Positions 1-64,000 of a stretch of DNA of 64,000 bases are shown in pieces. The DNA is from Cellulomonas sp. URHE0023. GTDB taxonomy: Bacteria > Actinomycetota > Actinomycetes > Actinomycetales > Cellulomonadaceae. Numbering within the stretch: position 1 is the stretch's first letter; each line of letters starts with the position of its first letter. A program made the position numbers and the translations under genes. The notes under the pieces are model-generated. The model made no database searches. It was not told where the DNA came from and saw only the letters and a program-made list of their open reading frames with translations. The stretch is from positions 124,001-188,000 of the forward strand of contig NZ_JIAN01000006.1 of NCBI RefSeq assembly GCF_000688475.1, in the 5' to 3' direction.

Positions 1-2
1 TG

Positions 3-242
3 CTGCGCGACCTCGTGCTCGACGACATCGCGTCGCAGGGCTACTGCTTCCAGGTCGACATGGCGTGGCGGTCGGTCCGGCAGGGTGCGCGGGTGCGCGA
101 GGTCCCGATCACGTTCGTCGAGCGCGAGATCGGTACGTCGAAGATGAGCCGCGCGATCGTCGCGGAGGCGCTGGTCAGCGTGACCCGGTGGGGGATAGCA
201 GAACGCTCCCGCCGTGTGGCGGGAGCGTTCAGGCGTTCGTGA
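3..242 (+). CDS. Polyprenol-phosphate mannose synthase, C-terminal fragment
   Basis: Partial gene entering from the left edge; about 79 residues are visible. They carry the end of a GT2 dolichol/polyprenol-phosphate mannosyltransferase: GYCFQVDMAWR, then VPITFVEREIGTSKMS, a block highly conserved in Ppm1/DPM1 enzymes. The family transfers mannose from GDP-mannose to polyprenol phosphate at the inner membrane face, supplying lipoglycan and protein mannosylation. The last residues are Arg-rich and are encoded by one arm of a strong hairpin. The gene converges on rbpA, which is also common in other actinobacteria. I cannot tell whether an N-acyltransferase domain is fused upstream. Confidence 0.85.
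   Translation: MRDLVLDDIASQGYCFQVDMAWRSVRQGARVREVPITFVEREIGTSKMSRAIVAEALVSVTRWGIAERSRRVAGAFRRS
201..230. terminator. Perfect 13-bp stem-loop between converging genes
   Basis: GAACGCTCCCGCC at 201-213 and its exact reverse complement at 218-230 enclose the loop GTGT. There is no T-run, as is usual for actinobacterial terminators. The hairpin lies just before the mannosyltransferase stop (240-242) and 30 bases before the end of rbpA on the other strand, so it can serve both transcripts. Unusually, it is inside the upstream coding sequence. Confidence 0.8.
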
Positions 243-259
243 GGGGTTCGAACCCGTCG

Positions 260-604
260 TCAGGCGCTGCGGCGCAACTTCCCCGAGCGGAGCAGGTCAA
301 GACGCTCGTCGAGGAGCTCCTGGAGCTCACCGACGGTGCGACGCTCGAGCAGCATGTCCCAGTGCGTGCGCGGCGGCTTGCCGGCCTTCACCTCGGGTCG
401 CGACGCGTCGCGAAGCAGTGCCTCCTCGCCGCAACGGCACTCCCACACCACCGGAACGTCGGCCTCGACCGAGAACGGCAGAATGATCGTGTGCCCGTTG
501 GGGCAGTCGTAGTGAGCCTGGAGCCGGGGCGCGAACTCGACGCCGTCTTCCGTCTCCATGCTGTGGGACCCGATGCGCATGCCGCGCAGGGACCGGTTTG
601 CCAT
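260..604 (-). CDS. rbpA: RNA polymerase-binding protein RbpA
   Basis: 114 residues, the normal length for RbpA, an actinobacterial protein that binds RNA polymerase with the principal sigma factor and stabilises the open complex. Seen here: the basic start MANRSLRGMRIG, the core with HYDCPNGH and CRCGEEALL (Cys/His zinc-binding pattern in some homologues), and the C-terminal sigma-interaction helix HWDMLLERRTVGELQELLDE. An upstream extension of the frame is possible, but ATG at 604 has a clear GGAGG ribosome site 8 bases before it and matches family starts. A sigmaR-type promoter candidate precedes it. Identification is firm. Confidence 0.95.
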   Translation of the reverse strand: MANRSLRGMRIGSHSMETEDGVEFAPRLQAHYDCPNGHTIILPFSVEADVPVVWECRCGEEALLRDASRPEVKAGKPPRTHWDMLLERRTVGELQELLDERLDLLRSGKLRRSA

Positions 605-662
605 CGTGGGGAACCTCCGTGCCGTTGTACGGCCGTCGAGAGTGTGTACTTCCACCGGTTCC

Positions 663-688
663 AACGGTGGACGCCCCTCCAGTGTTCC
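663..688 (-). promoter_or_regulatory. Candidate sigmaR/SigH-type promoter for rbpA
   Basis: Reading the minus strand, GGAAC (688-684) is followed after exactly 18 bases by GTT (665-663). This matches the GGAAT/C-N18-GTT pattern recognised by the thiol-stress sigma factors SigR and SigH. rbpA of Streptomyces coelicolor is a known SigR target, so the location makes sense. The predicted 5' leader is about 50 bases. Motif match only. Confidence 0.55.
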
Positions 689-750
689 AGGTAGACGTGA
701 AGGGATGGTGAACGGTGTCAGCAATTGACGGAGAGGCTTAATGTCGCATC

Positions 751-1713
751 GTGACGTTCGAGGCCCCCACCAGGCAGATGACCTTCCGGCAGCTCGGCGA
801 CCTCGGCCCGTCCGTGTCCGTCGCAGGTCTCGGATGCAACACGTTCGGCGCAACGCTCACCCCGGGCGGCGTGCCGGGTCTCGTGTCGGCGGCGCTCGAC
901 GCGGGCATCACGTTCTTCGACACAGCCGATGTCTACGGCGGCACGTTCGGCCAGAGCGAGGAGCTACTGGGCGCGGCCCTCGCGGGCGCGCGCGACCAGG
1001 TGGTGGTCGCGAGCAAGTTCGGCGCCGGCGCTCCGGAGGGCGTCACTGCCGGCTCACGTGAGTACATCCGGGCAGCTGTCGAGGCGTCGCTCAGGCGGCT
1101 ACGGACGGACCGGATCGACCTGTACCAGATGCACGTCCCGGACCCGGTGACGCCGATCGAGGAGACGCTCGCGGCGCTGCACGAGCTGGTGGTGGAAGGA
1201 AAGGTCCGCCACATCGGCTCCTCCAACTTCGCCGCCTGGCAGGTGGTCGACGCCGACTGGACTGCCCGGACCGCGGGAGCTACGGCGTTCGTGTCGGCCC
1301 AGAACCGGTACAACCTGCTGGATCGCGCCGCAGAGAGCGAGCTCGTCCCCGCGCTCGAGCAGGTGGGGGTCGCGCTGATCCCGTACGTCCCGCTCGCCTC
1401 CGGACTCCTGACCGGCAAGTACCGGCGCGACGAGTCCGCACCGGACGGCTCGCGCCTGTCGCGGTGGCCGGACCGACTGGCGCGCGCGGACTTCGACCGG
1501 ATCGACGCGCTGACCACGCTGGCTCGGGAGTGGGGGATCGACCTTCCGACCCTCGCGCTGGGCGGACTGGCGGCGCAGCCTGCGGTGGCCACCGTCATCG
1601 CCGGCGCACGGACCCCTGAGCAGCTGCGCGCGAACGTCGCGTCGATCCTCTGGGAGCCGACGCTCGACCAGCTCGCCGCCATCGACGACGCGTCGACCAG
1701 CCCAGCCGGCTGA
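751..1713 (+). CDS. Aldo/keto reductase
   Basis: 320 residues, normal for an NADP(H)-dependent aldo/keto reductase with a TIM barrel. The catalytic tetrad is visible: Asp and Tyr in FFDTADVYGG, Lys in VVVASKFG and His in YQMHVPDP. The C-terminal NADP-binding segment AVATVIAGARTPEQL is also present. Closest in style to YdhF/KvbetA-like general aldehyde/ketone reductases; substrate unknown. GTG at 751 has GGAGAGG 14 bases upstream, a long spacing; the family-like start MTFRQLGDLG at 778 is an equally plausible alternative. Ends 1 base before the convergent gene, with no terminator between them. Confidence 0.9.
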   Translation: MTFEAPTRQMTFRQLGDLGPSVSVAGLGCNTFGATLTPGGVPGLVSAALDAGITFFDTADVYGGTFGQSEELLGAALAGARDQVVVASKFGAGAPEGVTAGSREYIRAAVEASLRRLRTDRIDLYQMHVPDPVTPIEETLAALHELVVEGKVRHIGSSNFAAWQVVDADWTARTAGATAFVSAQNRYNLLDRAAESELVPALEQVGVALIPYVPLASGLLTGKYRRDESAPDGSRLSRWPDRLARADFDRIDALTTLAREWGIDLPTLALGGLAAQPAVATVIAGARTPEQLRANVASILWEPTLDQLAAIDDASTSPAG

Positions 1714-1714
1714 C

Positions 1715-2227
1715 TCACCACTCGAGCATTCGTGCGCGGCTCTGGCCGATCGCTGCGACGCCCCACAGGCGCATGCCGATCGCGTCGGCGCCCTCCCGGA
1801 GCGAACGCGTCCAGGACTCCTCGAACGCCCCTCGGTCTCCACCGGCAGCGCGCACGAGGCCGACGAGCACCGATCCTCCCGGCCCGTCCTCGGCGAGCAC
1901 CGATCCGAGGACGTCCAGCAGGCGTCGCACCACCTCTCGGTCGGCGTGCAGCGGCACGTCCGTGATGGGCAGCACTGTCGGGAGCGTGTACCCCTGGGCG
2001 TCGACCATGACGAACCACAGGGCCGGCTCACCCGCGCGCTGCGCACCCACCAGTGCGAGGAGCACGGCCAGCGCGTCATCGGGCGTCCGGACCGGCCCGA
2101 CCGGGTGCTCCGGCAGGTCGTCGTCCGGACCGCCGTGCTCCCACTCGAGCGCGTCCCATTCCCTGCTCGCGCGGTGGGCGTCCCACTGCCGGTCGTACCA
2201 GTCGTCGTCGTACCCGTGCGCCGTCAT
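1715..2227 (-). CDS. Conserved hypothetical protein
   Basis: 170 residues, not recognised as a named family. The N-terminus is very polar and rich in Asp, Trp and Arg (HGYDDDWYDRQWDAHRASRE). The rest looks like a compact alpha/beta domain with ALAVLLALVGAQRAG and a strand LWFVMVDAQGYTLPTVLPI. No signal peptide, membrane helix or metal motif. Start taken at ATG 2227 rather than 24 bases upstream because the shorter N-terminus is more natural; no strong ribosome site decides it. Convergent with the aldo/keto reductase, so function cannot be read from context. Confidence 0.6.
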   Translation of the reverse strand: MTAHGYDDDWYDRQWDAHRASREWDALEWEHGGPDDDLPEHPVGPVRTPDDALAVLLALVGAQRAGEPALWFVMVDAQGYTLPTVLPITDVPLHADREVVRRLLDVLGSVLAEDGPGGSVLVGLVRAAGGDRGAFEESWTRSLREGADAIGMRLWGVAAIGQSRARMLEW

Positions 2228-2303
2228 GCGACAACCCTGGATGCCGGGCAACGGCTCGAACGGGTTAGCTGGGTGCCGACGTCAGGGCCGGGCTGGGGTC
2301 GGC

Positions 2304-2786
2304 TCAGGCCAGGTGCGCGGTCAACGCCTCGACGACGAGGGCGTGGTCGTCCGCCTGCGGAAGGCCCGAGACGGTCACGACACCGACGATGCCGACGTCG
2401 CGCACACGGATCGGGAACGCGCCACCGTGGGCGGCGTACTCGCGCAGCGGCAGGTCGTGCTGCTCGTTGAATGTCGTGCCCTTGGCCTTGGCACGCAGGC
2501 CGACGAGGTAGGACGGCGCGCCGAACCGAAGGACGACCCGGACCTTGCGGGCGACCCAGGTGTCGTTGTCGGCCGTCGTGCCTGCCCGCGCGGCGTGGAA
2601 GACCTGCTGCGTGCCGTGCTGGATGTCCACGGTGATCGGCAGGTCGCGCTCCTGCCCCAGCTCGACCAGCAGGCAGCCGAGCTCCCACGCGTCGTCGTGG
2701 GTGAACCGGCTGAACACCAGGTCGCGCTCCTGCTGCTCGATGGTGGCGATGGTTCGCTGGATCTGGGTGACGTCGTCGGCGCTCAT
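2304..2786 (-). CDS. UPF0303 / HbpS-GlcG-like (heme-degrading domain) protein
   Basis: 160 residues, normal for the UPF0303 branch of the HbpS/GlcG fold, small oligomeric proteins sometimes annotated as heme-degrading. Family hallmarks are the N-terminal helix RTIATIEQQERDLVF, DIQHGTQQVFH, and the C-terminal PIRVRDVGIVGVVTVSGLP with QADDHALVV. True heme binding has been shown for only a few relatives, so activity is uncertain. Its ATG overlaps the stop of the upstream flavin oxidase fusion by 4 bases (ATGA), implying translational coupling and a shared redox task. Cytoplasmic; no signal peptide. Confidence 0.8.
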   Translation of the reverse strand: MSADDVTQIQRTIATIEQQERDLVFSRFTHDDAWELGCLLVELGQERDLPITVDIQHGTQQVFHAARAGTTADNDTWVARKVRVVLRFGAPSYLVGLRAKAKGTTFNEQHDLPLREYAAHGGAFPIRVRDVGIVGVVTVSGLPQADDHALVVEALTAHLA

Positions 2787-5053
2787 GACGACATCGTGGC
2801 ACGCGGCGCGGCGGCCTCCGGTTGCACGCCGAAGTTGCCGTCGAACACGTGCTCCGGGTCGTAGGTCACCTTGAGACGGGCGATCCTGCTCAGCGTCTCG
2901 GGCGGGAACGCCTGAGCGAGGCGGGCGGGCGACTGGTCGGTCTCGAAGCTCAGGTAGACGCCGTCCAGGTGCGGCGCGAGCCGTTCCCACCACTGGTCGA
3001 TCTGTGCCCGCCTGCTGCCTCTCACCGCTGCGGCGAGCGAGAAGTTCTGCGTCCGGTGCGCGTACGCCGTGGCCGAGGGGTCGAGGTCGTTGACGGCACC
3101 TCCGACAGACCGAAGCTGCACCATGTCGGACACCCCCGACGCCACGAGGTCGCCCAGCAAGGCGGCCAGCTCGGGTGTCACGTGGTCGATGAGCCCGCCG
3201 CGGGACGCGGGCGCAGGACCGCCGGTGTGCGGACCGTGGTGCGCGGGCACGACGGTCGAGTACGGCACCACCCGAGCGTGTTGCTGGAGGACGGGTGCAA
3301 GGTCGAGGAACGGTTCCAACGACGCGACCGCGGCGTCCGTGTCGTCGTTCGCCCAGACGACGATCGTGTACCCGATGGCGGGGTTCTGGCCGTTCGCGGG
3401 GATCACCGTGAGGAAGCTGGTGAGCTCGCGCGGCGACCTCTCCACGAGCGCAGCCCAGGACTCCAGGAAGGCGGCGGTGTCCGTGGCGTCGAAGAGGATC
3501 GTCGCGTGGACGACGTCGCCCACCTGCGCCGCCTCGATCTCGACGGCCGTGAGGATGCCGAAGTTCGCGCCCGCGCCGCGGACGGCCCACAGCAGGTCGG
3601 GCTCGTGCTCGTGATCCGCACGGACGATCCTGCCGTCCGCCAGCACGAGCTCGGCCGCGACCACGTGGTCCAGCGTCAAGCCGTACGAGCGTGCGAGGAA
3701 CCCTTGGCCGCCGGCCGTGACGAGACCACCGACTCCGACGTCGCCGTAGTCTCCTGAGCTGATCGCGAGCCCGTGCGGCGAGAGCGCGGAGGCGACGTCG
3801 CCCCAGCGGGCGCCGGCGCCGAGCCGGACCAGCCCGCGGTCCGCGTCCAGCACCTCGATGGTGTCGAGCCTCCCGACGTCGATGACGATGCCACCGTCGT
3901 TGGTCGCACGGCCGCTGATCCCGTGACCGCCGCTACGGACGGCCAACGGAACGTCCTGGGCTCGTGCGAACACGATCGCGTCGCTGACGTCCTGGGGCGA
4001 CGTCGCACGGATCACGATGCCGGGGGAGCCGGAGTACACGTAGGTGGAACGTACGCGCCCGTACTCCCGGTCCCCGGGCTCCACGGCCTTGCCGACGAGG
4101 GAGGCCGGGAGACCGTCGTAGTCGATGCCCGGATGACGTCTGGCGAGGGCCGCCGCCGGACGGACCGCCCCGGTCGCTGTGCCCGACGAGAATCGCTCAG
4201 CCGCGACTGCCTCACGCACCGCGGGCGCAACCTCCTGCCCGAAGACTGCCAGCGCACGGTCGTCGTCGCTCGCAACGATGAACGTCGCGATCCCGTCCTG
4301 GAGGACCAGCGCGACAAGCTCGTCCACCCACTGCTCCGTCGAGCCCTGCGGACCGCTGCCGACGTTGAGCAGCCGCCGGATCTCACGAGCGTCGCGGCCT
4401 GCGGCGTGGGCCGCCTCGTCGATCGCGGCGTTGCCCCGAGCCAGGTCACCAGGCTGGAGATAGCCCTGGCTCGGCAGCCACCCATCAGCCTTGGCGCCCA
4501 CGAGCCGGAGCATCCGCGGCTTGTACGCGCCGAGCCAGATCGGAATGTCATGGGCTGGCGCCGGTCCGCGTTTCGCGCCGTCGACGGCATGGAACGTGCC
4601 ATGCACGCGCAGCGGCGCCCGCTCGTCGGCGTCCCAGATGCCACGGATGATGTCGATCGCCTCGTCGAGCGCGGTGACGGCCTCGCCTGGGGTCTTCCGC
4701 GGCGCTCCCATGGCGACGATCGCGTCCCAGAACGCGCCGGAGCCCAGTCCGAGTGCGAGCCGACCCCCGGACAGCAGATCGAGGCTCGCAGCTGCCCTTG
4801 CGAGGACCGCTGGTGGACGCAGCGGCACGTTGAGCACGTTGCCGGACAGCTGCACGGTCGACGTGGACGCCGCCACCCATGAGAGGAGCGTCCACGTGTC
4901 CAGGAACGCGGGCTGGTACGGATGGTCCTGGAAGGTCACGAGGTCGAGCCCGACCCGCTCGCTGGTCTGCGCCAGGGCGACCACCCGCTGCGGGTCCTTC
5001 GCCGACGGCGTCAGGAAGCTGCCGAAGACGAGGTCATGGCCGTAGTCGGGCAC
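2783..5053 (-). CDS. Fusion: LLM-class flavin-dependent oxidoreductase + BBE-type FAD oxidase
   Basis: 756 residues combining two flavoenzymes. Residues about 1-290 are a luciferase-like (bacterial LLM, FMN or F420) TIM barrel: FGSFLTPSAKDP, LDLLSGGRLALGLGSG, HDIPIWLGAYKPRMLRLVG, KADGWLPS. Residues about 330-745 are a berberine-bridge-enzyme-like FAD oxidase: RSGGHGISGRATNDGG with the His that normally carries FAD, VGVGGLVTAGGQGFLARSYG, and a C-terminal YDPEHVF. The second covalent Cys of bicovalent members (GxC) is absent: the segment reads GDYGDVG. Start set at GTG 5053 because GGAAGG lies 8 bases upstream; a TTG start 36 bases earlier is less likely. The gene is one uninterrupted frame. 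Substrate unknown. Confidence 0.85.
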   Translation of the reverse strand: MPDYGHDLVFGSFLTPSAKDPQRVVALAQTSERVGLDLVTFQDHPYQPAFLDTWTLLSWVAASTSTVQLSGNVLNVPLRPPAVLARAAASLDLLSGGRLALGLGSGAFWDAIVAMGAPRKTPGEAVTALDEAIDIIRGIWDADERAPLRVHGTFHAVDGAKRGPAPAHDIPIWLGAYKPRMLRLVGAKADGWLPSQGYLQPGDLARGNAAIDEAAHAAGRDAREIRRLLNVGSGPQGSTEQWVDELVALVLQDGIATFIVASDDDRALAVFGQEVAPAVREAVAAERFSSGTATGAVRPAAALARRHPGIDYDGLPASLVGKAVEPGDREYGRVRSTYVYSGSPGIVIRATSPQDVSDAIVFARAQDVPLAVRSGGHGISGRATNDGGIVIDVGRLDTIEVLDADRGLVRLGAGARWGDVASALSPHGLAISSGDYGDVGVGGLVTAGGQGFLARSYGLTLDHVVAAELVLADGRIVRADHEHEPDLLWAVRGAGANFGILTAVEIEAAQVGDVVHATILFDATDTAAFLESWAALVERSPRELTSFLTVIPANGQNPAIGYTIVVWANDDTDAAVASLEPFLDLAPVLQQHARVVPYSTVVPAHHGPHTGGPAPASRGGLIDHVTPELAALLGDLVASGVSDMVQLRSVGGAVNDLDPSATAYAHRTQNFSLAAAVRGSRRAQIDQWWERLAPHLDGVYLSFETDQSPARLAQAFPPETLSRIARLKVTYDPEHVFDGNFGVQPEAAAPRATMSS

Positions 5054-5077
5054 GGTGCGCACCTTCCGCGTAGGTAA

Positions 5078-5089
5078 TTGATGCTTCAA
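5078..5089. promoter_or_regulatory. Near-palindrome in divergent intergenic region
   Basis: TTGATGCTTCAA is a 12-base near-perfect palindrome (10 of 12 positions) in the A/T-richest part of the interval between the flavin oxidase fusion and the UvrA-like gene. Its size and TTGA...TCAA arms suit a MarR- or TetR-type operator. No regulator gene is adjacent, so this is only a candidate. Confidence 0.3.
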
Positions 5090-5178
5090 CCATACGCCGC
5101 TTCGCGTCGTCCACTCGCGAACGGGGGAGCGGCGGCTGACCTGCCCGTGCGTCGGACCCGCGTGGCAAGATCTCGCGG

Positions 5179-7530
<2,352 letters not shown>

Positions 7531-7601
7531 GGCCTGCCGTCACATCTCCACGGCGGGAAACGTCAACCCATCGAGACCACAACTCGAAGGGGATGACGGA
7601 C

Positions 7602-8030
7602 ATGACGAACGCCACGACAGCAACGACGACCGGCGGATTCACGGACGAAGAGCGCGACGCCATGAAGGAGCGCGCCGCGGAGGTCCACGGGAAGAAGGGC
7701 GACGGTCTCGTCGAGCTCCTGGGCAAGATCGCCGAGATGGAGGACGCCGACCGGGTGATGGCCGAGCGGCTGCACATGCTGGTCAGCGACGCGGCCCCTG
7801 ATCTCACACCGAAGACCTGGTACGGCATGCCCGCCTACGCCAAGGACGGCAAGGTCGTGCTCTTCTTCAAGCCGGCCGCCAAGTTCAAGGCCCGCTACGC
7901 GACGATCGGGTTCAGCGACTCGGCCGCGCTCGACGACGGCCCGATGTGGCCGACGGAGTTCGCGCTCACCGAGCTGACCACCGCCGCCGAGGACCGGATC
8001 GTGTCCCTGGTGAAGCAGGCGGCGGCCTAG
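7602..8030 (+). CDS. DUF1801-like small protein, copy 1
   Basis: 142 residues of the DUF1801/YdhG-like family. Core features are FTDEERDAMKERAAEVHGKK, DLTPKTWYGMPAYAKDGKVV and a C-terminal helical part after ALDDGPMWP. The fold is small and cytoplasmic; some relatives are called iron chaperones but function is not established for this type. ATG 7602 was chosen because GAAGGGG lies 9 bases upstream; ATG 7593 would sit almost on that site. It follows the UvrA-like gene by 71 bases and is followed by a paralogue of identical length. Confidence 0.8.
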   Translation: MTNATTATTTGGFTDEERDAMKERAAEVHGKKGDGLVELLGKIAEMEDADRVMAERLHMLVSDAAPDLTPKTWYGMPAYAKDGKVVLFFKPAAKFKARYATIGFSDSAALDDGPMWPTEFALTELTTAAEDRIVSLVKQAAA

Positions 8031-8050
8031 CGTCCGTCGCGGCGGCTTCC

Positions 8051-8123
8051 GGCCCCTCGCGGGCCGCACACCGTCTCCGTAGGCTCGTCACCGGTCGCCG
8101 GCCCACACGCGGCCGGTGGCGAC
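8051..8123 (+). terminator. Two hairpins between the tandem paralogues
   Basis: GGCCC-CTCGC-GGGCC at 8051-8065 is a 5-bp stem. At 8094-8123 a larger hairpin forms: GTCGCCGGCC pairs with GGCC and GGCGAC across a 3-base bulge around a 7-base loop. No T-run follows. These could end or attenuate the first paralogue's transcript; no experimental sign either way. Confidence 0.35.
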
Positions 8124-8149
8124 CCTCGACCTGGTACGGAGAGTGTGCG

Positions 8150-8578
8150 ATGGCGGAGACGAACAAGTCGTCCGAAAGCTTCACCACGGAAGAGCGCGCG
8201 GCGATGAAGGAACGCGCCAGGGAGGTCCGCCGCCAGAGCAAGAAGGCGGACGGCGAGGCGGACCTGCTCGCCAAGATCGCCGAGATGAACCCCGAAGAAC
8301 GTTTGATCGCCGAACGAATCCACGCGATCGTCCAAGACGTCGCCCCGGACCTGACGCCCAAGACCTGGTACGGGCAGCCCGCATGGGAGAAGGACGGCAA
8401 GATCGTCTGCTTCTTCCAGGCGTCCTCGAAGTTCAAGACGAGGTACTCGACGTTCGGCTTCAACGATTCCGCGGCGCTGGACGACGGTTCGATGTGGCCG
8501 GTGGCGTTCGCGCTGACCAAGCTGACGCAGGCCGACGAGAAGAAGATCGCCGAGCTGGTGAAGAACGCGGTCGGCTGA
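8150..8578 (+). CDS. DUF1801-like small protein, copy 2
   Basis: 142 residues, exactly the length of the preceding gene and clearly its paralogue: shared FTTEERAAMKERAREV, DLTPKTWYGQPAWEKDGKIV, KFKTRYSTFGFNDSAALDDG and MWPVAFALTKL. Differences concentrate in a Lys-rich stretch near residues 25-40 (RRQSKKADGEADLLAKIAEM) and at the C-terminus. ATG 8150 has GGAG about 8 bases upstream. The intervening 119 bases contain hairpins, so the copies may be separately controlled. Function unknown; the Tyr/Trp-rich central block is the conserved surface. Confidence 0.8.
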   Translation: MAETNKSSESFTTEERAAMKERAREVRRQSKKADGEADLLAKIAEMNPEERLIAERIHAIVQDVAPDLTPKTWYGQPAWEKDGKIVCFFQASSKFKTRYSTFGFNDSAALDDGSMWPVAFALTKLTQADEKKIAELVKNAVG

Positions 8579-8727
8579 CCGGTCGGGTCCCGGAGCCGGC
8601 GCGTCTAGGGTCGCGTTCCGGACTGGTACACAGACGTATCAGGTTGCGACGAGTCGACCGTCGCGGCGCAGCTGCCCGGCATCGGTCCACCGGCGCACTC
8701 GTCCTAGTTAAGTGCCGATAATGCACA

Positions 8728-9855
8728 TTATGACATTACGTCTTCGTGGCGCACGCCCACGGACTGGGCGAACGCACGGACACGAGCCGCCATCGCTGCG
8801 GGCACCTCCGCGACCGTGAAGTGGCCGCCCTCATCGAGCCGCTCGAAGACCCGCAGATCGCGGTAGAACCGGCGGGCGACGCTCTCCGGGTTGTCGTGCT
8901 CGTGACGCTGCACGAAGACCGCGGCCGGCACCTCGACAGGTGGGATCGTCGCGTCCGCGCCGTCGAAGGATGTGCGGAAGGACGTGGCGATCGACTGCGT
9001 CGCCCAGTAGATCGTCGCCTCCGTGAGGATCCGGTCCCGAGCGATGCGCGACTCGACGGCTGCCGGATCTCCCTTCGGCGTGTCACTCCACTCGACGAGC
9101 TTCTCGGTGATCCAGGCGAGGAGCCCGGCGGGTGAGTCGTTCAGCGCCGCAGCGACCGTGTCCGGACGGGTGCTCTGGACGTGGGCGTAGCCGGCCTGGT
9201 CGTACCAGCCCTCCCCCATCCGGTCGTAGAAGGCGCGCTCCACCGGGTCGGTCGTCGCCTCGCGCTCGTCCTGCGTCAGGAAGTGCGCGTGCGTCACCAC
9301 GATGCCTGCCACGGACTCGGGGTGCGTGGCGGCGAGGAGGTCGCTCACGTTGGCGGTGAGGTCCTCGCCGTAGGTCAGGAACCGGCGGTAGCCCAGCACA
9401 TCGGTCATCAGCGTGTGCATCAGCTCCGCCAGTCGTTGCTCGCTCATCGCCTCGTCGCCCCAGGCGGGCGAGAAGGCGAAGCCCGGCAGGCTGGGCACCA
9501 CCACATGGAAGTCCGGCAGCAGGTCGGCGAAGTCGAGCTGCAGCGCGAACGTGTGCGGCCAGCCGTGCATGACCAGGATCGCGGGGGCGTCGGGGTTGGA
9601 CGAGCGCAGGTGGGCGACGTGGAGCGTCGTGCCGTCGACGTCCGCCAGGACCTGCGGGTGCCCGTTGAGCCACGCCTCCCGGGCACGCCAGTCGAATGCA
9701 GACCAGGAGCCGACCAGCTCCCGCAGGTAGGTGGCCGACATCCCCGAGGCTGGGCGGCGCGGCGAGTCGTCGCGGAACCGGGTGGCAGCGAGGCGGCCCC
9801 GCAGGTCCTCCAGGACCGCGTCGGGCACGTGGACGGTGAACGGTCGGGTGCTCAT
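8728..9855 (-). CDS. Epoxide hydrolase-like alpha/beta hydrolase
   Basis: 375 residues with an N-terminal EHN domain (FTVHVPDAVLEDLRGRLAAT) and an alpha/beta-hydrolase core. HGWPHTF is the oxyanion-hole motif of epoxide hydrolases. The nucleophile elbow reads GEDLT where the family usually has GGDWG: the Asp is kept but flanking residues differ, so substrate range may be shifted. The catalytic His is in DEGGHFTVAE near the end. No signal peptide, so cytoplasmic. The gene ends in TAA within an A/T-rich island. It is divergent from the DHFR-like/HxlR operon, whose regulator could also act here, though no operator is evident at its own start. Confidence 0.85.
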   Translation of the reverse strand: MSTRPFTVHVPDAVLEDLRGRLAATRFRDDSPRRPASGMSATYLRELVGSWSAFDWRAREAWLNGHPQVLADVDGTTLHVAHLRSSNPDAPAILVMHGWPHTFALQLDFADLLPDFHVVVPSLPGFAFSPAWGDEAMSEQRLAELMHTLMTDVLGYRRFLTYGEDLTANVSDLLAATHPESVAGIVVTHAHFLTQDEREATTDPVERAFYDRMGEGWYDQAGYAHVQSTRPDTVAAALNDSPAGLLAWITEKLVEWSDTPKGDPAAVESRIARDRILTEATIYWATQSIATSFRTSFDGADATIPPVEVPAAVFVQRHEHDNPESVARRFYRDLRVFERLDEGGHFTVAEVPAAMAARVRAFAQSVGVRHEDVMS

Positions 9856-9909
9856 GGCCCGACGCTACGGACGCCCTCCGACACCCCGGCGGTACCACCG
9901 AGCGGGCCG

Positions 9910-9939
9910 TTGACCCAAGGACTTGTTTTTTGCAAGTAT
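9910..9939 (+). promoter_or_regulatory. Promoter and HxlR-type operator candidate
   Basis: TTGACC (9910-9915) lies 18 bases from AAGTAT (9934-9939), a plausible -35/-10 pair. Overlapping the -10 is an inverted repeat, ACTTG (9921-9925), TTTTTTG, CAAGT (9933-9937). The arms fit the ACTTGC...GCAAGT type of site seen upstream of many HxlR-controlled genes, and an HxlR regulator is the second gene of this operon. Binding there would block the promoter, giving autorepression. Confidence 0.5.
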
Positions 9940-9982
9940 CAGGATCTCGAAGTCATCCGAACGACCGGGAAGGCGACTCACC

Positions 9983-10549
9983 ATGGCGTCTGGGCGGAAG
10001 GTCGTCGTCTACGAGTTCCTGACGCTCGACGGCGTTGCCGAAAACGTCGCAGGGTTCTTCACCGAGGTCGAGGACAACGAGGTGGATGACGCCGCCGCTG
10101 CTGCGGTGATCGCGAGCCAGGACGCTGTCATCTTCGGTCGCCGCACCTATGACGAGTGGGTCGGTTTCTGGCCGGGCAGCCAGATAGAACCGTTCGCGAC
10201 GTTCATCAACTCCGTGCCGAAGTACGTGGCGACCTCGTCGCCGCTCGCCGCCGAGTGGGCCCATGCCCGTGCCATCGATGGTGGGCTGGTCGAGTTCGTG
10301 GCAGACCTGAAGAGCCGCCCCGGAGGCGACGTCGGGGTGCACGGCAGCATCTCGGTCGCGCAGACGCTGCTCGCCGCGGGTGTCGTCGACGAGCTCAGGC
10401 TCGTGGTCGCCCAGACGATCGCCGGTGTCGGCCGTCGGCTGTTCGACGGCCTACCTCCGATCCCCCTCGTCCCGATCCGGAGCGTGGTCTCGCCCTCGGG
10501 GCTCCTGATCCTCGACTACGAGGTCGTGAACGCGCAGGGGCGCGCCTGA
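9983..10549 (+). CDS. Dihydrofolate reductase-fold (RibD C-terminal type) reductase
   Basis: 188 residues of the RibD_C/DHFR-like superfamily, NADPH-dependent reductases of mostly unknown substrate. Visible: the first strand KVVVYEFLTLDGVAE, FGRRTYDEWVGFWP, the dinucleotide-loop GGDVGVHGSISVAQTLL, and the closing VDELRLVVAQTIAGVGRRLF. ATG at 9983 has GGGAAGG 9 bases before it; the in-frame region upstream is promoter. First gene of a two-gene operon whose second gene, an HxlR regulator, starts on the last base of this stop codon. Such DHFR-like/HxlR pairs often respond to reactive electrophiles, which would be inference here. Confidence 0.85.
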   Translation: MASGRKVVVYEFLTLDGVAENVAGFFTEVEDNEVDDAAAAAVIASQDAVIFGRRTYDEWVGFWPGSQIEPFATFINSVPKYVATSSPLAAEWAHARAIDGGLVEFVADLKSRPGGDVGVHGSISVAQTLLAAGVVDELRLVVAQTIAGVGRRLFDGLPPIPLVPIRSVVSPSGLLILDYEVVNAQGRA

Positions 10550-11190
10550 TGGCCGCACGCGACTACGGGCAGTACTGCGGCGTCTCGCGTGCCCTCGAGC
10601 TCGTGGGCGAGCGCTGGGCCTTGCTCATCGTCCGGGACCTCCTCGTGGGTCCCCGTCGCTTCGGAGAGCTGGCAGCCGGACTCCCCCGGATCCCGAGCAA
10701 CATCCTCGCGACGCGGCTCACGCAGCTGCAGGCGGCAGGCGTCGTCCGCCGGGTGGTGCGCTCGAGCGTCATCCGCTACGAGCTCACGCCCTACGGCCAG
10801 GAGCTCGAGCCCATCGTGCTCGCGCTGGGCGCCTGGGGCTTCAAGGCCATGGGCGATCCGCGGGAGGGCGAGATCGTGACGGCCGACTCGATGACCATGG
10901 CCCTGCGCACCGCCTTCCAGCCACAGGAGGCAGCGCACCTTCCGCCGACGGCCTACGCGGCACACTTCGGTCCCACGGCTCTGATGGTCATGGTGGACGG
11001 TCCCGCCCTGGACGTGACGCGTGGCGACGGTCCGGTCGACCTCGCGTTCGCCGCAGGCGCAGGCATCCGCCGCCTCATCTCCGGCGAGCTCGACTGGAGG
11101 CGCGCGATCGAGACGGGCGTGGTCGAGGTGCTGCGCGGTCGCGGCGAGATCCTCGAGCGCTTCAGCGCCACGTTCCGCCTAGCCGCCTGA
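10549..11190 (+). CDS. HxlR-family winged-helix regulator with C-terminal SCP2-like domain
   Basis: 213 residues. Residues about 1-105 are an HxlR winged helix: CGVSRALELVGERWALLIVRD, RRFGELAAGLPRIPSNIL and LTQLQAAGVVRRVV. The typical HxlR sensor Cys near the N-terminus is present (QYCGVSRAL). The remaining 110 residues resemble the small sterol-carrier-like ligand pocket found in some of these regulators (VDGPALDVTRGDGPVDLAF). ATG at 10549 overlaps the upstream TGA by one base. Expected to bind the inverted repeat at 9921-9937 and repress its own operon; the ligand is unknown. Confidence 0.88.
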   Translation: MAARDYGQYCGVSRALELVGERWALLIVRDLLVGPRRFGELAAGLPRIPSNILATRLTQLQAAGVVRRVVRSSVIRYELTPYGQELEPIVLALGAWGFKAMGDPREGEIVTADSMTMALRTAFQPQEAAHLPPTAYAAHFGPTALMVMVDGPALDVTRGDGPVDLAFAAGAGIRRLISGELDWRRAIETGVVEVLRGRGEILERFSATFRLAA

Positions 11191-11243
11191 CCGAGCGCGC
11201 ACCACGGGCTCCAGAAAGCGCTGTGAAGCACTTCGAGGGAGCA

Positions 11244-11271
11244 TGTCGAGAAGTCGTCATCGGCTCCGCTC
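11244..11271 (+). promoter_or_regulatory. Candidate ECF42-type promoter
   Basis: TGTCGA at 11244-11249 equals the -35 element reported for ECF42 sigma factors. A -10 of the form CGA/TC should follow at about 16-18 bases; CGCTC at 11267-11271 is the nearest fit, so the -10 is imperfect. It precedes a DGPF/YciI gene and the ECF42 sigma gene itself, the usual ECF42 target arrangement. Confidence 0.45.
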
Positions 11272-11320
11272 ACCCGGTGAAGGCCGCGACCGGCGCGGCT
11301 CACAGCACAGGAGAACCACC

Positions 11321-11731
11321 ATGCCGAAGTACCTGCTCCTCAAGCACTACCGCGGTGGACCGGACCAGTACCGTCCCGTGCCGCCGATGGACCAGTGGGA
11401 ACCCGAGGACGTCGAGGCACACATGGCCTTCCTGCAGCACGTCAACGAGCTGCTCCAGGAGAACGGCGAGTGGGTGGACGCCCAGGCGCTCACCCCGGAG
11501 CGCACCTGGGTGCGCTACGGCGGCCCCGACGCCGCGCCCGTCGTGACCGACGGCCCGTTGCCGGAGACGAGCGACCTCGCGGCCGGCTGGTACATGATCG
11601 ACGTCGACTCCCACGAGCGCGCGGTCGAGCTCGCCGCGTATGTCTCGTCCGAGCCCGGACCGGGCGGGACACCGCTCTACGAGTGGATCGACGTCCGCGA
11701 GGTCATGTCCGAGATCCCCTCACGAGACTGA
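11321..11731 (+). CDS. YciI/DGPF-domain protein
   Basis: 136 residues, a ferredoxin-like YCII (DGPF) domain. The family signature appears as VTDGPLPETSDLAAGWYMI, followed by SHERAVELAAYV, typical of DGPF proteins. ATG 11321 has AGGAG 7 bases upstream. The gene sits 3 bases from an ECF42 sigma factor, and DGPF proteins are the standard genomic partners of that sigma group; they are usually the regulon itself. Biochemical activity unknown, and whether it modulates the sigma factor is not settled for the family. Confidence 0.88.
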   Translation: MPKYLLLKHYRGGPDQYRPVPPMDQWEPEDVEAHMAFLQHVNELLQENGEWVDAQALTPERTWVRYGGPDAAPVVTDGPLPETSDLAAGWYMIDVDSHERAVELAAYVSSEPGPGGTPLYEWIDVREVMSEIPSRD

Positions 11732-11734
11732 GCG

Positions 11735-12946
11735 GTGGTCCTCGACACACCACCGGTCGACCCGCGGGACGACAGCGCATTGCGTGCTCTCGTCCCGCGG
11801 GTGCTCGCGGCGCTCGTCCGGCGCGGCGAGGACTTCGACGCCGCCGAGGATGCGCTGCAGGAAGCTCTCCTGGAGGCGCTCCGGGTGTGGCCCGAGCATC
11901 CCCCACGTGACGCGCGCGCGTGGCTGACCACGGTTGCCACCCGACGGCTCGTCGACGCCCGCCGGAGCCAGGCCTCCCGCGGCCGTCGCGAGGAAGCGGT
12001 CCACGACCGGCCGCGACCGGCGGGCACCGAAGAGGGTGACGACACCCTGTTCCTGCTCTTCTGCTGCTGCCACCCGGACCTCTCCCCCGCCAGCCAGGTG
12101 GCTCTGACGCTGCGAGCGGTCGGCGGTTTGACCACGAGGGAGATCGCGGACGCCTTCTACGTCCCCGAGGCGACGATGGCCCAGCGGATCAGCCGGGCCA
12201 AGCGCGCTCTGCACGGACGTCGCCTCGACCAGCCGGGGGACCTCGCCGTCGTGCTGCGCGTGCTGTACGTCGTGTACTCGACCGGCCACGCCGGCCGTGT
12301 GGACCTCGCTGGTGAGGCGATCCGGCTCGCGCGCCAGCTCACCCTCGCCACGGACGAGCCGGAGGCCCGAGGCCTGCTGGCACTCATGCTGCTCAACCAC
12401 GCCCGCCGTCGCGCACGGCTGGATGCCGCAGGCCGGATCGTCACGCTCGACCGGCAGGACCGCGGACTGTGGGACACACGGCAGATCGCCGAGGGCGTCC
12501 GCGTGCTCCAGACGGCGCTCGCGGCGCAGCGACCCGGGCGCTACCAGATCGAGGCGGCCGTCGCCGCCCTGCACGATGACGCGGCCCGGGCCGAGGAGAC
12601 CGACTGGCGGCAGATCCTCGCCTGGTACGACGACCTCGTCGACCTCAGCGACGACCCGGTCCGTCAGGACCCGGCCGCGGTGCTCGGTCGCGCCGTCGCG
12701 GTCGGCCACGTCCTGGACGCCGGAGCAGGGATCCGTGAGACCGAACGGTTGCGCGCCGTGATCGGCGACCGCCACCGGTGGCACGCGGTCCGTGGCCACC
12801 TGTACGAGCTGGGCAACGACTTTCCCGCCGCCGCCGCGGCCTACGCAGAGGCGGCTCACCGTGCGACGGACGTGGTCGAACGGGACCACCTCGTCAGGCA
12901 GGCCGCCCTGGCTCGGGCTGCCGCACAGGGACGAACCTCGCCGTGA
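11735..12946 (+). CDS. ECF42-group RNA polymerase sigma factor with C-terminal TPR-like extension
   Basis: 403 residues. Sigma region 2 is residues about 15-85 (DFDAAEDALQEALLEALRVW, RAWLTTVATRRLVDARR); region 4 is about 105-165 (LTTREIADAFYVPEATMAQR). The CCC block FLLFCCCHPDLSP between them is characteristic of this group. The long C-terminal part from about 190 is helical and repeat-like, as in ECF42, where it is needed for activity instead of an anti-sigma factor. None is encoded nearby. GTG 11735 follows the DGPF stop by 3 bases; ribosome site weak. Likely autoregulated through the TGTCGA element at 11244. Confidence 0.9.
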   Translation: MVLDTPPVDPRDDSALRALVPRVLAALVRRGEDFDAAEDALQEALLEALRVWPEHPPRDARAWLTTVATRRLVDARRSQASRGRREEAVHDRPRPAGTEEGDDTLFLLFCCCHPDLSPASQVALTLRAVGGLTTREIADAFYVPEATMAQRISRAKRALHGRRLDQPGDLAVVLRVLYVVYSTGHAGRVDLAGEAIRLARQLTLATDEPEARGLLALMLLNHARRRARLDAAGRIVTLDRQDRGLWDTRQIAEGVRVLQTALAAQRPGRYQIEAAVAALHDDAARAEETDWRQILAWYDDLVDLSDDPVRQDPAAVLGRAVAVGHVLDAGAGIRETERLRAVIGDRHRWHAVRGHLYELGNDFPAAAAAYAEAAHRATDVVERDHLVRQAALARAAAQGRTSP

Positions 12947-12967
12947 CCTGCGAGCGGACCCGACGAG

Positions 12968-13474
12968 CTACTCCGCGGGGTCGTCCGCCGTGATCGTTCG
13001 CACGAACCGTTCCTCGGTCAGCGAGTCGTCGCGCGAGAATGCCTGCCGCTCCCCCGTGCGCGTGAAACCAGCACGGACGCACAGGTCTCCTGCGGCGTGG
13101 TTGTTGTCGACGACCCAGAGAGAGACGGTGCTCGCACCGTCCGCGGCTGCCGCCTTGCAGACCGCGTCGACGAGCGCCCATCCGATGCCACGACGACGTG
13201 TCTCGGGGGCAACCCACAGCGAGATCAGATGACGGTCGTCCGTCGGTGAGCCGGGCTCCTGGAGCATCTGCACGATGCCGCGGCCGGTCCCCGTGTCGTC
13301 GACGGCGATCCACGTAGGGCTCGTACGCAACCGCATCCGCCAGTGCGACTCGACGAACCGGTTCTCCCGGGCCAGCGAGGCGCCGAAGATCCCGGGGTTC
13401 TCGCGCACGGCACGAAGCCGGACGTCGCGAACGATCTCCCAGTCGTCCTCCCCCACGCGTTGAATCAGCACCAT
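12968..13474 (-). CDS. GNAT-family N-acetyltransferase
   Basis: 168 residues with the GNAT fold. The acetyl-CoA-binding motif A is LWVAPETRRRGIGWALVDAV (R/Q-x-x-G-x-G/A pattern), followed by the motif B strand VSLWVVDNNHAAGDLCVRAGF. The N-terminal DWEIVRDVRLRAVRENP is typical of small-molecule acetyltransferases such as YobR/MshD-like paralogues; acceptor unknown. Start set at ATG 13474; an ATG 24 bases upstream is possible and neither has a convincing ribosome site. Convergent with the ECF42 gene. Confidence 0.85.
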   Translation of the reverse strand: MVLIQRVGEDDWEIVRDVRLRAVRENPGIFGASLARENRFVESHWRMRLRTSPTWIAVDDTGTGRGIVQMLQEPGSPTDDRHLISLWVAPETRRRGIGWALVDAVCKAAAADGASTVSLWVVDNNHAAGDLCVRAGFTRTGERQAFSRDDSLTEERFVRTITADDPAE

Positions 13475-13536
13475 GACAGGATGCCGCACGCTGAGCATCG
13501 GCGCTGCCAGGCGCGACGCGCGGAGATGAGCTTCCG

Positions 13537-13677
13537 TCAGCCGCCGTGGCCCGCCGGATCGGGCACGGACCGGGCAGCGTCGGCGATCTCCTCCTCCGGC
13601 CGGGGTGGCACGGACTCGTCGAACTCGAGCTCTGGCACCTCGTGGGACTGGCCGTCGTGCCCTTCAGGGTGCGTCAT
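13537..13677 (-). CDS. Small acidic protein (46 aa)
   Basis: A 46-codon frame starting ATG at 13677 with a strong GGAGGAG ribosome site 6 bases upstream. The product is very acidic and Pro-rich (HEVPELEFDESVPPRPEEE), with no membrane segment or Cys. It occupies the gap between the acetyltransferase and the metallo-beta-lactamase-fold gene and shares their direction. The ribosome site and codon composition favour a real gene; no family recognised. Confidence 0.55.
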   Translation of the reverse strand: MTHPEGHDGQSHEVPELEFDESVPPRPEEEIADAARSVPDPAGHGG

Positions 13678-13739
13678 GTTCGTCTCCTCCGACGTGGTTC
13701 ACCGTACGCATGCGCGGGTGCGCTGACCAGCCTGGTCGT

Positions 13740-14375
13740 CTACAGGTCGATCCCGTCTCCGGCATCGAGCAGGATCACGTCCCCGGCTCCACCGAGCCGC
13801 CCCAGGAGCGTCGACGCGAGCGCGAGGCCGGGTGCCGACAGATGGGCGTCGTGGATCGCGACGAGCCGGCGGGGTGCGACCGAGCGCACGTAGTCGACCA
13901 CCTCGCCGACCTTGAGCCACGGGCCGCCGACGGGCGTCAGCAACGCGTCGACGGACGCACCCAGCGGGTCCACGTACCCGTCGCCGGGATGCAGGACACC
14001 CTCGACCAGGTAGCCGACGTTCGGGGCGCGCGGGATGTCTGCGTGGATCAGGGCATGCCACTCCCCCAGCACGGCGACCTGGAACCCGCCTGCCTGGATC
14101 GAGTCGCCGGCAGCGACGGCGTGCAACCGGTCACCCGGGGCTCCGGCCGCAGCCAGCAGGTCGAGCGCCGCCTGCGGACCCCACACGTCCACGCCGGCGG
14201 CGACCACGGGTTCGGTCGCGAGATGGTCGGGGTGCTCGTGGGTGACCAGAACCGCCGCGACACCGTCAAGTGCGCCGGAGACGTCCGAGAAGCCACCGGG
14301 GTCGATGACCAGGTGGTCGTCGCCGCGGTCGAGACGGATGCAGGAGTGGCCCCAGCGGGACAGGCGAGTGCTCAT
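13740..14375 (-). CDS. Metallo-beta-lactamase-fold hydrolase (UPF0173-like)
   Basis: 211 residues, MBL fold of the UlaG/UPF0173 type. It begins MSTRLSRWGHSCIRLDRGDD, has the metal-binding HEHPDHL motif at about residue 47, a later GEWHALIHADI and a C-terminal IHDAHLSAPG that supplies another His. These enzymes bind one or two metals and act on phosphoesters or lactones; the substrate here is unknown. No signal peptide. Divergent from the ParA-like gene with about 90 bases between them. Confidence 0.87.
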   Translation of the reverse strand: MSTRLSRWGHSCIRLDRGDDHLVIDPGGFSDVSGALDGVAAVLVTHEHPDHLATEPVVAAGVDVWGPQAALDLLAAAGAPGDRLHAVAAGDSIQAGGFQVAVLGEWHALIHADIPRAPNVGYLVEGVLHPGDGYVDPLGASVDALLTPVGGPWLKVGEVVDYVRSVAPRRLVAIHDAHLSAPGLALASTLLGRLGGAGDVILLDAGDGIDL

Positions 14376-14456
14376 TCCCGCAGTCTTCCCTGACCGGGAC
14401 GACGGTGCTGACCGAATGCGTGACCGACGCGATTCGTGAACGACACACGGCCCAGA

Positions 14457-14462
14457 TACGGT
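14457..14462 (+). promoter_or_regulatory. Leaderless -10 element for the ParA-like gene
   Basis: TACGGT fits the actinobacterial TANNNT -10 and ends 6 bases before GTG 14469, the spacing expected when transcription starts at the start codon. No ribosome site exists for that codon, so the leaderless reading explains the start. No clear -35. Confidence 0.45.
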
Positions 14463-14468
14463 GTCGCC

Positions 14469-15233
14469 GTGCTGGTGCTCGGTGTGTGCAGTCTCAAGGG
14501 TGGGGTCGGGAAGACTTCGGTGACCCTCGGCCTCGCGTCGGCCGCGCTGGAGCGCGGCATGCGCACCCTCGTGATCGACCTCGATCCTCAAGGCGACGCC
14601 ACGATGGCGCTCGGGGCACGGCCCGACACCGCGGATGTGGCCTCGGTGCTGGCGCTTCCTGGCGCCGCCACCATGGAAGCTGCGACGGTTCCCTCGTCCT
14701 GGGCGGACGACGGTCTCGACGTGCTCGTGGGCTCCGAACGTTCGGCCGAGCACGACCGGCTGCGCGACAACGACGTCGAACGCCTCAGGTACGCGCTGTC
14801 GTGGGTCAGCGGCTATGAGCTGGTCCTGATCGACTGCCCGCCCTCGCTCGGCGGTCTCACGCGGACGGGGCTGGTCGCAGCGGACCGTGCGATCGTCGTC
14901 ACCGAGCCCGGGTTGTTCGCGGTGATGGCAGTCGGGCGGGCCATGCGCACGATCGACGAGCTGCGACGCGACCAGGCTCCGGCCCTGCAGCCGCTCGGGA
15001 TCGTGGTCAACCGCGTGCGCGCCCGTTCCGTCGAGCAGGCGTACCGCCTGGAGGAGCTGCAGGCGCTGTACGGGCCGCTTCTGCTCAGCCCGAGCGTTCC
15101 GGAGCGCGCGGCGTTGCAGCAGGCTCAGGGCGCCGCACAGCCCGTGCACGCGTGGCCGGGGACGGCTGCCGCCGAGCTGGCGCGCACGTTCGACGCCCTC
15201 CTCGAGAGGGCGCTGCGGGCACCCCGCCGCTGA
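14469..15233 (+). CDS. ParA-family ATPase
   Basis: 254 residues. The deviant Walker A, SLKGGVGKTSVTLGLASAA, marks the ParA/MinD class; Walker A' is VIDLDPQGDATMALG and Walker B is VLIDCPPSLGGLT. GTG 14469 is chosen because family members begin immediately before VLGVCSLKGG and a TACGGT -10 sits 6 bases upstream; GTG 14436 would add 11 residues. No ParB gene or parS-like site is adjacent, so it is an orphan ParA, usually involved in positioning a protein or cargo instead of the chromosome. It abuts the MerR/FtsR/GarA block in opposite orientation. Confidence 0.9.
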   Translation: MLVLGVCSLKGGVGKTSVTLGLASAALERGMRTLVIDLDPQGDATMALGARPDTADVASVLALPGAATMEAATVPSSWADDGLDVLVGSERSAEHDRLRDNDVERLRYALSWVSGYELVLIDCPPSLGGLTRTGLVAADRAIVVTEPGLFAVMAVGRAMRTIDELRRDQAPALQPLGIVVNRVRARSVEQAYRLEELQALYGPLLLSPSVPERAALQQAQGAAQPVHAWPGTAAAELARTFDALLERALRAPRR

Positions 15234-15250
15234 GCCGCTGCCCCAGCAGG

Positions 15251-15844
15251 TCAGCCTGCGGTGCGGGCCTGACGACGCATCGCGAGCTCGTCGTGCGGCG
15301 ACGGCTCCGAGACCACGTCGTCTTCTTCGTCGACCCGCTCGGTGGGCAACGCGGCAAGCGTCCCCTCTACCTCACGCCACACGCGTCCCACGGCGATGCC
15401 GAACACTCCTTGGCCACCTTGCACCAGGTCGATGACCTCGTCGGCCGAGGTGCACTCGTAGACGCTGGCGCCGTCGGACATCAGGGTGATCTGCGCAAGG
15501 TCGTCGACACCGCGCTCGCGCAGGTGCGCGACCGCGGTACGGATCTGCTGGAGCGACACCCCCGTGTCCAGCAGGCGCTTGACCACCTTGAGCACGAGGA
15601 TGTCGCGGAAGCTGTAGAGCCGCTGCGTCCCTGAGCCGGTCGCCGGGCGGACCGAGGGCTCCACGAGTCCCGTCCGGGCCCAGTAGTCGAGCTGGCGGTA
15701 CGTGATGCCGGCTGCGCGGCACGCCGTCGGTCCGCGGTAGCCCGTCGAGGTGTCGAGATCGGGGAGGTCGTCGTCGAACAGCATGCCCTGCGCGCGCTGG
15801 GGCACGACCCCTGCGACGCTCTCGGCATTCTCGGTGCTGGTCAC
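15251..15844 (-). CDS. MerR-family regulator (Rv1830-like)
   Basis: 197 residues. The MerR winged helix is preceded by about 35 residues and reads AAGITYRQLDYWARTGLVEP, then GSGTQRLYSFRDILVLKVVK with LLDTGVSLQQIRTAVAHL. The C-terminal half (SDGASVYECTSADEVIDLV) matches the Rv1830/McdR type, linked in mycobacteria to cell-division control. GTG 15844 has GGAGG 5 bases upstream, so it is preferred over longer starts. Same position relative to the bifunctional nuclease and FtsR genes as in M. tuberculosis. Confidence 0.88.
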   Translation of the reverse strand: MTSTENAESVAGVVPQRAQGMLFDDDLPDLDTSTGYRGPTACRAAGITYRQLDYWARTGLVEPSVRPATGSGTQRLYSFRDILVLKVVKRLLDTGVSLQQIRTAVAHLRERGVDDLAQITLMSDGASVYECTSADEVIDLVQGGQGVFGIAVGRVWREVEGTLAALPTERVDEEDDVVSEPSPHDELAMRRQARTAG

Positions 15845-15992
15845 GAATCCTCCACTCGTCGTGCGCCGGTCGGGCCGACATCTCCCCCGGCTACGAGCCA
15901 CAGTAGGCCCGTCGTGGTGCAGACGCCACGACGCGCCCGGGCGTGTCGCGGCACGCGAGTCTCACCTTCAACCTGAACACGAAGGTTGAGGC

Positions 15993-16505
15993 TCAGGGCC
16001 CCTCGTCGTCGGGCTCGCTGCCCGTCCCGAAGTCCTCCGGCGTGACCAGGTCCAGGAACCGGCGGAACCGCTCGAGGTCCTGCTCGGAGGACGTGGTCCG
16101 GACCTCGACGCCGGCCACAGCGACGACCTCGGCGGAGCACAGGACCGGGCAGGAGAACCGCAGGGCGAGCGCGATCGCGTCAGATGCGCGCGAGTCGACG
16201 CGCGGACCTGTGCGAAGCACCAGCTCTGCGTGGAACACCCCCTCCTCGAGCCGCGTGATCTCGACCCGGGTCAGACCCGAGCCCGTGGCCACCAGCACAT
16301 CGCGGAGCAGGTCGTGCGTCATGGGCCGCGGGGGCACGATGCCCGCCTGTGCCGACGCGATCGCGCTCGCCTCGGACGGACCGATGAGGATGGGGACGAG
16401 GAGCTCGGAGTCCGGGTCGAGGAGCAGCACGACGATCTCGTCGTCCGCGAGATGCTGGCGCACGCCCACGATCTCGACGGGAATCAGCTCGGCGTCGTCC
16501 CCCAT
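15993..16505 (-). CDS. Bifunctional nuclease-family protein (DUF151)
   Basis: 170 residues of the BFN/DUF151 family: VPILIGPSEASAIASAQAG, RPMTHDLLRDVL and SRASDAIALALRFSCPV are the conserved blocks. Plant relatives have DNase/RNase activity; the bacterial role is unproven. Equivalent to Rv1829. The C-terminus is a short acidic tail. ATG 16505. Sits between two MerR genes with about 150-base and 68-base gaps, in the same direction as both, so it is probably part of the same transcription unit. Confidence 0.9.
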   Translation of the reverse strand: MGDDAELIPVEIVGVRQHLADDEIVVLLLDPDSELLVPILIGPSEASAIASAQAGIVPPRPMTHDLLRDVLVATGSGLTRVEITRLEEGVFHAELVLRTGPRVDSRASDAIALALRFSCPVLCSAEVVAVAGVEVRTTSSEQDLERFRRFLDLVTPEDFGTGSEPDDEGP

Positions 16506-16573
16506 ACGGCCCAACCTACGACGCCGCAGGCGATCCGGCGCCCCTCGGCGACGATCCGCGTGTATCGGTCCCG

Positions 16574-17350
16574 TTACGGAGCGAGGTCCGCGACGGCCGC
16601 GCGCACGAGCGCGGTGTGCATCTGCGTGCACAGCTCGCCGACCTCAGCGGCAAGCGTCCCCGCACGGGCGCGGCTCGAGGCGCTGCGCTGTCCGCGCCAG
16701 GGCGCGACCACCTGCTCGACCAGGTCCGCCTGCCGGTCCGCGGCGGCACGGAACTGGCGCAGGTGCCGAGGGTCGATCCCGTGCTGGGCGAGCGCCGCGG
16801 CCGAGACGACGATCTGGAGTGCCCAGGAGTCGAAGGCACCCGACGGGTGCGGCCGAAGGACACCGGCCGCGGCCAGGTCCTCGACGAACGACGGCTCGAC
16901 CCCGGCCTCGTGGGCGAGCACGTCGACGGTCAGACGCGTACCGCTCGACTCCCGGACGCCGTCGCGGGTAGCGAGCCGTGCACGCGGCGCCGGCTCGTCC
17001 TCCTCCCCCGCGTCCAGAGCGGCAAGACGCTCACCGATGACCTTCAAGGGCATGTAGCGATCACGCTGCTGCCGCAGGACGAACCGGAGGCGCTCCACGT
17101 CGGCAGGCGAGTACTGGCGGTAGCCCGAGGCGGTCCGGACCGGCTCGATGAGGCCCTGTTCCTCGAGGAAGCGAAGCTTGGAGGTGGTCACCGCAGGGAA
17201 CTCGATCTGCAGCGACGCGAGGATGTCCGAGATCCGCATCGTCGCCCGGCGTGAGATGCCCCGGGGCCAGCGCTCCTGCGTCGGCGGAGCCTCGTCATGG
17301 GTCGTCGCGGCTTCCTGCACCGCGGCCAGCCGCTGCGGTCGTGCGCTCAC
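16574..17350 (-). CDS. ftsR: FtsR-like MerR regulator (Rv1828 family)
   Basis: 258 residues. An N-terminal extension of about 37 residues precedes the MerR helix-turn-helix MRISDILASLQIEFPAVTTS with LRFLEEQGLIEPVRT and GYRQYSPADVERLRFVLRQQ. The C-terminal half (LTVDVLAHEAGVEPSFVEDL) is the second helical domain of this family. The Corynebacterium homologue FtsR activates ftsZ. GTG 17350 has a strong GGAGGAG 9 bases upstream, which supports the extended N-terminus. It lies 34 bases after garA, as in mycobacteria, so the two are likely co-transcribed. Confidence 0.9.
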   Translation of the reverse strand: MSARPQRLAAVQEAATTHDEAPPTQERWPRGISRRATMRISDILASLQIEFPAVTTSKLRFLEEQGLIEPVRTASGYRQYSPADVERLRFVLRQQRDRYMPLKVIGERLAALDAGEEDEPAPRARLATRDGVRESSGTRLTVDVLAHEAGVEPSFVEDLAAAGVLRPHPSGAFDSWALQIVVSAAALAQHGIDPRHLRQFRAAADRQADLVEQVVAPWRGQRSASSRARAGTLAAEVGELCTQMHTALVRAAVADLAP

Positions 17351-17384
17351 CGGGCCGCTCCTCCGGGTGCTGTGTCCGGTCGGT

Positions 17385-17849
17385 TCACGCGCCGGCCGCG
17401 TCCCGGTGCGGGCTGGGGTGGAACGTCATGCGGTACTTGCCGATCTGCACCTCGTCGCCCGCGCGGAGCACGGACTGGTCGATGCGCGTGCGGTTCACGT
17501 AGGTGCCGTTCAGCGACCCGATGTCTCGGACGACGAACTGGCTGCCCTCTCGGACGAACTCGGCGTGCTTGCGGGACACGGTCACGTCGTCGAGGAAGAT
17601 GTCAGCCCCGGTCGACCGGCCCGCGACCGTGCGGTCCGCGTCGAGCAGGAACCGTGCACCGGCACTCGGGCCGCGCTGCATGACCAGCAGAGCAGACGTG
17701 GGCGGCAGCGCGTTGACCGCGCCGACCTCGTCCTGGGTCAGTCCGACCGGGGCGCCCGCCTCGATCTCCACCTCGATCGGCTCGATCGCGCCGAAGCTCA
17801 TCGTGGTGTCCGGCCCAGGTCCCCCGACCTGCGGATCCTCGCTGTTCAT
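17385..17849 (-). CDS. garA: GarA-like FHA protein
   Basis: 154 residues. The FHA domain is residues about 72-145: VAGRSTGADIFLDD, VSRKHAEF and DIGSLNGTYVNRTRI contain the Arg, Ser and Asn that read phosphothreonine. Upstream is GPDTTMSFGAI, corresponding to the ETTS motif whose threonines are phosphorylated by PknG or PknB in M. tuberculosis GarA; adjacent Thr-Thr is kept. Unphosphorylated GarA binds and controls 2-oxoglutarate dehydrogenase and glutamate dehydrogenase, and phosphorylation makes its FHA domain bind its own N-terminus. The putative kinase, PknG, is encoded at 52.0-54.3 kb. Longer insert between Thr motif and FHA than in mycobacteria. Confidence 0.92.
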   Translation of the reverse strand: MNSEDPQVGGPGPDTTMSFGAIEPIEVEIEAGAPVGLTQDEVGAVNALPPTSALLVMQRGPSAGARFLLDADRTVAGRSTGADIFLDDVTVSRKHAEFVREGSQFVVRDIGSLNGTYVNRTRIDQSVLRAGDEVQIGKYRMTFHPSPHRDAAGA

Positions 17850-17980
17850 GCCACCTCCCGGCCCGGTCCCGACGATTGGTGCGGGCTCGCAGCCGCGCGT
17901 TCACACCCTATGCGGACGAAGGCGCCTGGCGCAGCACCGCCGGCGCGCGCCCGCGCGCCGGAGGCCGTCGCAGGCCCGGA

Positions 17981-19234
17981 TCAGTCGCCCGAGAGCGGGA
18001 TCGGCGTGGCGAAGACCGGGTCCGGAATCACCCGCAAGGCTGTGATCTGGACGTTGTCACGTTGCTCGACCTCGCCCTGGCCACCGTTCAGTCGCACCTG
18101 CGCCATCGCGCCACCCGGGATCTGGAGGGCGGGGTCGATGGTGTCGGGATCGCCGATGACCAGCCACACGTACGGGGAGCTCAGGGTCGCGCCGTCCAGC
18201 ACCACCGAGCCCGCAGTGCCGGTGAAGGCGCTGCTGGCGGTCACCCGCTGGCCGTTCAGCGAGATGGCTTCGGCGCCCGCGTTGCGCAGCTCCTCGAGCA
18301 CCTCGAGCATCGTCACCGGCTTGATGAGCCCGTCCGGCTCCGTGAGCGTCACAGCGACTCCCGGTCCCTCGGCCGGGAGCCGACCCGTGAGGATGCCCTG
18401 GGTCTCCGCGCTACGACGGAGGGCGTCGAGCGCAGCCTGGCGACGGTCGGAGCCCGACAGGAGCTGGTCGCGCTCACGAGTGAGGTCGGCGGACTCGCTC
18501 GCCAGTGCGTCGCCGCGGTTCGTGACCTCGTCGAGGATGCGCACGAGGTCCTGCTGGCGCATCGAGTTGAGGTCGGCGCCCGCGGCCTGCCGCACCTGGA
18601 CCACGAGCGCGAACCCGAGCAGCGCGCACAGCACACCGGCGAGCACCTGCGCCCGCGTCATCCGCGGCTTGAGGGCTCGCCCGAGGACGGACCACGCCCC
18701 GGGTTCCGCCGAGAGCTCCGGGATGCGCAGCTCGTCCGGGCCGGGCGACGCGCTCTCCGCGAGGGCCGCCCCGGACAGCTCGTCCTCGACACCACCCTGC
18801 GCGGATCGAGTCTCGTCGCCCCCGACGGGCTCCCATGCCGCGTGGTCCGTCGCGTCCGGGTCCGTGTCCGGCCGGTCCGCGTCCGCCCCAGGGCGGTCCT
18901 CTGGGCCATCCTGCGTGCCCTGCTCAGCGCCCGGGCCGAGATCGGCGGCGGCGGAGTCGTCGAACGCGTCCGGCGGACTCTCGTCGACGTCGACCTCGGG
19001 TACGTCGAAGGCCTGCTCCTCGATCGCGTCCGCGAGCGACTGCTCGATGGCCTCCGCGCGCGCCAGCTCGGCGGCGGCGGCCGCAGCCAGCGGTGACTCG
19101 TCGTCGTTGGTGACCGGACCGGCAAGGTCGGGTCGCGGCTCGTTCAGCGCGTCGTAGACCTCGAGAGGGCTCGGTCGCCCGACGTCCGTGTCGTCGGCCC
19201 CGACGTCCTGACCCTGCTCGTCGTTCATGGTCAT
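17981..19234 (-). CDS. DUF881 membrane protein with long acidic N-terminus
   Basis: 417 residues. Residues about 1-185 are a low-complexity Asp/Glu/Ala/Gly region, predicted cytoplasmic. One membrane helix follows (RAQVLAGVLCALLGFALVVQ, about 190-210), then a coiled-coil (LVRILDEVTNRGDALASES) and the DUF881 domain with LEELRNAGAEAISLNGQRV. DUF881 proteins flank Sbp in many Gram-positives near division genes; function unknown. Start ATG 19234 overlaps the sbp stop (ATGA). The acidic tail is much longer than in the second DUF881 paralogue upstream, so the pair is not redundant. Confidence 0.87.
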   Translation of the reverse strand: MTMNDEQGQDVGADDTDVGRPSPLEVYDALNEPRPDLAGPVTNDDESPLAAAAAAELARAEAIEQSLADAIEEQAFDVPEVDVDESPPDAFDDSAAADLGPGAEQGTQDGPEDRPGADADRPDTDPDATDHAAWEPVGGDETRSAQGGVEDELSGAALAESASPGPDELRIPELSAEPGAWSVLGRALKPRMTRAQVLAGVLCALLGFALVVQVRQAAGADLNSMRQQDLVRILDEVTNRGDALASESADLTRERDQLLSGSDRRQAALDALRRSAETQGILTGRLPAEGPGVAVTLTEPDGLIKPVTMLEVLEELRNAGAEAISLNGQRVTASSAFTGTAGSVVLDGATLSSPYVWLVIGDPDTIDPALQIPGGAMAQVRLNGGQGEVEQRDNVQITALRVIPDPVFATPIPLSGD

Positions 19235-19563
19235 GCTTTGAACAGGTGCCGACGGATCGAGGCCGCGTTGGAGAAGATGCGGATGCCGAGGACGACCACG
19301 ACCGCGGTCGAGAGCTGCGTGCCGACGCCGAGCTGGTCGCCGAGGAACACGATCAGGGCCGCAACGACGACGTTCGACAGGAACGAGATCAGGAACACGC
19401 GGTCGTCGAAGATGCCGTCGAGCATCGCGCGCAGGCCGCCGAAGAGCGCATCGAGGGCCGCCACCACCGCGATCGGAAGGTACGGCTGCAGCTCTGTGGG
19501 CACGGTCGGCTGGAGGAGCAGCCCTCCGACGATGCCGATGAGCAGCCCGACGACTGCGATCAT
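19231..19563 (-). CDS. Small basic protein Sbp (DUF1290)
   Basis: 110 residues with three hydrophobic helices: MIAVVGLLIGIVGGLLL, LPIAVVAALDALFGGLRA and LISFLSNVVVAALIVFLG with TAVVVVLGIRIFSN, ending in a basic RRHLFKA. This is the DUF1290 family, always found between two DUF881 genes in actinobacteria (Rv1824 in M. tuberculosis). ATG 19563 overlaps the stop of the upstream DUF881 gene by 4 bases and its own stop overlaps the next start, so the three proteins are probably made in fixed ratio as a membrane complex. Confidence 0.9.
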   Translation of the reverse strand: MIAVVGLLIGIVGGLLLQPTVPTELQPYLPIAVVAALDALFGGLRAMLDGIFDDRVFLISFLSNVVVAALIVFLGDQLGVGTQLSTAVVVVLGIRIFSNAASIRRHLFKA

Positions 19564-20537
19564 GCGCGCTCCCTCCCCGAAAGACGTGCCGACCATGCCA
19601 CACCGGAGGCTCCCGGTGCACGTCCCGCACTGTTCACGTCCTGCGTCGCAGCAGGTGCTGGCGAAGGCTCGTCCGACGCGCCCAGGACCGTCGCGTCGTG
19701 CAGCGTCACGGGACCCGTACCCGGCAGCTCCAGGCGCGACTTCGAGGACATCTGGACGCCGATCCCGTACGTGGTGCGAAGCGTCGACATGTGCTGGCCG
19801 GCGCTGGTCCTGGCGAGCGCCGGCTGCATCGCGACAGGGTCGCCGATGGCGTCGATCTTGTACGGGCTGCTCAACGACACCAGGTCGACGAGGACGGCGT
19901 CACCGGCGGAGCGGATGGCGGTCATCGCTGTCAGCCGGTGGCCGTTGATCGCGATCGCCTCAGCGCCCGATGCCCACAGCCCGTTGACCACGACCTGCAG
20001 GTCGACGTCCTGCACGCGCAAGGTCGGGTCCTGCGCGTCCTGGTCGTCCGACGGCGCGTCGGCGAGCTCGATGCGCAGTCCGCGGCCCGCGACCGGAACC
20101 ACACCCGCCTCGACGAGCACGGGGCTCGTACCGTCGTGGAGCCCGGCGTCCTCGCCTCCGAGCACGTCGCTCTGCAGCGACCCGACCTCGGACGTCAGGT
20201 CGTCGATCTGCTCCTGGAGATCCTCCGCCTTCGTGGTCCGCTCCTGGATCTGCCCCTCGAGGATCTCGCGCGCCCGCTGGGCCGAGCTCGCAGGCTGGCG
20301 CAGTGCGACCGTCGCGGCGGTGGTGCCCAGACCGAGTGCCACCGCGATCGCGACGAGCGTCGAGACCGACCTGAACGTCCGTGGGTGTGCCCGGCCCTGC
20401 GCCTTCTTGACGGCCGCCTCGGCGTAGCCCGGGTCGAGCGGCCTGCGGTAGAACTCGGTCAGCAGGGTCATGGAGGCGTCGGGCTGTCTCACCGGTGCGG
20501 CCGGCCATGGCCCGTCCGTACCGTGCCGCGAGGTCAT
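19560..20537 (-). CDS. DUF881 membrane protein
   Basis: 325 residues. Short cytoplasmic N-terminus, one membrane helix (VSTLVAIAVALGLGTTAATV, about 57-77), a coiled-coil (REILEGQIQERTTKAEDLQE and DDLTSEVGSLQSDV) and a DUF881 domain with VNGLWASGAEAIAINGHRLT and YKIDAIGDP. Paralogous to the DUF881 gene on the other side of sbp. ATG 20537 overlaps the phosphatidyltransferase stop (ATGA). Ends in an Ala/Gly/Arg-rich tail. Likely part of an envelope complex with Sbp. Confidence 0.88.
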   Translation of the reverse strand: MTSRHGTDGPWPAAPVRQPDASMTLLTEFYRRPLDPGYAEAAVKKAQGRAHPRTFRSVSTLVAIAVALGLGTTAATVALRQPASSAQRAREILEGQIQERTTKAEDLQEQIDDLTSEVGSLQSDVLGGEDAGLHDGTSPVLVEAGVVPVAGRGLRIELADAPSDDQDAQDPTLRVQDVDLQVVVNGLWASGAEAIAINGHRLTAMTAIRSAGDAVLVDLVSLSSPYKIDAIGDPVAMQPALARTSAGQHMSTLRTTYGIGVQMSSKSRLELPGTGPVTLHDATVLGASDEPSPAPAATQDVNSAGRAPGASGVAWSARLSGRERA

Positions 20538-21118
20538 GCGGGCTCCGCGGGCGCGCGCAGGAGACGCGCCGCCTGCGCCAGGTAGAGGAAGCCCGCGAAC
20601 CAGTAGAGAGCGACGCCCCAGAGGGCGAAGGCCCAGCCCACCACCCCCGCGACCACACCGACCCACGAGTCCAGCTCGGCGAGCAGCAGCAACGGGAAGG
20701 CGTACAGCAGCGCGAACGTGCCGGCCTTCCCTGCCAGGTGCACCGGAAGCGGTGCGTAGCCCGCATGACCGAGAACGAGCAGCATGATGCCGAGCACCAC
20801 GTCGCGGAGCCCGAGCGCGACGAGCAGCCACCACGGGACCACGTCGCGCCACGCCAGGGCCACGAGCGTGACGATGATGAAGAGACGGTCCGCCGCCGGG
20901 TCCAGCAGCTGGCCCAGCCTGGAGACCTGTCCGAGCCGCCGCGCGAGCACACCGTCGAGCCAGTCGGACGCGCCGGAGACGGCGAGGACGAGGATCGCCC
21001 AGCCGTCGTTACCCATGGCCAGGAGCACCGCGAACACGGGTACCAGGAGGAGTCGCAGGAAGCTGATCGCGTTGGGGATCGTCAGCACGCGCGAGCTCAC
21101 GACGTCGTTGCCTGCCAC
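20534..21118 (-). CDS. CDP-alcohol phosphatidyltransferase (PgsA2-like)
   Basis: 194 residues, multi-pass. The full catalytic motif D-x2-DG-x2-AR-x8-G-x3-D-x3-D is present from SDWLDGVLARR to LDPAADR. At least five hydrophobic helices. Members transfer a phosphatidyl group from CDP-diacylglycerol to an alcohol such as glycerol-3-phosphate or inositol-phosphate; the acceptor cannot be read from sequence. Position matches M. tuberculosis pgsA2 (Rv1822). GTG 21118 has GGGGAGG only 2 bases upstream, an unusually short spacing; a GTG six codons later is the alternative. Confidence 0.88.
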   Translation of the reverse strand: MAGNDVVSSRVLTIPNAISFLRLLLVPVFAVLLAMGNDGWAILVLAVSGASDWLDGVLARRLGQVSRLGQLLDPAADRLFIIVTLVALAWRDVVPWWLLVALGLRDVVLGIMLLVLGHAGYAPLPVHLAGKAGTFALLYAFPLLLLAELDSWVGVVAGVVGWAFALWGVALYWFAGFLYLAQAARLLRAPAEPA

Positions 21119-21230
21119 TGCCTCCCCTGATCCCTGTGCCGACTGGGCGCGGCGTCGATCCTATGCGGGCGAGCGAGGCGCTCATGACCGTGGCTCGGCG
21201 TTCGGGTGCCGATGGTGCGACGCTGGCGCC

Positions 21231-21647
21231 ATGACGCATCGCAACGACCCTGAGGTGATCCGACGGCTCCTGACCGGTCCGGGCCGATGGGCGGTCGTCG
21301 GCCTCTCCTCGAACCGTGCCCGCGCGGCCTACGGGGTCTCGGCCTATCTCGGTTCCATCGGCAAGGAGATCGTCCCGGTGCACCCGAGCGGCGAGACGGT
21401 GCACGGTGCCGCCGGGGTCCGCTCGCTCGCCGAGGTCGAGGGGCCCGTGGACGTCGTCGACGTGTTCGTCAACAGCAGCCTGGCGGGTGAGGTCGTCGAC
21501 CAGGCCGTCGCGATCGGCGCCCGCGCGGTGTGGCTCCAGCTCGGCGTGGTCGACGAGGAGGCCGCGGCGCGAGCGCAGGCCGCGGGTGTCGACGTCGTCA
21601 TGAACGCCTGCCCGGCCATCGAGGGACCGCGACTCGGCCTCGGATGA
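21231..21647 (+). CDS. CoA-binding domain protein (YccU-like)
   Basis: 138 residues, a single Rossmann CoA-binding domain: RWAVVGLSSNRARAAYGVSA, EIVPVHPSGETVHGA, VVDVFVNSSLAGEVVDQAV and the closing DVVMNACPAIEGPRLG, where NxCP(x)IE is the family signature. Such stand-alone domains bind CoA thioesters and may act as metabolic sensors. ATG 21231 has no clear ribosome site. Divergent from the phosphatidyltransferase gene. Confidence 0.85.
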   Translation: MTHRNDPEVIRRLLTGPGRWAVVGLSSNRARAAYGVSAYLGSIGKEIVPVHPSGETVHGAAGVRSLAEVEGPVDVVDVFVNSSLAGEVVDQAVAIGARAVWLQLGVVDEEAAARAQAAGVDVVMNACPAIEGPRLGLG

Positions 21648-21904
21648 CCCTGTGCGCGACGTCACGCACCCCGTTCCGGACACAGGACTGCCGCCCCCGG
21701 TAGGCTGTCCTCGAATCTGGAGTTCGTCGCGTCCCCCGTCGAGGCGTCGCCACCACCGCACATGCGGTCGTGGCTCGCCTCTTGTGTGAGGTCTAGGCAC
21801 CGCGAGTCGCGGTTGCCACTGGGTGGTCCGGGGCTGCGACCCGCTGTTCGCCGACCTGGTGCACGGTTCAGGGCTCCGCCCCGCGATGATCGGTTCCTCA
21901 TTTC
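21648..21904 (+). other. 257-base non-coding leader of the DEAD-box gene
   Basis: No gene is apparent. ACCGCA-CA-TGCGGT at 21755-21768 is a perfect 6-bp hairpin with a 2-base turn, and the interval has other GC-rich repeats near 21850-21890. Long structured leaders are common upstream of DEAD-box helicase genes, where they allow post-transcriptional or autoregulatory control. The downstream ATG (21905) lacks a ribosome site, which makes the leader's role more interesting. No known riboswitch recognised. Confidence 0.35.
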
Positions 21905-23680
21905 ATGAGCTCTGCTGTGTCCTCAGTTGCGCCCTCTTCCATGCCCGAGAACGGCACCTTCGACGAGCTCGGCCTCCCGCCGGCGCTTCAGGCCGCGATC
22001 GCGGACCTCGGCTTCACCACACCCTCGGCCATCCAGGCGCAGGCCGTCCCCGCCCTGCTCAGCGGCCGCGACATCGTCGGCGTCGCCCAGACCGGGACCG
22101 GGAAGACCGCAGCGTTCGGTCTCCCGCTGCTCGCGTCGATCGACCCCGACGTGCACGCCGTCCAGGCGATCGTCCTGACCCCGACGCGCGAGCTCGCCAT
22201 GCAGGTGGCCGACGCCATCCAGTCGTTCGCGACGCACCTGCCCGGGTTGAACGTGCTCGCCGTCTACGGCGGTTCCCCGTTCCTCCCGCAGCAGCGCGCG
22301 CTGTCCCGCGGCGCCCAGGTCGTCGTCGGAACACCCGGTCGGGTGCTCGACCACCTCGACCGGCGCACGCTGAAGATGGACGACGTCCGCTTCCTCGTGC
22401 TCGACGAGGCCGACGAGATGCTGCGCATGGGCTTCGCCGAGGACGTCGACCGCGTGCTGTCGGCCGCGCCGCGTGAGCGCCAGGTCGCCCTCTTCTCCGC
22501 GACGATGCCGCCGCCCATCCGTCGGGTCGCCGAGCAGCACCTGAACCGCCCGGTGGAGATCACCGTCTCGCGCCAGGCGTCCACGGTGACCAGCGTCCGC
22601 CAGACGTACGCCGTGGTGCCGCACCGCCACAAGACCGGTGCGCTCGCCCGCGTGCTCGCCGTGTCGGAGGCCGACGCGGCAATCGTGTTCGTGCGTACCC
22701 GCGGTGCGGCTGAGGAGGTCGGCAGCGCGCTGGTCGAGCGCGGGATCTCCGCTGCGTACATCTCCGGCGACGTCGCACAGACCGAGCGGGAGAAGATCGT
22801 CGACCGCTTGCGCTCCGGTGCGCTGGACGTGCTCGTCGCCACCGACGTCGCCGCCCGCGGCCTGGACGTCGACCGCATCGGCCTCGTCGTGAACTTCGAC
22901 GTGCCGCGCGAGCCCGAGACGTACGTCCACCGCATCGGTCGTACCGGCCGCGCCGGCCGCGAGGGCGAGGCGCTGTCGTTCGTCACGCCCGCCGAGCAGT
23001 CGCGCCTGCGTCAGATCGAGCGGACCACGCGTCAGTCGCTCATCCAGGTCGAGATCCCCACGCCCGTCGAGGTGTCCGCGCACAAGGTGACGGGCCTGCT
23101 GGCCCGGACCGCCGAGCGCAAGGAGATCGGTCGCCTGGACCTGTACCGCGAGGCCATCGCCGTACACCTGGCGAAGAACCCCGACGTCGACCCTGTCGAC
23201 CTGCTGGCGGTCCTCACCGCGCTCGCGGTGGGCGACGAGGGCCCCGTGGCCGCGTCCGGCGACGACCTCGACGACGCCCTGTCGCGCGCGCACCTCACGG
23301 GCGGCAACGGGCGCGACCGCGACAGCGAGCGTGGCTACGACCGGCCGGAGCGCGACCGCCGCAACACCAACACGCACATCGCGGGCGGTTCGCCGCGCTG
23401 GCGCGTGGCGGTCGGCCACCGCGACGGCCTGCAGCCGGGTGCCCTCGTGGGCGCTCTCACCGGTGAGGGCGGCCTGACCGGCAAGGACGTCGGCAAGATC
23501 GACATCTTCGGCAGCTTCGCACTGGTCGACATCCCGGCCGGCCTGACCCCGGAGGTCATCGACCGCCTCGCGCGCACGCGCGTCGCCGGGCGCCCGCTGC
23601 GGATCCGCCAGGACACGGGTCCCCGTCCCGGCCAGGGCGCCTCGCGTCCGAGCCACGGTCCAGCACGCGGTCGCTCCTGA
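21905..23680 (+). CDS. DEAD-box RNA helicase (DeaD/CsdA type)
   Basis: 591 residues. All helicase motifs are present: Q motif about 19-45 (TFDELGLPPALQAAI), I AQTGTGKT, Ia PTRELAMQ, II LDEADEML, III FSATMP, IV AIVFVRTRGAAE, V VATDVAARGLDVDRI, VI YVHRIGRTGRAGR. After a helical middle part and an Arg/Asp-rich linker (about 475-500), residues about 500-570 form a DbpA-like RNA-binding domain (WRVAVGHRDGLQPGALVGAL and DIFGSFALVDIPAGLT). That architecture is DeaD/CsdA, used in ribosome assembly and cold adaptation. Ends in a short Pro/Gly/Arg tail, followed by a strong terminator. Confidence 0.93.
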   Translation: MSSAVSSVAPSSMPENGTFDELGLPPALQAAIADLGFTTPSAIQAQAVPALLSGRDIVGVAQTGTGKTAAFGLPLLASIDPDVHAVQAIVLTPTRELAMQVADAIQSFATHLPGLNVLAVYGGSPFLPQQRALSRGAQVVVGTPGRVLDHLDRRTLKMDDVRFLVLDEADEMLRMGFAEDVDRVLSAAPRERQVALFSATMPPPIRRVAEQHLNRPVEITVSRQASTVTSVRQTYAVVPHRHKTGALARVLAVSEADAAIVFVRTRGAAEEVGSALVERGISAAYISGDVAQTEREKIVDRLRSGALDVLVATDVAARGLDVDRIGLVVNFDVPREPETYVHRIGRTGRAGREGEALSFVTPAEQSRLRQIERTTRQSLIQVEIPTPVEVSAHKVTGLLARTAERKEIGRLDLYREAIAVHLAKNPDVDPVDLLAVLTALAVGDEGPVAASGDDLDDALSRAHLTGGNGRDRDSERGYDRPERDRRNTNTHIAGGSPRWRVAVGHRDGLQPGALVGALTGEGGLTGKDVGKIDIFGSFALVDIPAGLTPEVIDRLARTRVAGRPLRIRQDTGPRPGQGASRPSHGPARGRS

Positions 23681-23690
23681 CCTGACGGAA

Positions 23691-23724
23691 GAAGCCCCGT
23701 CTCTCGCTCGAGAGGCGGGGCTTC
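23691..23724. terminator. Strong bidirectional terminator hairpin
   Basis: GAAGCCCCGTCTCTCG at 23691-23706 pairs with 23709-23724 (CGAGAGGCGGGGCTTC) with a single G-U wobble, giving about a 15-bp stem with a 4-base loop. It lies 10 bases after the helicase stop and 7 bases before the convergent aldolase stop, so it serves both. Confidence 0.88.
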
Positions 23725-23731
23725 CTCGCGC

Positions 23732-24778
23732 TCAGGCGACGGCTGAGGCCACGGCCGAGACGAGCTCGTCGACGTCCGCCTCGGTGGTGTCGAACGAGCA
23801 CATGAGCCGCACCTCGCTCGTCGCCACGTCCCAGTCGTAGAACCGCCAGCGGCGACGCAGAACGTCAGCGACCCCCGGCGGAAACACCACGAAGACACCG
23901 TTGGCCTGGGTCGGTCGCGTGACGTGGACCCCGGGGAGGTCCTCGATGCCCGCACGGAGCCGCGTCGCCATCGCGTTCGCGTGAGTGGCCGACCGCAGCC
24001 AGAGGTCACCTTCGTACAGGGCGACCAGCTGGGTCGACACGAACCGCATCTTCGAGGCCAGCTGCATGTCCATCTTGCGGAGGTACGTCAGCCCACCGTC
24101 CGCGTCCGGGGTGAGCACGACGACGGCCTCGCCGAACAGCAGGCCGTTCTTGGTCCCACCCAGGGACACGACGTCGACTCCGGCGTCCGTCGTGAACGAG
24201 CGCAGCGGGACGCCGAGCGCTGCTGCCGCGTTCGAGATGCGCGCACCGTCGAGGTGGAGCCGCATGCCCAGCGAGTGCGCCTGGTCGGCGAGCGCGCGCA
24301 CCTCGTGGGGCGTGTACAGCGTTCCGAGCTCGGTGCTCTGCGTGATGGAGACGACCCCGGGCTGCGCGCGGTGCTCGTCGCCGAACCCCCACGCCTGCCT
24401 GGCGACGAGGTCGGGGGTGAGCTTGCCGTCGGGTGTCGGGACGGTGAGCAGCTTGACGGCCCCGACGCGCTCAGGTGCGCCGTTCTCGTCGGTGTGGATG
24501 TGTGCGGTCTCGGCGCAGATCACCGCACCCCAGCGCGGCAGGAGCGACTGCAAGGACAGGACGTTGGCGGCGGTCCCGTTGAACACGGGAAACGCTGATG
24601 CGGCCGACCCGAAGTGCTGCTGCACGACCTCCTGAAGGCGTTCTGTGTACCGGTCCTCGCCGTAGGAGGTCTGGTGCCCGCCGTTCGCCTCCGCGATCGC
24701 GGCGAGGATCTCGGGGTGCGTCCCGGCGTAGTTGTCGGAGGCGAAGTCGCGGCGCTCGGCGTCGTGCAGTCGGGTCAC
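23732..24778 (-). CDS. Low-specificity L-threonine aldolase
   Basis: 348 residues, fold type I PLP enzyme of the threonine aldolase/beta-eliminating lyase family. Seen: NYAGTHPEILAAIAEANGG, YGEDRYT, PVFNGTAANVLSL, HLDGARISNAA and the PLP-binding Lys in SLGGTKNGLLFGEAV. Cleaves L-threonine or allo-threonine to glycine and acetaldehyde. GTG 24778 is taken as start, two codons inside another possible GTG; no strong ribosome site decides. Gene stands alone. Confidence 0.9.
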   Translation of the reverse strand: MTRLHDAERRDFASDNYAGTHPEILAAIAEANGGHQTSYGEDRYTERLQEVVQQHFGSAASAFPVFNGTAANVLSLQSLLPRWGAVICAETAHIHTDENGAPERVGAVKLLTVPTPDGKLTPDLVARQAWGFGDEHRAQPGVVSITQSTELGTLYTPHEVRALADQAHSLGMRLHLDGARISNAAAALGVPLRSFTTDAGVDVVSLGGTKNGLLFGEAVVVLTPDADGGLTYLRKMDMQLASKMRFVSTQLVALYEGDLWLRSATHANAMATRLRAGIEDLPGVHVTRPTQANGVFVVFPPGVADVLRRRWRFYDWDVATSEVRLMCSFDTTEADVDELVSAVASAVA

Positions 24779-24842
24779 GGGCACCAGTGTGCCCTGACGT
24801 CGAGGGTGCGGCATGATCCGAGGAAGCCACGGGAGGTGACAG

Positions 24843-25340
24843 GTGCGCGAGGTGGGGCAAGGGGACACAGAACCTGACGACGGCCGTACGGAGACCGTCA
24901 ACCAGAGGGCGGACCGCAACTGGAACGAGCTCCTGCAGGAGCTGCGGGTCTCCCAGACCGGCACGCAGATCCTGACGGGCTTCCTCCTGACCATCCCGTT
25001 CCAGCAGCGGTTCGCGACGCTGGACACCTACGAGCGCAACCTCTACCTGGTGCTCGTGCTTCTGGCGGTGCTTGCCACGGCCTTGCTGCTCACACCGGTG
25101 AGCCTGCACCGGGTGCTCTTCCAGAGGCGGCTCAAGCCCGAGCTCGTCGCGTGGGGGAACCTGTTCGCCCGGACCGGCCTTTTTGTCCTCGCACTGGTCC
25201 TGGCGGGCGGAGCGATGCTGCTCTTCGACGTGGTCCTCGGTCGGACGGCCGGTCAGGTCGTCGGCATCGCCTCGATCGTCGTGCTGGCCGGCTTCTGGTG
25301 GGCTCTCCCGACGGCGATCGGGCGCCGCAGGCGGCACTAG
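24843..25340 (+). CDS. DUF6328-type membrane protein
   Basis: 165 residues. A polar N-terminus (about 35 residues) is followed by four hydrophobic helices: TGTQILTGFLLTIPF, LVLVLLAVLATALLLTPVS, TGLFVLALVLAGGAMLLFDV and VVGIASIVVLAGFWWALP, then a basic GRRRRH tail. The conserved NWNELLQELRVSQTGTQIL block before helix 1 is the family signature. GTG 24843 has GGGAGG 6 bases before it. Divergent from the aldolase. Function unknown. Confidence 0.82.
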   Translation: MREVGQGDTEPDDGRTETVNQRADRNWNELLQELRVSQTGTQILTGFLLTIPFQQRFATLDTYERNLYLVLVLLAVLATALLLTPVSLHRVLFQRRLKPELVAWGNLFARTGLFVLALVLAGGAMLLFDVVLGRTAGQVVGIASIVVLAGFWWALPTAIGRRRRH

Positions 25341-25358
25341 GACGGGTCCTAGGCCCGA

Positions 25359-25766
25359 TCAGGACGCTGCTGCGGCCGACCTGCACGACGCGCAGGTACC
25401 GATGAGCTCGATGGTGTGCTCGACGTCGTCGAACCCGTTTGCGGCTCCCACCTGGGTGGCCCACGCCTCGGCCTGACCGGCCTCGATCTCCACGGTGCGA
25501 CCGCACGAGCGGCAGACGAGGTGGTGGTGGTGGCTGCGCTGATCGCAGAGCCGGTAGACCGACTCCCCCTCCTCGGTCCGCAGCACGTCGACGTCGCCGT
25601 GCTCGGTGAGGCTCTGCACGGCGCGGTAGACGGTGGCCAGACCGACGCTCGAACCGCGGGAACGCAGCATCTCGTGCAGCTGCTGCGCGCTGCGGAACTC
25701 GTCGATGTCCTCGAGGAGGTCCAGGATCTCTGCGCGCTGCCGAGTCTGGCGCGGGACGACCACCAT
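25359..25766 (-). CDS. Fur-family regulator, Zur-like
   Basis: 135 residues. The N-terminal winged helix is RQRAEILDLLEDIDEFRSAQ and VGLATVYRAVQSLTEHGDV; the dimerisation domain has the metal site SHHHHLVCRSCGRTVEIEAG and a second Cys pair CASCRS, a structural zinc site. The pattern fits zinc-responsive FurB/Zur better than iron Fur, but this is inference. ATG 25766 has AGGAAGG nearby. I see no good Zur box in the 100 bases upstream, and no zinc transporter is adjacent. Confidence 0.88.
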   Translation of the reverse strand: MVVVPRQTRQRAEILDLLEDIDEFRSAQQLHEMLRSRGSSVGLATVYRAVQSLTEHGDVDVLRTEEGESVYRLCDQRSHHHHLVCRSCGRTVEIEAGQAEAWATQVGAANGFDDVEHTIELIGTCASCRSAAAAS

Positions 25767-25812
25767 GACCGAGCCACCTTCCTGAGAGTCGTTCCCAAGA
25801 TCATACGAGATC

Positions 25813-25842
25813 GGGCCCCCGATCCGCGTGGATCAGGGGCCC
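25813..25842 (-). terminator. Terminator hairpin downstream of HU gene
   Basis: GGGCCCCCGATCC (25813-25825) pairs with GGATCAGGGGCCC (25830-25842), one mismatch in 13, loop GCGT. It lies 25 bases beyond the HU stop on the minus strand and upstream of the Fur-type gene, separating the two transcripts. No T-run. Confidence 0.75.
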
Positions 25843-25867
25843 GGCCTGGTGTTCTCGAGGTGCTGCG

Positions 25868-26149
25868 TCAGCCCTGGACGGCGCGCTTGAGGGCGCTGCC
25901 CGCGGTGAGCTTCACGCGGAAGCCCGCGGGGATCTCGAGCTTCTCGCCGGTCTGCGGGTTGATGCCGGTGCGGGCACCACGCTCGGCGCGGGCGACGGCA
26001 AGGAAGCCGGGGATCGTGACGGCCTCGCCCTTGGCGAGGTTCTCGACCACGACCTCCTGCAGGGCCTTGAGGGCCTTGTCGGCGTCCGTGTTGGTGAGGC
26101 CGGCCTTGGCTGCGAGGGCCTGGACGAGCTCGGTGCGGTTCACGCTCAC
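25868..26149 (-). CDS. hup: DNA-binding protein HU
   Basis: 93 residues, a short HU without the Lys/Ala-rich tail of mycobacterial HupB. NRTELVQALAAKAGLTNTDA is the dimerisation helix pair, and TIPGFLAVARAERGARTGIN with PQTGEKLEIPAG is the DNA-binding arm containing the intercalating Pro. A nucleoid-associated protein that bends DNA. GTG 26149 has AAGGAG 8 bases upstream; a second GTG two codons later is less well placed. Followed by a hairpin terminator. Confidence 0.93.
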   Translation of the reverse strand: MSVNRTELVQALAAKAGLTNTDADKALKALQEVVVENLAKGEAVTIPGFLAVARAERGARTGINPQTGEKLEIPAGFRVKLTAGSALKRAVQG

Positions 26150-26293
26150 TGGATGTGCTCCTTGTTCACTCGGGAATGCGGGCCCAGGTGCGGGCCGAGG
26201 TGTGCCCGGGCATGCAGAGGGACCGACTGCCCGGGGACGACCGGCTGACACTAACCCGTGAAGTGCCCTCAGACCGATCCGGGGCGTGTCGTG

Positions 26294-27340
26294 TCACCTG
26301 TGCGCGCGTTCCAGCAGGTCGTCGAGCGGCCAGGTCGTGATCACTCGGGCCGGGTTGAGACCGTGCTGCGCGGCGCGTTCGCAGCCGGCCCCGAGCCAGT
26401 CGAGCTGGCCGGGGGCGTGCGCATCCGTGTCGATCGAGAAGAGGCAGCCGGCCTCGATGGCGAGGGCCAGCAGCTCGTGCGGCGGATCGAGGCGGTCTGG
26501 CCGGCAGTTGATCTCCACGGCCACGCCGTTCTCGGCGCAGGCCTCGAAGACACGACGCGCGTCGAACTCGCTCTGCGGGCGGCTCTTGCCCTTGACCTGT
26601 CGACCCGTGCAGTGGCCCAGGATGTCCGTGCGCGGGTTGCGCACGGCCGCAAGCATCCGCTCGGTCATCGGTCCGCGGTCCATGCGCAGCTTGGAGTGCA
26701 CCGAGGCGACGACCACGTCGAGCTCGTCGAGCAGGGCCGGGTCCTGGTCCAGCTGGCCGTCGTCGAGGATGTCGACCTCGATGCCGGTGAGGACCCGGAA
26801 GGGCCCCACCACGGTGTTCAGGGCGGCGACCTGCGCCAGCTGGGCCCGCAGCCGGGCGGCCGACAGCCCGTTCGCGACCGTGAGCCGGGGTGAGTGGTCG
26901 GTGATCGCCAGGTAGTCGTGGCCGAGCTCCATCGCCGCAAGAACCATCTCCTGGATGGGCGTGGAGCCGTCGCTGGCCTCCGTGTGCGCGTGGAGGTCGC
27001 CCCGCAGCGCCTGGCGCAGGGCGCTCGCCTCGGGCGCTATGGACGACGAGGCGTACTCCTGCTCGAGCGCGTCCAGGTACTCGACCGGCTTTCCTCGGAG
27101 CACGTGCGCGACGACGTCCGCCGTGCGGGCGCCGACCGACGGCAACGTCGCCAGGGCACCCGTGGTCTCCAGGACCGCGAGACGGTTCGGGTCCTGCTTC
27201 TCGACGCTCACCGCGGCCTTGCGGAACGCCTCGCTGCGGTACGCACTGGCCTGTGCACGCTCCAGGAGGAACGCGATCCGGCGCAGTGCTGTCACGGCGT
27301 CGGCCTGACGGCCCGACGCCGAGCGGTCCGACGGGCTCAC
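26294..27340 (-). CDS. PHP-domain protein with N-terminal HhH region (PolX-like, no polymerase)
   Basis: 348 residues. The N-terminal 110 residues are helical with a helix-hairpin-helix (LATLPSVGARTADVVAHVLRG), as in the DNA-binding part of family X polymerases. From about 112 a PHP phosphoesterase follows: DLHAHTEASDG, LAITDHSPRL, VASVHSKL, GHCTGRQV and DTDAHAPGQLD supply the metal-binding His and Asp. The polymerase palm is absent. Start GTG 27340 overlaps the ku stop (GTGA), so it is coupled to Ku; the stand-alone PHP domain may process DNA 3' ends in end joining. That role is inferred from context. Confidence 0.87.
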   Translation of the reverse strand: MSPSDRSASGRQADAVTALRRIAFLLERAQASAYRSEAFRKAAVSVEKQDPNRLAVLETTGALATLPSVGARTADVVAHVLRGKPVEYLDALEQEYASSSIAPEASALRQALRGDLHAHTEASDGSTPIQEMVLAAMELGHDYLAITDHSPRLTVANGLSAARLRAQLAQVAALNTVVGPFRVLTGIEVDILDDGQLDQDPALLDELDVVVASVHSKLRMDRGPMTERMLAAVRNPRTDILGHCTGRQVKGKSRPQSEFDARRVFEACAENGVAVEINCRPDRLDPPHELLALAIEAGCLFSIDTDAHAPGQLDWLGAGCERAAQHGLNPARVITTWPLDDLLERAHR

Positions 27341-28191
27341 GACGCCTTGGACTTCCGCTTCTTCGGCGCGTCCTTCGTGGCCTTCTCCGGCTCGTCACCA
27401 CGTGCGCTGCGGGCCTTCTCGACGCTGCGCTGCAGCGCGGCCAGCAGGTCGACCACGTCGCCACCACCCTCGGAGTCGTCCTCCCCGGGCGGGACCGGAA
27501 CGGACTGCGTGTCCCCCGAGGAGACCTTGGCCTGGATCATCGCCTCGAGCGCGCCCGCGTACCGGTCCTCGTACTGCGTCGGGTCGAAGTCCGCGGCGAG
27601 CGAGTCGACGAGCGACGACGCCATCGCGAGCTCTTGAGGACGGACCGTGACCTCGTCGTCCAGGACGGGGAAGTCGACCGCCCGGACCTCGTCGGGCCAC
27701 AGCAGGGTCTGCATGACGATGACCTTGTCGCGGACCCGCAAGATCGCCATGGACTCACGCTGCCGCAGCGCGACCTTCACGACCGCCACCCGGTCGGCCT
27801 GCTCGAGCGCCCCGCGAAGCAGCGCGTACGGCTTCGCGGCGGACTTCTCCGGCTCGAGGTAGTACGTCTTCTGCAGCAGGATCGGGTCCACCTGGTCCAC
27901 CGGGACGAACTCGAGCACCTCGATCTCCCGCTCGGTGGACAAGGGCAGCGAGCGGAAGTCCTCGTCGGTGAGCACCACGAGCTCACCGTCCTCGGTCTCG
28001 TAGCCTTTGGCGATGTCGGACATCTCGACTGGCTCGCCGTCGATGCTGCAGAACTTGCGGTAGCGGATGCGGCCGCCGTCCTCTCGGTGCACCTGGTGAA
28101 GCGTCACCTCGTGCTCCCCCGTCGCCGAGTAGAGCCGCACGGGAACGTTGACCAGCCCGAAGGCGACGGAACCCTTCCAGATCGCTCGCAT
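27337..28191 (-). CDS. ku: Non-homologous end-joining protein Ku
   Basis: 284 residues. MRAIWKGSVAFGLVNVPV is the canonical bacterial Ku start, followed by the beta-barrel (RYRKFCSIDGEPVEMSDIAKG, LPLSTEREIEVLEFVPVDQV, YYLEPEKSAAKPYALL) and a Lys/Glu-rich C-terminus (EKATKDAPKKRKSKAS) that in other Ku proteins mediates DNA and LigD contacts. Forms a homodimeric ring on broken ends. ATG 28191. Co-transcribed with the PHP gene downstream and divergent from the LigD parts, with about 104 bases between them. Confidence 0.95.
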   Translation of the reverse strand: MRAIWKGSVAFGLVNVPVRLYSATGEHEVTLHQVHREDGGRIRYRKFCSIDGEPVEMSDIAKGYETEDGELVVLTDEDFRSLPLSTEREIEVLEFVPVDQVDPILLQKTYYLEPEKSAAKPYALLRGALEQADRVAVVKVALRQRESMAILRVRDKVIVMQTLLWPDEVRAVDFPVLDDEVTVRPQELAMASSLVDSLAADFDPTQYEDRYAGALEAMIQAKVSSGDTQSVPVPPGEDDSEGGGDVVDLLAALQRSVEKARSARGDEPEKATKDAPKKRKSKAS

Positions 28192-28295
28192 GGTGTGTGC
28201 TGCCTTCCGTCGTCGAGGTGCGGTGGCCCGAACCATCACGGGCACGCCTTTCACAGGGCGCGACCCGCGCGACCTTCTACCGGCAGGATGGACCC

Positions 28296-29231
28296 GTGGA
28301 GCCCATGCTCGCCACCCCCGCGACCGGACCGACGGGACTTCCGCGCGGGTCGGCGTGGGCGTTCGAGGTCAAGTGGGACGGCGTCCGGGCGATCGCGGAC
28401 ACCTCGTCGGGCGTCCTGCAGCTCTGGAGCCGCACCGAGCGCGAGATCACCCTGGCCTACCCCGAGCTGGACGGCCTGGCAGCTGTCCAGGACACGATCC
28501 TCGACGGGGAGATCGTCCTCATGGCCGACGGGATCCCGTCGTTCACCGCCCTCGCCGAGCGGATGCACGTGCGCGACGTCCGCCGCGCGGCCGCGCTGGC
28601 CGCACGTCAACCGGTGACCTTCATGGTGTTCGACGTGCTCAGGCACGCGAGCGACGACCTGACCCGGACGACGTACGACGAGCGGCGCGTGGTCCTCGAG
28701 CAGCTCGCTCTGCCCCGGAACGTGCAGCTCTCCCCCATCTATCCCGACGGTCAGGAGCTGTGGGGGGTGACGGAACAGCTCGGGCTCGAAGGTGTGGTGG
28801 CCAAGCGACGCTCGTCGACCTACCAGCCCGGCCGCCGATCCGACGACTGGGTCAAGGCGCCCCACCGTCGGACGCGCGCCGCGATCGTGTGCGGCTGGCG
28901 CCCGGAGACCACCGGGTCGGGACGGCTCGGTGCCGTGCTCTTCGGCGCGCGCGACGCGGCCGGCGCCCTGCGGTTCCTCGGACGCGCAGGCAGCGGCCTG
29001 ACCGGTCAGAAGGCGACCAGCCTGCGCAAGCTCCTGGAGGAGCACGCGCGCGCGGACTCGCCGTTCGACGAGCCGATCCCCGTCGAGGACGCGCGCGGGA
29101 CCCGCTGGGTCGACCCCGTCGTCATCGTCGACACCCTGTACCTGGCCCGAAACCCCACGGGGCGCCTGCGCCAGCCGGTGGTCCGTGGGATCCGCACCGA
29201 TACCGACGCCGACCCCTGGGAGCAGCCGTGA
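28296..29231 (+). CDS. ATP-dependent DNA ligase (LigD ligase domain, stand-alone)
   Basis: 311 residues. The adenylated Lys is in AFEVKWDGVRAI near residue 24; motif III is FMVFDVLRH and motif IV ENEG-equivalent LGLEGVVAKRRSS, with the OB-fold motif DDWVKAPHRR. This is the ligase part of LigD only. GTG 28296 lies just before EPMLATPA, the family start; CAGGAT ends 6 bases upstream, suggesting a leaderless mRNA. The polymerase domain is the next gene, overlapping by GTGA. It seals ends held by Ku. Confidence 0.9.
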   Translation: MEPMLATPATGPTGLPRGSAWAFEVKWDGVRAIADTSSGVLQLWSRTEREITLAYPELDGLAAVQDTILDGEIVLMADGIPSFTALAERMHVRDVRRAAALAARQPVTFMVFDVLRHASDDLTRTTYDERRVVLEQLALPRNVQLSPIYPDGQELWGVTEQLGLEGVVAKRRSSTYQPGRRSDDWVKAPHRRTRAAIVCGWRPETTGSGRLGAVLFGARDAAGALRFLGRAGSGLTGQKATSLRKLLEEHARADSPFDEPIPVEDARGTRWVDPVVIVDTLYLARNPTGRLRQPVVRGIRTDTDADPWEQP

Positions 29232-30106
29232 CACCAGAACGGCAGATGGTGGACGTCGAGGGCCGTTCGGTCCGCGTCAGCCACCTGGAGAAGGTCATGT
29301 ACCCGGCGACGGGGATGACCAAGGCCGAGGTCATGAACTACTCGGTCGGCATCGCACCTGCGCTGCTCGCCCAGCTCAAGGGACGGCCGGTGACGCGCAT
29401 CCGCTGGCCCGACGGTGTGGGCGGAGAGAAGTTCTTCGAGAAGAACACGCCACGCGGTGCACCCGCCTGGGTCCGTCGGCGCAAGATCCGGGCCGCCCCC
29501 GGTTCCGACGACGAGGGCGCAGAGCTGGAGCTGCCCTTCCTCGACGACCTGGCCGGGCTGGTGTGGGCGGCGAACCAGGGGGCGCTCGAGCTGCACACCC
29601 CGCAGTGGCGCGTCGGCCCGCGCGGCGCCGTCCACCACCCGGACCGGCTCGTGGTCGACCTCGACCCCGGGCCCCCGGCAGGGCTGGACGCGTGTGCCGA
29701 GGTCGCCCACCTCGTGGCCGAACGGCTGCGTGCGGACGGGCACGACGCGATCGTGCCCGTGACCTCGGGAAGCAAGGGCATGCAGCTCTACGCGCCGTTG
29801 CCGGGGACGCAGACGGTCATGGAGGTGCGCCAGTACGCCCACGACCTGGCGTACGACATCGCAGCCGAGAACTCGAAGCTCGTGGTCGCGATCATGAAGA
29901 AGGACCTGCGTGGCGGGAAGGTGCTGATCGACTGGTCGCAGAACCATCCGGCGAAGACCACGATCACGCCCTACTCGCTCCGCGGTCGGGAGTACCCGCA
30001 CGTCGCGGCACCGCGGTGGTGGGACGAGATCGGACCCGGCCTGACGCAGCTGACTCCCGACGACGTCGTCGCGCGGTACGCCGAGAGGGGCGACCCGTTC
30101 GCCTGA
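29228..30106 (+). CDS. LigD-type polymerase/primase domain protein
   Basis: 292 residues of the LigD POL (archaeo-eukaryotic primase-like) family. VVDLDPGPPAG carries the catalytic Asp pair, SGSKGMQLYAPLPG the nucleotide-binding motif, and VLIDWSQNHPAKTTITPYSL the third motif with another Asp. Fills gaps at broken ends, with a preference for ribonucleotides in other LigD enzymes. GTG 29228 overlaps the ligase stop; an ATG six codons later is possible. The 3'-phosphoesterase domain found in multidomain LigD is absent here. Confidence 0.92.
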   Translation: MTPERQMVDVEGRSVRVSHLEKVMYPATGMTKAEVMNYSVGIAPALLAQLKGRPVTRIRWPDGVGGEKFFEKNTPRGAPAWVRRRKIRAAPGSDDEGAELELPFLDDLAGLVWAANQGALELHTPQWRVGPRGAVHHPDRLVVDLDPGPPAGLDACAEVAHLVAERLRADGHDAIVPVTSGSKGMQLYAPLPGTQTVMEVRQYAHDLAYDIAAENSKLVVAIMKKDLRGGKVLIDWSQNHPAKTTITPYSLRGREYPHVAAPRWWDEIGPGLTQLTPDDVVARYAERGDPFA

Positions 30107-30139
30107 CTCCGATGGCGAGCGGTCGAGCCGTGGGGCACC

Positions 30140-30151
30140 GTATCCGGATAC
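30140..30151. promoter_or_regulatory. Perfect 12-base palindrome upstream of a leader ORF
   Basis: GTATCCGGATAC is exactly self-complementary and sits 5 bases before the GGAGGAGG ribosome site of the 24-codon frame at 30171. It could be an operator or a short RNA hairpin affecting translation. No regulator gene is adjacent. Confidence 0.4.
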
Positions 30152-30170
30152 ACCCCGGAGGAGGTCCACC

Positions 30171-30245
30171 ATGGCGCTGCCCACATCCGCCGTCCCGTCG
30201 CTCACGGCCCAGCAGGTAGGCGCCGTGCGGACGGGCGACGCGTGA
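30171..30245 (+). CDS. 24-residue leader peptide ORF
   Basis: ATG 30171 preceded by GGAGGAGGTCCACC, one of the best ribosome sites in the window, opens a 24-codon frame (MALPTSAVPSLTAQQVGAVR then TGDA). Its stop overlaps the GTG of the phosphatase gene (GTGA), so translating it would deliver ribosomes to that GTG, which has no ribosome site of its own. No stall motif or run of one amino acid is evident. Likely a coupling leader; the peptide may have no independent role. Confidence 0.5.
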   Translation: MALPTSAVPSLTAQQVGAVRTGDA

Positions 30246-31342
30246 CGGCGTCCCGACGGTCCGACGTGCGCACCAAGGGGCCGCACGTGGCGGCACGCAT
30301 CGAGAGCGCCATCGACAGGCGCATCGACGCTCGGTTGCGCCGGCGCGGCTGGACCGTCCGGGTGGAGCCCTACGCCGGCTACGGGGCCGCAGGGTGGGTT
30401 CGCGTGATGGCTCGCGCCCTGCTTGCCGCACCGATCGTCGAGGACCACGACCTGCCGGGCGCCGGCAGCTCCGCACAGGCGGGCGCACGGTCCGCGCCGG
30501 CGCTGCGCGGCTGGCGGAGCTTCGCCACGGCCCAGGTGCCCGGTGCGGTGCTCGAGGTCGCGGTCGGGGGCCGCGTCCACCGGGTCACGACCGACAGGGG
30601 CGGGTTCGTCGACGTCGTCCTGACCGCCGACCTGACGCCCGGCTGGCACGACGTCCGGATCACGTCCCAGGACGGCGCCGTCGCCATGGCCCCCGTCCAC
30701 GTCATCGCGCCCGACGTCCGGTTCGGGATCGTCAGCGACATCGACGACACCGTCATGGTCACGCGGCTTCCGCGGCCCTTCGTCGCCGCGTGGAACGTGT
30801 TCATGCGGCACGAGAACGCCCGCGAGCCGGTCCCTGGCATGTCCTCGCTCTACGCCGAGCTGGTCGACGGCGACGATCGCCTGCCGGTCGTGTACCTGTC
30901 GACCGGGGCCTGGAACGCGGCGCCGACGGTCGGTCGGTTCCTACGGCAGTTCGGCTTCCCCTCCGGGCCTCTGCTCATGACCGACTGGGGTCCGACGAAC
31001 AGCGGCTGGTTCCGCAGCGGTCCGACCCACAAGATCACCCAGCTACGGCGCCTGATGCGCGAGCTGCCGGACGTGAAGTGGGTGCTGGTCGGAGACGACG
31101 GCCAACGTGACCCGCAGATCTACGCCGGGGCCGCACAGCACCATCCCGGCCACGTGCACGCGATCCTGATCCGCCAGCTCACCTTCACCGAGCACGTCCT
31201 TGCGCACGGCGTGCCCACACCGACGACCGACTCGCTGCGGGCGGAGCTGCGGGCACAGCGAGACGGCATCCCCGTCCTGCAGGGCCCGGACGGACCGTCC
31301 ATCGCACGGCAGGTCCGGAGCCGGGGCCTCCGGCTGCGCTGA
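30242..31342 (+). CDS. App1-family phosphatidate phosphatase-like protein (DUF2183)
   Basis: 366 residues. The HAD-type motif SDIDDTVMVT at about residue 166 and VVYLSTGAWNAAPTVGRFL, then WVLVGDDGQRDPQIY, define the App1 conserved domain, whose yeast founder is an Mg-dependent phosphatidate phosphatase. The N-terminal half is a beta-rich domain with GGRVHRVTTDRGGFVDVVL. No signal peptide or membrane helix. GTG 30242 overlaps the upstream leader ORF stop. Substrate in bacteria unknown. Confidence 0.85.
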   Translation: MTASRRSDVRTKGPHVAARIESAIDRRIDARLRRRGWTVRVEPYAGYGAAGWVRVMARALLAAPIVEDHDLPGAGSSAQAGARSAPALRGWRSFATAQVPGAVLEVAVGGRVHRVTTDRGGFVDVVLTADLTPGWHDVRITSQDGAVAMAPVHVIAPDVRFGIVSDIDDTVMVTRLPRPFVAAWNVFMRHENAREPVPGMSSLYAELVDGDDRLPVVYLSTGAWNAAPTVGRFLRQFGFPSGPLLMTDWGPTNSGWFRSGPTHKITQLRRLMRELPDVKWVLVGDDGQRDPQIYAGAAQHHPGHVHAILIRQLTFTEHVLAHGVPTPTTDSLRAELRAQRDGIPVLQGPDGPSIARQVRSRGLRLR

Positions 31343-31347
31343 GGCGC

Positions 31348-31554
31348 TCAGAGGCGCTCGGGGTCGTCCCACTCGTCGCTGCTGGCGATCGCCTCGTCAT
31401 CGGCCACGAGCTCCACCGCGTGCAGGGACCGGGGCGCACGGGCCGCGTTGCCGCCGGAACGGGCGTCGGCCGAGTCCAGGTCGGCCTGCGACTGCAGCGG
31501 GTCCGCCAGGTGCTCGGCGGACGGGTCAGAGGTCAGGTCCCGGTCACGGCTCAT
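31348..31554 (-). CDS. Small acidic hypothetical protein
   Basis: 68 residues from ATG 31554: MSRDRDLTSDPSAEHLADPL, then a polar middle and LVADDEAIASSDEWDDPERL. Strongly acidic, no Cys, no hydrophobic segment, likely disordered. A longer frame to 31653 exists but runs into the mqo upstream region. No strong ribosome site. Convergent with the App1 gene, 5 bases between stops. No family recognised. Confidence 0.5.
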   Translation of the reverse strand: MSRDRDLTSDPSAEHLADPLQSQADLDSADARSGGNAARAPRSLHAVELVADDEAIASSDEWDDPERL

Positions 31555-31687
31555 GTCTTGGTTGTACCCCGCGCGTCCCCCCGATGCACGCACGAACCAC
31601 CGTTCGGGCACCCCGCACCGGAAAATGTGACGTAGGCCCGCGACGAAGATCACAGCCCCTCGGGGTAGAGGTATCTCGACGTCAACA

Positions 31688-31693
31688 TACGAT
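31688..31693 (+). promoter_or_regulatory. Leaderless -10 element for mqo
   Basis: TACGAT ends 7 bases before the GTG start of mqo, and there is no ribosome site in between, as expected when transcription begins at the start codon. The -35 region (about 31665-31670) is weak. Confidence 0.45.
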
Positions 31694-31700
31694 CGACAAC

Positions 31701-33209
31701 GTGGCGGAACACGAGAAGACAGCGGCCCTGCCCGACAAGACGGTCGACGTCGTCCTGGTCGGCGGCGGGATCATGAGCGCCACGCTGGCCGCGCTGATCA
31801 CGACCCTCGAACCCACCTGGACCGTGGAGATCCACGAGGTCCGGCCCGGTCTGGCGCAGGAGAGCACGAACGCCTGGAACAACGCGGGCACCGGCCACGC
31901 CGCACTCTGCGAGCTGAACTACACCCCCGAGCGTGCAGACGGCTCGATCGACATCAGCAAGGCCGTCGCCATCAACGAGCAGTTCGAGCTGTCGCGCGAG
32001 CTGTGGAACCACCTCGCCACCGCGAACCGCCTGCCCGACGGTGACGGCTTCCTGTCGTCGACCCCGCACATGACGTTCGTGCGCGGCGAGGCCAACGCGG
32101 ACTACCTGCGCCGGCGGTACGAGACGCTGCGCACGCACCCCCTCTTCGACGACATCGAGTTCAGCACCGACCGCGAGCAGATCGCGCAGTGGGCCCCGCT
32201 GCTCCTCGCCGACCGCGACCCGTCCGAGGTCGTCGCAGCGACGCGCTCGGCCGCCGGCACGGACGTCGACTTCGGTCGGCTGACCCGCGCGATGGTTGCC
32301 GACGCCGTGGACCGCGGCGCGCGCCTGCACCTCGAGAGCGAGGTCACCAGGCTCAGGCAGCGACGCGACGGCACCTGGAACCTGCGCATCAAGGACCGCC
32401 GGTGGAACGGGCACGTCAGGGCACGCAAGGTCCGCGCGCGGTTCGTGTTCATCGGGGCCGGCGGCGGCGCGCTGCGCCTGCTCCAGCGGTCCGGGATCCC
32501 TGAGGCGAAGGGCTTCGGCGGCTTCCCGATCAGCGGGCAGTTCCTGCGCACCACCAACCCGGAGATCATCGCCGCGCACCAGGCCAAGGTCTACGGCAAG
32601 GCGGACGTCGGCGCTCCCCCGATGTCGGTGCCCCACCTGGACGCCCGTGTGGTCGACGGCGGGTCCGCGCTCATGTTCGGCCCCTACGCCGGCTGGAGCA
32701 TGAAGTTCCTCAAGCACGGCTCCTGGACCGACCTGGTGCGATCCGTGCGACCCGGCAACCTGGTCCCGATGCTCGCGGTCGGCCTGAAGAACTCCGACCT
32801 GCTGAAGTACCTGGTCGGCGAGGTCACCGCGAACGACGCCGACCGCCTGCGCACGCTGCGCGCGTTCATGCCGAGCGCCCACCCGCGGGACTGGGAGCTC
32901 ATCACCGCAGGTCAGCGCGTCCAGGTGATCAAGCGGGACAAGAAGCTCGGCGGCGTGCTCGAGTTCGGCACCGAGCTGGTCACGTCCGCCGACGGCTCCA
33001 TCGCCGGTCTGCTCGGTGCATCGCCGGGCGCGTCGACGGCCGTCGCGACGATGCTCGACCTGCTCGACCGCTGCTTCCCGGAGCGGTCGGCGCAGTGGCA
33101 GCCGCGCCTGCGCGCGATGATGCCGAGCCTCGGCGGCGGGGCCTGGGACGAGTCCTTCGAGCTCGCGCACCTCGACGAGCTCATGGACGAGCTGCCCAGC
33201 GAGCGTTGA
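31701..33209 (+). CDS. mqo: Malate:quinone oxidoreductase
   Basis: 502 residues, the usual length. FAD motif VDVVLVGGGIMSATLAALI, then the family block AQESTNAWNNAGTGHAALCE, NYTPE, FLSSTPHMTFVRG, and C-terminal GASPGASTAVATMLDLL. Mqo is a peripheral membrane flavoprotein oxidising malate to oxaloacetate and reducing quinone, replacing or complementing malate dehydrogenase in the TCA cycle. GTG 31701 sits directly after a TACGAT -10. Identification is firm. Confidence 0.95.
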   Translation: MAEHEKTAALPDKTVDVVLVGGGIMSATLAALITTLEPTWTVEIHEVRPGLAQESTNAWNNAGTGHAALCELNYTPERADGSIDISKAVAINEQFELSRELWNHLATANRLPDGDGFLSSTPHMTFVRGEANADYLRRRYETLRTHPLFDDIEFSTDREQIAQWAPLLLADRDPSEVVAATRSAAGTDVDFGRLTRAMVADAVDRGARLHLESEVTRLRQRRDGTWNLRIKDRRWNGHVRARKVRARFVFIGAGGGALRLLQRSGIPEAKGFGGFPISGQFLRTTNPEIIAAHQAKVYGKADVGAPPMSVPHLDARVVDGGSALMFGPYAGWSMKFLKHGSWTDLVRSVRPGNLVPMLAVGLKNSDLLKYLVGEVTANDADRLRTLRAFMPSAHPRDWELITAGQRVQVIKRDKKLGGVLEFGTELVTSADGSIAGLLGASPGASTAVATMLDLLDRCFPERSAQWQPRLRAMMPSLGGGAWDESFELAHLDELMDELPSER

Positions 33210-33223
33210 GAGACGATGGGGTC

Positions 33224-33502
33224 GTGCCCCACGACTCCACCACCGCACCCGAGGCCGTCAGTGCAGAGATGCGGCGCGCCAAGCTGCGCGCCGCGACCGA
33301 GCACACGACCGTCGGTCAGGTGACGACCACCGACGACGGTCGCGTGACGATCGACTGCGCGTGCGGGATGGTGCTGAGCAACGGGCCGACGTGGTCGCTC
33401 GACGAACACATCCGACTGCACCGCGCCGAGGCACGGTTCCTGGCGCTCGCGGCCGTCGCCCCGGTGGGGATCCCCCGGCTCGTGGACTGGCCGCCGCGCT
33501 AG
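33224..33502 (+). CDS. Small hypothetical protein
   Basis: 92 residues from GTG 33224, 14 bases after mqo and probably co-transcribed. The middle has TVGQVTTTDDGRVTIDCACG, then GPTWSLDEHIRLHRAEARFL; the Cys pair CAC with two His could bind a metal, but no known domain is recognised. ATG 33269 is an alternative start. The last codon and stop overlap the convergent DUF2277 stop through a shared CTAG. Confidence 0.6.
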   Translation: MPHDSTTAPEAVSAEMRRAKLRAATEHTTVGQVTTTDDGRVTIDCACGMVLSNGPTWSLDEHIRLHRAEARFLALAAVAPVGIPRLVDWPPR

Positions 33503-33843
33503 GCGTTCGCCAGGTCGTGGTCGTGGTCGTCGTCGTGCTCATGGGGTAGCCCCAGCTCGTGAGCCCGCTCGTGCGCCTCCCGGGCCGCGATGCGCGCCTG
33601 GACCTCGGCGCGACGCAAGGGCGGCACCGTGGTCGGCGGCTGACGACGCTCGGGCAGCTCGTCGAGCAGACGGGCCGTGATGGCGGCGATCTCGGCGACG
33701 GCCGCCTCGAACGGGTCGCGTGTGTGGTCGCTGAGGGTCTGGACCCCCGTCACCTTGCGCACGTACTGGCGCGCTGCGGCGGTGATCTCCTCGGAGGTGG
33801 CGGGCGGTTCGAGCCCACGGAGCGTGGTGATGTTCCGGCACAT
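33499..33843 (-). CDS. DUF2277 family protein with His/Asp-rich tail
   Basis: 114 residues. MCRNITTLRGLEPPATSEEI is the DUF2277 signature: the CRNI start and a helical domain resembling a small DNA- or protein-binding fold (AARQYVRKVTGVQTLSD). The C-terminal LGLPHEHDDDHDHDLANA is His/Asp rich and may bind metal. ATG 33843 follows the Ogt stop by 10 bases in the same direction, so it belongs with the sigma/ogt operon. Function unknown. Confidence 0.82.
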   Translation of the reverse strand: MCRNITTLRGLEPPATSEEITAAARQYVRKVTGVQTLSDHTRDPFEAAVAEIAAITARLLDELPERRQPPTTVPPLRRAEVQARIAAREAHERAHELGLPHEHDDDHDHDLANA

Positions 33844-33853
33844 GGCACCGACG

Positions 33854-34462
33854 CTACGCGGCAGGCACCGTCGTCTCCAGGGCCAGCAGCGTGCGCTTGG
33901 CATCCGCACCCCCGACGTACTGCCCCTGCGACCCGTCCGAACGGACCACCCGGTGGCACGGCAGCACCAGGGGCAGCGGGTTGAGCGCGCACGCCGTCCC
34001 GACGGCCCGCACCGCCTTGGGGCTGCCGGCACGGCTCGCCACCTCGGCATAGCTCGCCGTCCGGCCGTAGCCGATGTCGGGCAGGTGCTCGACGACGACC
34101 CTTCGGAATCCGTGCAGCAGCCTCAGGTCCAGAGGGACGTCGAACGTGGTGCGTCGCCCCGCGAAGTACTCGTCGAGCTCGCGAGCCACGTCGTCGAGAC
34201 GCCCGGGCGCCTCCAGCACTCGGGGGCTGATGCTGTCCGAGAGCGACTGGAGGACCGCGTCGTGGTCCTGCACCGCGAACGCGACGCGGACGAGGCCGCG
34301 CTCGGTGCGCGCGAGCAGCAGCGGACCGACCGGGCTGTCGAGCGTGCGGTAGGCGACGTCGACCAGAGCCGCTCCCCGCTCGACGAGGTCCGCGTGCAGG
34401 CGCGCCAGGTCGGCCGGGTCGATGTCCCCGAGCAGGCCGGTGGGTGTGTCGTCGTCGCTCAT
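33854..34462 (-). CDS. ogt: Methylated-DNA--protein-cysteine methyltransferase
   Basis: 202 residues. The suicide active-site Cys is in VLPCHRVVRSDGSQGQYVGG, preceded by the helix-turn-helix SYAEVASRAGSPKAVRAVG with the Arg finger. N-terminal extension of about 40 residues relative to minimal Ogt. Removes O6-alkyl groups from guanine. ATG 34462 overlaps the stop of the upstream ECF sigma gene, so its synthesis is coupled to that sigma factor. Confidence 0.93.
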   Translation of the reverse strand: MSDDDTPTGLLGDIDPADLARLHADLVERGAALVDVAYRTLDSPVGPLLLARTERGLVRVAFAVQDHDAVLQSLSDSISPRVLEAPGRLDDVARELDEYFAGRRTTFDVPLDLRLLHGFRRVVVEHLPDIGYGRTASYAEVASRAGSPKAVRAVGTACALNPLPLVLPCHRVVRSDGSQGQYVGGADAKRTLLALETTVPAA

Positions 34463-34941
34463 GGTCGTCCTCCCTCGATCCCCGGATAGGTCCTGCGCAG
34501 TGCCGCGATACCGTCCGACCCGGCGCGTCGCGCGGCGGCCGCCGTACCTCCGACGAGCGCAGCGACGTCGTCGTACGGGAGTCCGCCGAGGTGGTGGTAG
34601 GCGACGACGTGCCGCTGCTTGTCGGGCAGAGCGGCCAACGCGGCCCAGAGGTCGAGGTCCCGACCACCCGCCGTGGTCGACCTGTCCGGGACCTCGGCGA
34701 CGGGGACCGCCTGGCGCGCGGCGCGACGGACCACGTCGATCGCCTTGCGGTGCGCGATCGTCACGAGCCACGCCTCGACGTTCGCGTCGTCGGGCAGGTC
34801 GGGGTAGGCACCGAGCGCCGACAGGAACGTCTCGGACCAGGCGTCGTCGGCGTCCGCAGGTCCCACCACGGCACGGCAGACACGCAGCACGGTGGGACCG
34901 TGCGCGGCGACCACTGCCTCGAAGGGTTGCTTCACGCTCAC
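34459..34941 (-). CDS. ECF-type sigma factor coupled to ogt
   Basis: 160 residues. Region 2: LRVCRAVVGPADADDAWSET with AWLVTIAHRKAIDVVRRAAR; region 4: LAALPDKQRHVVAYHHLGGL with PYDDVAALVGGTAAAARRAG. Compact ECF architecture, no extension. No anti-sigma gene is adjacent; its only evident operon mates are ogt and the DUF2277 gene, so it may drive an alkylation response, which is inference. GTG 34941 is first of two possible GTG starts two codons apart. Confidence 0.85.
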   Translation of the reverse strand: MSVKQPFEAVVAAHGPTVLRVCRAVVGPADADDAWSETFLSALGAYPDLPDDANVEAWLVTIAHRKAIDVVRRAARQAVPVAEVPDRSTTAGGRDLDLWAALAALPDKQRHVVAYHHLGGLPYDDVAALVGGTAAAARRAGSDGIAALRRTYPGIEGGRP

Positions 34942-34985
34942 AGTGTGCAGACGCGTGGGGGTGCCCGTACGTGAGGTCCGACTTC

Positions 34986-34991
34986 TAGGGT
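34986..34991 (+). promoter_or_regulatory. Leaderless -10 element for pirin gene
   Basis: TAGGGT, then exactly 7 bases to GTG 34999. This TANNNT-N7-start arrangement is the standard actinobacterial leaderless layout and fixes the pirin start at 34999 instead of the GTG at 34990, which overlaps the element. Confidence 0.55.
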
Positions 34992-34998
34992 GGTCCTC

Positions 34999-35973
34999 GT
35001 GACGAACCTGGAGGTCCGGCCGGTGCCCGAGCTCTGCGACCTCGCACCGACGCGAGGGCCGGTCGTCGAGCTGCACGCGTCGCGCGACGTCCCCCTCGGC
35101 GGCGTCCGCGCGATGCAGGTCCGCCGGACGCTTCCGCAGCGAGGGTTGCCGCTCGTCGGTGCGTGGTGCTTCCTCGACGAGTTCGGCCCGCAGAACGTCG
35201 ACATGCGGGTGCTCCCCCATCCCCACACCGGCTTGCAGACCGTCACGTGGCCGGTCGCGGGCGAGATCCTGCACCGCGACAGCGTCGGCTCCGAGGCCGT
35301 CGTCCGACCGGGGCAGCTCAACCTGATGACGGCCGGTCATGGCGTGTCGCACTCGGAGTTCTCGCTCGGCTCAGCACCGCTGCTGCACGCCGCACAGCTG
35401 TGGATCGCGCTGCCCGACGGCGTCGCCCAGGGTGCGGCCGGCTTCGAGCAGGTGGGCGACCTGCCGCAGTGGTCGACTACGGGCGTCCGCGCGACGGTCT
35501 TCGTCGGGCAGCTCGACGGTCACGCGTCGCCGGCGCGCGTGCACACGCCCTTGCTGGGTGCCGAGGTGACCGTCGACGCCGGTGCGGCGGCGGAGGTTCC
35601 TCTGGTCCCGGGGTTCGAGCACGCTGTTCTCGTCCTGGACGGTGCGCTCGACGTCGCCGGCACGGCGCACGCACCGAGCGGGCTGCTGTACCTCGGCGAC
35701 GGCCGCTCGTCGGTCCACCTGCGCTCGCGCGAGGGAGCCCGTCTCCTGCTCCTCGGCGGAGCACCGTTCGAGCACGACCTCGTGATGTGGTGGAACTTCG
35801 TCGGCCGCGACCACGCCGACATCGCCCAGGCCCGGGCCGACTGGGAGTCACCGGAGCGCGCGGACCGGTTCGGAGTCGTCCACGGGCACGGGGACCTGCG
35901 CATCCCGGCGCCCGAGCTCCCGAACATCCGCCTGCAGCCGCGGCGCCGCCGGCCCCCCGAGGAACCAGGATGA
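34999..35973 (+). CDS. Pirin family protein
   Basis: 324 residues, bicupin. The N-terminal cupin has the metal ligands in VLPHPHTGLQTVTWPVAGEI and GHGVSHSEFS; pirins bind Fe or other metals and some are quercetin 2,3-dioxygenases or redox sensors. The C-terminal cupin includes FEHAVLVLDGALDVAG and the conserved EHDLVMWWNFVGRDHADIA. Ends Arg/Pro-rich. Overlaps the YbaK gene by ATGA, forming a two-gene operon. Confidence 0.9.
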   Translation: MTNLEVRPVPELCDLAPTRGPVVELHASRDVPLGGVRAMQVRRTLPQRGLPLVGAWCFLDEFGPQNVDMRVLPHPHTGLQTVTWPVAGEILHRDSVGSEAVVRPGQLNLMTAGHGVSHSEFSLGSAPLLHAAQLWIALPDGVAQGAAGFEQVGDLPQWSTTGVRATVFVGQLDGHASPARVHTPLLGAEVTVDAGAAAEVPLVPGFEHAVLVLDGALDVAGTAHAPSGLLYLGDGRSSVHLRSREGARLLLLGGAPFEHDLVMWWNFVGRDHADIAQARADWESPERADRFGVVHGHGDLRIPAPELPNIRLQPRRRRPPEEPG

Positions 35974-36446
35974 CCGAGCTGCCGGTCCGCTCCCGTCTGG
36001 TTGCCACGGCCCTGGCCGACGCCGGCGTCGTGGGTCTCGTCCGCGAGCTCCCCGACTCGGCCCGCACGGCCGCCGAGGCTGCGGCTGCACTCGGCGTCGA
36101 GGTAGGTGCGATCGCCAACAGCCTGATCTTCTGGGCCGACGACGCACCCCTGCTCGTCCTCACGAGCGGACGTCACCGCGTCGACACGGCGACCCTCGCC
36201 GCGACGCTCGGCAAGGCACACGTGGCACGGGCGACCCCCGACCAGGTGCGCACGGCAACCGGCCAGGCCATCGGCGGAGTCGCACCCCTGGGCCATCCGA
36301 CGCCTGTGGAGACAGTCGTCGACGTGGCACTCGAGGACTACCCGCAGGTCTGGGCGGCCGGCGGGACTCCGCACACGGTGTTCCCGACGACGTTCGAGGA
36401 GCTCGTGCGCGTCACGCATGGTCGCCCGCTCGTCGTCGGCGACTGA
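35970..36446 (+). CDS. YbaK/EbsC-family (aminoacyl-tRNA editing-like) protein
   Basis: 158 residues of the YbaK/ProX fold. AAALGVEVGAIANSLIFWAD and LVLTSGRHRVDTATLAATLG are the central blocks, followed by IGGVAPLGHPTPVETVVDVA, the catalytic-loop Gly-Val-xx-xG-H. Members deacylate mischarged tRNA, often Cys-tRNAPro or Ala-tRNAPro. ATG 35970 overlaps the pirin stop. Ends 59 bases before the receiver-flavoprotein gene. Confidence 0.88.
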   Translation: MTELPVRSRLVATALADAGVVGLVRELPDSARTAAEAAAALGVEVGAIANSLIFWADDAPLLVLTSGRHRVDTATLAATLGKAHVARATPDQVRTATGQAIGGVAPLGHPTPVETVVDVALEDYPQVWAAGGTPHTVFPTTFEELVRVTHGRPLVVGD

Positions 36447-36505
36447 CATTTCGGGCTCCGGAGCACAGACTGTGCGCAGAGACCCTGGACCGAAGAAGGA
36501 GTCAC

Positions 36506-38179
36506 GTGGAGCAGGTGCAACAACGCCAACCGGTCCTTCTGACGGTCGACGACGACCCCGCTGTCTCCCGTTCGGTGGCCCGGGACCTGCGGCGCCAGTA
36601 CGGGTCGGCGTACCGGGTGGTGCGCGCCGAGTCCGGGTCAGCCGCGCTGGACGCGCTGCGCGAGCTCAAGCTCCGCGGCGACCAGGTGGCCGTGCTGCTC
36701 GCCGACCACCGCATGCCGGAGATGAACGGTCTGGAGTTCCTCGAGCAGGCGATGGACCTGTTCCCTGCGGCCCGCCGCATCCTGCTCACCGCGTACGCGG
36801 ACACCGACGTCGCGATCGACGCGGTCAACGTGATCGACCTCGACCACTACCTGCTCAAGCCCTGGGACCCGCCGGAGGAGAAGTTCTACCCGGTGATCGA
36901 CGCCCAGCTCAAGGCGTGGAAGACGTCGCCGCACAAGTCGGTGGCCGAGACGAAGGTGGTCGGTCACCGCTGGTCGGCCCGGTCGTCCGAGGTGCGCGAG
37001 TTCCTGGCGCGCAACCAGGTGGCCTACCGCTGGTACGCGTCCGACGAGCCCGAGGGCCGACGGCTGCTGGAGGCCGCCGGACAGGACGGGCTGAACCTGC
37101 CCCTCGTGATCACGACGGAGGCCAAGGCCCTCGTCGCGCCGACGGACGCCGAGCTCGCCGCCGAGGTCGGACTGACCGTGTCACCCGCCGAGCAGTTCTA
37201 CGACCTCGTCGTCATCGGGGGTGGCCCGGCCGGGCTGAGCGCCGCGCTGTACGGCGCCTCGGAAGGGCTGCGCACGGCGCTGGTCGAGCGGACCGCGACC
37301 GGCGGACAGGCGGGCCAGAGCTCGCGGATCGAGAACTACCTCGGCTTCCCCGACGGGGTGTCCGGCGCTCAGCTCACCGAGCGGGCCCGCCGGCAGGCGC
37401 TGAAGTTCGGGGCCGAGATCGTCATGACCCAGGACGCGGTCGGGCTCGAGGTCAACGGCGCGGCCCGGTCGGTGCGGTTCGCCGACGGCAGCTCGGTGGA
37501 CGCGCACACGGTCATCCTGGCCAGCGGAGTTGCCTACCGGGAGCTCGACGGACCGGGCATCGGGGCGCTGACGGGCCGGGGCGTCTACTACGGCTCAGCG
37601 CTCACCGAGGCCAACGCGTGCTCCGACCAGGACATCTACGTCGTCGGCGGGGCCAACTCCGCGGGGCAGGCGGCGATGTTCCTGTCGGCGCACGCCCGCT
37701 CGGTGACGCTCGTAGTTCGGGCCGACTCTCTCGTCCAGTCGATGTCGCACTACCTGGTCGAGCAGGTGGAGAGCAACGAGCGCATCCGCGTCCGGACCAG
37801 GTCGGAGGTGGTCGAGGCGGTCGGCGACGACCACCTCGAGCAGCTCGTGCTCCGGGACACGGTCACCGGTGAGAAGGAGACGGTGGAGACCGGCTGGCTG
37901 TTCGTGTTCATCGGCGCCGCACCCCTGACGACCTGGCTCGACGGTGTCGTGACCAGGGACACGCACGGGTTCGTCCGTGCGGGGCACGACCTGCTCGTCG
38001 ACGGCCGTCCCCCGGAGGCGTGGCCCCTCGACCGGCCGCCCTACCACCTGGAGACGAGCGTGCCCGGGGTGTTCGCCGCGGGCGACGTGCGGGCCGAGTC
38101 GGCCAAGCGCGTAGCCAGCGCCGTCGGCGAGGGCGCCATGGCCGTCATGCTCGTCCACCGCTACCTGGACCAGCTGTAA
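36506..38179 (+). CDS. Receiver domain fused to thioredoxin-reductase-like flavoprotein lacking CxxC
   Basis: 557 residues. Residues about 1-130 are a response-regulator receiver: acidic pair in VLLTVDDDPAVS, phospho-acceptor Asp near 66 in VLLADHRMPEMNG, and Lys near 119 in YLLKPWDPP. Residues about 150-215 form a small thioredoxin-like segment (REFLARNQVAYRWYASDEP). From about 230 comes a TrxR fold: FAD motif VVIGGGPAGLSAAL, NAD(P) motif YVVGGANSAGQAAMFL and GVFAAGDVRAESAKRV. In place of the usual CATC disulfide the sequence is GVYYGSALTEANAC, so classical disulfide transfer is impossible. GTG 36506 has AAGGAG 4 bases upstream. Operon head for the kinase and zinc finger genes. Confidence 0.9.
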   Translation: MEQVQQRQPVLLTVDDDPAVSRSVARDLRRQYGSAYRVVRAESGSAALDALRELKLRGDQVAVLLADHRMPEMNGLEFLEQAMDLFPAARRILLTAYADTDVAIDAVNVIDLDHYLLKPWDPPEEKFYPVIDAQLKAWKTSPHKSVAETKVVGHRWSARSSEVREFLARNQVAYRWYASDEPEGRRLLEAAGQDGLNLPLVITTEAKALVAPTDAELAAEVGLTVSPAEQFYDLVVIGGGPAGLSAALYGASEGLRTALVERTATGGQAGQSSRIENYLGFPDGVSGAQLTERARRQALKFGAEIVMTQDAVGLEVNGAARSVRFADGSSVDAHTVILASGVAYRELDGPGIGALTGRGVYYGSALTEANACSDQDIYVVGGANSAGQAAMFLSAHARSVTLVVRADSLVQSMSHYLVEQVESNERIRVRTRSEVVEAVGDDHLEQLVLRDTVTGEKETVETGWLFVFIGAAPLTTWLDGVVTRDTHGFVRAGHDLLVDGRPPEAWPLDRPPYHLETSVPGVFAAGDVRAESAKRVASAVGEGAMAVMLVHRYLDQL

Positions 38180-38215
38180 CCACCCACCACCGCTACCTGG
38201 AGCAGCTGTGACCAC
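38155..38215 (+). repeat. 29-bp direct duplication spanning a stop and the next start
   Basis: Copies at 38155-38183 and 38187-38215 match at 27 of 29 bases. Copy 1 encodes the last residues YLDQL and stop TAA of the flavoprotein. Copy 2 reads YLEQL and then GTGA, whose GTG is the start of the histidine kinase. The simplest history is an ancestral GTGA stop/start overlap duplicated so that the genes separated, with the upstream TGA later becoming TAA. Confidence 0.85.
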
Positions 38216-39698
38216 GACCGAAGAGCCGACGACGGCAGAACCGACGCGCGAGCACCTGCCCTGCGACATCGACGAGCTGCGGTCCACGTTCCTGTTCGAG
38301 AAGCTCAGCGACGAACAGCTCCTGTGGTTGTGCGGTCACGGCCACGTGGAGCGGTACGAACCCGGCGTGCTGTACCGCGAGGGCGAGCCGGCCACGGAGT
38401 TCTACGTGATGCTCGACGGGTCGGTCGCCCTGTACCGCCGGGTCGGCGACGACGACATCGAGGTCAGCCGGACGAGCCAGAAGGGCGTCTACGCGGGCGC
38501 CTTCGCGTCCTACCTGGGCGACCGCGCGCAGACCTACACCCAGACCATCCGGATCCTCGAGCCGTCCCGCTGGTACGTGCTGTCCGCGGGCGACTTCTCC
38601 GCCTTCATGAACGACTGGTTCCCGATGGCGGTCCACCTGCTGGAAGGGCTCTTCTTCGGGCAGCAGAACTCCCACCGTGCGATCGGTCAGCGCGAGCGGC
38701 TCCTGGCGCTGGGCTCGCTGTCCGCGGGCCTGACCCACGAGCTCAACAACCCCGCCGCCGCGGCCACCCGGGCGACCGCCACGCTGCGCGAGCGCGTGGC
38801 CGGTATGCGCCACAAGCTCGCGTTCATCGCCTCGGGCGCGTACGACAGCGAGCAGCTGAACCAGATCATCACGTTGCAGGAGAAGGCGGTCCACTCCCTG
38901 GCTGCGACGCGAGCAGCGGGCCACAAGCTGTCGGCGATGGAGGTGTCCGACCTCGAGGACGCCATCGGGGACTGGATGGACGCGCACGGCATCGAGGGCG
39001 GGTGGGAGCTGGCGGAGAGCTTCGTCACCGCGGGGATCGACCCGGCGTGGCTCGACGCCGTGGCGGCCTGGGTGGGCGACGAGGTGCTCGAGGGTGCCGT
39101 GCGCTGGCTCGCCTACACCCTCGAGACCGAGCTGCTCATGACCGAGGTCGAGGACGCCACGAGCCGGATCTCGTCGCTGGTCGGCGCCGCGAAGCAGTAC
39201 TCGCAGATCGGGCACGCACCCGAGCAGCTGGTCGACGTGCACGACCTGCTCGACAGCACCCTGACGATGCTCGACCGCAAGCTGGGCGACGGGGTCACCG
39301 TGGTCCGGAACTACGACCGCGACCTCGCGCCGATCGTCGTCTTCGCAGCCGAGCTCAACCAGGTGTGGACCAACCTGGTCGACAACGCCGTCCAGGCGAT
39401 GGCGGGACAGCCGGACGGGCACAGGACGCTGACGCTCACCACCCGGGGCGTGGACGACTGGCTCGAGGTCGAGGTCGCCGATACCGGCTCCGGCATCCCC
39501 GAGCAGGTGATCGGCCGCGTGTTCGAGCCGTTCTTCACCACCAAGGACGTCGGCTCGGGGACGGGCCTCGGCCTCGACATCTCCTGGCGCATCGTCGTCG
39601 ACAAGCACCACGGCGACCTGTCCGTGACCTCACGCCCGGGTGACACCCGGTTCCGCGTCCGGCTCCCCTACTCGCCGACCGAAGGGCCCACCGCATGA
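38208..39698 (+). CDS. Cyclic-nucleotide-binding-domain histidine kinase
   Basis: 496 residues, no membrane segment. Residues about 22-145 are a CNB/Crp-like beta-roll (FLFEKLSDEQLLWLCGHGHV, YREGEPATEFYVMLDGSVAL). The H-box follows, LLALGSLSAGLTHELNNPAA (His near 178), then a long helical insertion (about 200-320) and the ATPase: N-box NQVWTNLVDNAVQAM, DTGSGIP, FEPFFTTK, GTGLGLDIS. The likely phospho-partner is the receiver of the preceding gene. The CNB pocket may sense a nucleotide or a redox ligand. GTG 38208 lies inside the second copy of a 29-bp repeat. Stop overlaps the next start (ATGA). Confidence 0.9.
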   Translation: MTTTEEPTTAEPTREHLPCDIDELRSTFLFEKLSDEQLLWLCGHGHVERYEPGVLYREGEPATEFYVMLDGSVALYRRVGDDDIEVSRTSQKGVYAGAFASYLGDRAQTYTQTIRILEPSRWYVLSAGDFSAFMNDWFPMAVHLLEGLFFGQQNSHRAIGQRERLLALGSLSAGLTHELNNPAAAATRATATLRERVAGMRHKLAFIASGAYDSEQLNQIITLQEKAVHSLAATRAAGHKLSAMEVSDLEDAIGDWMDAHGIEGGWELAESFVTAGIDPAWLDAVAAWVGDEVLEGAVRWLAYTLETELLMTEVEDATSRISSLVGAAKQYSQIGHAPEQLVDVHDLLDSTLTMLDRKLGDGVTVVRNYDRDLAPIVVFAAELNQVWTNLVDNAVQAMAGQPDGHRTLTLTTRGVDDWLEVEVADTGSGIPEQVIGRVFEPFFTTKDVGSGTGLGLDISWRIVVDKHHGDLSVTSRPGDTRFRVRLPYSPTEGPTA

Positions 39699-40033
39699 GC
39701 ATCGACCCGACCGTTCCGCCGAGCGGGGACGGGTGCCTCGAGTGCGACGCAGCGAACGGCTGGTGGTTCCACCTGCGGCGCTGCGCGACGTGCGGTCACA
39801 TCGGGTGCTGCGACACGTCACCCTCGCAGCACGCCACGGCGCACTTCCGGGACACCGGGCACCCCGTGATGCGGACGTTCGAGCCCGACGAGGACTGGTT
39901 CTGGGACTACACCGCTGACGCGTACACCGTGGGTCCTGCGCTCGCAGGCCCGGAGCACCGCCCGGTCGAGCAGACCGTTCCCGGCCCCGCGGGTCGTGTC
40001 CCCGACGACTGGCGGTCCCACCTGCACCGATGA
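39695..40033 (+). CDS. UBP-type zinc finger protein
   Basis: 112 residues. The zinc finger (about 10-75) has GCLECDAANGWWFHLRRCAT, then CGHIGCCDTSPSQHATAHFR and DTGHPVMRTFEPDEDWFWDY: Cys pairs, the typical Trp, and three His, as in eukaryotic ubiquitin-binding ZnF-UBP domains. Bacteria lack ubiquitin, so it probably binds another C-terminal tail or acts as a scaffold. ATG 39695 overlaps the kinase stop, making it the third member of this module. The last 35 residues are polar and Pro-rich. Confidence 0.88.
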   Translation: MSIDPTVPPSGDGCLECDAANGWWFHLRRCATCGHIGCCDTSPSQHATAHFRDTGHPVMRTFEPDEDWFWDYTADAYTVGPALAGPEHRPVEQTVPGPAGRVPDDWRSHLHR

Positions 40034-40091
40034 GTCCGAGGTCGCTGTCGACGCCGGTGTCGTCGTCGAGAGCCCCAACAGAGGAGCGACG

Positions 40092-41669
40092 ATGGCGTAC
40101 GCGAACGACGGCAGGCTTCCGGTCATCTACGTCCGCGGGTACGCCGGCGGCCCGTCGGGAATCGACGAGGCGGTCGACGACCCGTTCTACGGGTTCAACG
40201 TGGGGTCGGTCCAGGTGCGGGTCGACGGCGGCGACCGCCCGGTGTTCCACCAGTTCGAGAGTCCGCTGCTGCGCCTGATGATCGACCACGACTACCGGCT
40301 CCTGGTCCAGGGCAACCAGCTCTCCTATCTCACCGAGCAGGAGCCGGGCACGGTCCCGGCGGCGTCGATCTGGGTGCACAGGTTCTACGACGAGTTCGCG
40401 CCGAACGTCACGAGGGACCCGAACGCGTTCAGCCTGCAACGCGCCGCCGAGAGCCTGTTCACCCTGGTCAAGCTCGTGCGCCGGCAGACCGGTGCACCGC
40501 GCGTGTTCCTGGTCGCGCACTCCATGGGCGGGCTGGTCGTGCGCTCCATGATCCAGCGGACGATCCCGGACGACCCCGACGTGGGCGGCCGGCCGGACGC
40601 GGCGACCGCGTTCGTCGACCGCGTCTTCACGTACGCGACGCCGCACGGCGGGATCGAGTTCGCGGTCGGGTTCGGGGCGCTCGAGCGGCTGCGGGACACC
40701 GGCGTCGCCGGCGCGGACATCTTCGGGCCGGAACGGATGCACGAGTACCTGACCTGGTCGGGGTCTCGCGACCCGGCCGAGCCGTTCGACGCGACCCGGA
40801 TGCCGGACGACGGCTTCCCCAAGGACAGGCTCTTCTGCCTCGTCGGCACGAACGCCGAGGACTACCCCGTCGCCAGAGGCCTCTCCTCGCGCGTCGTCGG
40901 TCCCCGCAGCGACGGTCTCGTGCAGATCGACAACGCCTCCGTGCAGGGCGCTCCGCGCGCGCTCGTGCACCGCAGCCACTCGGGTCGCTTCGGCATCGTG
41001 AACTCCGAGGAGGGCTACCAGAACCTGCGCCGGTTCCTCTTCGGGGACGTCGAGGTGCGCGCGGACCTCACGGACTGCCGGCTCCCCGGGACGCCGGACG
41101 ACGACACGGACTGGCAGCTCGAGATCGCGCTCTCCATCCGGGGCCTTCCGGTCGTGCTGCACGAGCAGACCGCAGCGCACCTGTGCCCCATCCAGATCGA
41201 GAAGCCGGTCAGCGAGGACGTCCCGAGCACGCCCGTGCCGGTGGTGCGCACCTACCTGTCGACGGCCGTGCGCAGACCGTCGGACGCCGCGACGGGACAG
41301 CAGTCACCCACGATGCGGCACGTGCTGCAGCTGCGGCTGGTCTCGCTGCGCAAGAAGGGGGGCCTGCTCACCTTCCTCGACCACCTCGAGTCGACCGCCG
41401 ACTGGTCGGACGTCCTCGTCGTCGACATCGCGTTCGAGCCGGGTGCTCCCCCGAAGTCGTGGGCGGTGTGGAACTCGGCGATCCCCGGTGCGATCAGCGA
41501 CTGGGTCCCCGACCCGGCCGTGAACCCTCCTCTGCAGGACGAGGATGCGGCGTCCGGGCGCTGGGTCGTTCGCGTCCCGGTCCCGCCCTCGGCGCGCGAG
41601 CTGCTCGGCGCCCAGGCCTCGGTCACGATCGAGGTCTCCGGGCGCACCACGTTGGACCTCGTCGTCTAG
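40092..41669 (+). CDS. Alpha/beta-hydrolase, lipase/PGAP1-like
   Basis: 525 residues. IYVRGYAGGPSGIDEAV is the oxyanion strand, FLVAHSMGGLVVRSM the nucleophile elbow (Ser), SDGLVQIDN a likely acid, and VHRSHSGRFG the catalytic His. The C-terminal 180 residues (about 345-525) are beta-rich with no recognised domain and may be a lipid- or protein-binding module (TDWQLEIALSIRGLPVVLHE). No signal peptide, so cytoplasmic or exported by an unknown route. ATG 40092 has GAGGAG 6 bases upstream. Follows the zinc finger gene by 58 bases; co-transcription possible. Confidence 0.82.
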   Translation: MAYANDGRLPVIYVRGYAGGPSGIDEAVDDPFYGFNVGSVQVRVDGGDRPVFHQFESPLLRLMIDHDYRLLVQGNQLSYLTEQEPGTVPAASIWVHRFYDEFAPNVTRDPNAFSLQRAAESLFTLVKLVRRQTGAPRVFLVAHSMGGLVVRSMIQRTIPDDPDVGGRPDAATAFVDRVFTYATPHGGIEFAVGFGALERLRDTGVAGADIFGPERMHEYLTWSGSRDPAEPFDATRMPDDGFPKDRLFCLVGTNAEDYPVARGLSSRVVGPRSDGLVQIDNASVQGAPRALVHRSHSGRFGIVNSEEGYQNLRRFLFGDVEVRADLTDCRLPGTPDDDTDWQLEIALSIRGLPVVLHEQTAAHLCPIQIEKPVSEDVPSTPVPVVRTYLSTAVRRPSDAATGQQSPTMRHVLQLRLVSLRKKGGLLTFLDHLESTADWSDVLVVDIAFEPGAPPKSWAVWNSAIPGAISDWVPDPAVNPPLQDEDAASGRWVVRVPVPPSARELLGAQASVTIEVSGRTTLDLVV

Positions 41670-41710
41670 GTCCGGGCGGTCGCGCGCCCTCGGCGCCTAG
41701 GTCCGGGCGG
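41666..41710. repeat. 14-bp direct repeat at convergent gene ends
   Basis: CTAGGTCCGGGCGG occurs at 41666-41679 and again at 41697-41710. The CTAG of the first copy provides the TAG stop of the plus-strand hydrolase; the CTAG of the second provides the TAG stop of the minus-strand anti-sigma gene. A local 31-base slippage duplication explains both. Confidence 0.7.
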
Positions 41711-42383
41711 ATGCGAGGGCGGTGTCCGATCCGGCGACCCGGATCTCCACGCTGCGGATGTCCTCCGTGACGATGCTCGACGACGCCCCGAGCCCACGCG
41801 CACCCGTCGTACGGGCCAACCAGGTCGCGACGACGGTCCGCTGTCCGGCGTCGTCGACCAGGACGAGCTCGTAGGTGGGTCCGTCGCCGGTCGACCACAG
41901 GTTGGCCGGGTAGCTGCACTCCCAGTCGATCCGGGTTCCCCAGCCCTTCTTCTCGAGCGTGAGGTCCGCGGTCACGGCGACGTCACCCACCGGCTCGAGC
42001 TCCAGGTTCGTGGTGACGCTCGCGCTCGGGGGCTCCGGTGCGGGCCCGGACAGGAACGTGCCGGCGAGACCACCCACGACGAGGAGGACCGCCGCAGCCC
42101 CCACCAGGGCGACGAACCGACGCCTGCGCACCCGCCTGGCCCTGTGGGCGAGCGCGGCGAGCTGGACCACGTCACCTGCGACGGAGTCGTCGATCTCGCT
42201 GAGTGCCTCCTGTGCCGGGACCAGACGGAGCAGTCCGGGCATCCCGGCCAGCTCCGCGACAGCGGCGCTGCACTCGGCGCAGGTGCGCAGGTGCTCCTCG
42301 AAGTCCCTCCTGTCCTGCGGGCCCAGAGCGCCGAGCACGTACGCGGCGTCCCACTCGCGGTACCGGTGGTCGATGCCGGTCAT
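41697..42383 (-). CDS. Zinc-containing anti-sigma factor (RslA-like)
   Basis: 228 residues. The ZAS motif His-x3-Cys-x2-Cys is HLRTCAECS (about 31-39), within an anti-sigma domain that begins MTGIDHRYREWDAAYVLGAL. One membrane helix (FVALVGAAAVLLVVGGLAGT, about 91-112) leads to an external domain of about 115 residues. ATG 42383 overlaps the sigma stop (ATGA). In the SigL/RslA pair of mycobacteria, oxidation of the ZAS site releases the sigma factor; the same logic is likely here. Confidence 0.9.
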   Translation of the reverse strand: MTGIDHRYREWDAAYVLGALGPQDRRDFEEHLRTCAECSAAVAELAGMPGLLRLVPAQEALSEIDDSVAGDVVQLAALAHRARRVRRRRFVALVGAAAVLLVVGGLAGTFLSGPAPEPPSASVTTNLELEPVGDVAVTADLTLEKKGWGTRIDWECSYPANLWSTGDGPTYELVLVDDAGQRTVVATWLARTTGARGLGASSSIVTEDIRSVEIRVAGSDTALASART

Positions 42384-42886
42384 GACGACACCCCTCTTTC
42401 CTGCAGGGCGAGCCGTAGGGCACGCAGGCCGTAGTGCAGGCGCGACTTCACGGTGCCTTCAGGGATCTGGTGCTCGTGCGCGAGCTCCGCGACGGACCGG
42501 CCACCGTAGTAGGCACCCACGACGACGGCGCGGTGCTCGGCGGACAGCTGCGCGAGCGCGTCCGAGACGAGCCATTGGTCCAGGACCGCCTGCGACTCGT
42601 CGGGCTGCACACGGTCGGGGGTCGCGTCGACGGTCCGCTCTCGGGCGTGCCGGGCGCTGCGGCGGTCGTCGATGACGAGGTTGCGCACCACGGTGTACAG
42701 CCAGGCGCGGGTCGCGTCCTGCTCACGAGCGAGCACCTCCGGGTGCTTCCAGGCACGGACCATGGCCTCCTGGACGACGTCCTGAGCGAGCGCGTGGTCA
42801 CCGGTGAGCCGCACGACGTACGACTGCAGCGGGCGCGCGTACGCCTGGTGCAGCGCGCGCATCAGCGCGTCCGGTTCGTCGCCCAC
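42380..42886 (-). CDS. ECF sigma factor (SigL-like)
   Basis: 168 residues. Region 2: HALAQDVVQEAMVRAWKHPE and RAWLYTVVRNLVIDDRRSAR; region 4: LSAEHRAVVVGAYYGGRSVA and IPEGTVKSRLHYGLRAL. GTG 42886 has GGAAGGAG 4 bases upstream. Cognate anti-sigma gene overlaps its stop. Its own upstream region carries TGAAC-N17-CGTT, and the same pattern faces the divergent lipoprotein gene, so both are probable targets. Confidence 0.9.
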   Translation of the reverse strand: MGDEPDALMRALHQAYARPLQSYVVRLTGDHALAQDVVQEAMVRAWKHPEVLAREQDATRAWLYTVVRNLVIDDRRSARHARERTVDATPDRVQPDESQAVLDQWLVSDALAQLSAEHRAVVVGAYYGGRSVAELAHEHQIPEGTVKSRLHYGLRALRLALQERGVSS

Positions 42887-42915
42887 ATCTCTCCTTCCGG
42901 CGTCCTACCCGGTCA

Positions 42916-42940
42916 ACGGGGCCGGGGCGTACGAAGTTCA
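42916..42940 (-). promoter_or_regulatory. ECF-type promoter candidate for the sigma/anti-sigma operon
   Basis: On the minus strand TGAAC (42940-42936) is followed after 17 bases by CGT (42918-42916, CGTT in full). This is the -35/-10 form used by SigL-like ECF factors (TGAAC then CGT). Expected autoregulation. Confidence 0.55.
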
Positions 42941-42948
42941 ACGGTCGA

Positions 42949-42973
42949 TGAACCTCACCCGCCTCGGGCTCGT
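42949..42973 (+). promoter_or_regulatory. ECF-type promoter candidate for the lipoprotein gene
   Basis: TGAAC (42949-42953), 17 bases, then CGT (42971-42973): same elements and identical spacing as the sigma gene promoter on the other strand. The two -35 elements form an inverted repeat, GTTCA, 8 bases, TGAAC. Confidence 0.55.
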
Positions 42974-43024
42974 GGTCCAGGTAGCCGGTGCAGCACCGGA
43001 AGCCATGAACCCAGGAGGTACATC

Positions 43025-43570
43025 GTGCGCACGTCCAAGCGGCTCTCGATCCTGTTCCCCGTCACCATGATGCTCGCCGTCGGCGCTCTCGCCGCCTGCG
43101 GCAGCTCGGGCGACAGCGGAGGCGGCGCCTACGGCGGCGGCGACTCGAGCACGCCCAGCGAGGCAGCCGAGTCGAGCGCGGCGCCGTCCGGCTCGGCGCC
43201 GGCCTCGGGCGCGCAGGCCGCCGACCTGTCCACCGCCGACACGTCGCTCGGCACCGTGGTCGTCGACGGCAGAGGCATGACCGCGTACTACTTCACCAAG
43301 GACACCAAGGACTCGGGCGTGAGCGCGTGCTCGGGCGACTGCGCGACAGCGTGGCCCGCGATCGAGACGACGTCGGACACCCCGAGCGTCGACGGTGTCA
43401 CCGGAACGGTCGGCACGATCCCCGCGGCCGACGGCGGCAAGCAGATCACGATCAACGGCATGCCGATCTACACCTTCGCGAAGGACATGGCGGCAGGTGA
43501 CGTCAACGGCCAGGACGCCAACGGCGTCTGGTACGTGATCGCGCCCGACGGGACGATGATCGAGGACTGA
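43025..43570 (+). CDS. Lipoprotein with Yx(FWY)xxD repeats (COG4315)
   Basis: 181 residues. Signal peptide with lipobox ALAACGSS (acylated Cys near 25), a Gly/Ser/Ala-rich linker (about 30-65), then the secreted-repeat domain of COG4315: MTAYYFTKDTKDSGVSACSG and MPIYTFAKDMAAGDVNGQ, each carrying Yx(F/W/Y)xxD. A CSGDC motif is also present. Function of the family is unknown; in some bacteria it is linked to electron transfer or envelope stress. GTG 43025 has AGGAGG 7 bases upstream. Probable target of the adjacent SigL-like factor. Confidence 0.9.
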   Translation: MRTSKRLSILFPVTMMLAVGALAACGSSGDSGGGAYGGGDSSTPSEAAESSAAPSGSAPASGAQAADLSTADTSLGTVVVDGRGMTAYYFTKDTKDSGVSACSGDCATAWPAIETTSDTPSVDGVTGTVGTIPAADGGKQITINGMPIYTFAKDMAAGDVNGQDANGVWYVIAPDGTMIED

Positions 43571-43574
43571 GCGC

Positions 43575-43955
43575 TCAGCTGGTCTCCACGTTGAGGACGT
43601 TCCCGTCCGGGTCGGCGAACCACGCGGCACGCATCGACCCGGACGTGAGCACACCGTCGACCCACTCACCCTCGGGCACGTCGAACGTCTGCAGCTCCAC
43701 GCCTGCCGACCTCAGGGCCGCGACCTCGGCATCGAACGCGTCACCCGCGACCTGGAACGAGATCGCCGTGGCCTTGTTGGTCCCGGCATAGCTCGACGGG
43801 TAGACGAGGAACCCGCCGTTGGCGGATCGGTACAGGACACCTTCGGGGATCTCCTCGTCCCGTGCGGTGAAGCCCAGCGTCCCTTCGTAGAACGCGCGTG
43901 CCCGATCGAGATCCGTCACTGCCAGGACGGGGATCGCGGGGTGGGCGGAGAGCAT
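43575..43955 (-). CDS. VOC-family (glyoxalase-like) protein
   Basis: 126 residues, the betaalphabetabetabeta module of the vicinal oxygen chelate family: IPVLAVTDLDRARAFYEGTL, GFLVYPSSYAGTNKATAISF and a final RAAWFADPDGNVLNVETS, where the terminal Glu is a usual metal ligand. ATG 43955 has GGAGG 6 bases upstream. Could be an isomerase, dioxygenase or resistance-like binding protein; no substrate clue. Ends 4 bases from the convergent lipoprotein stop; divergent from the sigma factor gene. Confidence 0.85.
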   Translation of the reverse strand: MLSAHPAIPVLAVTDLDRARAFYEGTLGFTARDEEIPEGVLYRSANGGFLVYPSSYAGTNKATAISFQVAGDAFDAEVAALRSAGVELQTFDVPEGEWVDGVLTSGSMRAAWFADPDGNVLNVETS

Positions 43956-44034
43956 GGCGGCCTCCAGCGCGGGCCAGACGACCATCGGCTGGCCGGCTGG
44001 TTCGACCGTAGGACCACGCGCGGAGGCGGTCAAC

Positions 44035-44061
44035 GGTCACGTCGTGGGTGTCGGCTACGTC
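44035..44061 (+). promoter_or_regulatory. Candidate autoregulatory promoter, ECF41-like
   Basis: GGTCACG (44035-44041), 16 bases, CGTC (44058-44061). The ECF41 group is reported to use TGTCACA-N16-CGTC; here the -10 and spacing match exactly and the -35 matches 5 of 7. It lies 31 bases before the sigma factor start. Confidence 0.4.
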
Positions 44062-44092
44062 AGGAGGGTGAAACGACGAGAGGATGACCGCG

Positions 44093-44959
44093 ATGAGCGA
44101 CGACGAGTACCTGGCCCGCCGGTTCGAGGAGAACCGTGGACGGCTGACCGCGGTGGCCTACCGGATGCTGGGCTCGACCGCCGAGGCGGACGACGCCGTG
44201 CAGGACGCCTGGTTGCGCCTCGACCGAGCAGACTCCGAGGGGGTCGACAACCTCCCCGGCTGGCTCACGACCGTCGTCGCGCGCATCTGCCTGGACCGGC
44301 TCCGCAGCCGGACGTCTCGGCGCGAGGACCCGCTCGACGTCGAGCGGCCCTGGGTCGACGAGGACGCCGTCGACCCCGCGCAGGAGGCCGTGCTGGCGGA
44401 CTCGGTGGGGCTCGCGATGCTCGTGGTGCTCGAGCACCTGACCCCTGCCGAGCGGCTCGCGTTCGTGCTGCACGACATGTTCGCGGTCCCGTTCGACGAG
44501 ATCGCACCCATGGTCGCCAGGACGCCTGAGGCCACCCGCCAGCTGGCCAGCAGGGCCCGACGCCGGGTCCAGGGCGCTCCGACTCGTGTTGAGACCGATC
44601 TCGTCCGTCAGCGCGAGGTCGTCGACGCGTTCCTGACCGCGGCGCGCGGCGGCGACTTCGAGGCCCTGCTCGCGACTCTCGACCCCGATGTCGTCCTGCG
44701 GGTCGACGCCAAGGTCGCCTCGTTCGGGTTCCTCAAGGACACGGTGGGAGCGCAGGAGGTCGCCCTCGGGTTCAACGGCGCCGCGCAGACCGCCGAGCTC
44801 GCCCTTCTGGGCGGCGCGGTCGGCCTCATGTGGGCCCCGGGCGGTGTCCCGCGGACCGCGTTCGTGGTCACGATCGAGGACGGACTGATCGTGGCGATCG
44901 ACCTGTCCATGGACCCCGACGTGCTCAAGCGCCTCGACCCGGTCCCCCTCGACTTCTGA
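44093..44959 (+). CDS. ECF sigma factor with SnoaL-like C-terminal domain (SigJ / ECF41-56 type)
   Basis: 288 residues. Region 2: LTAVAYRMLGSTAEADDAVQ with PGWLTTVVARICLDRLRSR; region 4: LTPAERLAFVLHDMFAVPFD and IAPMVARTPEATRQLASRAR. Residues about 180-288 form a SnoaL/NTF2-like domain (VVDAFLTAARGGDFEALLAT, LDPDVVLRVD) that regulates activity in cis in these groups. The DGGG motif typical of ECF41 is replaced by VDAKV, so ECF56 is an alternative class. ATG 44093 has GAGAGG 9 bases upstream; ATG 44084 would touch it. No anti-sigma gene nearby. Confidence 0.88.
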   Translation: MSDDEYLARRFEENRGRLTAVAYRMLGSTAEADDAVQDAWLRLDRADSEGVDNLPGWLTTVVARICLDRLRSRTSRREDPLDVERPWVDEDAVDPAQEAVLADSVGLAMLVVLEHLTPAERLAFVLHDMFAVPFDEIAPMVARTPEATRQLASRARRRVQGAPTRVETDLVRQREVVDAFLTAARGGDFEALLATLDPDVVLRVDAKVASFGFLKDTVGAQEVALGFNGAAQTAELALLGGAVGLMWAPGGVPRTAFVVTIEDGLIVAIDLSMDPDVLKRLDPVPLDF

Positions 44960-44982
44960 GGACCGGGTTCCGGGGCGCCCGA

Positions 44983-45243
44983 TCAGGCCGTGGCGTGCGT
45001 CGACCCCTGCGGCGCGCTCGGGACGTAGGTCACGCGCTGGGCGGGCATCAGGATCCACAGGATCGGGTAGATGAGCAGCTGACTGCCCGGGAGGACGAGC
45101 AGGACCAGGACGAAGAGCAGGCGTGCGGGCCAGGGCTCGATGCCGAACCGCTGCCCCAGGCCTGCGCAGACGCCACCCAGGACCCTGCCCTGGACCGGAC
45201 GGACCAGCCCCTGCTCGGTCATGCTCTCGTGGATCGTTCCCAT
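44983..45243 (-). CDS. PspC-domain membrane protein
   Basis: 86 residues. LVRPVQGRVLGGVCAGLGQR is the PspC signature and RLLFVLVLLVLPGSQLLIYP with ILWILMPAQ the membrane hairpin. PspC proteins sense envelope stress or modulate phage-shock responses; stand-alone forms in actinobacteria are uncharacterised. ATG 45243 has AGGAAG 7 bases before it. Convergent with the SigJ-like gene. Confidence 0.87.
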   Translation of the reverse strand: MGTIHESMTEQGLVRPVQGRVLGGVCAGLGQRFGIEPWPARLLFVLVLLVLPGSQLLIYPILWILMPAQRVTYVPSAPQGSTHATA

Positions 45244-45499
45244 CGTGTCTTCCTGCCCCTTCGTCTGTCGTGCTCGTGTACCTCCCATCGTGGTCGCCGG
45301 ACTGTGTGCACACATCGGGGGTTCCCCGGAGTTCCACCCTGAGCGGAGTCGCTCGTCCCCCTGGCCTGGGACGCCTAGGCTCTCGGGGTGGCCGTGCTAG
45401 TTTCGGCGCGACACATGCTTGACCATCCCGTGACCATTGAGCGATATGGCGATGACGCAGTCTCCATCGCTTGTTCCGTGCTGGACGTGAAGGACGACG
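45244..45499 (+). promoter_or_regulatory. Upstream region of the TelA-PknG operon
   Basis: A 256-base interval with no gene seen. TTGACC (45419-45424) and GATATG (45443-45448), 18 bases apart, are a possible -35/-10 pair about 50 bases before telA; the A/T content rises locally around them. GCGATG...CATCGC (10-base loop) is a weak dyad after it. If this is the only promoter, it drives ten genes. Confidence 0.35.
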
Positions 45500-46717
45500 A
45501 TGACCGACGCAGCCCCCCTCCAGCCCCCGGCTCCGCAGTCGGTGTTCGCGCTCGAGGCGCCCGCTCCGCCCGTCCCGGTGTCGACGACGCAGGCGCCCGC
45601 GATGGCACCCAAGATCGACGCTGCCGCGCTGCCAGGCCTCGACGCGAAGGTCGACGCGTACGTCACCAGCCTCATGGCCGCACAGGCCGGGTCGCCCGAG
45701 CTGGCCGCCAAGGCCGACGACATCCGTCTCATGGGTGACTCCGACATCCGCGCCGCGGCGGACAGCTCCAACCGCCTCCTGCAGACGCCGGTCAAGGCGA
45801 TGCGTGACGGCGGCGTCTCGGGCACCTCCCAGATCAGCAAGTCGCTGCTCGACCTGCGCAAGACCGTCGAGGACCTGGACCCGAGCGAGGCCACGGTCGG
45901 CAAGAAGCTCCTCGGACTCATCCCGTTCGGCGACTCGCTGACCGACTACTTCCGCCGGTACGAGAGCTCGCAGAAGCAGATCGACGCGATCGTCCGCGCC
46001 CTGTACAACGGTCAGGACGAGCTGCGCAAGGACAACGCCGCGCTCAACCTGGAGAAGCAGCACCTCTGGGACACGATGGCGCGCCTCCACCAGTACATCT
46101 ACGTCGCCGAGTCGCTCGACACGCGCCTGTCGGCGACCATCGCGCAGCTGGACGCGACCGACCCCGAGCGCGCCAAGGCGCTGCGCCAGGACGTCGTGTT
46201 CTACGTGCGCCAGAAGCACCAGGACCTGCTCACGCAGCTCGCGGTGAGCATCCAGGGCTACCTGGCGATCGACATCATCATCAAGAACAACCTGGAGCTC
46301 ATCAAGGGCGTCGACCGCGCCACGACGACCACCGTGTCGGCGCTGCGGACCGCCGTGATCGTGGCGCAGGCGCTCAACAACCAGAAGCTCGTGCTCGATC
46401 AGATCACCGCGTTGAACACGACGACCTCGGGTCTGATCGCCTCCACCGCGAAGATGCTCAAGGAGCAGTCCGCGGACATCCAGCAGCAGGCCGCCAGCGC
46501 GACCGTCGGCCTGGCCCAGCTGCAGCAGGCATTCAGCGACATCTACGCGACCATGGACTCGATCGACGACTTCAAGGTCAAGGCGCTCGACTCGATGGCC
46601 CAGACCGTCGGGGTCCTGCAGACCGAGACCACCAAGGCGCAGAGCTACCTCGACCGGGTGCGTCGCGCAGACACCACCGAGGTGGCGGGCGGATCGCTCG
46701 ACCTCGGGCTGAGCTGA
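45500..46717 (+). CDS. telA: TelA-family (toxic anion resistance) protein
   Basis: 405 residues, largely helical, Pfam TelA type. A Pro/Ala-rich N-terminus is followed by LPGLDAKVDAYVTSLMAAQA, the conserved VGKKLLGLIPFGDSLTDYFR and RYESSQKQIDAIVRALYNGQ, and FYVRQKHQDLLTQLAVSIQG with IIIKNNLELIKGVDRATTTT. Named for tellurite resistance, but the broad role appears to be in envelope or stress complexes. First gene of a ten-gene operon; ATG 45500 has GAAGGA 6 bases upstream. The next gene resembles its usual XpaC partner. Confidence 0.92.
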   Translation: MTDAAPLQPPAPQSVFALEAPAPPVPVSTTQAPAMAPKIDAAALPGLDAKVDAYVTSLMAAQAGSPELAAKADDIRLMGDSDIRAAADSSNRLLQTPVKAMRDGGVSGTSQISKSLLDLRKTVEDLDPSEATVGKKLLGLIPFGDSLTDYFRRYESSQKQIDAIVRALYNGQDELRKDNAALNLEKQHLWDTMARLHQYIYVAESLDTRLSATIAQLDATDPERAKALRQDVVFYVRQKHQDLLTQLAVSIQGYLAIDIIIKNNLELIKGVDRATTTTVSALRTAVIVAQALNNQKLVLDQITALNTTTSGLIASTAKMLKEQSADIQQQAASATVGLAQLQQAFSDIYATMDSIDDFKVKALDSMAQTVGVLQTETTKAQSYLDRVRRADTTEVAGGSLDLGLS

Positions 46718-46748
46718 ACTTGCCGGTCTGCCGAGGATCGAGCGCTGG

Positions 46749-47288
46749 ATGAGCTGGTTCGGACGCCTGCGGGGGCAGCGTCGACAGCCCGAGGTGCCCG
46801 CCGAGCCACCCCCTCCGACGTCGGCGGAGATCGTCGCGTCCGCCCACGCCGTCGAGCAGCAGATCGTGGGACGCGTGCCCGCTGCGGTGACCGCGCGCGT
46901 CCACGGCATCGCACGCACGGTCGAGGTCATGGCACCGCGCCTCGACCGGCTCGGAGCCGGTAGCCACCAGGCGTTCACGGTCGTCGCGACCGCGACGAGC
47001 TACCTGCCCGAGGCGGTCGGCAGCTACCTGCGGCTCCCCCGCGACTTCGCCGACCGGCGCGTGGTGTCGAAGGGGAAGACCTCCCTGATGCTGCTGTGCG
47101 ACCAGCTCGACCTGCTCGACCTCACGCTCGACAAGATCTCCGACGCTGTCTCGCGGCAGGACGCGGACGCGCTCGTCGCGCACGGCCTGTTCCTGGCGGA
47201 GAAGTTCGGCGGCGGCTCGTCGCTCGAGCTCGCCCCCGACGCGGGCCGCGACACGCCACAGGCGGGGAGCCCGGTCGACCACCCATGA
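46749..47288 (+). CDS. XpaC-like partner of TelA
   Basis: 179 residues. A short basic N-terminus (SWFGRLRGQRRQPE) is followed by a Pro-rich linker and a helical domain with YLPEAVGSYLRLPRDFADRR, VVSKGKTSLMLLCDQLDLLD and LTLDKISDAVSRQDADALVA. The arrangement of LP...YL, GK and a long final helix resembles the C-terminal part of XpaC proteins that pair with TelA, although similarity is modest. Stop overlaps the AAA gene start. Probably cytoplasmic. Biochemical role unknown. Confidence 0.65.
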   Translation: MSWFGRLRGQRRQPEVPAEPPPPTSAEIVASAHAVEQQIVGRVPAAVTARVHGIARTVEVMAPRLDRLGAGSHQAFTVVATATSYLPEAVGSYLRLPRDFADRRVVSKGKTSLMLLCDQLDLLDLTLDKISDAVSRQDADALVAHGLFLAEKFGGGSSLELAPDAGRDTPQAGSPVDHP

Positions 47289-48673
47289 CTGGAGCAGCGA
47301 TGAGACTGTCCGACGCCCTCGACGCGCTGGAGCGTGCCGGCGCCGCCGCCGGCCTGGACGCCGCGGCGGCCCGTGACGAGGGTGCGCGGCTGTCGGCCGC
47401 TGTAGCCGAGTCGATCACCGGGGCACCGGGCGCATGGCTCACGGCGGTCGGCTCGCCGGACGCCTCGTTCGGTGCGTTCTTCGAGGCCGCTGCCAGTGCT
47501 CGTCGGTGGCGGACCTCGCCGACCGACCTGCTCGCCGGGATCGCCGGGACACCCGCGGGGGACGCGTACGCGGCGGCCCTCGCCGACGTGATCTCGGCCG
47601 CCTGCGAGCTCGGGCCTGCGGACATCGGCGTCATCGCCCGCGCCTCGGCGACGGCCGCCGTCCAGCTGGCGACCACCCGGGGCGCAGGGCCTGCTGCGCC
47701 AAGCGCAGACCCGCCGTCTGCCGTGCCGTTCCCGGGCCTGCCAGCTCCTGCGGCGGCCGCCGCAGGAGCCGCGTCGGCGTGGACGCCGAGCGACCCTGAG
47801 CCCAGGGAGCGCACGCTCGAGGAGCTGCTCGCCGAGCTGGATGCGCTCGTCGGGCTGGCCGCCGTCAAGGAGCAGATCCGCCAGCAGACACAGCTCCTGC
47901 GCGTCGAGCGCCTGCGCACGGAGGCCGGTCTCACGACGCCCACGCTCACCCGGCACCTTGTCTTCCTCGGGAACCCCGGGACGGGCAAGACGACCGTCGC
48001 CCGGCTCGTGTCCGGCATCTACCGTGCGCTCGGGCTGCTGACCAAGGGGCACCTGGTCGAGGTCGACCGGTCCGAGCTCGTCGCCGGCTACCTCGGGCAG
48101 ACGGCCGTGAAGACGTCCGAGGTCGTGGCCACGGCGATCGGCGGCGTGCTGTTCATCGACGAGGCGTACGGCCTGGCCGAGGACCAGTACGGCGCCGAGG
48201 CGGTGAACACGCTGGTCAAGGACATGGAGGACCACCGTGAGGATCTCGTCGTGATCGTCGCCGGATACCCAGGACCGATGGCGACGTTCCTCGCGACCAA
48301 CCCCGGGCTCGAGAGCCGGTTCTCGACGACGGTCGAGTTCACCGACTACACCGACGCGGAGCTGCGCGAGATCTTCGAGCGGACCGCTCGCAAGGCCGAC
48401 TTCGAGCCCTCGCCCGAGACGCTCGCGCGGTTCGAGGAGATCGCCTCGCTCCAGGTCCGCGACGAGGGGTTCGGGAACGGCCGCTACGTGCGCAACATGC
48501 TGGACCAGGCCATCACCCGGCACGCGTGGCGCCTGCGGGACGTTGAGCAACCGAGCGTCGAGCAGCTCAGGCTGCTGCTCCCGGAGGACCTCGTGGCGGC
48601 GCCCGACGACGGGGACCACGAGCCGGAGCACATGGCGGTCGCCGAACCGACACACCTGGAGGAGCCCGCGTGA
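47285..48673 (+). CDS. CbbX/SpoVK-type AAA ATPase
   Basis: 462 residues. The N-terminal 175 residues are Ala-rich and helical with no recognised domain. The AAA module starts at LDALVGLAAVKEQIRQQTQL and includes Walker A FLGNPGTGKTTVARL (near 229), VGKLVAGYLGQT-type pore region (SELVAGYLGQTAVKTSEVVA), Walker B GVLFIDEAYGL (near 288) and the Arg region NPGLESRFSTTVEF. CbbX/SpoVK-like ATPases remodel protein complexes; in other genomes they are linked to type VII secretion or rubisco. ATG 47285 overlaps the previous stop (ATGA). Confidence 0.92.
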   Translation: MTGAAMRLSDALDALERAGAAAGLDAAAARDEGARLSAAVAESITGAPGAWLTAVGSPDASFGAFFEAAASARRWRTSPTDLLAGIAGTPAGDAYAAALADVISAACELGPADIGVIARASATAAVQLATTRGAGPAAPSADPPSAVPFPGLPAPAAAAAGAASAWTPSDPEPRERTLEELLAELDALVGLAAVKEQIRQQTQLLRVERLRTEAGLTTPTLTRHLVFLGNPGTGKTTVARLVSGIYRALGLLTKGHLVEVDRSELVAGYLGQTAVKTSEVVATAIGGVLFIDEAYGLAEDQYGAEAVNTLVKDMEDHREDLVVIVAGYPGPMATFLATNPGLESRFSTTVEFTDYTDAELREIFERTARKADFEPSPETLARFEEIASLQVRDEGFGNGRYVRNMLDQAITRHAWRLRDVEQPSVEQLRLLLPEDLVAAPDDGDHEPEHMAVAEPTHLEEPA

Positions 48674-49941
48674 CGCAGACGATCGCACCGCCGCAACCTG
48701 CGCCCCTGCCCGTCCCGTCCGTCGCGGCGACGAAGCGCCGCGGGGCGCTCAGCCGCACGCCCGGACGTATGCGCCTCGCGGGCGTCGTCGCCGTGCTGGC
48801 GTCGCTGGCGGTCGGCGTGCTCGGCGTCCAGACGGGCCAGGCGCAGTCGAAGGCGCTCGCGAGTGCGGAGGCCGACACGCGGCAGCTCGTCGGCATCCAG
48901 GATGTGCGCAACGACCTCGTGGTCGCGGACGCGACGGCCACCAACGCGTTCCTCGTCGGCGGGCTCGAACCGCCAGCGCAGCGCGCGACGTATGACGAGG
49001 CGATCGCCTCGGCTGCCAACGGTCTTGCCCGGCTCGCCGGTTCGAACGAGGCGGACGCGGAGCTGCTCGGCAAGGCGACCGCGGGCCTGACCACCTACAC
49101 GGGGCTCGTCGAGCAGGCGCGTGCGAACAACCGTCAGGGCTTCCCCGTCGGTGCCGCCTACCTCGATCAGGCCTCCACGGTGCTGCGCTCGGACGTGCTG
49201 CCTGAGCTCGACACCCTGGTGCAGACCAACGCCGACCGGGTCGACTCCTCCTTCGACGCCGTGAGCGCGACGCCATGGCTGCTCGCACTCGGCCTGGTCT
49301 CGCTCGTCGCGTTCGTCGTCGTGCAGACGTGGCTCGCGAGGCGTACGCACCGGCGGCTCAACTCCGGCCTGTTCTGGGCGACGATCCTCGCCCTGGCCGC
49401 CAGCGTCGCGGGCGCCTTCGTCCTGGGTACCACCGCGGCGTCGGCCTCGGACGTCCGGGACGGCTCGTATGCGGACACGGTCGCGGTGTCGAAGGCGTAC
49501 TCGCTCGCGAACGACGCCAAGTCCATGGAGTCGTTCACGTTGATCAAGCGCGGCTCTGGCCAGGCGTACGAAGAGACGTTCCAGTCCGAGACCGCGCAGG
49601 CGCGCGAGCTGCTGGCAGGCGTCGACGACGCGCTCGTGCAGTCGCTCGACGCGTGGACCGCCAAGCACGCCGAGATCCGCGAGAAGGACGACGCGGGCCA
49701 GTGGGACGAGGCGGTCGCGCTCGCGATCAGCACCGAGCCGGACTCACCCAATGCGGCGTTCGACGCGTTCACGACTGCGGCGTCCGAGAGCCTGCAGGCC
49801 AGCGCGGCGGCGACCCAGGAGGCGCTGTCCGGGGCGGGAAGCTCTGCGGTGCTCGTGGGCTGGCTCATCCTCGCGGCCGGTCTGCTGGCGGCCGTCCTCA
49901 GCTGGCGCGGGATCTCGAAGCGGGTGGAGGAGTACCGGTGA
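48670..49941 (+). CDS. glnX: GlnX-like membrane sensor
   Basis: 423 residues, four membrane helices (about 33-55, 202-222, 235-256, 392-413), making two external helical loops of about 145 and 135 residues. The loops look like tandem four-helix sensor domains (LVGIQDVRNDLVVADATATN, SLANDAKSMESFTLIKRGSG). No kinase or HAMP domain follows. This layout and its position just before GlnH and PknG match mycobacterial GlnX (Rv0412c), which passes the ligand state of periplasmic GlnH to PknG across the membrane. GTG 48670 overlaps the AAA stop. Confidence 0.85.
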   Translation: MTQTIAPPQPAPLPVPSVAATKRRGALSRTPGRMRLAGVVAVLASLAVGVLGVQTGQAQSKALASAEADTRQLVGIQDVRNDLVVADATATNAFLVGGLEPPAQRATYDEAIASAANGLARLAGSNEADAELLGKATAGLTTYTGLVEQARANNRQGFPVGAAYLDQASTVLRSDVLPELDTLVQTNADRVDSSFDAVSATPWLLALGLVSLVAFVVVQTWLARRTHRRLNSGLFWATILALAASVAGAFVLGTTAASASDVRDGSYADTVAVSKAYSLANDAKSMESFTLIKRGSGQAYEETFQSETAQARELLAGVDDALVQSLDAWTAKHAEIREKDDAGQWDEAVALAISTEPDSPNAAFDAFTTAASESLQASAAATQEALSGAGSSAVLVGWLILAAGLLAAVLSWRGISKRVEEYR

Positions 49942-50903
49942 GGCGCACACCGCTGGGCCGTAGGGGCCTGCCCGCCATCGTCGCGCTGGCCGTCGGGGCG
50001 CTCGTCGTCCTGACCGGGTGCGACCCGTCGACGACGCCCGACCCTCAGGTCACCGCGACGCCTGAGCCGACCCCGGCAGCCGCTGCCCCGGTCGTGGAGT
50101 GCGACGACGCGACCACGTCGTACGCTCCCGACCCCGGCCTCACCGGAAGCACCGTGCAGGCGATCCAGGCGCGCGGCTCGCTGACCGTCGGGGTCTCGGC
50201 GGACACGCTGCTCATGGGCTCGCGCGACCCGCTGACCGGACAGATCGAGGGCTTCGACATCGACGTGCTGCACCTCGTGTCTGCGGCGCTGTTCGGCGGC
50301 GACCCGAACAGGCTCCAGTTCCGGGTCATCACCTCCGGCCAGCGCTTGGACGTGCTGAAGAACCACGAGGTGGACCTGGTCGCCCGCACGTTCACCATGA
50401 ACTGCGCGCGATGGCAGGACATCGCGTTCTCGGCCGAGTACCTCCAGGCCGGACAGAAGGTCCTGGTCACCCGGGACTCGACCGCGACGAGCATCGACGA
50501 CCTGGCCGGCCAACGGGTCTGCGCGCCCGAGAGCACGACGACCCTCGAGCGGCTGAAGGACGACTACCCCGAGGTCACCGCGGTCAGCGCGCCGACGCAC
50601 ACGCAGTGCCTGGTGCTGTTCCAGGAGGGTCGCGTGGACGGCATCACGGGCGACGACACGGTGCTGGCCGGATTCGCGGCGCAGGACCCGTACGCCAAGG
50701 TCGTCGGCGACGCGCTGAGCTCCGAGCCGTACGGTGTCGGCGTCGCGGCCGACCAGGTGGACCTGGTGCGGTTCGTCAACGCGGTCCTGGACCGGGCGAA
50801 GGCGGACGGCACCTGGGCGGCGATGTACGACCGCTGGCTGCACGCGCTCGGGCCCGCACCGGTGCCGCCGGCGTCGGTCTACGGCCGGGTCCCGCCCAGG
50901 TGA
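49938..50903 (+). CDS. glnH: GlnH-like solute-binding lipoprotein
   Basis: 321 residues. Signal peptide with lipobox VVLTGCDPS (Cys near 28), Pro/Thr-rich linker, then a type II amino-acid-binding fold: GSLTVGVSADTLLMGSRDPL, GFDIDVLHLVSAALFGG, EVDLVARTFTMNCARW, GQRVCAPESTTTLERL and EPYGVGVAADQVDLVRFVN. Two Cys pairs suggest disulfides. No ABC permease or ATPase is nearby, so it is a sensor component, as shown for mycobacterial GlnH, which binds Asp and Glu. GTG 49938 has GGAGGAG 5 bases upstream and overlaps the GlnX stop. Confidence 0.9.
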   Translation: MRRTPLGRRGLPAIVALAVGALVVLTGCDPSTTPDPQVTATPEPTPAAAAPVVECDDATTSYAPDPGLTGSTVQAIQARGSLTVGVSADTLLMGSRDPLTGQIEGFDIDVLHLVSAALFGGDPNRLQFRVITSGQRLDVLKNHEVDLVARTFTMNCARWQDIAFSAEYLQAGQKVLVTRDSTATSIDDLAGQRVCAPESTTTLERLKDDYPEVTAVSAPTHTQCLVLFQEGRVDGITGDDTVLAGFAAQDPYAKVVGDALSSEPYGVGVAADQVDLVRFVNAVLDRAKADGTWAAMYDRWLHALGPAPVPPASVYGRVPPR

Positions 50904-52009
50904 CGGCGCCCGACGCACCCGAGGCCCCGGGGCGGCTCGGCGAGCCGATCCCGGCGCCCGAGCTGCTCACCTACCTGGGCGGGCTGGACGCGTGGCTGAG
51001 CCACCGCCGCACCGAGCTGGACCGGCTGGACGCGGCCGCACAGGCCTCGGTCTCCGTCGAGTCCTACACGGCAGACGTTCTCCTCGCGCTGACCATGTGG
51101 CAGGCGATCCGGACGCGCGCCGACGAGCTGGTCACGGTGTGGGACTCGGGCCGGGCCGACGCGGTCGACCGCGAGAAGATGTCGCGCCTCATCTGGGGCC
51201 GGCTGGACTCCGGTCTCGGCTCGGCGCTGGTGTCGCTCGTCGAGGCCGTGACCCTCTGCGACGCGATGATCTCCAAGGTCCGTGCCCGCCTGTCGTTCGA
51301 CCCGGACAGCGCCGACCAGGCCGAGCGGTTCCGGGGTCTGCGCGCCGGTCTGGTGCGCTGCGAGGACCTCGCCGGCACGGACGCGACGGCCGCCGAGCGC
51401 GTCGCGGCGCTGCGTCGACGCGAGCAGAAGCTCGTCACGCAGGCGGCCCGTGGCGCTGACGTCACCGGCCCGCTGGGCGAGCTCGAGGCCGAGGCGGCCC
51501 GTGCCGAGCGGGATCTCATCGTCCACGTGTCCCAGCGCCGCACGCTCGACAAGGGCCGCGCCGACGCAGCGTCCACGCTCGCCGCTCTCGAGACCCGTGA
51601 ACCCACGCTGCACGAGCTGGCCGACCGGTGCCGCCGAGAGATCGCGAATCCCCCCAAGCTCGCGGTGCCCGACGTCTCACGCCTGGGCGCGGTCCCCGGG
51701 ACCCGCCAGGAGCTCGACGCGTTCGTCGACCGGCTCGCGGCGGTGGGCCGAGCGTTCGACGCGGTGGCGGACGCGTACAGCGAGCCTCTGCGCGAACGCG
51801 CGGAGCTCCGCTACAAGCTGACCGGTGCGCACGCCACCGCGGACGCGAACGGCCGGAGTGCGTCACCGACCGTCCGGTCGGGCTACGAGGAGGCGCATGC
51901 CGCGGTCAGCGCGACGCCGTGCGACGTCACCGTGGCCCGGTACCTCGTCGAGCAGTACCTGTACCTCACCCGCGACCTGCCCACGGCAGCTCAGGAGGGA
52001 TCGCGATGA
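50900..52009 (+). CDS. Helical protein of unknown function between glnH and pknG
   Basis: 369 residues, no signal peptide, membrane segment or Cys cluster. Mostly long helices rich in Ala, Arg and Glu: WLSHRRTELDRLDAAAQASV, LTMWQAIRTRADELVTVWDS, ERVAALRRREQKLVTQAARG and ELEAEAARAERDLIVHVSQR; coiled-coil likely at about 170-240. No family recognised. GTG 50900 overlaps the glnH stop and its own stop overlaps the pknG start, so its dose is tied to both. A cytoplasmic adapter between GlnX and PknG is one possibility; that is inference. Confidence 0.8.
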   Translation: MTAPDAPEAPGRLGEPIPAPELLTYLGGLDAWLSHRRTELDRLDAAAQASVSVESYTADVLLALTMWQAIRTRADELVTVWDSGRADAVDREKMSRLIWGRLDSGLGSALVSLVEAVTLCDAMISKVRARLSFDPDSADQAERFRGLRAGLVRCEDLAGTDATAAERVAALRRREQKLVTQAARGADVTGPLGELEAEAARAERDLIVHVSQRRTLDKGRADAASTLAALETREPTLHELADRCRREIANPPKLAVPDVSRLGAVPGTRQELDAFVDRLAAVGRAFDAVADAYSEPLRERAELRYKLTGAHATADANGRSASPTVRSGYEEAHAAVSATPCDVTVARYLVEQYLYLTRDLPTAAQEGSR

Positions 52010-54288
52010 CCGCCATCCACTGCACCGAGATCGGGTGCGACGGCTACTACGAGGACGGCTGGTGCAACGTCTGCGGGTCGCCGCAGCCAGCAGGTGCGTC
52101 ACCGGCCTCCGCGACGACGCTCCTGGGTACCGGTGTCGCTGAGACGCAGTGGGCCCCGGCGGGCGACGACGACTCCGAGCGCTCCACGCGCACCGGACGC
52201 ACGAGCTCCACGCAGCTCGCCACGGCGGCCCTCGGGTCTGCGCGGACCGCGGCGACCGGCGGGTCACGCCCGACGCGTCGGGTCGGCACGTCCTCGACGC
52301 GGCTGCGGGGTGCGCGCCTCGGCGCGGGGCTGACGACGGTCCCCCCGGCCCCGGTGCAGGACCCGCTGCAGGCGGTCATGGCCGTCGCCGAGGTGCCCGA
52401 ACGCAAGCGATTCTGCCCGTCGTGCGGCGCGGAGGTCGGCCGGACCCGAGACGGCGTGCCAGGCCGGTCCGCCGGGTTCTGCCCCCAGTGCGGCAACCAC
52501 TTCGACTTCACGCCGGCGCTCAACCCCGGGGACGTGGTCGGTGGGCAGTACGAGGTCGTCGGCTGCCTCGCGCACGGCGGCCTCGGCTGGATCTACCTCG
52601 CCCGGGACCGGAACGTCTCCGGCCGGTGGGTCGTGCTCAAGGGTCTGCTGAACTCCGGCGACCCCGACGCGTTCGCGGCGGCGATCTCCGAGCGGCAGTT
52701 CCTGGCCGAGGTCGAGCACCCGCTGATCGTCGAGATCTACAACTTCGTCATGCACGAGGGTGCCGGCTACACGGTCATGGAGTTCGTCGGCGGCCGGTCG
52801 CTCAAGCAGATCCTGCAGGACCGCCGGGACGCCAACGCCGGGGTGAACAGCCCGCTGCCCGTGGACCAGGCACTGGCCTTCGTCCTGGAGATCCTGCCTG
52901 CCTTCGCCTACCTGCACGACGTCGGGCTGCTGTTCTGCGACTTCAAGCCCGACAACGTCATCCAGCAGGGAGACTCCGTCAAGCTCATCGACCTGGGTGG
53001 GGTACGTCGGATCGACGACCTGGCCTCAGCGATCTTCGGGACCGTCGGATACCAGGCGCCGGAGGTCCCCGAGGTCGGTCCGTCGGTCGCCTCGGACATC
53101 TACACGATCGGGCGCACCCTGGCGACGCTCGTGCTCGACTTCCGTGGGAACACGACGACCTTCGTGACGTCGCTTCCGTCAGTCTCCGACACGCCCGTGT
53201 TCCAGAGCTACGACTCGTTCTACCGGCTGCTGGCCAAGGCGTGCGCGCCCGACCCGGCGGACCGGTTCGCCACCGTCGACGAGCTGCGCGCGCAGGTGCT
53301 CGGGGTGCTCCGCGAGGTGGTCGCCACCGACCGCGGGCCGGGAAGCCCTGCCTTGCACTCGGCGGCCTCGATGCTCTTCGAGGCGCCGGCGTCGGACGAG
53401 GCCGGACACCCGTTGGCGTGGGACCAGCTGCCCGCCCTCAAGGTCGATCCTGGTGACCCGGCGGCGAGCTGGCTCTCCGGGGTCAACGTCAGCGATCCGG
53501 TGCAGCGGCTCAGCGCTCTCGACGAGGCACCCGATGACTCGGTCGAGGTGCGGCTCCGCCGTGCGAGCACCGCGATCGAGGCGGGCAGGCAGGACATCCT
53601 GTCGGACACGCTCGCCCAGATGCTTGCCGACGACCCGTGGGAGTGGCGTGCGGCGTGGCTGGGTGGCCTGGCACAGCTGGCCAACGGGGACCCCGTCGCG
53701 GCACGTGCGTCGTTCAACGCCGTCTACGGTCAGGTCCCCGGCGAGCTCGCTCCGAAGCTGGCGCTCGCAACGGCCTGCGAACGCAGTGACGAGGCGGAGA
53801 TCGCGGAGTCGCTGTACGTGATCTGCGCTCGCTCCGACGCCAACTACACGGCACCAGCTGCGTTCGGCCTGGCGCGCATCCGCAGCGCGCGCGGCGATCT
53901 CGAGGGAGCGTTGCACGCGCTCGACCTCGTCGCCTCGACCCGAAGCTCCTACGTGGATGCACGGATGATGCGGGCGCGGCTGCTCGCACTGTCCACGGGC
54001 GACGTCGCACGGCTGTCGCAGGCGCTCGGCAGCGTGCAGACGGTGGTCCTGCCGCCCCTGCAGCACGCCGCGCTCCGGGTCGACGTGCTCGGCTCCGCGC
54101 TGGAGGCCGTCGTGACGCACGGCCCCGTGCAGGGGGTGCAGCTCGACGGCGTCCCCGCGCACGAGCCCGAGCTTCGCGACGCGCTCGAAGGAGCGCTGCG
54201 GCAGCTGGCATCCCTCACCGAGGACCACGACTCGCGGATCGCGCTCGTGGACCGCGCCCACGAGGTCCGGCGGTGGACCACGTGGTGA
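52006..54288 (+). CDS. pknG: Serine/threonine protein kinase PknG
   Basis: 760 residues, close to the 750 of M. tuberculosis PknG. An extra N-terminal zinc motif (C6, C11, C20, C23; GWCNVCGSP) precedes a Thr/Ser-rich segment with SSTQL and SSTRL. The rubredoxin-like site (FCPSCG...FCPQCG, about 135-165) is conserved, then the kinase: HGGLGWIYLARDRNVSGRWV, VVLKGL (catalytic Lys near 211), CDFKPDNV instead of HRDxKxxN, and LIDLGG replacing DFG, as in PknG. TPR-like helices from about 460 include VPGELAPKLALATACERSDE and AAFGLARIRSARGDLEGALH. Soluble. ATG 52006 overlaps the previous stop. Confidence 0.96.
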   Translation: MTAIHCTEIGCDGYYEDGWCNVCGSPQPAGASPASATTLLGTGVAETQWAPAGDDDSERSTRTGRTSSTQLATAALGSARTAATGGSRPTRRVGTSSTRLRGARLGAGLTTVPPAPVQDPLQAVMAVAEVPERKRFCPSCGAEVGRTRDGVPGRSAGFCPQCGNHFDFTPALNPGDVVGGQYEVVGCLAHGGLGWIYLARDRNVSGRWVVLKGLLNSGDPDAFAAAISERQFLAEVEHPLIVEIYNFVMHEGAGYTVMEFVGGRSLKQILQDRRDANAGVNSPLPVDQALAFVLEILPAFAYLHDVGLLFCDFKPDNVIQQGDSVKLIDLGGVRRIDDLASAIFGTVGYQAPEVPEVGPSVASDIYTIGRTLATLVLDFRGNTTTFVTSLPSVSDTPVFQSYDSFYRLLAKACAPDPADRFATVDELRAQVLGVLREVVATDRGPGSPALHSAASMLFEAPASDEAGHPLAWDQLPALKVDPGDPAASWLSGVNVSDPVQRLSALDEAPDDSVEVRLRRASTAIEAGRQDILSDTLAQMLADDPWEWRAAWLGGLAQLANGDPVAARASFNAVYGQVPGELAPKLALATACERSDEAEIAESLYVICARSDANYTAPAAFGLARIRSARGDLEGALHALDLVASTRSSYVDARMMRARLLALSTGDVARLSQALGSVQTVVLPPLQHAALRVDVLGSALEAVVTHGPVQGVQLDGVPAHEPELRDALEGALRQLASLTEDHDSRIALVDRAHEVRRWTTW

Positions 54289-55319
54289 GCGTCGCCTGTG
54301 GCTCGTGCGGGACGGTCGCGCAGGACGGGTCCAAGTTCTGCGAGCAGTGCGGCGCACCCCTGACCGCACCGGTCGCGGTCGCCGTGCCGCCGCCGGCGCC
54401 GTCGACCCGGTCGTGCCGTGCGTGCGGCGGGACCATCGCCGCCGACGGGTACTGCCAGGACTGCGGCACGCCGGCGGCGACCGAGCGCGACCACTGGTCG
54501 GAGGCGCCGTCGGCATCGCTGGGCGGTGTGTGCGACCGCGGCATCCGGCACGAGAAGAACGAGGACGCGATGGCGCTCGGCCTCGCCGGTGACGCACCCG
54601 TGCTGGTCGTCTGCGACGGAGTGTCGAGCGTGCCGGACTCCGACATCGCGAGCCTCGCAGCGGCACGCGCCGCACGCGACGTCCTGGTCCAGGGCATCTC
54701 GGTGCCGAGCGGCGACACGACGCGCGTCGCCGCGTGGTCCGCGCTGCTCGTGCGTGCGGCCGATGCCGCCAACAACGCCATCGCCACCGCCGTCGGTGAC
54801 CTGGCCGAGCGCCACGACCCGCCCTCGTGCACCTTCGTGGCCGCCGTGGTCGACGGGCCGAACGTGGTCGCGGGCTGGCTCGGTGACTCGCGGGTCTACT
54901 GGCTTCCCGATGCCGGTGACCCCATCCAGCTCAGCAGCGACGACTCGGGCGCCAACGAGCTCATGGCACTCGGACTGTCACGCGCGAAGGCGGAGGCCTC
55001 CGCCCAGGCGCACGCCATCACCCGCTGGCTCGGTGCCGACGCACCGGACATCGTTCCCCGTACCGCTCCTACGGTCGCCCAGGGGCCCGGTTGGGTGCTC
55101 GTCTGCTCCGACGGGCTGTGGAACTACTGCTCCGAGGCGAGCGCGGTCGCCGAGCTGGTGCGCACGTCGCAGGAGGTCGCCGGGCCGGCGCCGGAGAAGA
55201 TCGCGGCCGAGCTCGTGCGCTGGGCGAACGAGCAGGGCGGCGCAGACAACATCACCGCCGCACTGCACCGGATCGAGGTCGTGCACGGCACGGCCACGGT
55301 CGATACTGTCCACAGCTGA
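54285..55319 (+). CDS. PP2C-type protein phosphatase with two N-terminal zinc ribbons
   Basis: 344 residues. Two zinc ribbons open it: CGSCG...KFCEQCGAP and CRACG...GYCQDCGTP (about 4-65). The PPM/PP2C domain has RHEKNEDAMALG, VLVVCDGVSSVPDSD, WLGDSRVYWLPD, LVCSDGLWNYC and GGADNITAAL, supplying the metal-binding aspartates. No membrane segment, unlike PstP. Start set at GTG 54285, which overlaps the pknG stop as at the other junctions; GTG 54273 or 54282 are alternatives. Probably opposes PknG on shared substrates. Confidence 0.92.
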   Translation: MSVACGSCGTVAQDGSKFCEQCGAPLTAPVAVAVPPPAPSTRSCRACGGTIAADGYCQDCGTPAATERDHWSEAPSASLGGVCDRGIRHEKNEDAMALGLAGDAPVLVVCDGVSSVPDSDIASLAAARAARDVLVQGISVPSGDTTRVAAWSALLVRAADAANNAIATAVGDLAERHDPPSCTFVAAVVDGPNVVAGWLGDSRVYWLPDAGDPIQLSSDDSGANELMALGLSRAKAEASAQAHAITRWLGADAPDIVPRTAPTVAQGPGWVLVCSDGLWNYCSEASAVAELVRTSQEVAGPAPEKIAAELVRWANEQGGADNITAALHRIEVVHGTATVDTVHS

Positions 55320-55367
55320 CCTGCTGCCCCACCCACGCGCACCACCGTGCATCGACAAGGAGCCACA

Positions 55368-56651
55368 GTGGCCGAGTTCCACACCGAGGTGTTCCAGAAC
55401 GAGTTCCTCTCCGAGGGCGCCACGGACGTGCACGCGATCGTCACGGTGACCAGCACCGGAGCAGGGACAGCGGGGGCTGCCTCGGCCACGGGGACGGTCG
55501 CGGAGATCGTCATGGTGGACACCTCCGGCTCGATGCAGGGTCCGAACATCGACGCGGCGAAGTACGCGGCCCAGGTGGCCGTCGACCAGATCGCCGACGG
55601 GACGTGGTTCGCGATCATCGGAGGCAGCCACGTCGCCCAGCGCGCGTTCCCGTACCCGAACGCGCCGGTGGCCATCGTGCAGATGGAGCCCGGTGCGCGC
55701 CGCGAGGCCAAGCGTGCGATCTCCCTGATGTCGCCCACGGGCGGGACGGCGATGAGCACGTGGCTCCGCCTGGCCGACCAGGTGTTCTCGCAGGTCCCTC
55801 AGGCGAAGCAACGGCACGCGATCCTCCTGACCGACGGGAAGAACGAGTCGGAGCCTCGCGAGGAGCTCTCGAAGGCGATCCGCGACGTCACCGGGCGGTT
55901 CCAGTGCGACGCTCGCGGCGTCGGAGCGAGGTGGGAGGTGGCCGAGCTGCGAGAGATCGCGTCGGCCCTGCTCGGCACCGTGGACCTGATCGCCAACCCC
56001 TCGGACATCGCCGAGGACTTCCGTCAGCTCGTCGCCGCGTCGATGTCCAAGGGGGTCGCCGACGCCGAGCTGCGGGTGTGGGCGCCCCAGGGCGCCCAGG
56101 TGCTCTTCGTGCGCCGCGTGGCGCCGACGGTCGAGGACCTGTCGACCCGTCGGACCGAGGTGAACCCGCTGACCGGCGCCTACCCGACGGGGGCCTGGGG
56201 TGACGAGGCGCGTGACTACCACGTCGCCATCCGTGTCCCCTCCAAGCCCGTGGGCTCCGAGCAGCTGGCCGCACGGGTCCAGATCGCCGTCGGCGGCGAG
56301 GTGCTGACGTCGGCCCTGGTCAAGGCACGTTGGTCCGACGACAGCGCCCTGACGGCCCGGATCAACCCCGAGGTCGCGCACTACACCGGCCAGGCCGAGC
56401 TCGCGTCGGCGATCCAGGAGGGCCTCGCTGCCAAGGCCGCCGGCGACGAGGCGACGGCCACGGTCAAGCTCGGCCGCGCCGTCCAGCTCGCCCAGGAGAC
56501 CGGCAACGAGGAGGCGACGAGCCGCCTGCGGCGCGTCGTGGACATCGACGACGAGGAGAAGGGCACGGTCCGTCTCAAGCGCGATGCAGCCAAGCTCGAC
56601 GAGATGGCCCTCGACACGGCCTCCACGAAGACCACCCGGGTCCGCCGGTGA
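55368..56651 (+). CDS. VWA-domain protein
   Basis: 427 residues. The von Willebrand A domain begins at about 42, with MIDAS motif MVDTSGSMQGPNIDAAKYAA, GGTAMSTWLRLADQVF and LLTDGKNESEP (all metal-coordinating positions kept). The remainder is beta-rich (RVAPTVEDLSTRRTEVNPLT), then a helical C-terminus with TGQAELASAIQEGLAAKAAG and ATVKLGRAVQLAQETGNEEA. No signal peptide. Such VWA proteins with kinases and phosphatases occur in Ter-type stress islands, acting as assembly platforms. GTG 55368 has AAGGAG 4 bases upstream and is the only gene in the operon with a real gap (48 bases) before it after the AAA gene. Confidence 0.9.
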   Translation: MAEFHTEVFQNEFLSEGATDVHAIVTVTSTGAGTAGAASATGTVAEIVMVDTSGSMQGPNIDAAKYAAQVAVDQIADGTWFAIIGGSHVAQRAFPYPNAPVAIVQMEPGARREAKRAISLMSPTGGTAMSTWLRLADQVFSQVPQAKQRHAILLTDGKNESEPREELSKAIRDVTGRFQCDARGVGARWEVAELREIASALLGTVDLIANPSDIAEDFRQLVAASMSKGVADAELRVWAPQGAQVLFVRRVAPTVEDLSTRRTEVNPLTGAYPTGAWGDEARDYHVAIRVPSKPVGSEQLAARVQIAVGGEVLTSALVKARWSDDSALTARINPEVAHYTGQAELASAIQEGLAAKAAGDEATATVKLGRAVQLAQETGNEEATSRLRRVVDIDDEEKGTVRLKRDAAKLDEMALDTASTKTTRVRR

Positions 56652-57331
56652 GCACGGTCACCTGCCCGAACGGCCACGCCTCGGAGTCGACGGACTACTG
56701 CGACGTCTGCGGGTCCCCGATCACGGCGGTCGCCGTCGCGGTCGCTCCCCCGCCGGTAGCGGCCGCGCCGACGACCTGCGCGAACTGCGGCGCTCCCGCT
56801 GCGGCCGGTGCGCTGTTCTGCGAGACCTGCGGCTACGACTTCACGACGGGATCGCTTCCGGTGGCGAGCTCGACGCCGACCCCGGTGGTTCCCCCGGCCG
56901 CGTCCCCGACTCCCCCACCGGCCGGTCCGGACTCGTGGGTCGCCGAGCTCTGGATCGACCCCGACTGGTACGGCGCACAGAGTCCCGAGGACCCGATGCC
57001 GTCCGCCGGCCTTCCTGGTCTGGTGCCGTTGCGTGAGCGCAGCGTCCTGGTCGGACGACCTTCCGTCTCACGCAACATCCACCCGCAGGTCGACTGCGGA
57101 ACCGACTCAGGCGTCTCTCGCCGGCACTGCCAGCTGAACACCGACGGGCAGCGCTGGTGGGTCGAGGACCTCCAGTCGGCCAACGGCACCTACGTCAGCA
57201 AGCCTGGCGAGCCCGTGCCGACCACGCCGATCCCCGTCGGTCAGCGCCGCGAGCTCGAGGACGGCGACCGGCTCTTCCTCGGCGGGTGGACCCGGATCGT
57301 GATCCGCAAGGCCCTTCCGGGCGAGGTCTAG
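56648..57331 (+). CDS. FHA-domain protein with two N-terminal zinc ribbons
   Basis: 227 residues. The first ribbon (C6, H10, C18, C21; TDYCDVCGSPI) resembles the one at the N-terminus of PknG; the second is CANCG...LFCETCGYDF. A Pro/Thr-rich linker leads to the FHA domain (about 135-222): VLVGRPSVSRNIHP, GVSRRHCQLN and SANGTYVSKPG. The phosphothreonine-reading Arg, Ser and Asn are kept. It lacks the GarA ETTS-type motif. GTG 56648 overlaps the VWA stop. Last gene of the operon; likely reads a threonine phosphorylated by PknG. Confidence 0.92.
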   Translation: MSTVTCPNGHASESTDYCDVCGSPITAVAVAVAPPPVAAAPTTCANCGAPAAAGALFCETCGYDFTTGSLPVASSTPTPVVPPAASPTPPPAGPDSWVAELWIDPDWYGAQSPEDPMPSAGLPGLVPLRERSVLVGRPSVSRNIHPQVDCGTDSGVSRRHCQLNTDGQRWWVEDLQSANGTYVSKPGEPVPTTPIPVGQRRELEDGDRLFLGGWTRIVIRKALPGEV

Positions 57332-57335
57332 GCGG

Positions 57336-57758
57336 TCACGAGAGCGCCCCGGCGAGCTCGGCGTTGGCGCGCTCGGTCACCAGCGCGAGCACCCTGCCCG
57401 CTACGGCGAGGTCCTCGGGGGGCACGTCGCCGTAGAGCCGCGCGGTGATGGCCGTGATCGCGGCGCTCACGAGGGCAAACTTCTGCAGCCCGTCGGGTGT
57501 CAGGGTGAGCTCTTCCTCGTCCACCGCGACCAGTCCGAGGTCGATCACGCTCTCGACCGTGGCCCGCGCCGTCGCGTCGTCGACCTTCAGTCCACGGGCG
57601 AGGCGCGCGGCGAGGGCACGGCGCCCGCCTGTGCCGGTGTGCACCTGGTTCACGGCGACCCACTGCTCGAACTCCAGGCCGGAGTCGCGCAGGTGCCTCT
57701 CCAGAAGGGTTCGCGTCGCGCGCTCGGCCTGCCCGATGATCTGTCCGTTGAGCGTCAT
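57336..57758 (-). CDS. MarR-like winged-helix regulator
   Basis: 140 residues. Layout is MarR-like: an N-terminal helix GQAERATRTLLERHLRDSGL, the helical and winged part ALAARLARGLKVDDATARAT, then VESVIDLGLVAVDEEELTLT and a C-terminal dimer helix. The recognition helix is less typical than in the divergent MarR gene. ATG 57758 is preceded by GAGGACC. Its upstream region carries the nested palindrome at 57777-57827 shared with the other gene. Ligand unknown. Confidence 0.75.
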   Translation of the reverse strand: MTLNGQIIGQAERATRTLLERHLRDSGLEFEQWVAVNQVHTGTGGRRALAARLARGLKVDDATARATVESVIDLGLVAVDEEELTLTPDGLQKFALVSAAITAITARLYGDVPPEDLAVAGRVLALVTERANAELAGALS

Positions 57759-57776
57759 GGTCGGTCCTCTCGTAGT

Positions 57777-57827
57777 CGTTTGCGTCGCTAACGTTAGCCG
57801 TGCAAACGATCCGTGGCAAGACGTTTG
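57777..57827. promoter_or_regulatory. Nested dyad operator between divergent MarR genes
   Basis: GCTAACGTTAGC (57787-57798) is a perfect 12-base palindrome. CGTTTGC (57777-57783) and GCAAACG (57802-57808) are exact inverted arms with the same centre. A third half-site CGTTTG lies at 57822-57827, making another inverted pair with 57803-57808. Such size and symmetry fit binding of two or more MarR dimers between the two genes. Confidence 0.65.
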
Positions 57828-57845
57828 TCCCCCGAACGACTCTGC

Positions 57846-57851
57846 TAGCGT
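57846..57851 (+). promoter_or_regulatory. Leaderless -10 element for the MarR gene
   Basis: TAGCGT, then 7 bases to ATG 57859, with no ribosome site in between. Leaderless arrangement. The adjacent operator half-site at 57822-57827 lies in the -35 region. Confidence 0.5.
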
Positions 57852-57858
57852 CCCGACC

Positions 57859-58299
57859 ATGACGGGACCGGCACGAGTCGCTGCACTGCCCAGCTGGCTG
57901 CTCACCCAGACAGCCGCCCACGCGCACCGCCTCATCGTCGAGCGCCTGTCCGCGATCGGCGCCCGCGGGTACGACTACCGGGTGCTCGCGTCGCTCGACG
58001 AGCACGGCCCGACCAGCCAGGCGGAGCTCGGCCGAGGCACCGGCATCCACCTGAGCGACATGGTGGGCTGCCTGAACGACCTCGAGGCGGCCGGCTACGT
58101 CGAGCGCAGCCCCGACCCCGCGGACCGGCGTCGCAACGTCGTCACGATCACGCCTGCGGGCCGCGCACGGATGGAACGCCTGGGCACCGAGGCGGCGCTC
58201 GTCCAGGACGACCTGCTCGCACCGCTGTCCCCCGACGAGCGTGACCAGCTGGCGGCCCTGCTGGCTCGCCTCCTGGCGCACCACGACGCGCGCGCCTAG
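57859..58299 (+). CDS. MarR-family regulator
   Basis: 146 residues, canonical MarR. GYDYRVLASLDEHGPTSQAE and LGRGTGIHLSDMVGCLNDLE form helices 2-4; AAGYVERSPDPADRRRNVVT is the wing with the conserved D-x-R-D/R-R. No Cys, so not an OhrR-type peroxide sensor. Start is ATG directly after a TAGCGT -10. Divergent from the previous MarR-like gene across the nested palindrome and convergent with apbE. Confidence 0.9.
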   Translation: MTGPARVAALPSWLLTQTAAHAHRLIVERLSAIGARGYDYRVLASLDEHGPTSQAELGRGTGIHLSDMVGCLNDLEAAGYVERSPDPADRRRNVVTITPAGRARMERLGTEAALVQDDLLAPLSPDERDQLAALLARLLAHHDARA

Positions 58300-58320
58300 T
58301 CGACCTCGGCCACGCGTGGA

Positions 58321-59073
58321 TCAGGCGGTCGCCCCGAGCAACGTCGCCCCGCCACGGTCCGTGAGCGTCCTGCCGTCGGCAGTCACCGCGATCACCGCCA
58401 CCGCGCCGTGCGCCGCCGCCCAGGACACGCCGTCCCGGCCCATCGCGAGCACCGACGTGGCCAGCGTGTCGGCCCGGCACAGGTCGGCCGCAACCACCGA
58501 CGCCGAGACCAGCTCGCTCACGGCCTCGCCCGTGCGGCCGTCCCAGATGTGCGCACCACGCTCGTAGGTCCCGGACGTCGCGACGGCACCATTGCGCAGC
58601 TCGAGGACGGCCAGGGTCCTCCCGGCGTCGGCCGGGTCGCGGATGCCGACGTGCCAACCGCGGCCTGGCTCGGGCTCCCCGCGCACGACGACGTCCCCGC
58701 CGGCGTTCAGGCAGAACCTCAGCAGCCCGCCGCCCTCCAGGACGTCGGCCGCTCGCTGTGCCGCCCACCCCTTGACCACGCCGTCCGTGTCGAGGGTGCC
58801 GTCGGGTCGACGGACCGAGAAGGCGCCGCCGGACTCGTCCCACGCACGGCCGGCGAGTGCGAGGACCTCGCGCAGGTCCGCGGAGACCTCGGCAGGTGGC
58901 ACCTGGCGCCTGGCGTACCGGCTCACCTCGCTGTCCGGGTCGAACCGGCTGAAGCGCCGGTCGGCGGCTCGCAGCACCTCGAACGCGCGCTCCACGAGCT
59001 CGGACACCCCCGCACCGGAGTCGCGGACGTCCACCGACATCGGGATCCCCATGACCGTCTCGAGGTGCCGCAC
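58321..59073 (-). CDS. apbE: FAD:protein FMN transferase (ApbE)
   Basis: 250 residues, shorter than enterobacterial ApbE because there is no signal peptide. DRRFSRFDPDSEVSRYARR, GTLDTDGVVKGWAAQRAADV, FCLNAGGDVVVRG and VATSGTYERGAHIWDG are the conserved flavin- and metal-binding blocks; ADTLATSVLAMG closes the fold. ApbE attaches FMN to a Thr of FMN-binding-domain proteins; the next gene upstream encodes such a substrate. GTG 59073 gives the normal start (RHLETVMGIPMS); ATG 59052 would remove conserved residues. Lack of an export signal is odd for a substrate outside the membrane. Confidence 0.92.
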   Translation of the reverse strand: MRHLETVMGIPMSVDVRDSGAGVSELVERAFEVLRAADRRFSRFDPDSEVSRYARRQVPPAEVSADLREVLALAGRAWDESGGAFSVRRPDGTLDTDGVVKGWAAQRAADVLEGGGLLRFCLNAGGDVVVRGEPEPGRGWHVGIRDPADAGRTLAVLELRNGAVATSGTYERGAHIWDGRTGEAVSELVSASVVAADLCRADTLATSVLAMGRDGVSWAAAHGAVAVIAVTADGRTLTDRGGATLLGATA

Positions 59074-59077
59074 GGGG

Positions 59078-59590
59078 TCAGCCGCGCTGGTCGATGGCGG
59101 ACTGGACAGACGCGGCGTAGCCCTCGGAGGTGTACGTCGCCCCGGAGACGGTGTCGATCTGCGACGACTGAGCGTCGAGGACCTCCTGCGCGAGCACCGG
59201 CGCCGCGCGCTGGTTGATCCGTTCGCTCTCGCGCTCACGGTCAGGCACCTGCAGCGTCTGGACGTCCGTGATCTGGCTGCCCGAGAACGTCACCGACACC
59301 TGCACCGAGCCGTACCGGTTCTGCTCGACGGAGCCCACGATCGTCACCGTGTCGGACGTGTCGGCCGCACCGTTGTCGGTGCTCGTGGCGCTCGACCCGG
59401 AACTGGTCGAGTCGCCGGTCGAGGAGCCGTCCTGGCTCGTCGCGCCCGTTCCGCTGCCCGACGTCGTGCCGGCAGACGACGCGGCGCTCTGGTCCTGCAC
59501 CGCGGGCGCGAACTTCGCGACGCCCGCTGCCGTCATCGCGGCCGCGGCACCCACGTACAGCAGGGTCCCGCGCCAAGGTCGTGCGGTCAT
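59078..59590 (-). CDS. FMN-binding-domain protein
   Basis: 170 residues. N-terminal membrane anchor (GTLLYVGAAAAMTAAGVAKF, about 8-28), a Ser/Thr/Gly-rich linker (about 33-78), then an FMN_bind domain with GSVQVSVTFSGSQITDVQTL and the flavinylation site DTVSGATYTSEGYAA, where the Thr before the final Ser is the expected FMN attachment residue. External electron carrier. ATG 59590 overlaps the upstream reductase stop by one base (TGATG); apbE follows after 4 bases. Confidence 0.92.
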   Translation of the reverse strand: MTARPWRGTLLYVGAAAAMTAAGVAKFAPAVQDQSAASSAGTTSGSGTGATSQDGSSTGDSTSSGSSATSTDNGAADTSDTVTIVGSVEQNRYGSVQVSVTFSGSQITDVQTLQVPDRERESERINQRAAPVLAQEVLDAQSSQIDTVSGATYTSEGYAASVQSAIDQRG

Positions 59591-60957
59591 CAGCTCAGCT
59601 CCTCTCGGTGGATCGCGGTCGACGGGACGCCGAGCGCACGCGCAGACCGCACGACAGCTCGCGCCATCGACTCCGGGCCGCAGACGAACACGTCACGCGA
59701 GGCGATGTCAGGCACCAGGTGCCGCAGGTGCACCGGGTCGAGCGGGTCGTACCGCAGCTCGCTCCGTCGACCCGCGACAGGGACGTACCGCAGCCACGGC
59801 GACGGGGTGAACTCGCCGGCAAGGGCCAGTCCGTCCGCGGTGCGCGCACGGTGCACGACCACGAGGTCGTGCCCGCGCCGAAGGAGCTCCTCCGCAACGG
59901 CGCGGATCGGTCCGACACCGGCACCACCGGCGACGAGCAGGACCTTGTGGGTCGATGCGCGGTCGGCGGTGAACCGTCCGAACGGCCCCTCGACCTGCAC
60001 ACGGGTGCCCGGTCGGACGGCAGCGACCGCGCTCGAGTGGTCGCCGAGCGCACCGATGGTGAACCGCATCGACTCGCTCGTGGGAACCATCGACAACGAG
60101 TACGGGTGGGCCGTCCCCAGATGCCCGCGGGTCAGGAAGCGGACGAGGAAGTACTGACCGCCCCGCGCCTCGAGATCGTCGAGGTTCGACCCGGTCAGCC
60201 ACACGCTCGCAAGGCCTCGACCCTCAGGGACCACCTGGGAGACGCGGAGCGCGTGCCGACGGTCGTCGAGCAGGGGCAGGACGACGCGCCACGTGAGGAT
60301 CGCAGCCGCCGTGCCCGCGTAGAGCGCGATCCAGGCGGCGCGCGCGACGCTGTTGCTCACGAAGTGCGTACCGCCGGCGACCTGGTGGAAGAACGCGAGG
60401 AAGATCCCGACGTAGATCGTCAGGTGGATCGCGAACCACAGCTCGTACGAGAGCGTGCGACGGGCCAGCCGCGCGCTGGACAGCCCGACGACGAGGAACA
60501 GCAGCGTGCCGACCAGCGCGGGCCACAGGTACGGCTGCCGGGCGAGCGCGCTCGGCACCTCCGACCAGAGTGACGTGCCGTCGAGCAGCGCACCGCCGAC
60601 GACCATCAGGACTACGTGGGTGAGCACCAGCAGGACCACGGTCGTGCCGAGCGTGCGGTGCCATGACACGAGCCGGTCGAAGCCGACCGACCGCTCGAAC
60701 CACGGGACCCTCGCCACCAGCAGCAGCTGGGCGCACACGAGGAACGACGCCACCAGCCCGCACAGCTCGCCGATGCCCATGAGCGCGCCGCCGGGCGTCG
60801 ACCCCGTGATGCTGCTGGTTCCGAACCACCAGAACACCAGGACCCCCACCGAGCCCGCCCAGAGACAGGCGAAGACACCAGACGGGCGGCGGCGTGGTGC
60901 AGGGCGTCGGTCGGTGACCGAGCCGTGCGGTGCAGCCGCGCGTGCCGTCGTTGTCAT
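59590..60957 (-). CDS. Ferric-reductase-like membrane oxidoreductase
   Basis: 455 residues. About six membrane helices in residues 25-225, with His residues in SWHRTLGTTVVLLVLTHVVL and WFAIHLTIYVGIFLAFFHQV placed as heme ligands. From about 235 a ferredoxin-reductase module follows: FAD motif YFLVRFLTRGHLGTAHPYSL, GPFGRFTADR, NAD motif LLVAGGAGVGPIRAVAEELL and DVFVCGPESMARAVV. It can move electrons from NAD(P)H across the membrane to heme and then to the FMN-binding protein. ATG 60957. Confidence 0.9.
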   Translation of the reverse strand: MTTTARAAAPHGSVTDRRPAPRRRPSGVFACLWAGSVGVLVFWWFGTSSITGSTPGGALMGIGELCGLVASFLVCAQLLLVARVPWFERSVGFDRLVSWHRTLGTTVVLLVLTHVVLMVVGGALLDGTSLWSEVPSALARQPYLWPALVGTLLFLVVGLSSARLARRTLSYELWFAIHLTIYVGIFLAFFHQVAGGTHFVSNSVARAAWIALYAGTAAAILTWRVVLPLLDDRRHALRVSQVVPEGRGLASVWLTGSNLDDLEARGGQYFLVRFLTRGHLGTAHPYSLSMVPTSESMRFTIGALGDHSSAVAAVRPGTRVQVEGPFGRFTADRASTHKVLLVAGGAGVGPIRAVAEELLRRGHDLVVVHRARTADGLALAGEFTPSPWLRYVPVAGRRSELRYDPLDPVHLRHLVPDIASRDVFVCGPESMARAVVRSARALGVPSTAIHREELS

Positions 60958-61059
60958 GTGCTCACTCTGCCCGCCGGAACTCCGAGAACACTCGGAGCAC
61001 CCTGTGCGTTCGCCATGCGGCACCGCCGGAGCGCGGACCGCCGGTGCCAGACTCGAGCG

Positions 61060-61446
61060 ATGAGCATCCCGGACCCCTTCCAGTTCAGCGCCGCGTGGGA
61101 GGCCGCGTGGAACGCCCACGACCTCGACGCGCTCCTGGCCCACTTCCACGACGACGTCGTGTTCACCTCCCCCAAGGCAGCCAGCATCCTGCCTGACACC
61201 CGCGGGATCGTCCGAGGCAAGGAGCAGCTGCGGGCCTACTGGGCCGAGGGCCTGCGGCTGATCCCCGACCTGCACTTCACCGTGGTGGACGTGCACGCCG
61301 GAGTCGCCACGCTCGTGATCCAGTACCGCAACCAGACCGGCGACCTCGTCGACGAGGTCCTCGTGCTCGGCGACGACGCGAGGGTCGTCGAGGGGCACGC
61401 CACCTACCGTCCGGCCACTGTCAGCGAACCGCAGCCACGGCCGTGA
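61060..61446 (+). CDS. NTF2/SnoaL-like protein
   Basis: 128 residues of the SnoaL/NTF2 fold: FQFSAAWEAAWNAHDLDALL, AHFHDDVVFTSPKAA, GKEQLRAYWAEGLRLIPDLH and VIQYRNQTGDLVDEVLVLGD. The pocket Asp/His in NAHDLDALLAHFHDDV may act on a small ligand. ATG 61060; CAGACT 6 bases upstream could be a leaderless -10. Its 3' end overlaps the convergent EAL gene by 26 bases. Confidence 0.85.
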   Translation: MSIPDPFQFSAAWEAAWNAHDLDALLAHFHDDVVFTSPKAASILPDTRGIVRGKEQLRAYWAEGLRLIPDLHFTVVDVHAGVATLVIQYRNQTGDLVDEVLVLGDDARVVEGHATYRPATVSEPQPRP

Positions 61447-62575
61447 GCGGCGCAGGCCGGCCGAGCAGGTAGCCCTGCGCCCACGGGACGCCGAGCTCTT
61501 GCAGGGCGGCCAGCTCCTCGGGCTCCTCGACCCCTTCGGCGATGAGCTGCGCCCCGACCTCCTGAGCGAACGAGACCATCGACCGGGTCAGGGCACGTTT
61601 CTCCATGCTGCCGTGGATGCCCGAGATCAACGAGATGTCGAGCTTGATGATGTCCGGCCGGAGCCGCACGAGGTGCCGGAAGCCCGCGTAGCCCGCACCC
61701 AGGTCGTCGGCCGAGAGGCGCGCACCCTGCATCCGAAGGCCCGCGAATGCGCCGCGGACGGCGCTGTAGTCCTCGACCGGCACGTGCTCGGTCAGCTCGA
61801 TCACCATGCGCGACGCCATCTCGGGCGTGAACAGGTCGCGGTCGAGCATGTGCAGCGCGGTGGCGGGCGACATGTTCACCGCCAGGAAGAGCGGTGCGGG
61901 GCTGCGCTCGAGGTAGCCGAGGGCGGCCACCGCCGCAGCCCACTCCATCTCGATGCCCAGTCCCACGGAGAAGGCGTCAGCGAACCAGCGCTCCGGTCCA
62001 CCGTGCCCCGGGTCAGAGAACCGTGCGAGCGCCTCGTGGCCGACGACGCTCAGGCTCTGGATGTCGACGACGGGCTGGTAGACGATGTCGCGCGTGCCGT
62101 TGTGCAGGGCCCGCTCGATGCGTCGGCGCGTCCCGCCGTCGCCCTCGTCGTCGGCCGGCTCCGGCTGCTGGCGTTCCTGGACGGAGCTTCGCAAGGTCGA
62201 GTAGAGCTCACGGGTCTGCAGCAGGTTCGCGATGCGCAGGCGGGTCTCGGTGACGTCGAGCGGTTTGGTCAGGAAGTCCTGTGCCCCCAGTCCGAGCACA
62301 CGGTCGCGCGCGGCGGTGCTGGTGTCGGCCGTGAGCACGAGGACGGGCAGGTAGCTGCCGGCGGCGTAGGCCTGGACCTGCGCGAGGACCTCGTACCCGT
62401 CGACCTCGGGCATGTGGAGGTCGAGCAGGACCAGGTCCGGGCGCACCTCGGGCAGCAGCGTGCGGACCCGGCGCGCATCGGTCTCCGTCACGATCCGCTC
62501 CATGCCCTGCTCGATCAGGAACTCACGAACGCGGTCGAGGTTGCTGCGGCTGTCGTCGACGACCAGGACGACCAT
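61421..62575 (-). CDS. Response regulator with EAL domain (c-di-GMP phosphodiesterase)
   Basis: 384 residues. Receiver domain about 1-120: MVVLVVDDSRSNLDRVREFL, LVLLDLHMPEVDG with phospho-acceptor Asp, and FLTKPLDV with the Lys. EAL domain from about 150: GHEALARF, LAVNMSPATALHML, VIELTEHVPVEDY, LSADDLGAGYAGFRHL, KLDISLISG and EGVEEPEELAAL. Metal and catalytic residues are kept, with DDLG for the usual DDFG, so activity is expected. No GGDEF domain. Start ATG 62575 has GGAG 12 bases upstream; ATG 62608 is possible. No histidine kinase gene nearby. Confidence 0.92.
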   Translation of the reverse strand: MVVLVVDDSRSNLDRVREFLIEQGMERIVTETDARRVRTLLPEVRPDLVLLDLHMPEVDGYEVLAQVQAYAAGSYLPVLVLTADTSTAARDRVLGLGAQDFLTKPLDVTETRLRIANLLQTRELYSTLRSSVQERQQPEPADDEGDGGTRRRIERALHNGTRDIVYQPVVDIQSLSVVGHEALARFSDPGHGGPERWFADAFSVGLGIEMEWAAAVAALGYLERSPAPLFLAVNMSPATALHMLDRDLFTPEMASRMVIELTEHVPVEDYSAVRGAFAGLRMQGARLSADDLGAGYAGFRHLVRLRPDIIKLDISLISGIHGSMEKRALTRSMVSFAQEVGAQLIAEGVEEPEELAALQELGVPWAQGYLLGRPAPLTAVAAVR

Positions 62576-62841
62576 CGTCGAGTACCGCTCCAACGACCTA
62601 ACCGGCATCGGGCGCACTCTCGACGTCCCACCCGGATGCTCGCCATGAGGACCACACACGCACCACCCCGCGTCGCTTCATCGGCGGCACATCGACGGGC
62701 CGTCGGCCTCGCCAGCATAGGCCGCGCCACCACGGGCCGCGCCTCGACCGCAGGGCCACCGGATCGCGGTGCGGCCGAGGATCGAGATGGACGTGACCTG
62801 GACAAACACCCAGGTCGCCGGTGCGGTGACTGCGCCGAGCG

Positions 62842-63213
62842 CTAGGCCGCCTGACCTGCGTCCGACGGTGTGAGCTCGATGAGCGGGCTCTGCGCCATCA
62901 TCACGTCGACGTCCTCTCGCCCCCACCGGCGCGCCGCGGCCTCGATCAGCGGACGCCGCTCGTCCGGGTCCTCGAGCACGCGCGCGCGAGCCGGCACGTC
63001 GTCGACCGCCCCGACCTTGAGGTGGATCACGACGTTCGGGTCGGCCGTGACGTTGTGGACCCAGGCGCGGGTGCGAGGTGACGGCTGGCCGGAGATGAAC
63101 AGCCGGCCGTCAAGGTGGTGGAGGTAGATCTCGATCCGACGCGACTCCCCCGTGCGCCGACCGGTCGTCGTGAGGTCGATGATCTGGCTGCGGTAGAGCT
63201 CGGGCCGGGGCAT
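62842..63213 (-). CDS. Deazaflavin (F420)-dependent nitroreductase-family protein
   Basis: 123 residues of the split-beta-barrel DDN/DUF385 family: YRSQIIDLTTTGRRTGESRR, IEIYLHHLDGRLFISGQPSP, RTRAWVHNVTADPNVVIHLK and the closing PLIELTPSDA. TGRRTG and the Trp-His-N block are typical of the F420-binding site. May bind F420 or FMN. ATG 63213; a GTG three codons upstream is possible. Lies after 266 bases without a gene, in which nothing notable is seen. Confidence 0.88.
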   Translation of the reverse strand: MPRPELYRSQIIDLTTTGRRTGESRRIEIYLHHLDGRLFISGQPSPRTRAWVHNVTADPNVVIHLKVGAVDDVPARARVLEDPDERRPLIEAAARRWGREDVDVMMAQSPLIELTPSDAGQAA

Positions 63214-63309
63214 GACGCTCACTGTGCGCCGCCCGAGCGACCGCGGCAACGCGGCGCCTGTGCCGGACGCCGGGGAGCCCCGCACGGAACCTCGGGCAGG
63301 CTGGGCACC

Positions 63310-63849
63310 ATGTGGCACACGCGCTCGTCGAAGACCGTCTACGAGAACCCCTGGATCCGCGTCCGGGAGGACGCCGTCGACCGTCCCGACGGCGGCGCGG
63401 GCATCTACGGCGTGATGGAGGTGCGCAACCCTGCGGTGTTCGTCGTCCCTGTGACCGCCGAGGGTGAGGTCGTCATGGTCGAGGTCGCGCGCTACACCAC
63501 CGGGACGGTGTCGCTGGAGGTGCCCGCAGGGGGGTCGGACGGCGAGGCCCCCTTGCTCGCCGCGCAGCGTGAGCTGCGTGAGGAGACCGGCCTCGTCGCG
63601 GACGCCTGGGAGCCGATCGGGTTCATGTTCGCGCTCAACGGGGTCAGCCACGCGCCCGAGCACGTGTTCCTCGCTCGCGACCTCCGACCGTCGGACGTCC
63701 CGGCTGAGCAGGCCGAGGAAGGGATCTCCGCGGTCCGGTCCGTGCCGTGGGCCGAGGTTCTGCGGCTCGTCGCAGACGGCACCATCACCGACGGCGAGAC
63801 GGTCGCAGCGCTCATGTACGCAGCGATCGCCCTCGGGCGAGTCACCTGA
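63310..63849 (+). CDS. NUDIX hydrolase
   Basis: 179 residues. The Nudix box is SDGEAPLLAAQRELREETGL with REL-x-EE-x-G, the Mg-binding helix; preceding EVPAGG and later VSHAPEHVFLARDL resemble ADP-ribose pyrophosphatase-type members. N-terminal ENPWIRVREDAVDRPDG and VVPVTAEGEVVMVEVARY are also typical. Likely hydrolyses ADP-ribose or a related nucleoside diphosphate. ATG 63310 with CAGGCT 7 bases upstream, a leaderless-like spacing. Confidence 0.9.
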   Translation: MWHTRSSKTVYENPWIRVREDAVDRPDGGAGIYGVMEVRNPAVFVVPVTAEGEVVMVEVARYTTGTVSLEVPAGGSDGEAPLLAAQRELREETGLVADAWEPIGFMFALNGVSHAPEHVFLARDLRPSDVPAEQAEEGISAVRSVPWAEVLRLVADGTITDGETVAALMYAAIALGRVT

Positions 63850-63870
63850 CCACCGCCTGGCAGACCGCCG

Positions 63871-64000
63871 TCAGCGCTCCTGGCCAGGTTCGGCCGCTGC
63901 GGCCTTCTGGGCCTCGACCGCCCGGTGCGTGTTCCCGTGGATGTGGTCCGACCCGAGACGCTCGACGAAACCCTCGCGCACGAGCACGGCCCGGACTGCG
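63871..64000 (-). CDS. C-terminal fragment, probable STAS-domain/SulP-type protein
   Basis: Partial gene running off the right edge; the last 42 residues are visible, ending in TGA at 63871-63873. VLVREGFVERLGSDHIHGNT followed by HRAVEAQKAAAAEPGQER resembles the end of a SulP-type anion transporter STAS domain, where LG-x-DHIH is common. Only a short piece is available, so family assignment is tentative and a non-transporter STAS protein is possible. Confidence 0.55.
   Translation of the reverse strand, partial: AVRAVLVREGFVERLGSDHIHGNTHRAVEAQKAAAAEPGQER

What the first reader, a model, noticed from the sequence alone, without database searches (positions are those of the whole stretch)
45500..57331. 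Ten-gene operon embedding PknG-GlnH-GlnX in a TelA/AAA/PP2C/VWA/FHA apparatus
Seen: ten co-directional genes with stop/start overlaps (ATGA or GTGA) at seven of nine junctions, only 31- and 48-base gaps at the others. Known: GlnH-GlnX-PknG senses extracellular Asp/Glu and PknG phosphorylates GarA in mycobacteria; TelA, VWA, PP2C and FHA proteins recur in stress islands of the Ter type. Inference: the amino-acid sensing kinase is one part of a larger membrane signalling machine in which the AAA ATPase and VWA protein assemble or remodel a complex, PP2C resets the signal and the FHA protein reads it.
Basis: partly seen in the sequence, partly recalled or inferred. Interest (0 to 1): 0.9.

Follow-up and report, generated by a model that had tools for sequence, protein, structure and literature searches.

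The report
Ten-gene PknG amino-acid signalling cassette
In a Cellulomonas bacterium the nutrient sensor and kinase known from mycobacteria (GlnH, GlnX, PknG) sit inside a tightly packed ten-gene set that also encodes a phosphatase, a phosphate reader, scaffold-like proteins and a probable envelope-stress module, and the same set recurs in many related bacteria, so the well-studied three-gene version may be only part of a larger signalling machine.

Summary
It is no local oddity. Among 119 fetched PknG loci plus the window, the full order TelA-g2-AAA-GlnX-GlnH-g6-PknG-PP2C-VWA-FHA occurs in 46 rows (43 distinct, window included), with the same seven junctions overlapping in 38-45 of 46. Actinoplanes relatives, Streptomyces-like genomes and one of four Frankia loci keep a seven-gene core; mycobacteria-like genomes have GlnX-GlnH-PknG alone. 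PknG and GlnX occupy the same 22 of 58 related genomes. An extra zinc ribbon on the kinase goes with PP2C/VWA neighbours (94 of 100, against 4 of 15). TelA-g2 also exists without PknG. I read the cassette as a nutrient-gated kinase/phosphatase/FHA switch resembling the TerY-P triad, joined to a TelA module. Co-transcription, complexes and substrates are untested. Asp/Glu sensing is doubtful: a Trp ligand contact is His in 53 of 54 TelA-linked GlnHs. Whether the mycobacterial form is reduced or ancestral is unresolved.

The parts
45500..46717 (+). g1, TelA family protein (405 aa)
   Evidence: PF05816 1.5e-93; only TelA match in this genome
46749..47288 (+). g2, small helical TelA-partner protein (179 aa), no Pfam family; possibly a distant XpaC
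   Evidence: helical AlphaFold model, pLDDT 82.7, pTM 0.72; hhalign 99.3% to proteins that follow TelA in PknG-less genomes
47285..48673 (+). g3, AAA+ ATPase of the SpoVK/EccA/CbbX type (462 aa) with a ~180 aa N-terminal extension
   Evidence: AAA_lid_6 6.4e-17, AAA 8.3e-15; Walker A and B patterns in 58 of 58 profile hits
48670..49941 (+). g4, GlnX-family membrane transducer (423 aa)
   Evidence: NF058618 2.1e-96, over cut-off
49938..50903 (+). g5, GlnH-like solute-binding lipoprotein (321 aa; LTGC lipobox read by eye)
   Evidence: SBP_bac_3 5.6e-22; best solved match GlnH 6h2t 1.8e-66
50900..52009 (+). g6, all-helical elongated protein (369 aa), no Pfam family, candidate scaffold
   Evidence: AlphaFold pLDDT 89.6, pTM 0.54
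52006..54288 (+). g7, PknG kinase (760 aa): extra N-terminal zinc ribbon, rubredoxin, kinase, TPR
   Evidence: PF16919, PF00069, PF16918; 2pzi 1.1e-140; N-terminal ribbon pattern
54285..55319 (+). g8, PP2C phosphatase with N-terminal double zinc ribbon (344 aa)
   Evidence: PF13672 1.3e-15, PF12773 1.8e-7
55368..56651 (+). g9, VWA + VWA_3_C protein (427 aa)
   Evidence: PF18571 6.2e-18, PF13768 7e-16; solved relative 4fx5, 6.5e-112
56648..57331 (+). g10, FHA protein with N-terminal zinc ribbons (227 aa)
   Evidence: PF00498 2.4e-12; PF12773 26.7 bits against cut-off 27.3
17385..17849 (-). GarA/OdhI relative (154 aa), not in the cassette; candidate PknG substrate in the same window
   Evidence: NF041660 157.5 bits, below its 200-bit cut-off; DTTMSFG where ETTS would be (sequence)

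Best explanation
The ten genes are one inherited signalling cassette. SHOWN (sequence): conserved order, conserved translational coupling, family signatures, PknG and GlnX in the same genomes. INFERRED: lipoprotein GlnH binds an amino acid outside the cell; GlnX passes the signal to PknG, probably at its TPR domain (proposed from genetics and structures in mycobacteria and Corynebacterium, not shown here); PknG autophosphorylates its N-terminal segment and phosphorylates FHA partners, g10 and perhaps the GarA relative; PP2C reverses this. Kinase, phosphatase and FHA protein carry zinc ribbons and are probably held together near the VWA protein and the helical protein g6, giving a phosphorylation-set assembly switch that works like TerY-P. 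In this clade the switch is wired to a TelA-g2 envelope module, which the AAA+ ATPase loads or remodels. Output: adjusting envelope state and central metabolism to amino-acid supply. My odds: about 85% that it is a functional unit, about 45% that the switch works as described.
For: Full order in 46 of 120 rows (43 distinct) with seven conserved 4-base overlaps, including AAA-GlnX in 45 of 46, the joint between the TelA module and the PknG core. PknG and GlnX in the identical 22 of 58 relatives; TelA in all 22 plus 11 more (Fisher p 3.9e-8, not corrected for kinship). Flanking genes shared by 1 of 27 loci compared, so the ten genes keep together while surroundings change. N-terminal zinc ribbon in 94 of 100 PP2C/VWA-linked kinases, 4 of 15 others, 0 of 9 from family f7, taken for Mycobacteriales; two ribbon patterns in 94 of 103 PP2Cs, one in 94 of 95 FHA proteins. 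A Ser/Thr pair before an LGxGL motif in 50 of 55 kinases of TelA-bearing loci. PF18571 VWA at the pknG locus in 4 of 4 Streptomyces-like genomes tested, absent in 7 of 7 f7 and 7 of 7 PknG-less Cellulomonas genomes tested.
Against: No expression, interaction or phosphorylation data. Exceptions: both Rathayibacter loci have no VWA or FHA hit although about 9 kb follow (L077, L097); Kineosporia L102 has only GlnX-GlnH-PknG yet keeps the ribbon; Paraoerskovia L096 has GlnX-GlnH-PknG-FHA only; three of four Frankia kinases lack the ribbon pattern. The Ser/Thr-LGxGL pattern is in only 1 of 9 f7 kinases and 23 of 51 others, so it is not a general PknG docking mark. TelA occurs in 11 of 58 relatives without PknG. 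Gene order can persist through transfer without joint function.
Confidence: 0.6

Rival explanations
1. Two modules share one promoter: a TelA-g2-AAA envelope-stress module and a GlnX-GlnH-g6-PknG-PP2C-VWA-FHA metabolic module were joined once in an ancestor and are kept together only by co-regulation and transfer; they do not act on each other.
For: TelA-g2 and TelA-AAA occur without PknG (L199, L200, L214-L219, L222); the seven-gene core occurs without TelA in Streptomyces-like, Actinoplanes-type and Frankia loci.
Against: AAA-GlnX overlap kept in 45 of 46 loci; within the own genus all 20 PknG+ genomes have TelA, 4 of 16 PknG- do.
Confidence: 0.3
2. It is simply the known PknG-GarA nitrogen pathway; the extra genes are accessory and PP2C only balances GarA phosphorylation.
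For: GlnX, GlnH and PknG are clear relatives of the studied proteins; a GarA relative is present.
Against: The GarA relative is in 57 of 58 relatives, 35 of them without PknG; VWA, g6 and zinc ribbons have no place in that model; GlnH side-chain contacts differ.
Confidence: 0.2
3. It is an anti-phage or selfish defence system of the TerY-P kind.
For: Kinase + PP2C + VWA make-up; TerY-P-like modules act against phages (PMC11090510, passages); patchy distribution and changing surroundings; PADLOC defence-kinase models match the kinase domain (best PD-T4-6, 4.3e-35).
Against: No nuclease or other nucleic-acid module among the ten; those PADLOC matches cover the kinase, AAA and PP2C domains, none hits g9 or g10 (25 of 31 kinase rows shown); a dedicated amino-acid receptor is present.
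Confidence: 0.08

Closest known systems
GlnH-GlnX-PknG-OdhI/GarA pathway of Corynebacterium and Mycobacterium
   Same: Same three families in the same order; rubredoxin, kinase and TPR layout
   Different: Seven further genes; extra N-terminal zinc ribbon on the kinase; GlnH Trp232 contact replaced by His; GlnX scores 138 against the 780-bit GlnX equivalog cut-off
TerY-P triad (VWA + PP2C + Ser/Thr kinase-zinc ribbon)
   Same: Kinase, PP2C and VWA side by side, zinc ribbons on the kinase
   Different: Ribbons are N-terminal and the C-terminus is TPR; added FHA protein and solute-binding receptor; no DNA-processing genes among the ten
Actinobacterial kinase-zinc ribbon / PP2C / standalone vWA genes beside GAP1-N2 systems (PMC7159879, one passage)
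   Same: Kinase, PP2C and vWA linked in actinobacteria
   Different: No GAP1-N2 gene recognised among the ten; PknG architecture and GlnX-GlnH present
XpaC-YaaN(TelA) operon of Bacillus and lmo1966-1967 of Listeria (passages)
   Same: TelA beside a small partner protein
   Different: g2 is not recognised as XpaC; AAA+ ATPase and signalling genes added
PknG paralogue loci in Streptomyces-like genomes (L145-L147)
   Same: PknG-like kinase followed by a VWA protein; in L145 and L146 also a small protein with a membrane segment (by eye) and a solute-binding lipoprotein
   Different: SBP_bac_1-type receptor; trypsin-like protease in L146; no PP2C or FHA hit by the window-based profiles

Membership tests
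GlnH-GlnX-PknG pathway | PknG architecture: rubredoxin, kinase, PknG_TPR | tested here: met
   PF16919, PF00069, PF16918 all over cut-off
GlnH-GlnX-PknG pathway | GlnX transducer beside the kinase | tested here: met
   NF058618 323.6 bits against 250; the narrower NF041460 is not met, 138 against 780
GlnH-GlnX-PknG pathway | GlnH with Asp/Glu side-chain contacts Arg147, Thr162, Trp232 | tested here: inconclusive
   Arg and Thr kept in the window, Trp is His; His in 53 of 54 GlnHs of TelA-bearing loci; residue roles from PMC6069109, passages
GlnH-GlnX-PknG pathway | GarA/OdhI substrate with ETTS motif | tested here: inconclusive
   Relative present, 157.5 bits against 200; DTTMS instead of ETTS
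TerY-P triad | VWA, PP2C and kinase encoded together | tested here: met
TerY-P triad | Zinc ribbon or OB-fold at the kinase C-terminus | tested here: not met
   Ribbons are N-terminal, C-terminus is PknG_TPR
TerY-P triad | TerY-type VWA | tested here: inconclusive
   No PADLOC hit for g9 at E 0.01; whether that library holds TerY models was not checked
XpaC (for g2) | PF10112 match | tested here: inconclusive
   PF10112 not among the Pfam matches of 24 members or in the own genome; hhalign 0.3% directly, 36% through relatives, in register at the YLP motif
CbbX / EccA / SpoVK (for g3) | Equivalog cut-off | tested here: not met
   231 of 459, 232 of 467, 257 of 423 bits; AAA_lid_6 itself is met
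Joint action of the ten products | Physical or phosphorylation links | not testable with these tools
   needs the bench

The most novel reading that the evidence does not exclude
PknG did not evolve as a stand-alone metabolic kinase: it is the kinase of a receptor-driven, zinc-ribbon-linked kinase/phosphatase/VWA/FHA switch (a nutrient-gated cousin of TerY-P), and the three-gene operon known from mycobacteria and corynebacteria, with GarA/OdhI as output, is a stripped-down remnant.
Probability: 0.35. Interest if true: 0.82.

Novelty: new variant of a known kind. Interest (0 to 1): 0.64.

Why it matters
PknG is known mainly from genomes where it stands with GlnX and GlnH (the papers seen here concern mycobacteria and Corynebacterium). 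If the larger cassette is a usual form, its phosphatase, its assembly partners and perhaps its original output are sitting next to the gene in harmless actinomycetes and can be tested there. It also gives the TelA family, whose mechanism is unknown (PMC12791056, passage), a signalling context, and links a TerY-P-like switch to a defined extracellular receptor.

Tried and rejected
Polarity of gene loss: the quick PknG tree (82 of 116 usable kinases), rooted on Streptomyces-like paralogues, puts the f7 (mycobacteria-like) clade inside the seven-gene loci (SH-aLRT 91), but holding paralogues and f7 together gives a tree 4.4 log units better, p-AU 0.587. So 'shown to be reduced' is withdrawn; the paralogue branches are 3.2-3.6 long. 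The VWA tree (62 rows) has an equally long outgroup branch.

g2 as XpaC: 0.3% by direct profile comparison; 96.8% only after L199 and Streptomyces-like proteins were added to the XpaC set, which is partly circular because L199 already matches the g2 profile; 36% between g2-like intermediates and XpaC. Of ten TelA neighbours scanned, PF10112 was over its cut-off in three (L208, L209, L210), below it in L211, and not found in L199, L201, L202, L204, L206 and L212. Left as a lead. A profile search for g2 over the 396-genome phylum sample found 2 genomes, G000 and G139 (8 candidates scored a genome).

First maps lost genes because long ORFs overlap at high GC, and called L147 without PknG; replaced by trimmed profiles. 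Rows dropped: L103, L105, L142, L169 from the kinase tree (short or fragmentary); 34 more by hand for speed, mostly close relatives; three short rows from the VWA tree; five kinases without a recognisable glycine loop from the ribbon count. L160, L162, L168 repeat L069, L063, L090 and stay in the counts. Of the 15 'no PP2C/VWA' kinases, L071 merely ends at a contig edge; of the six ribbon misses, L098 is cut at a contig start and L119 is split.

Motif counts used loose patterns (VWA DxSxS 65 of 100, FHA SRRH-type 53 of 95) and do not show that the others are inactive. No Rfam match at 43000-59000 at gathering scores. L221 (TelA-g2-AAA, no PknG found) ends at a contig edge in an 89% complete genome and shows nothing either way.

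Literature: PknG with VWA (one paper, unrelated mentions, passages); PknG with TelA (one paper, seen in the listing only). No held paper seen describes the larger cassette, but the main Ter survey (Anantharaman 2012) is not held and Fig. 2B of PMC6069109 cannot be seen, so earlier description is not excluded.


Full report
WHAT IS THERE. Families: TelA; g2 (none); AAA+ with AAA_lid_6; GlnX family; SBP_bac_3; g6 (none); PknG; PP2C with double zinc ribbon; VWA with VWA_3_C; FHA with zinc ribbons.

SURVEY. The named set was drawn by closeness to the window's kinase, so it is not an even sample. The full order was found in 46 of 120 rows; three rows repeat others, leaving 43, window included. Named carriers are Cellulomonas, Cellulosimicrobium, Oerskovia, Agreia, two Microbacteriaceae strains, Miniimonas, Sediminihabitans, Ornithinibacter, Actinotalea and Intrasporangium. 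Micromonosporaceae (Actinoplanes and kin), Streptomyces-like genomes (family code f6, my inference from genome size) and one of four Frankia loci have GlnX-GlnH-g6-PknG-PP2C-VWA-FHA without the TelA part; the other three Frankia loci end at contig edges. The g6 there is diverged and matches only in part. Exceptions against the pattern: Rathayibacter (no VWA or FHA hit), Paraoerskovia marina (FHA only), Propionicimonas and a Propionibacterium (no GlnH hit), one Pseudonocardiales bin (no AAA hit).

COUPLING. In the 46 full loci the 4-base overlap recurs at g2-AAA 39, AAA-GlnX 45, GlnX-GlnH 38, GlnH-g6 39, g6-PknG 39, PknG-PP2C 45, VWA-FHA 43; TelA-g2 1 and PP2C-VWA 9. The AAA-GlnX joint matters most, since it ties the TelA module to the kinase core. 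Of 27 loci compared with the window's flanking genes (blastp 1e-15), only L089 shares any: the ten genes stay together in changing surroundings. The flanks seen were about 3 kb upstream and 7 kb downstream where contigs allowed.

CO-OCCURRENCE. Among 58 relatives PknG is in 22, GlnX in the same 22 (21 over its cut-off), TelA in those 22 and 11 others (E 1e-10). In the genus, 20 of 20 PknG-bearing genomes have TelA against 4 of 16 without PknG (Fisher p 1.5e-6; kinship not corrected). In the 396-genome phylum sample PknG is in 27 and TelA in 17; five genomes have both, four of them Streptomyces-like with TelA at another place. A GarA/OdhI relative at E 1e-25 is in 57 of 58, none over the family cut-off, so it does not track the cassette.

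TELA AND g2. Of the 11 relatives with TelA but no PknG, the TelA locus has a g2-profile hit beside it in eight (L214-L219, L221, L222) and none in L220, L223 and L224; L221 is cut at a contig edge. L199, from the phylum sample, has one too; the other 14 TelA regions fetched from that sample have none, but L200 has TelA overlapping AAA. Profile comparison of g2 with eight such proteins from seven loci gives 99.3%. So g2 is a TelA partner rather than a PknG partner by origin. A protein search found 3021 g2 relatives among the 7999 candidates scored; the 120 listed carry no Pfam domain. In Bacillus and Listeria TelA pairs with XpaC (PMC3498285, PMC12791056; passages); kinship of g2 with XpaC is suggested by place and the YLP motif but not established.

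KINASE ANATOMY. The rubredoxin Cys pattern is in 111 of 115 kinases. In addition an N-terminal C-x(2-5)-C...C-x2-C ribbon (typically CxxxGCxGxxxDGYCxxCG) lies further upstream in 94 of 100 kinases with PP2C or VWA after them, 4 of 15 without, 0 of 9 from f7 (the three repeated loci are inside the 94). PP2C and FHA proteins carry ribbons too. I take this as a hint that the three are brought together; ribbons can serve other ends. A Ser/Thr pair before LGxGL (TSSTRLRGARLGAGL in the window) is in 50 of 55 kinases of TelA-bearing loci, 23 of 51 others and 1 of 9 f7 kinases. Autophosphorylated N-terminal Thr residues recruit the FHA substrate in studied species (PMC8546545, passages and Discussion); that this stretch does so here is my inference, and its scarcity in f7 speaks against a general mark.

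RECEPTOR. Of the contacts to the ligand backbone Arg169 is kept in 101 of 101 GlnHs, Asp250 in 99, and position 164 is Ser or Thr in all 101; of the side-chain contacts Arg147 is invariant (101 of 101), Thr162 varies (25 of 54 in TelA-bearing loci), and Trp232 is Trp in 7 of 7 f7 loci, Gln in 10 of 10 Streptomyces-like, His in 53 of 54 TelA-bearing loci (contact roles from PMC6069109, passages). The ligand is probably an amino acid; Asp/Glu is unproven here, although PMC6069109 predicts it within its Actinomycetales set (passages).

PARALOGUES. Streptomyces-like genomes hold a second PknG-like kinase next to a VWA protein (L145-L147); in L145 and L146 a small protein with a membrane segment (by eye) and a solute-binding lipoprotein of another family follow. 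The receptor changes while kinase and VWA stay, which supports a general receptor-kinase-VWA design. PMC6069109 already names kinases linked to solute-binding proteins in Streptomyces (passage). The pair also hints that kinase-VWA linkage is old, but the tree cannot fix the root.

MECHANISM AND NOVELTY. GlnH-GlnX-PknG signalling and TerY-P triads are known (PMC6069109 passages and one section; PMC9769921 passages; PMC8546545; PMC11090510, PMC4978471 and PMC7159879 passages). Their combination in one conserved cassette, the TelA-AAA arm and the ribbon correlation were not seen in any held paper, with the limits told under Tried and rejected. I file it as a new variant of a known kind. The unit itself is well supported; its workings are not.

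Noticed in passing
window 44983-45315, strand -: Small PspC-like membrane protein (recognised by eye) facing away from TelA just upstream; of 27 loci compared only L089 shares it.
   Followed up: partly
L157, L158, L159 (genome G399): One Cellulomonas genome has the full cassette plus three further PknG-like kinases, two of them near each other, without GlnX or GlnH hits nearby.
   Followed up: partly
L144-L147: Second PknG-like kinases in Streptomyces-like genomes: L145-L147 with a VWA protein after the kinase; L146 with a trypsin-like protease and an SBP_bac_1 lipoprotein; L145 with an SBP lipoprotein; L144 without VWA and with only a weak SBP match.
   Followed up: partly
L169 (genome G369): PknG locus with short, fragmentary GlnX, GlnH, PknG and VWA hits beside a full-length PP2C hit: decayed cassette or sequence errors.
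   Followed up: no
L202-L205: Streptomyces-like TelA loci: TelA followed by a protein with a weak VWA-profile hit and, in L202 and L204, a small membrane protein with a YLESRKN start.
   Followed up: partly
L078, L079, L101: A second, oppositely oriented PknG-profile hit downstream of the cassette.
   Followed up: no
window 44084-44959, strand +: ECF-type sigma factor gene upstream (recognised by eye); of 27 loci compared only L089 shares it.
   Followed up: no
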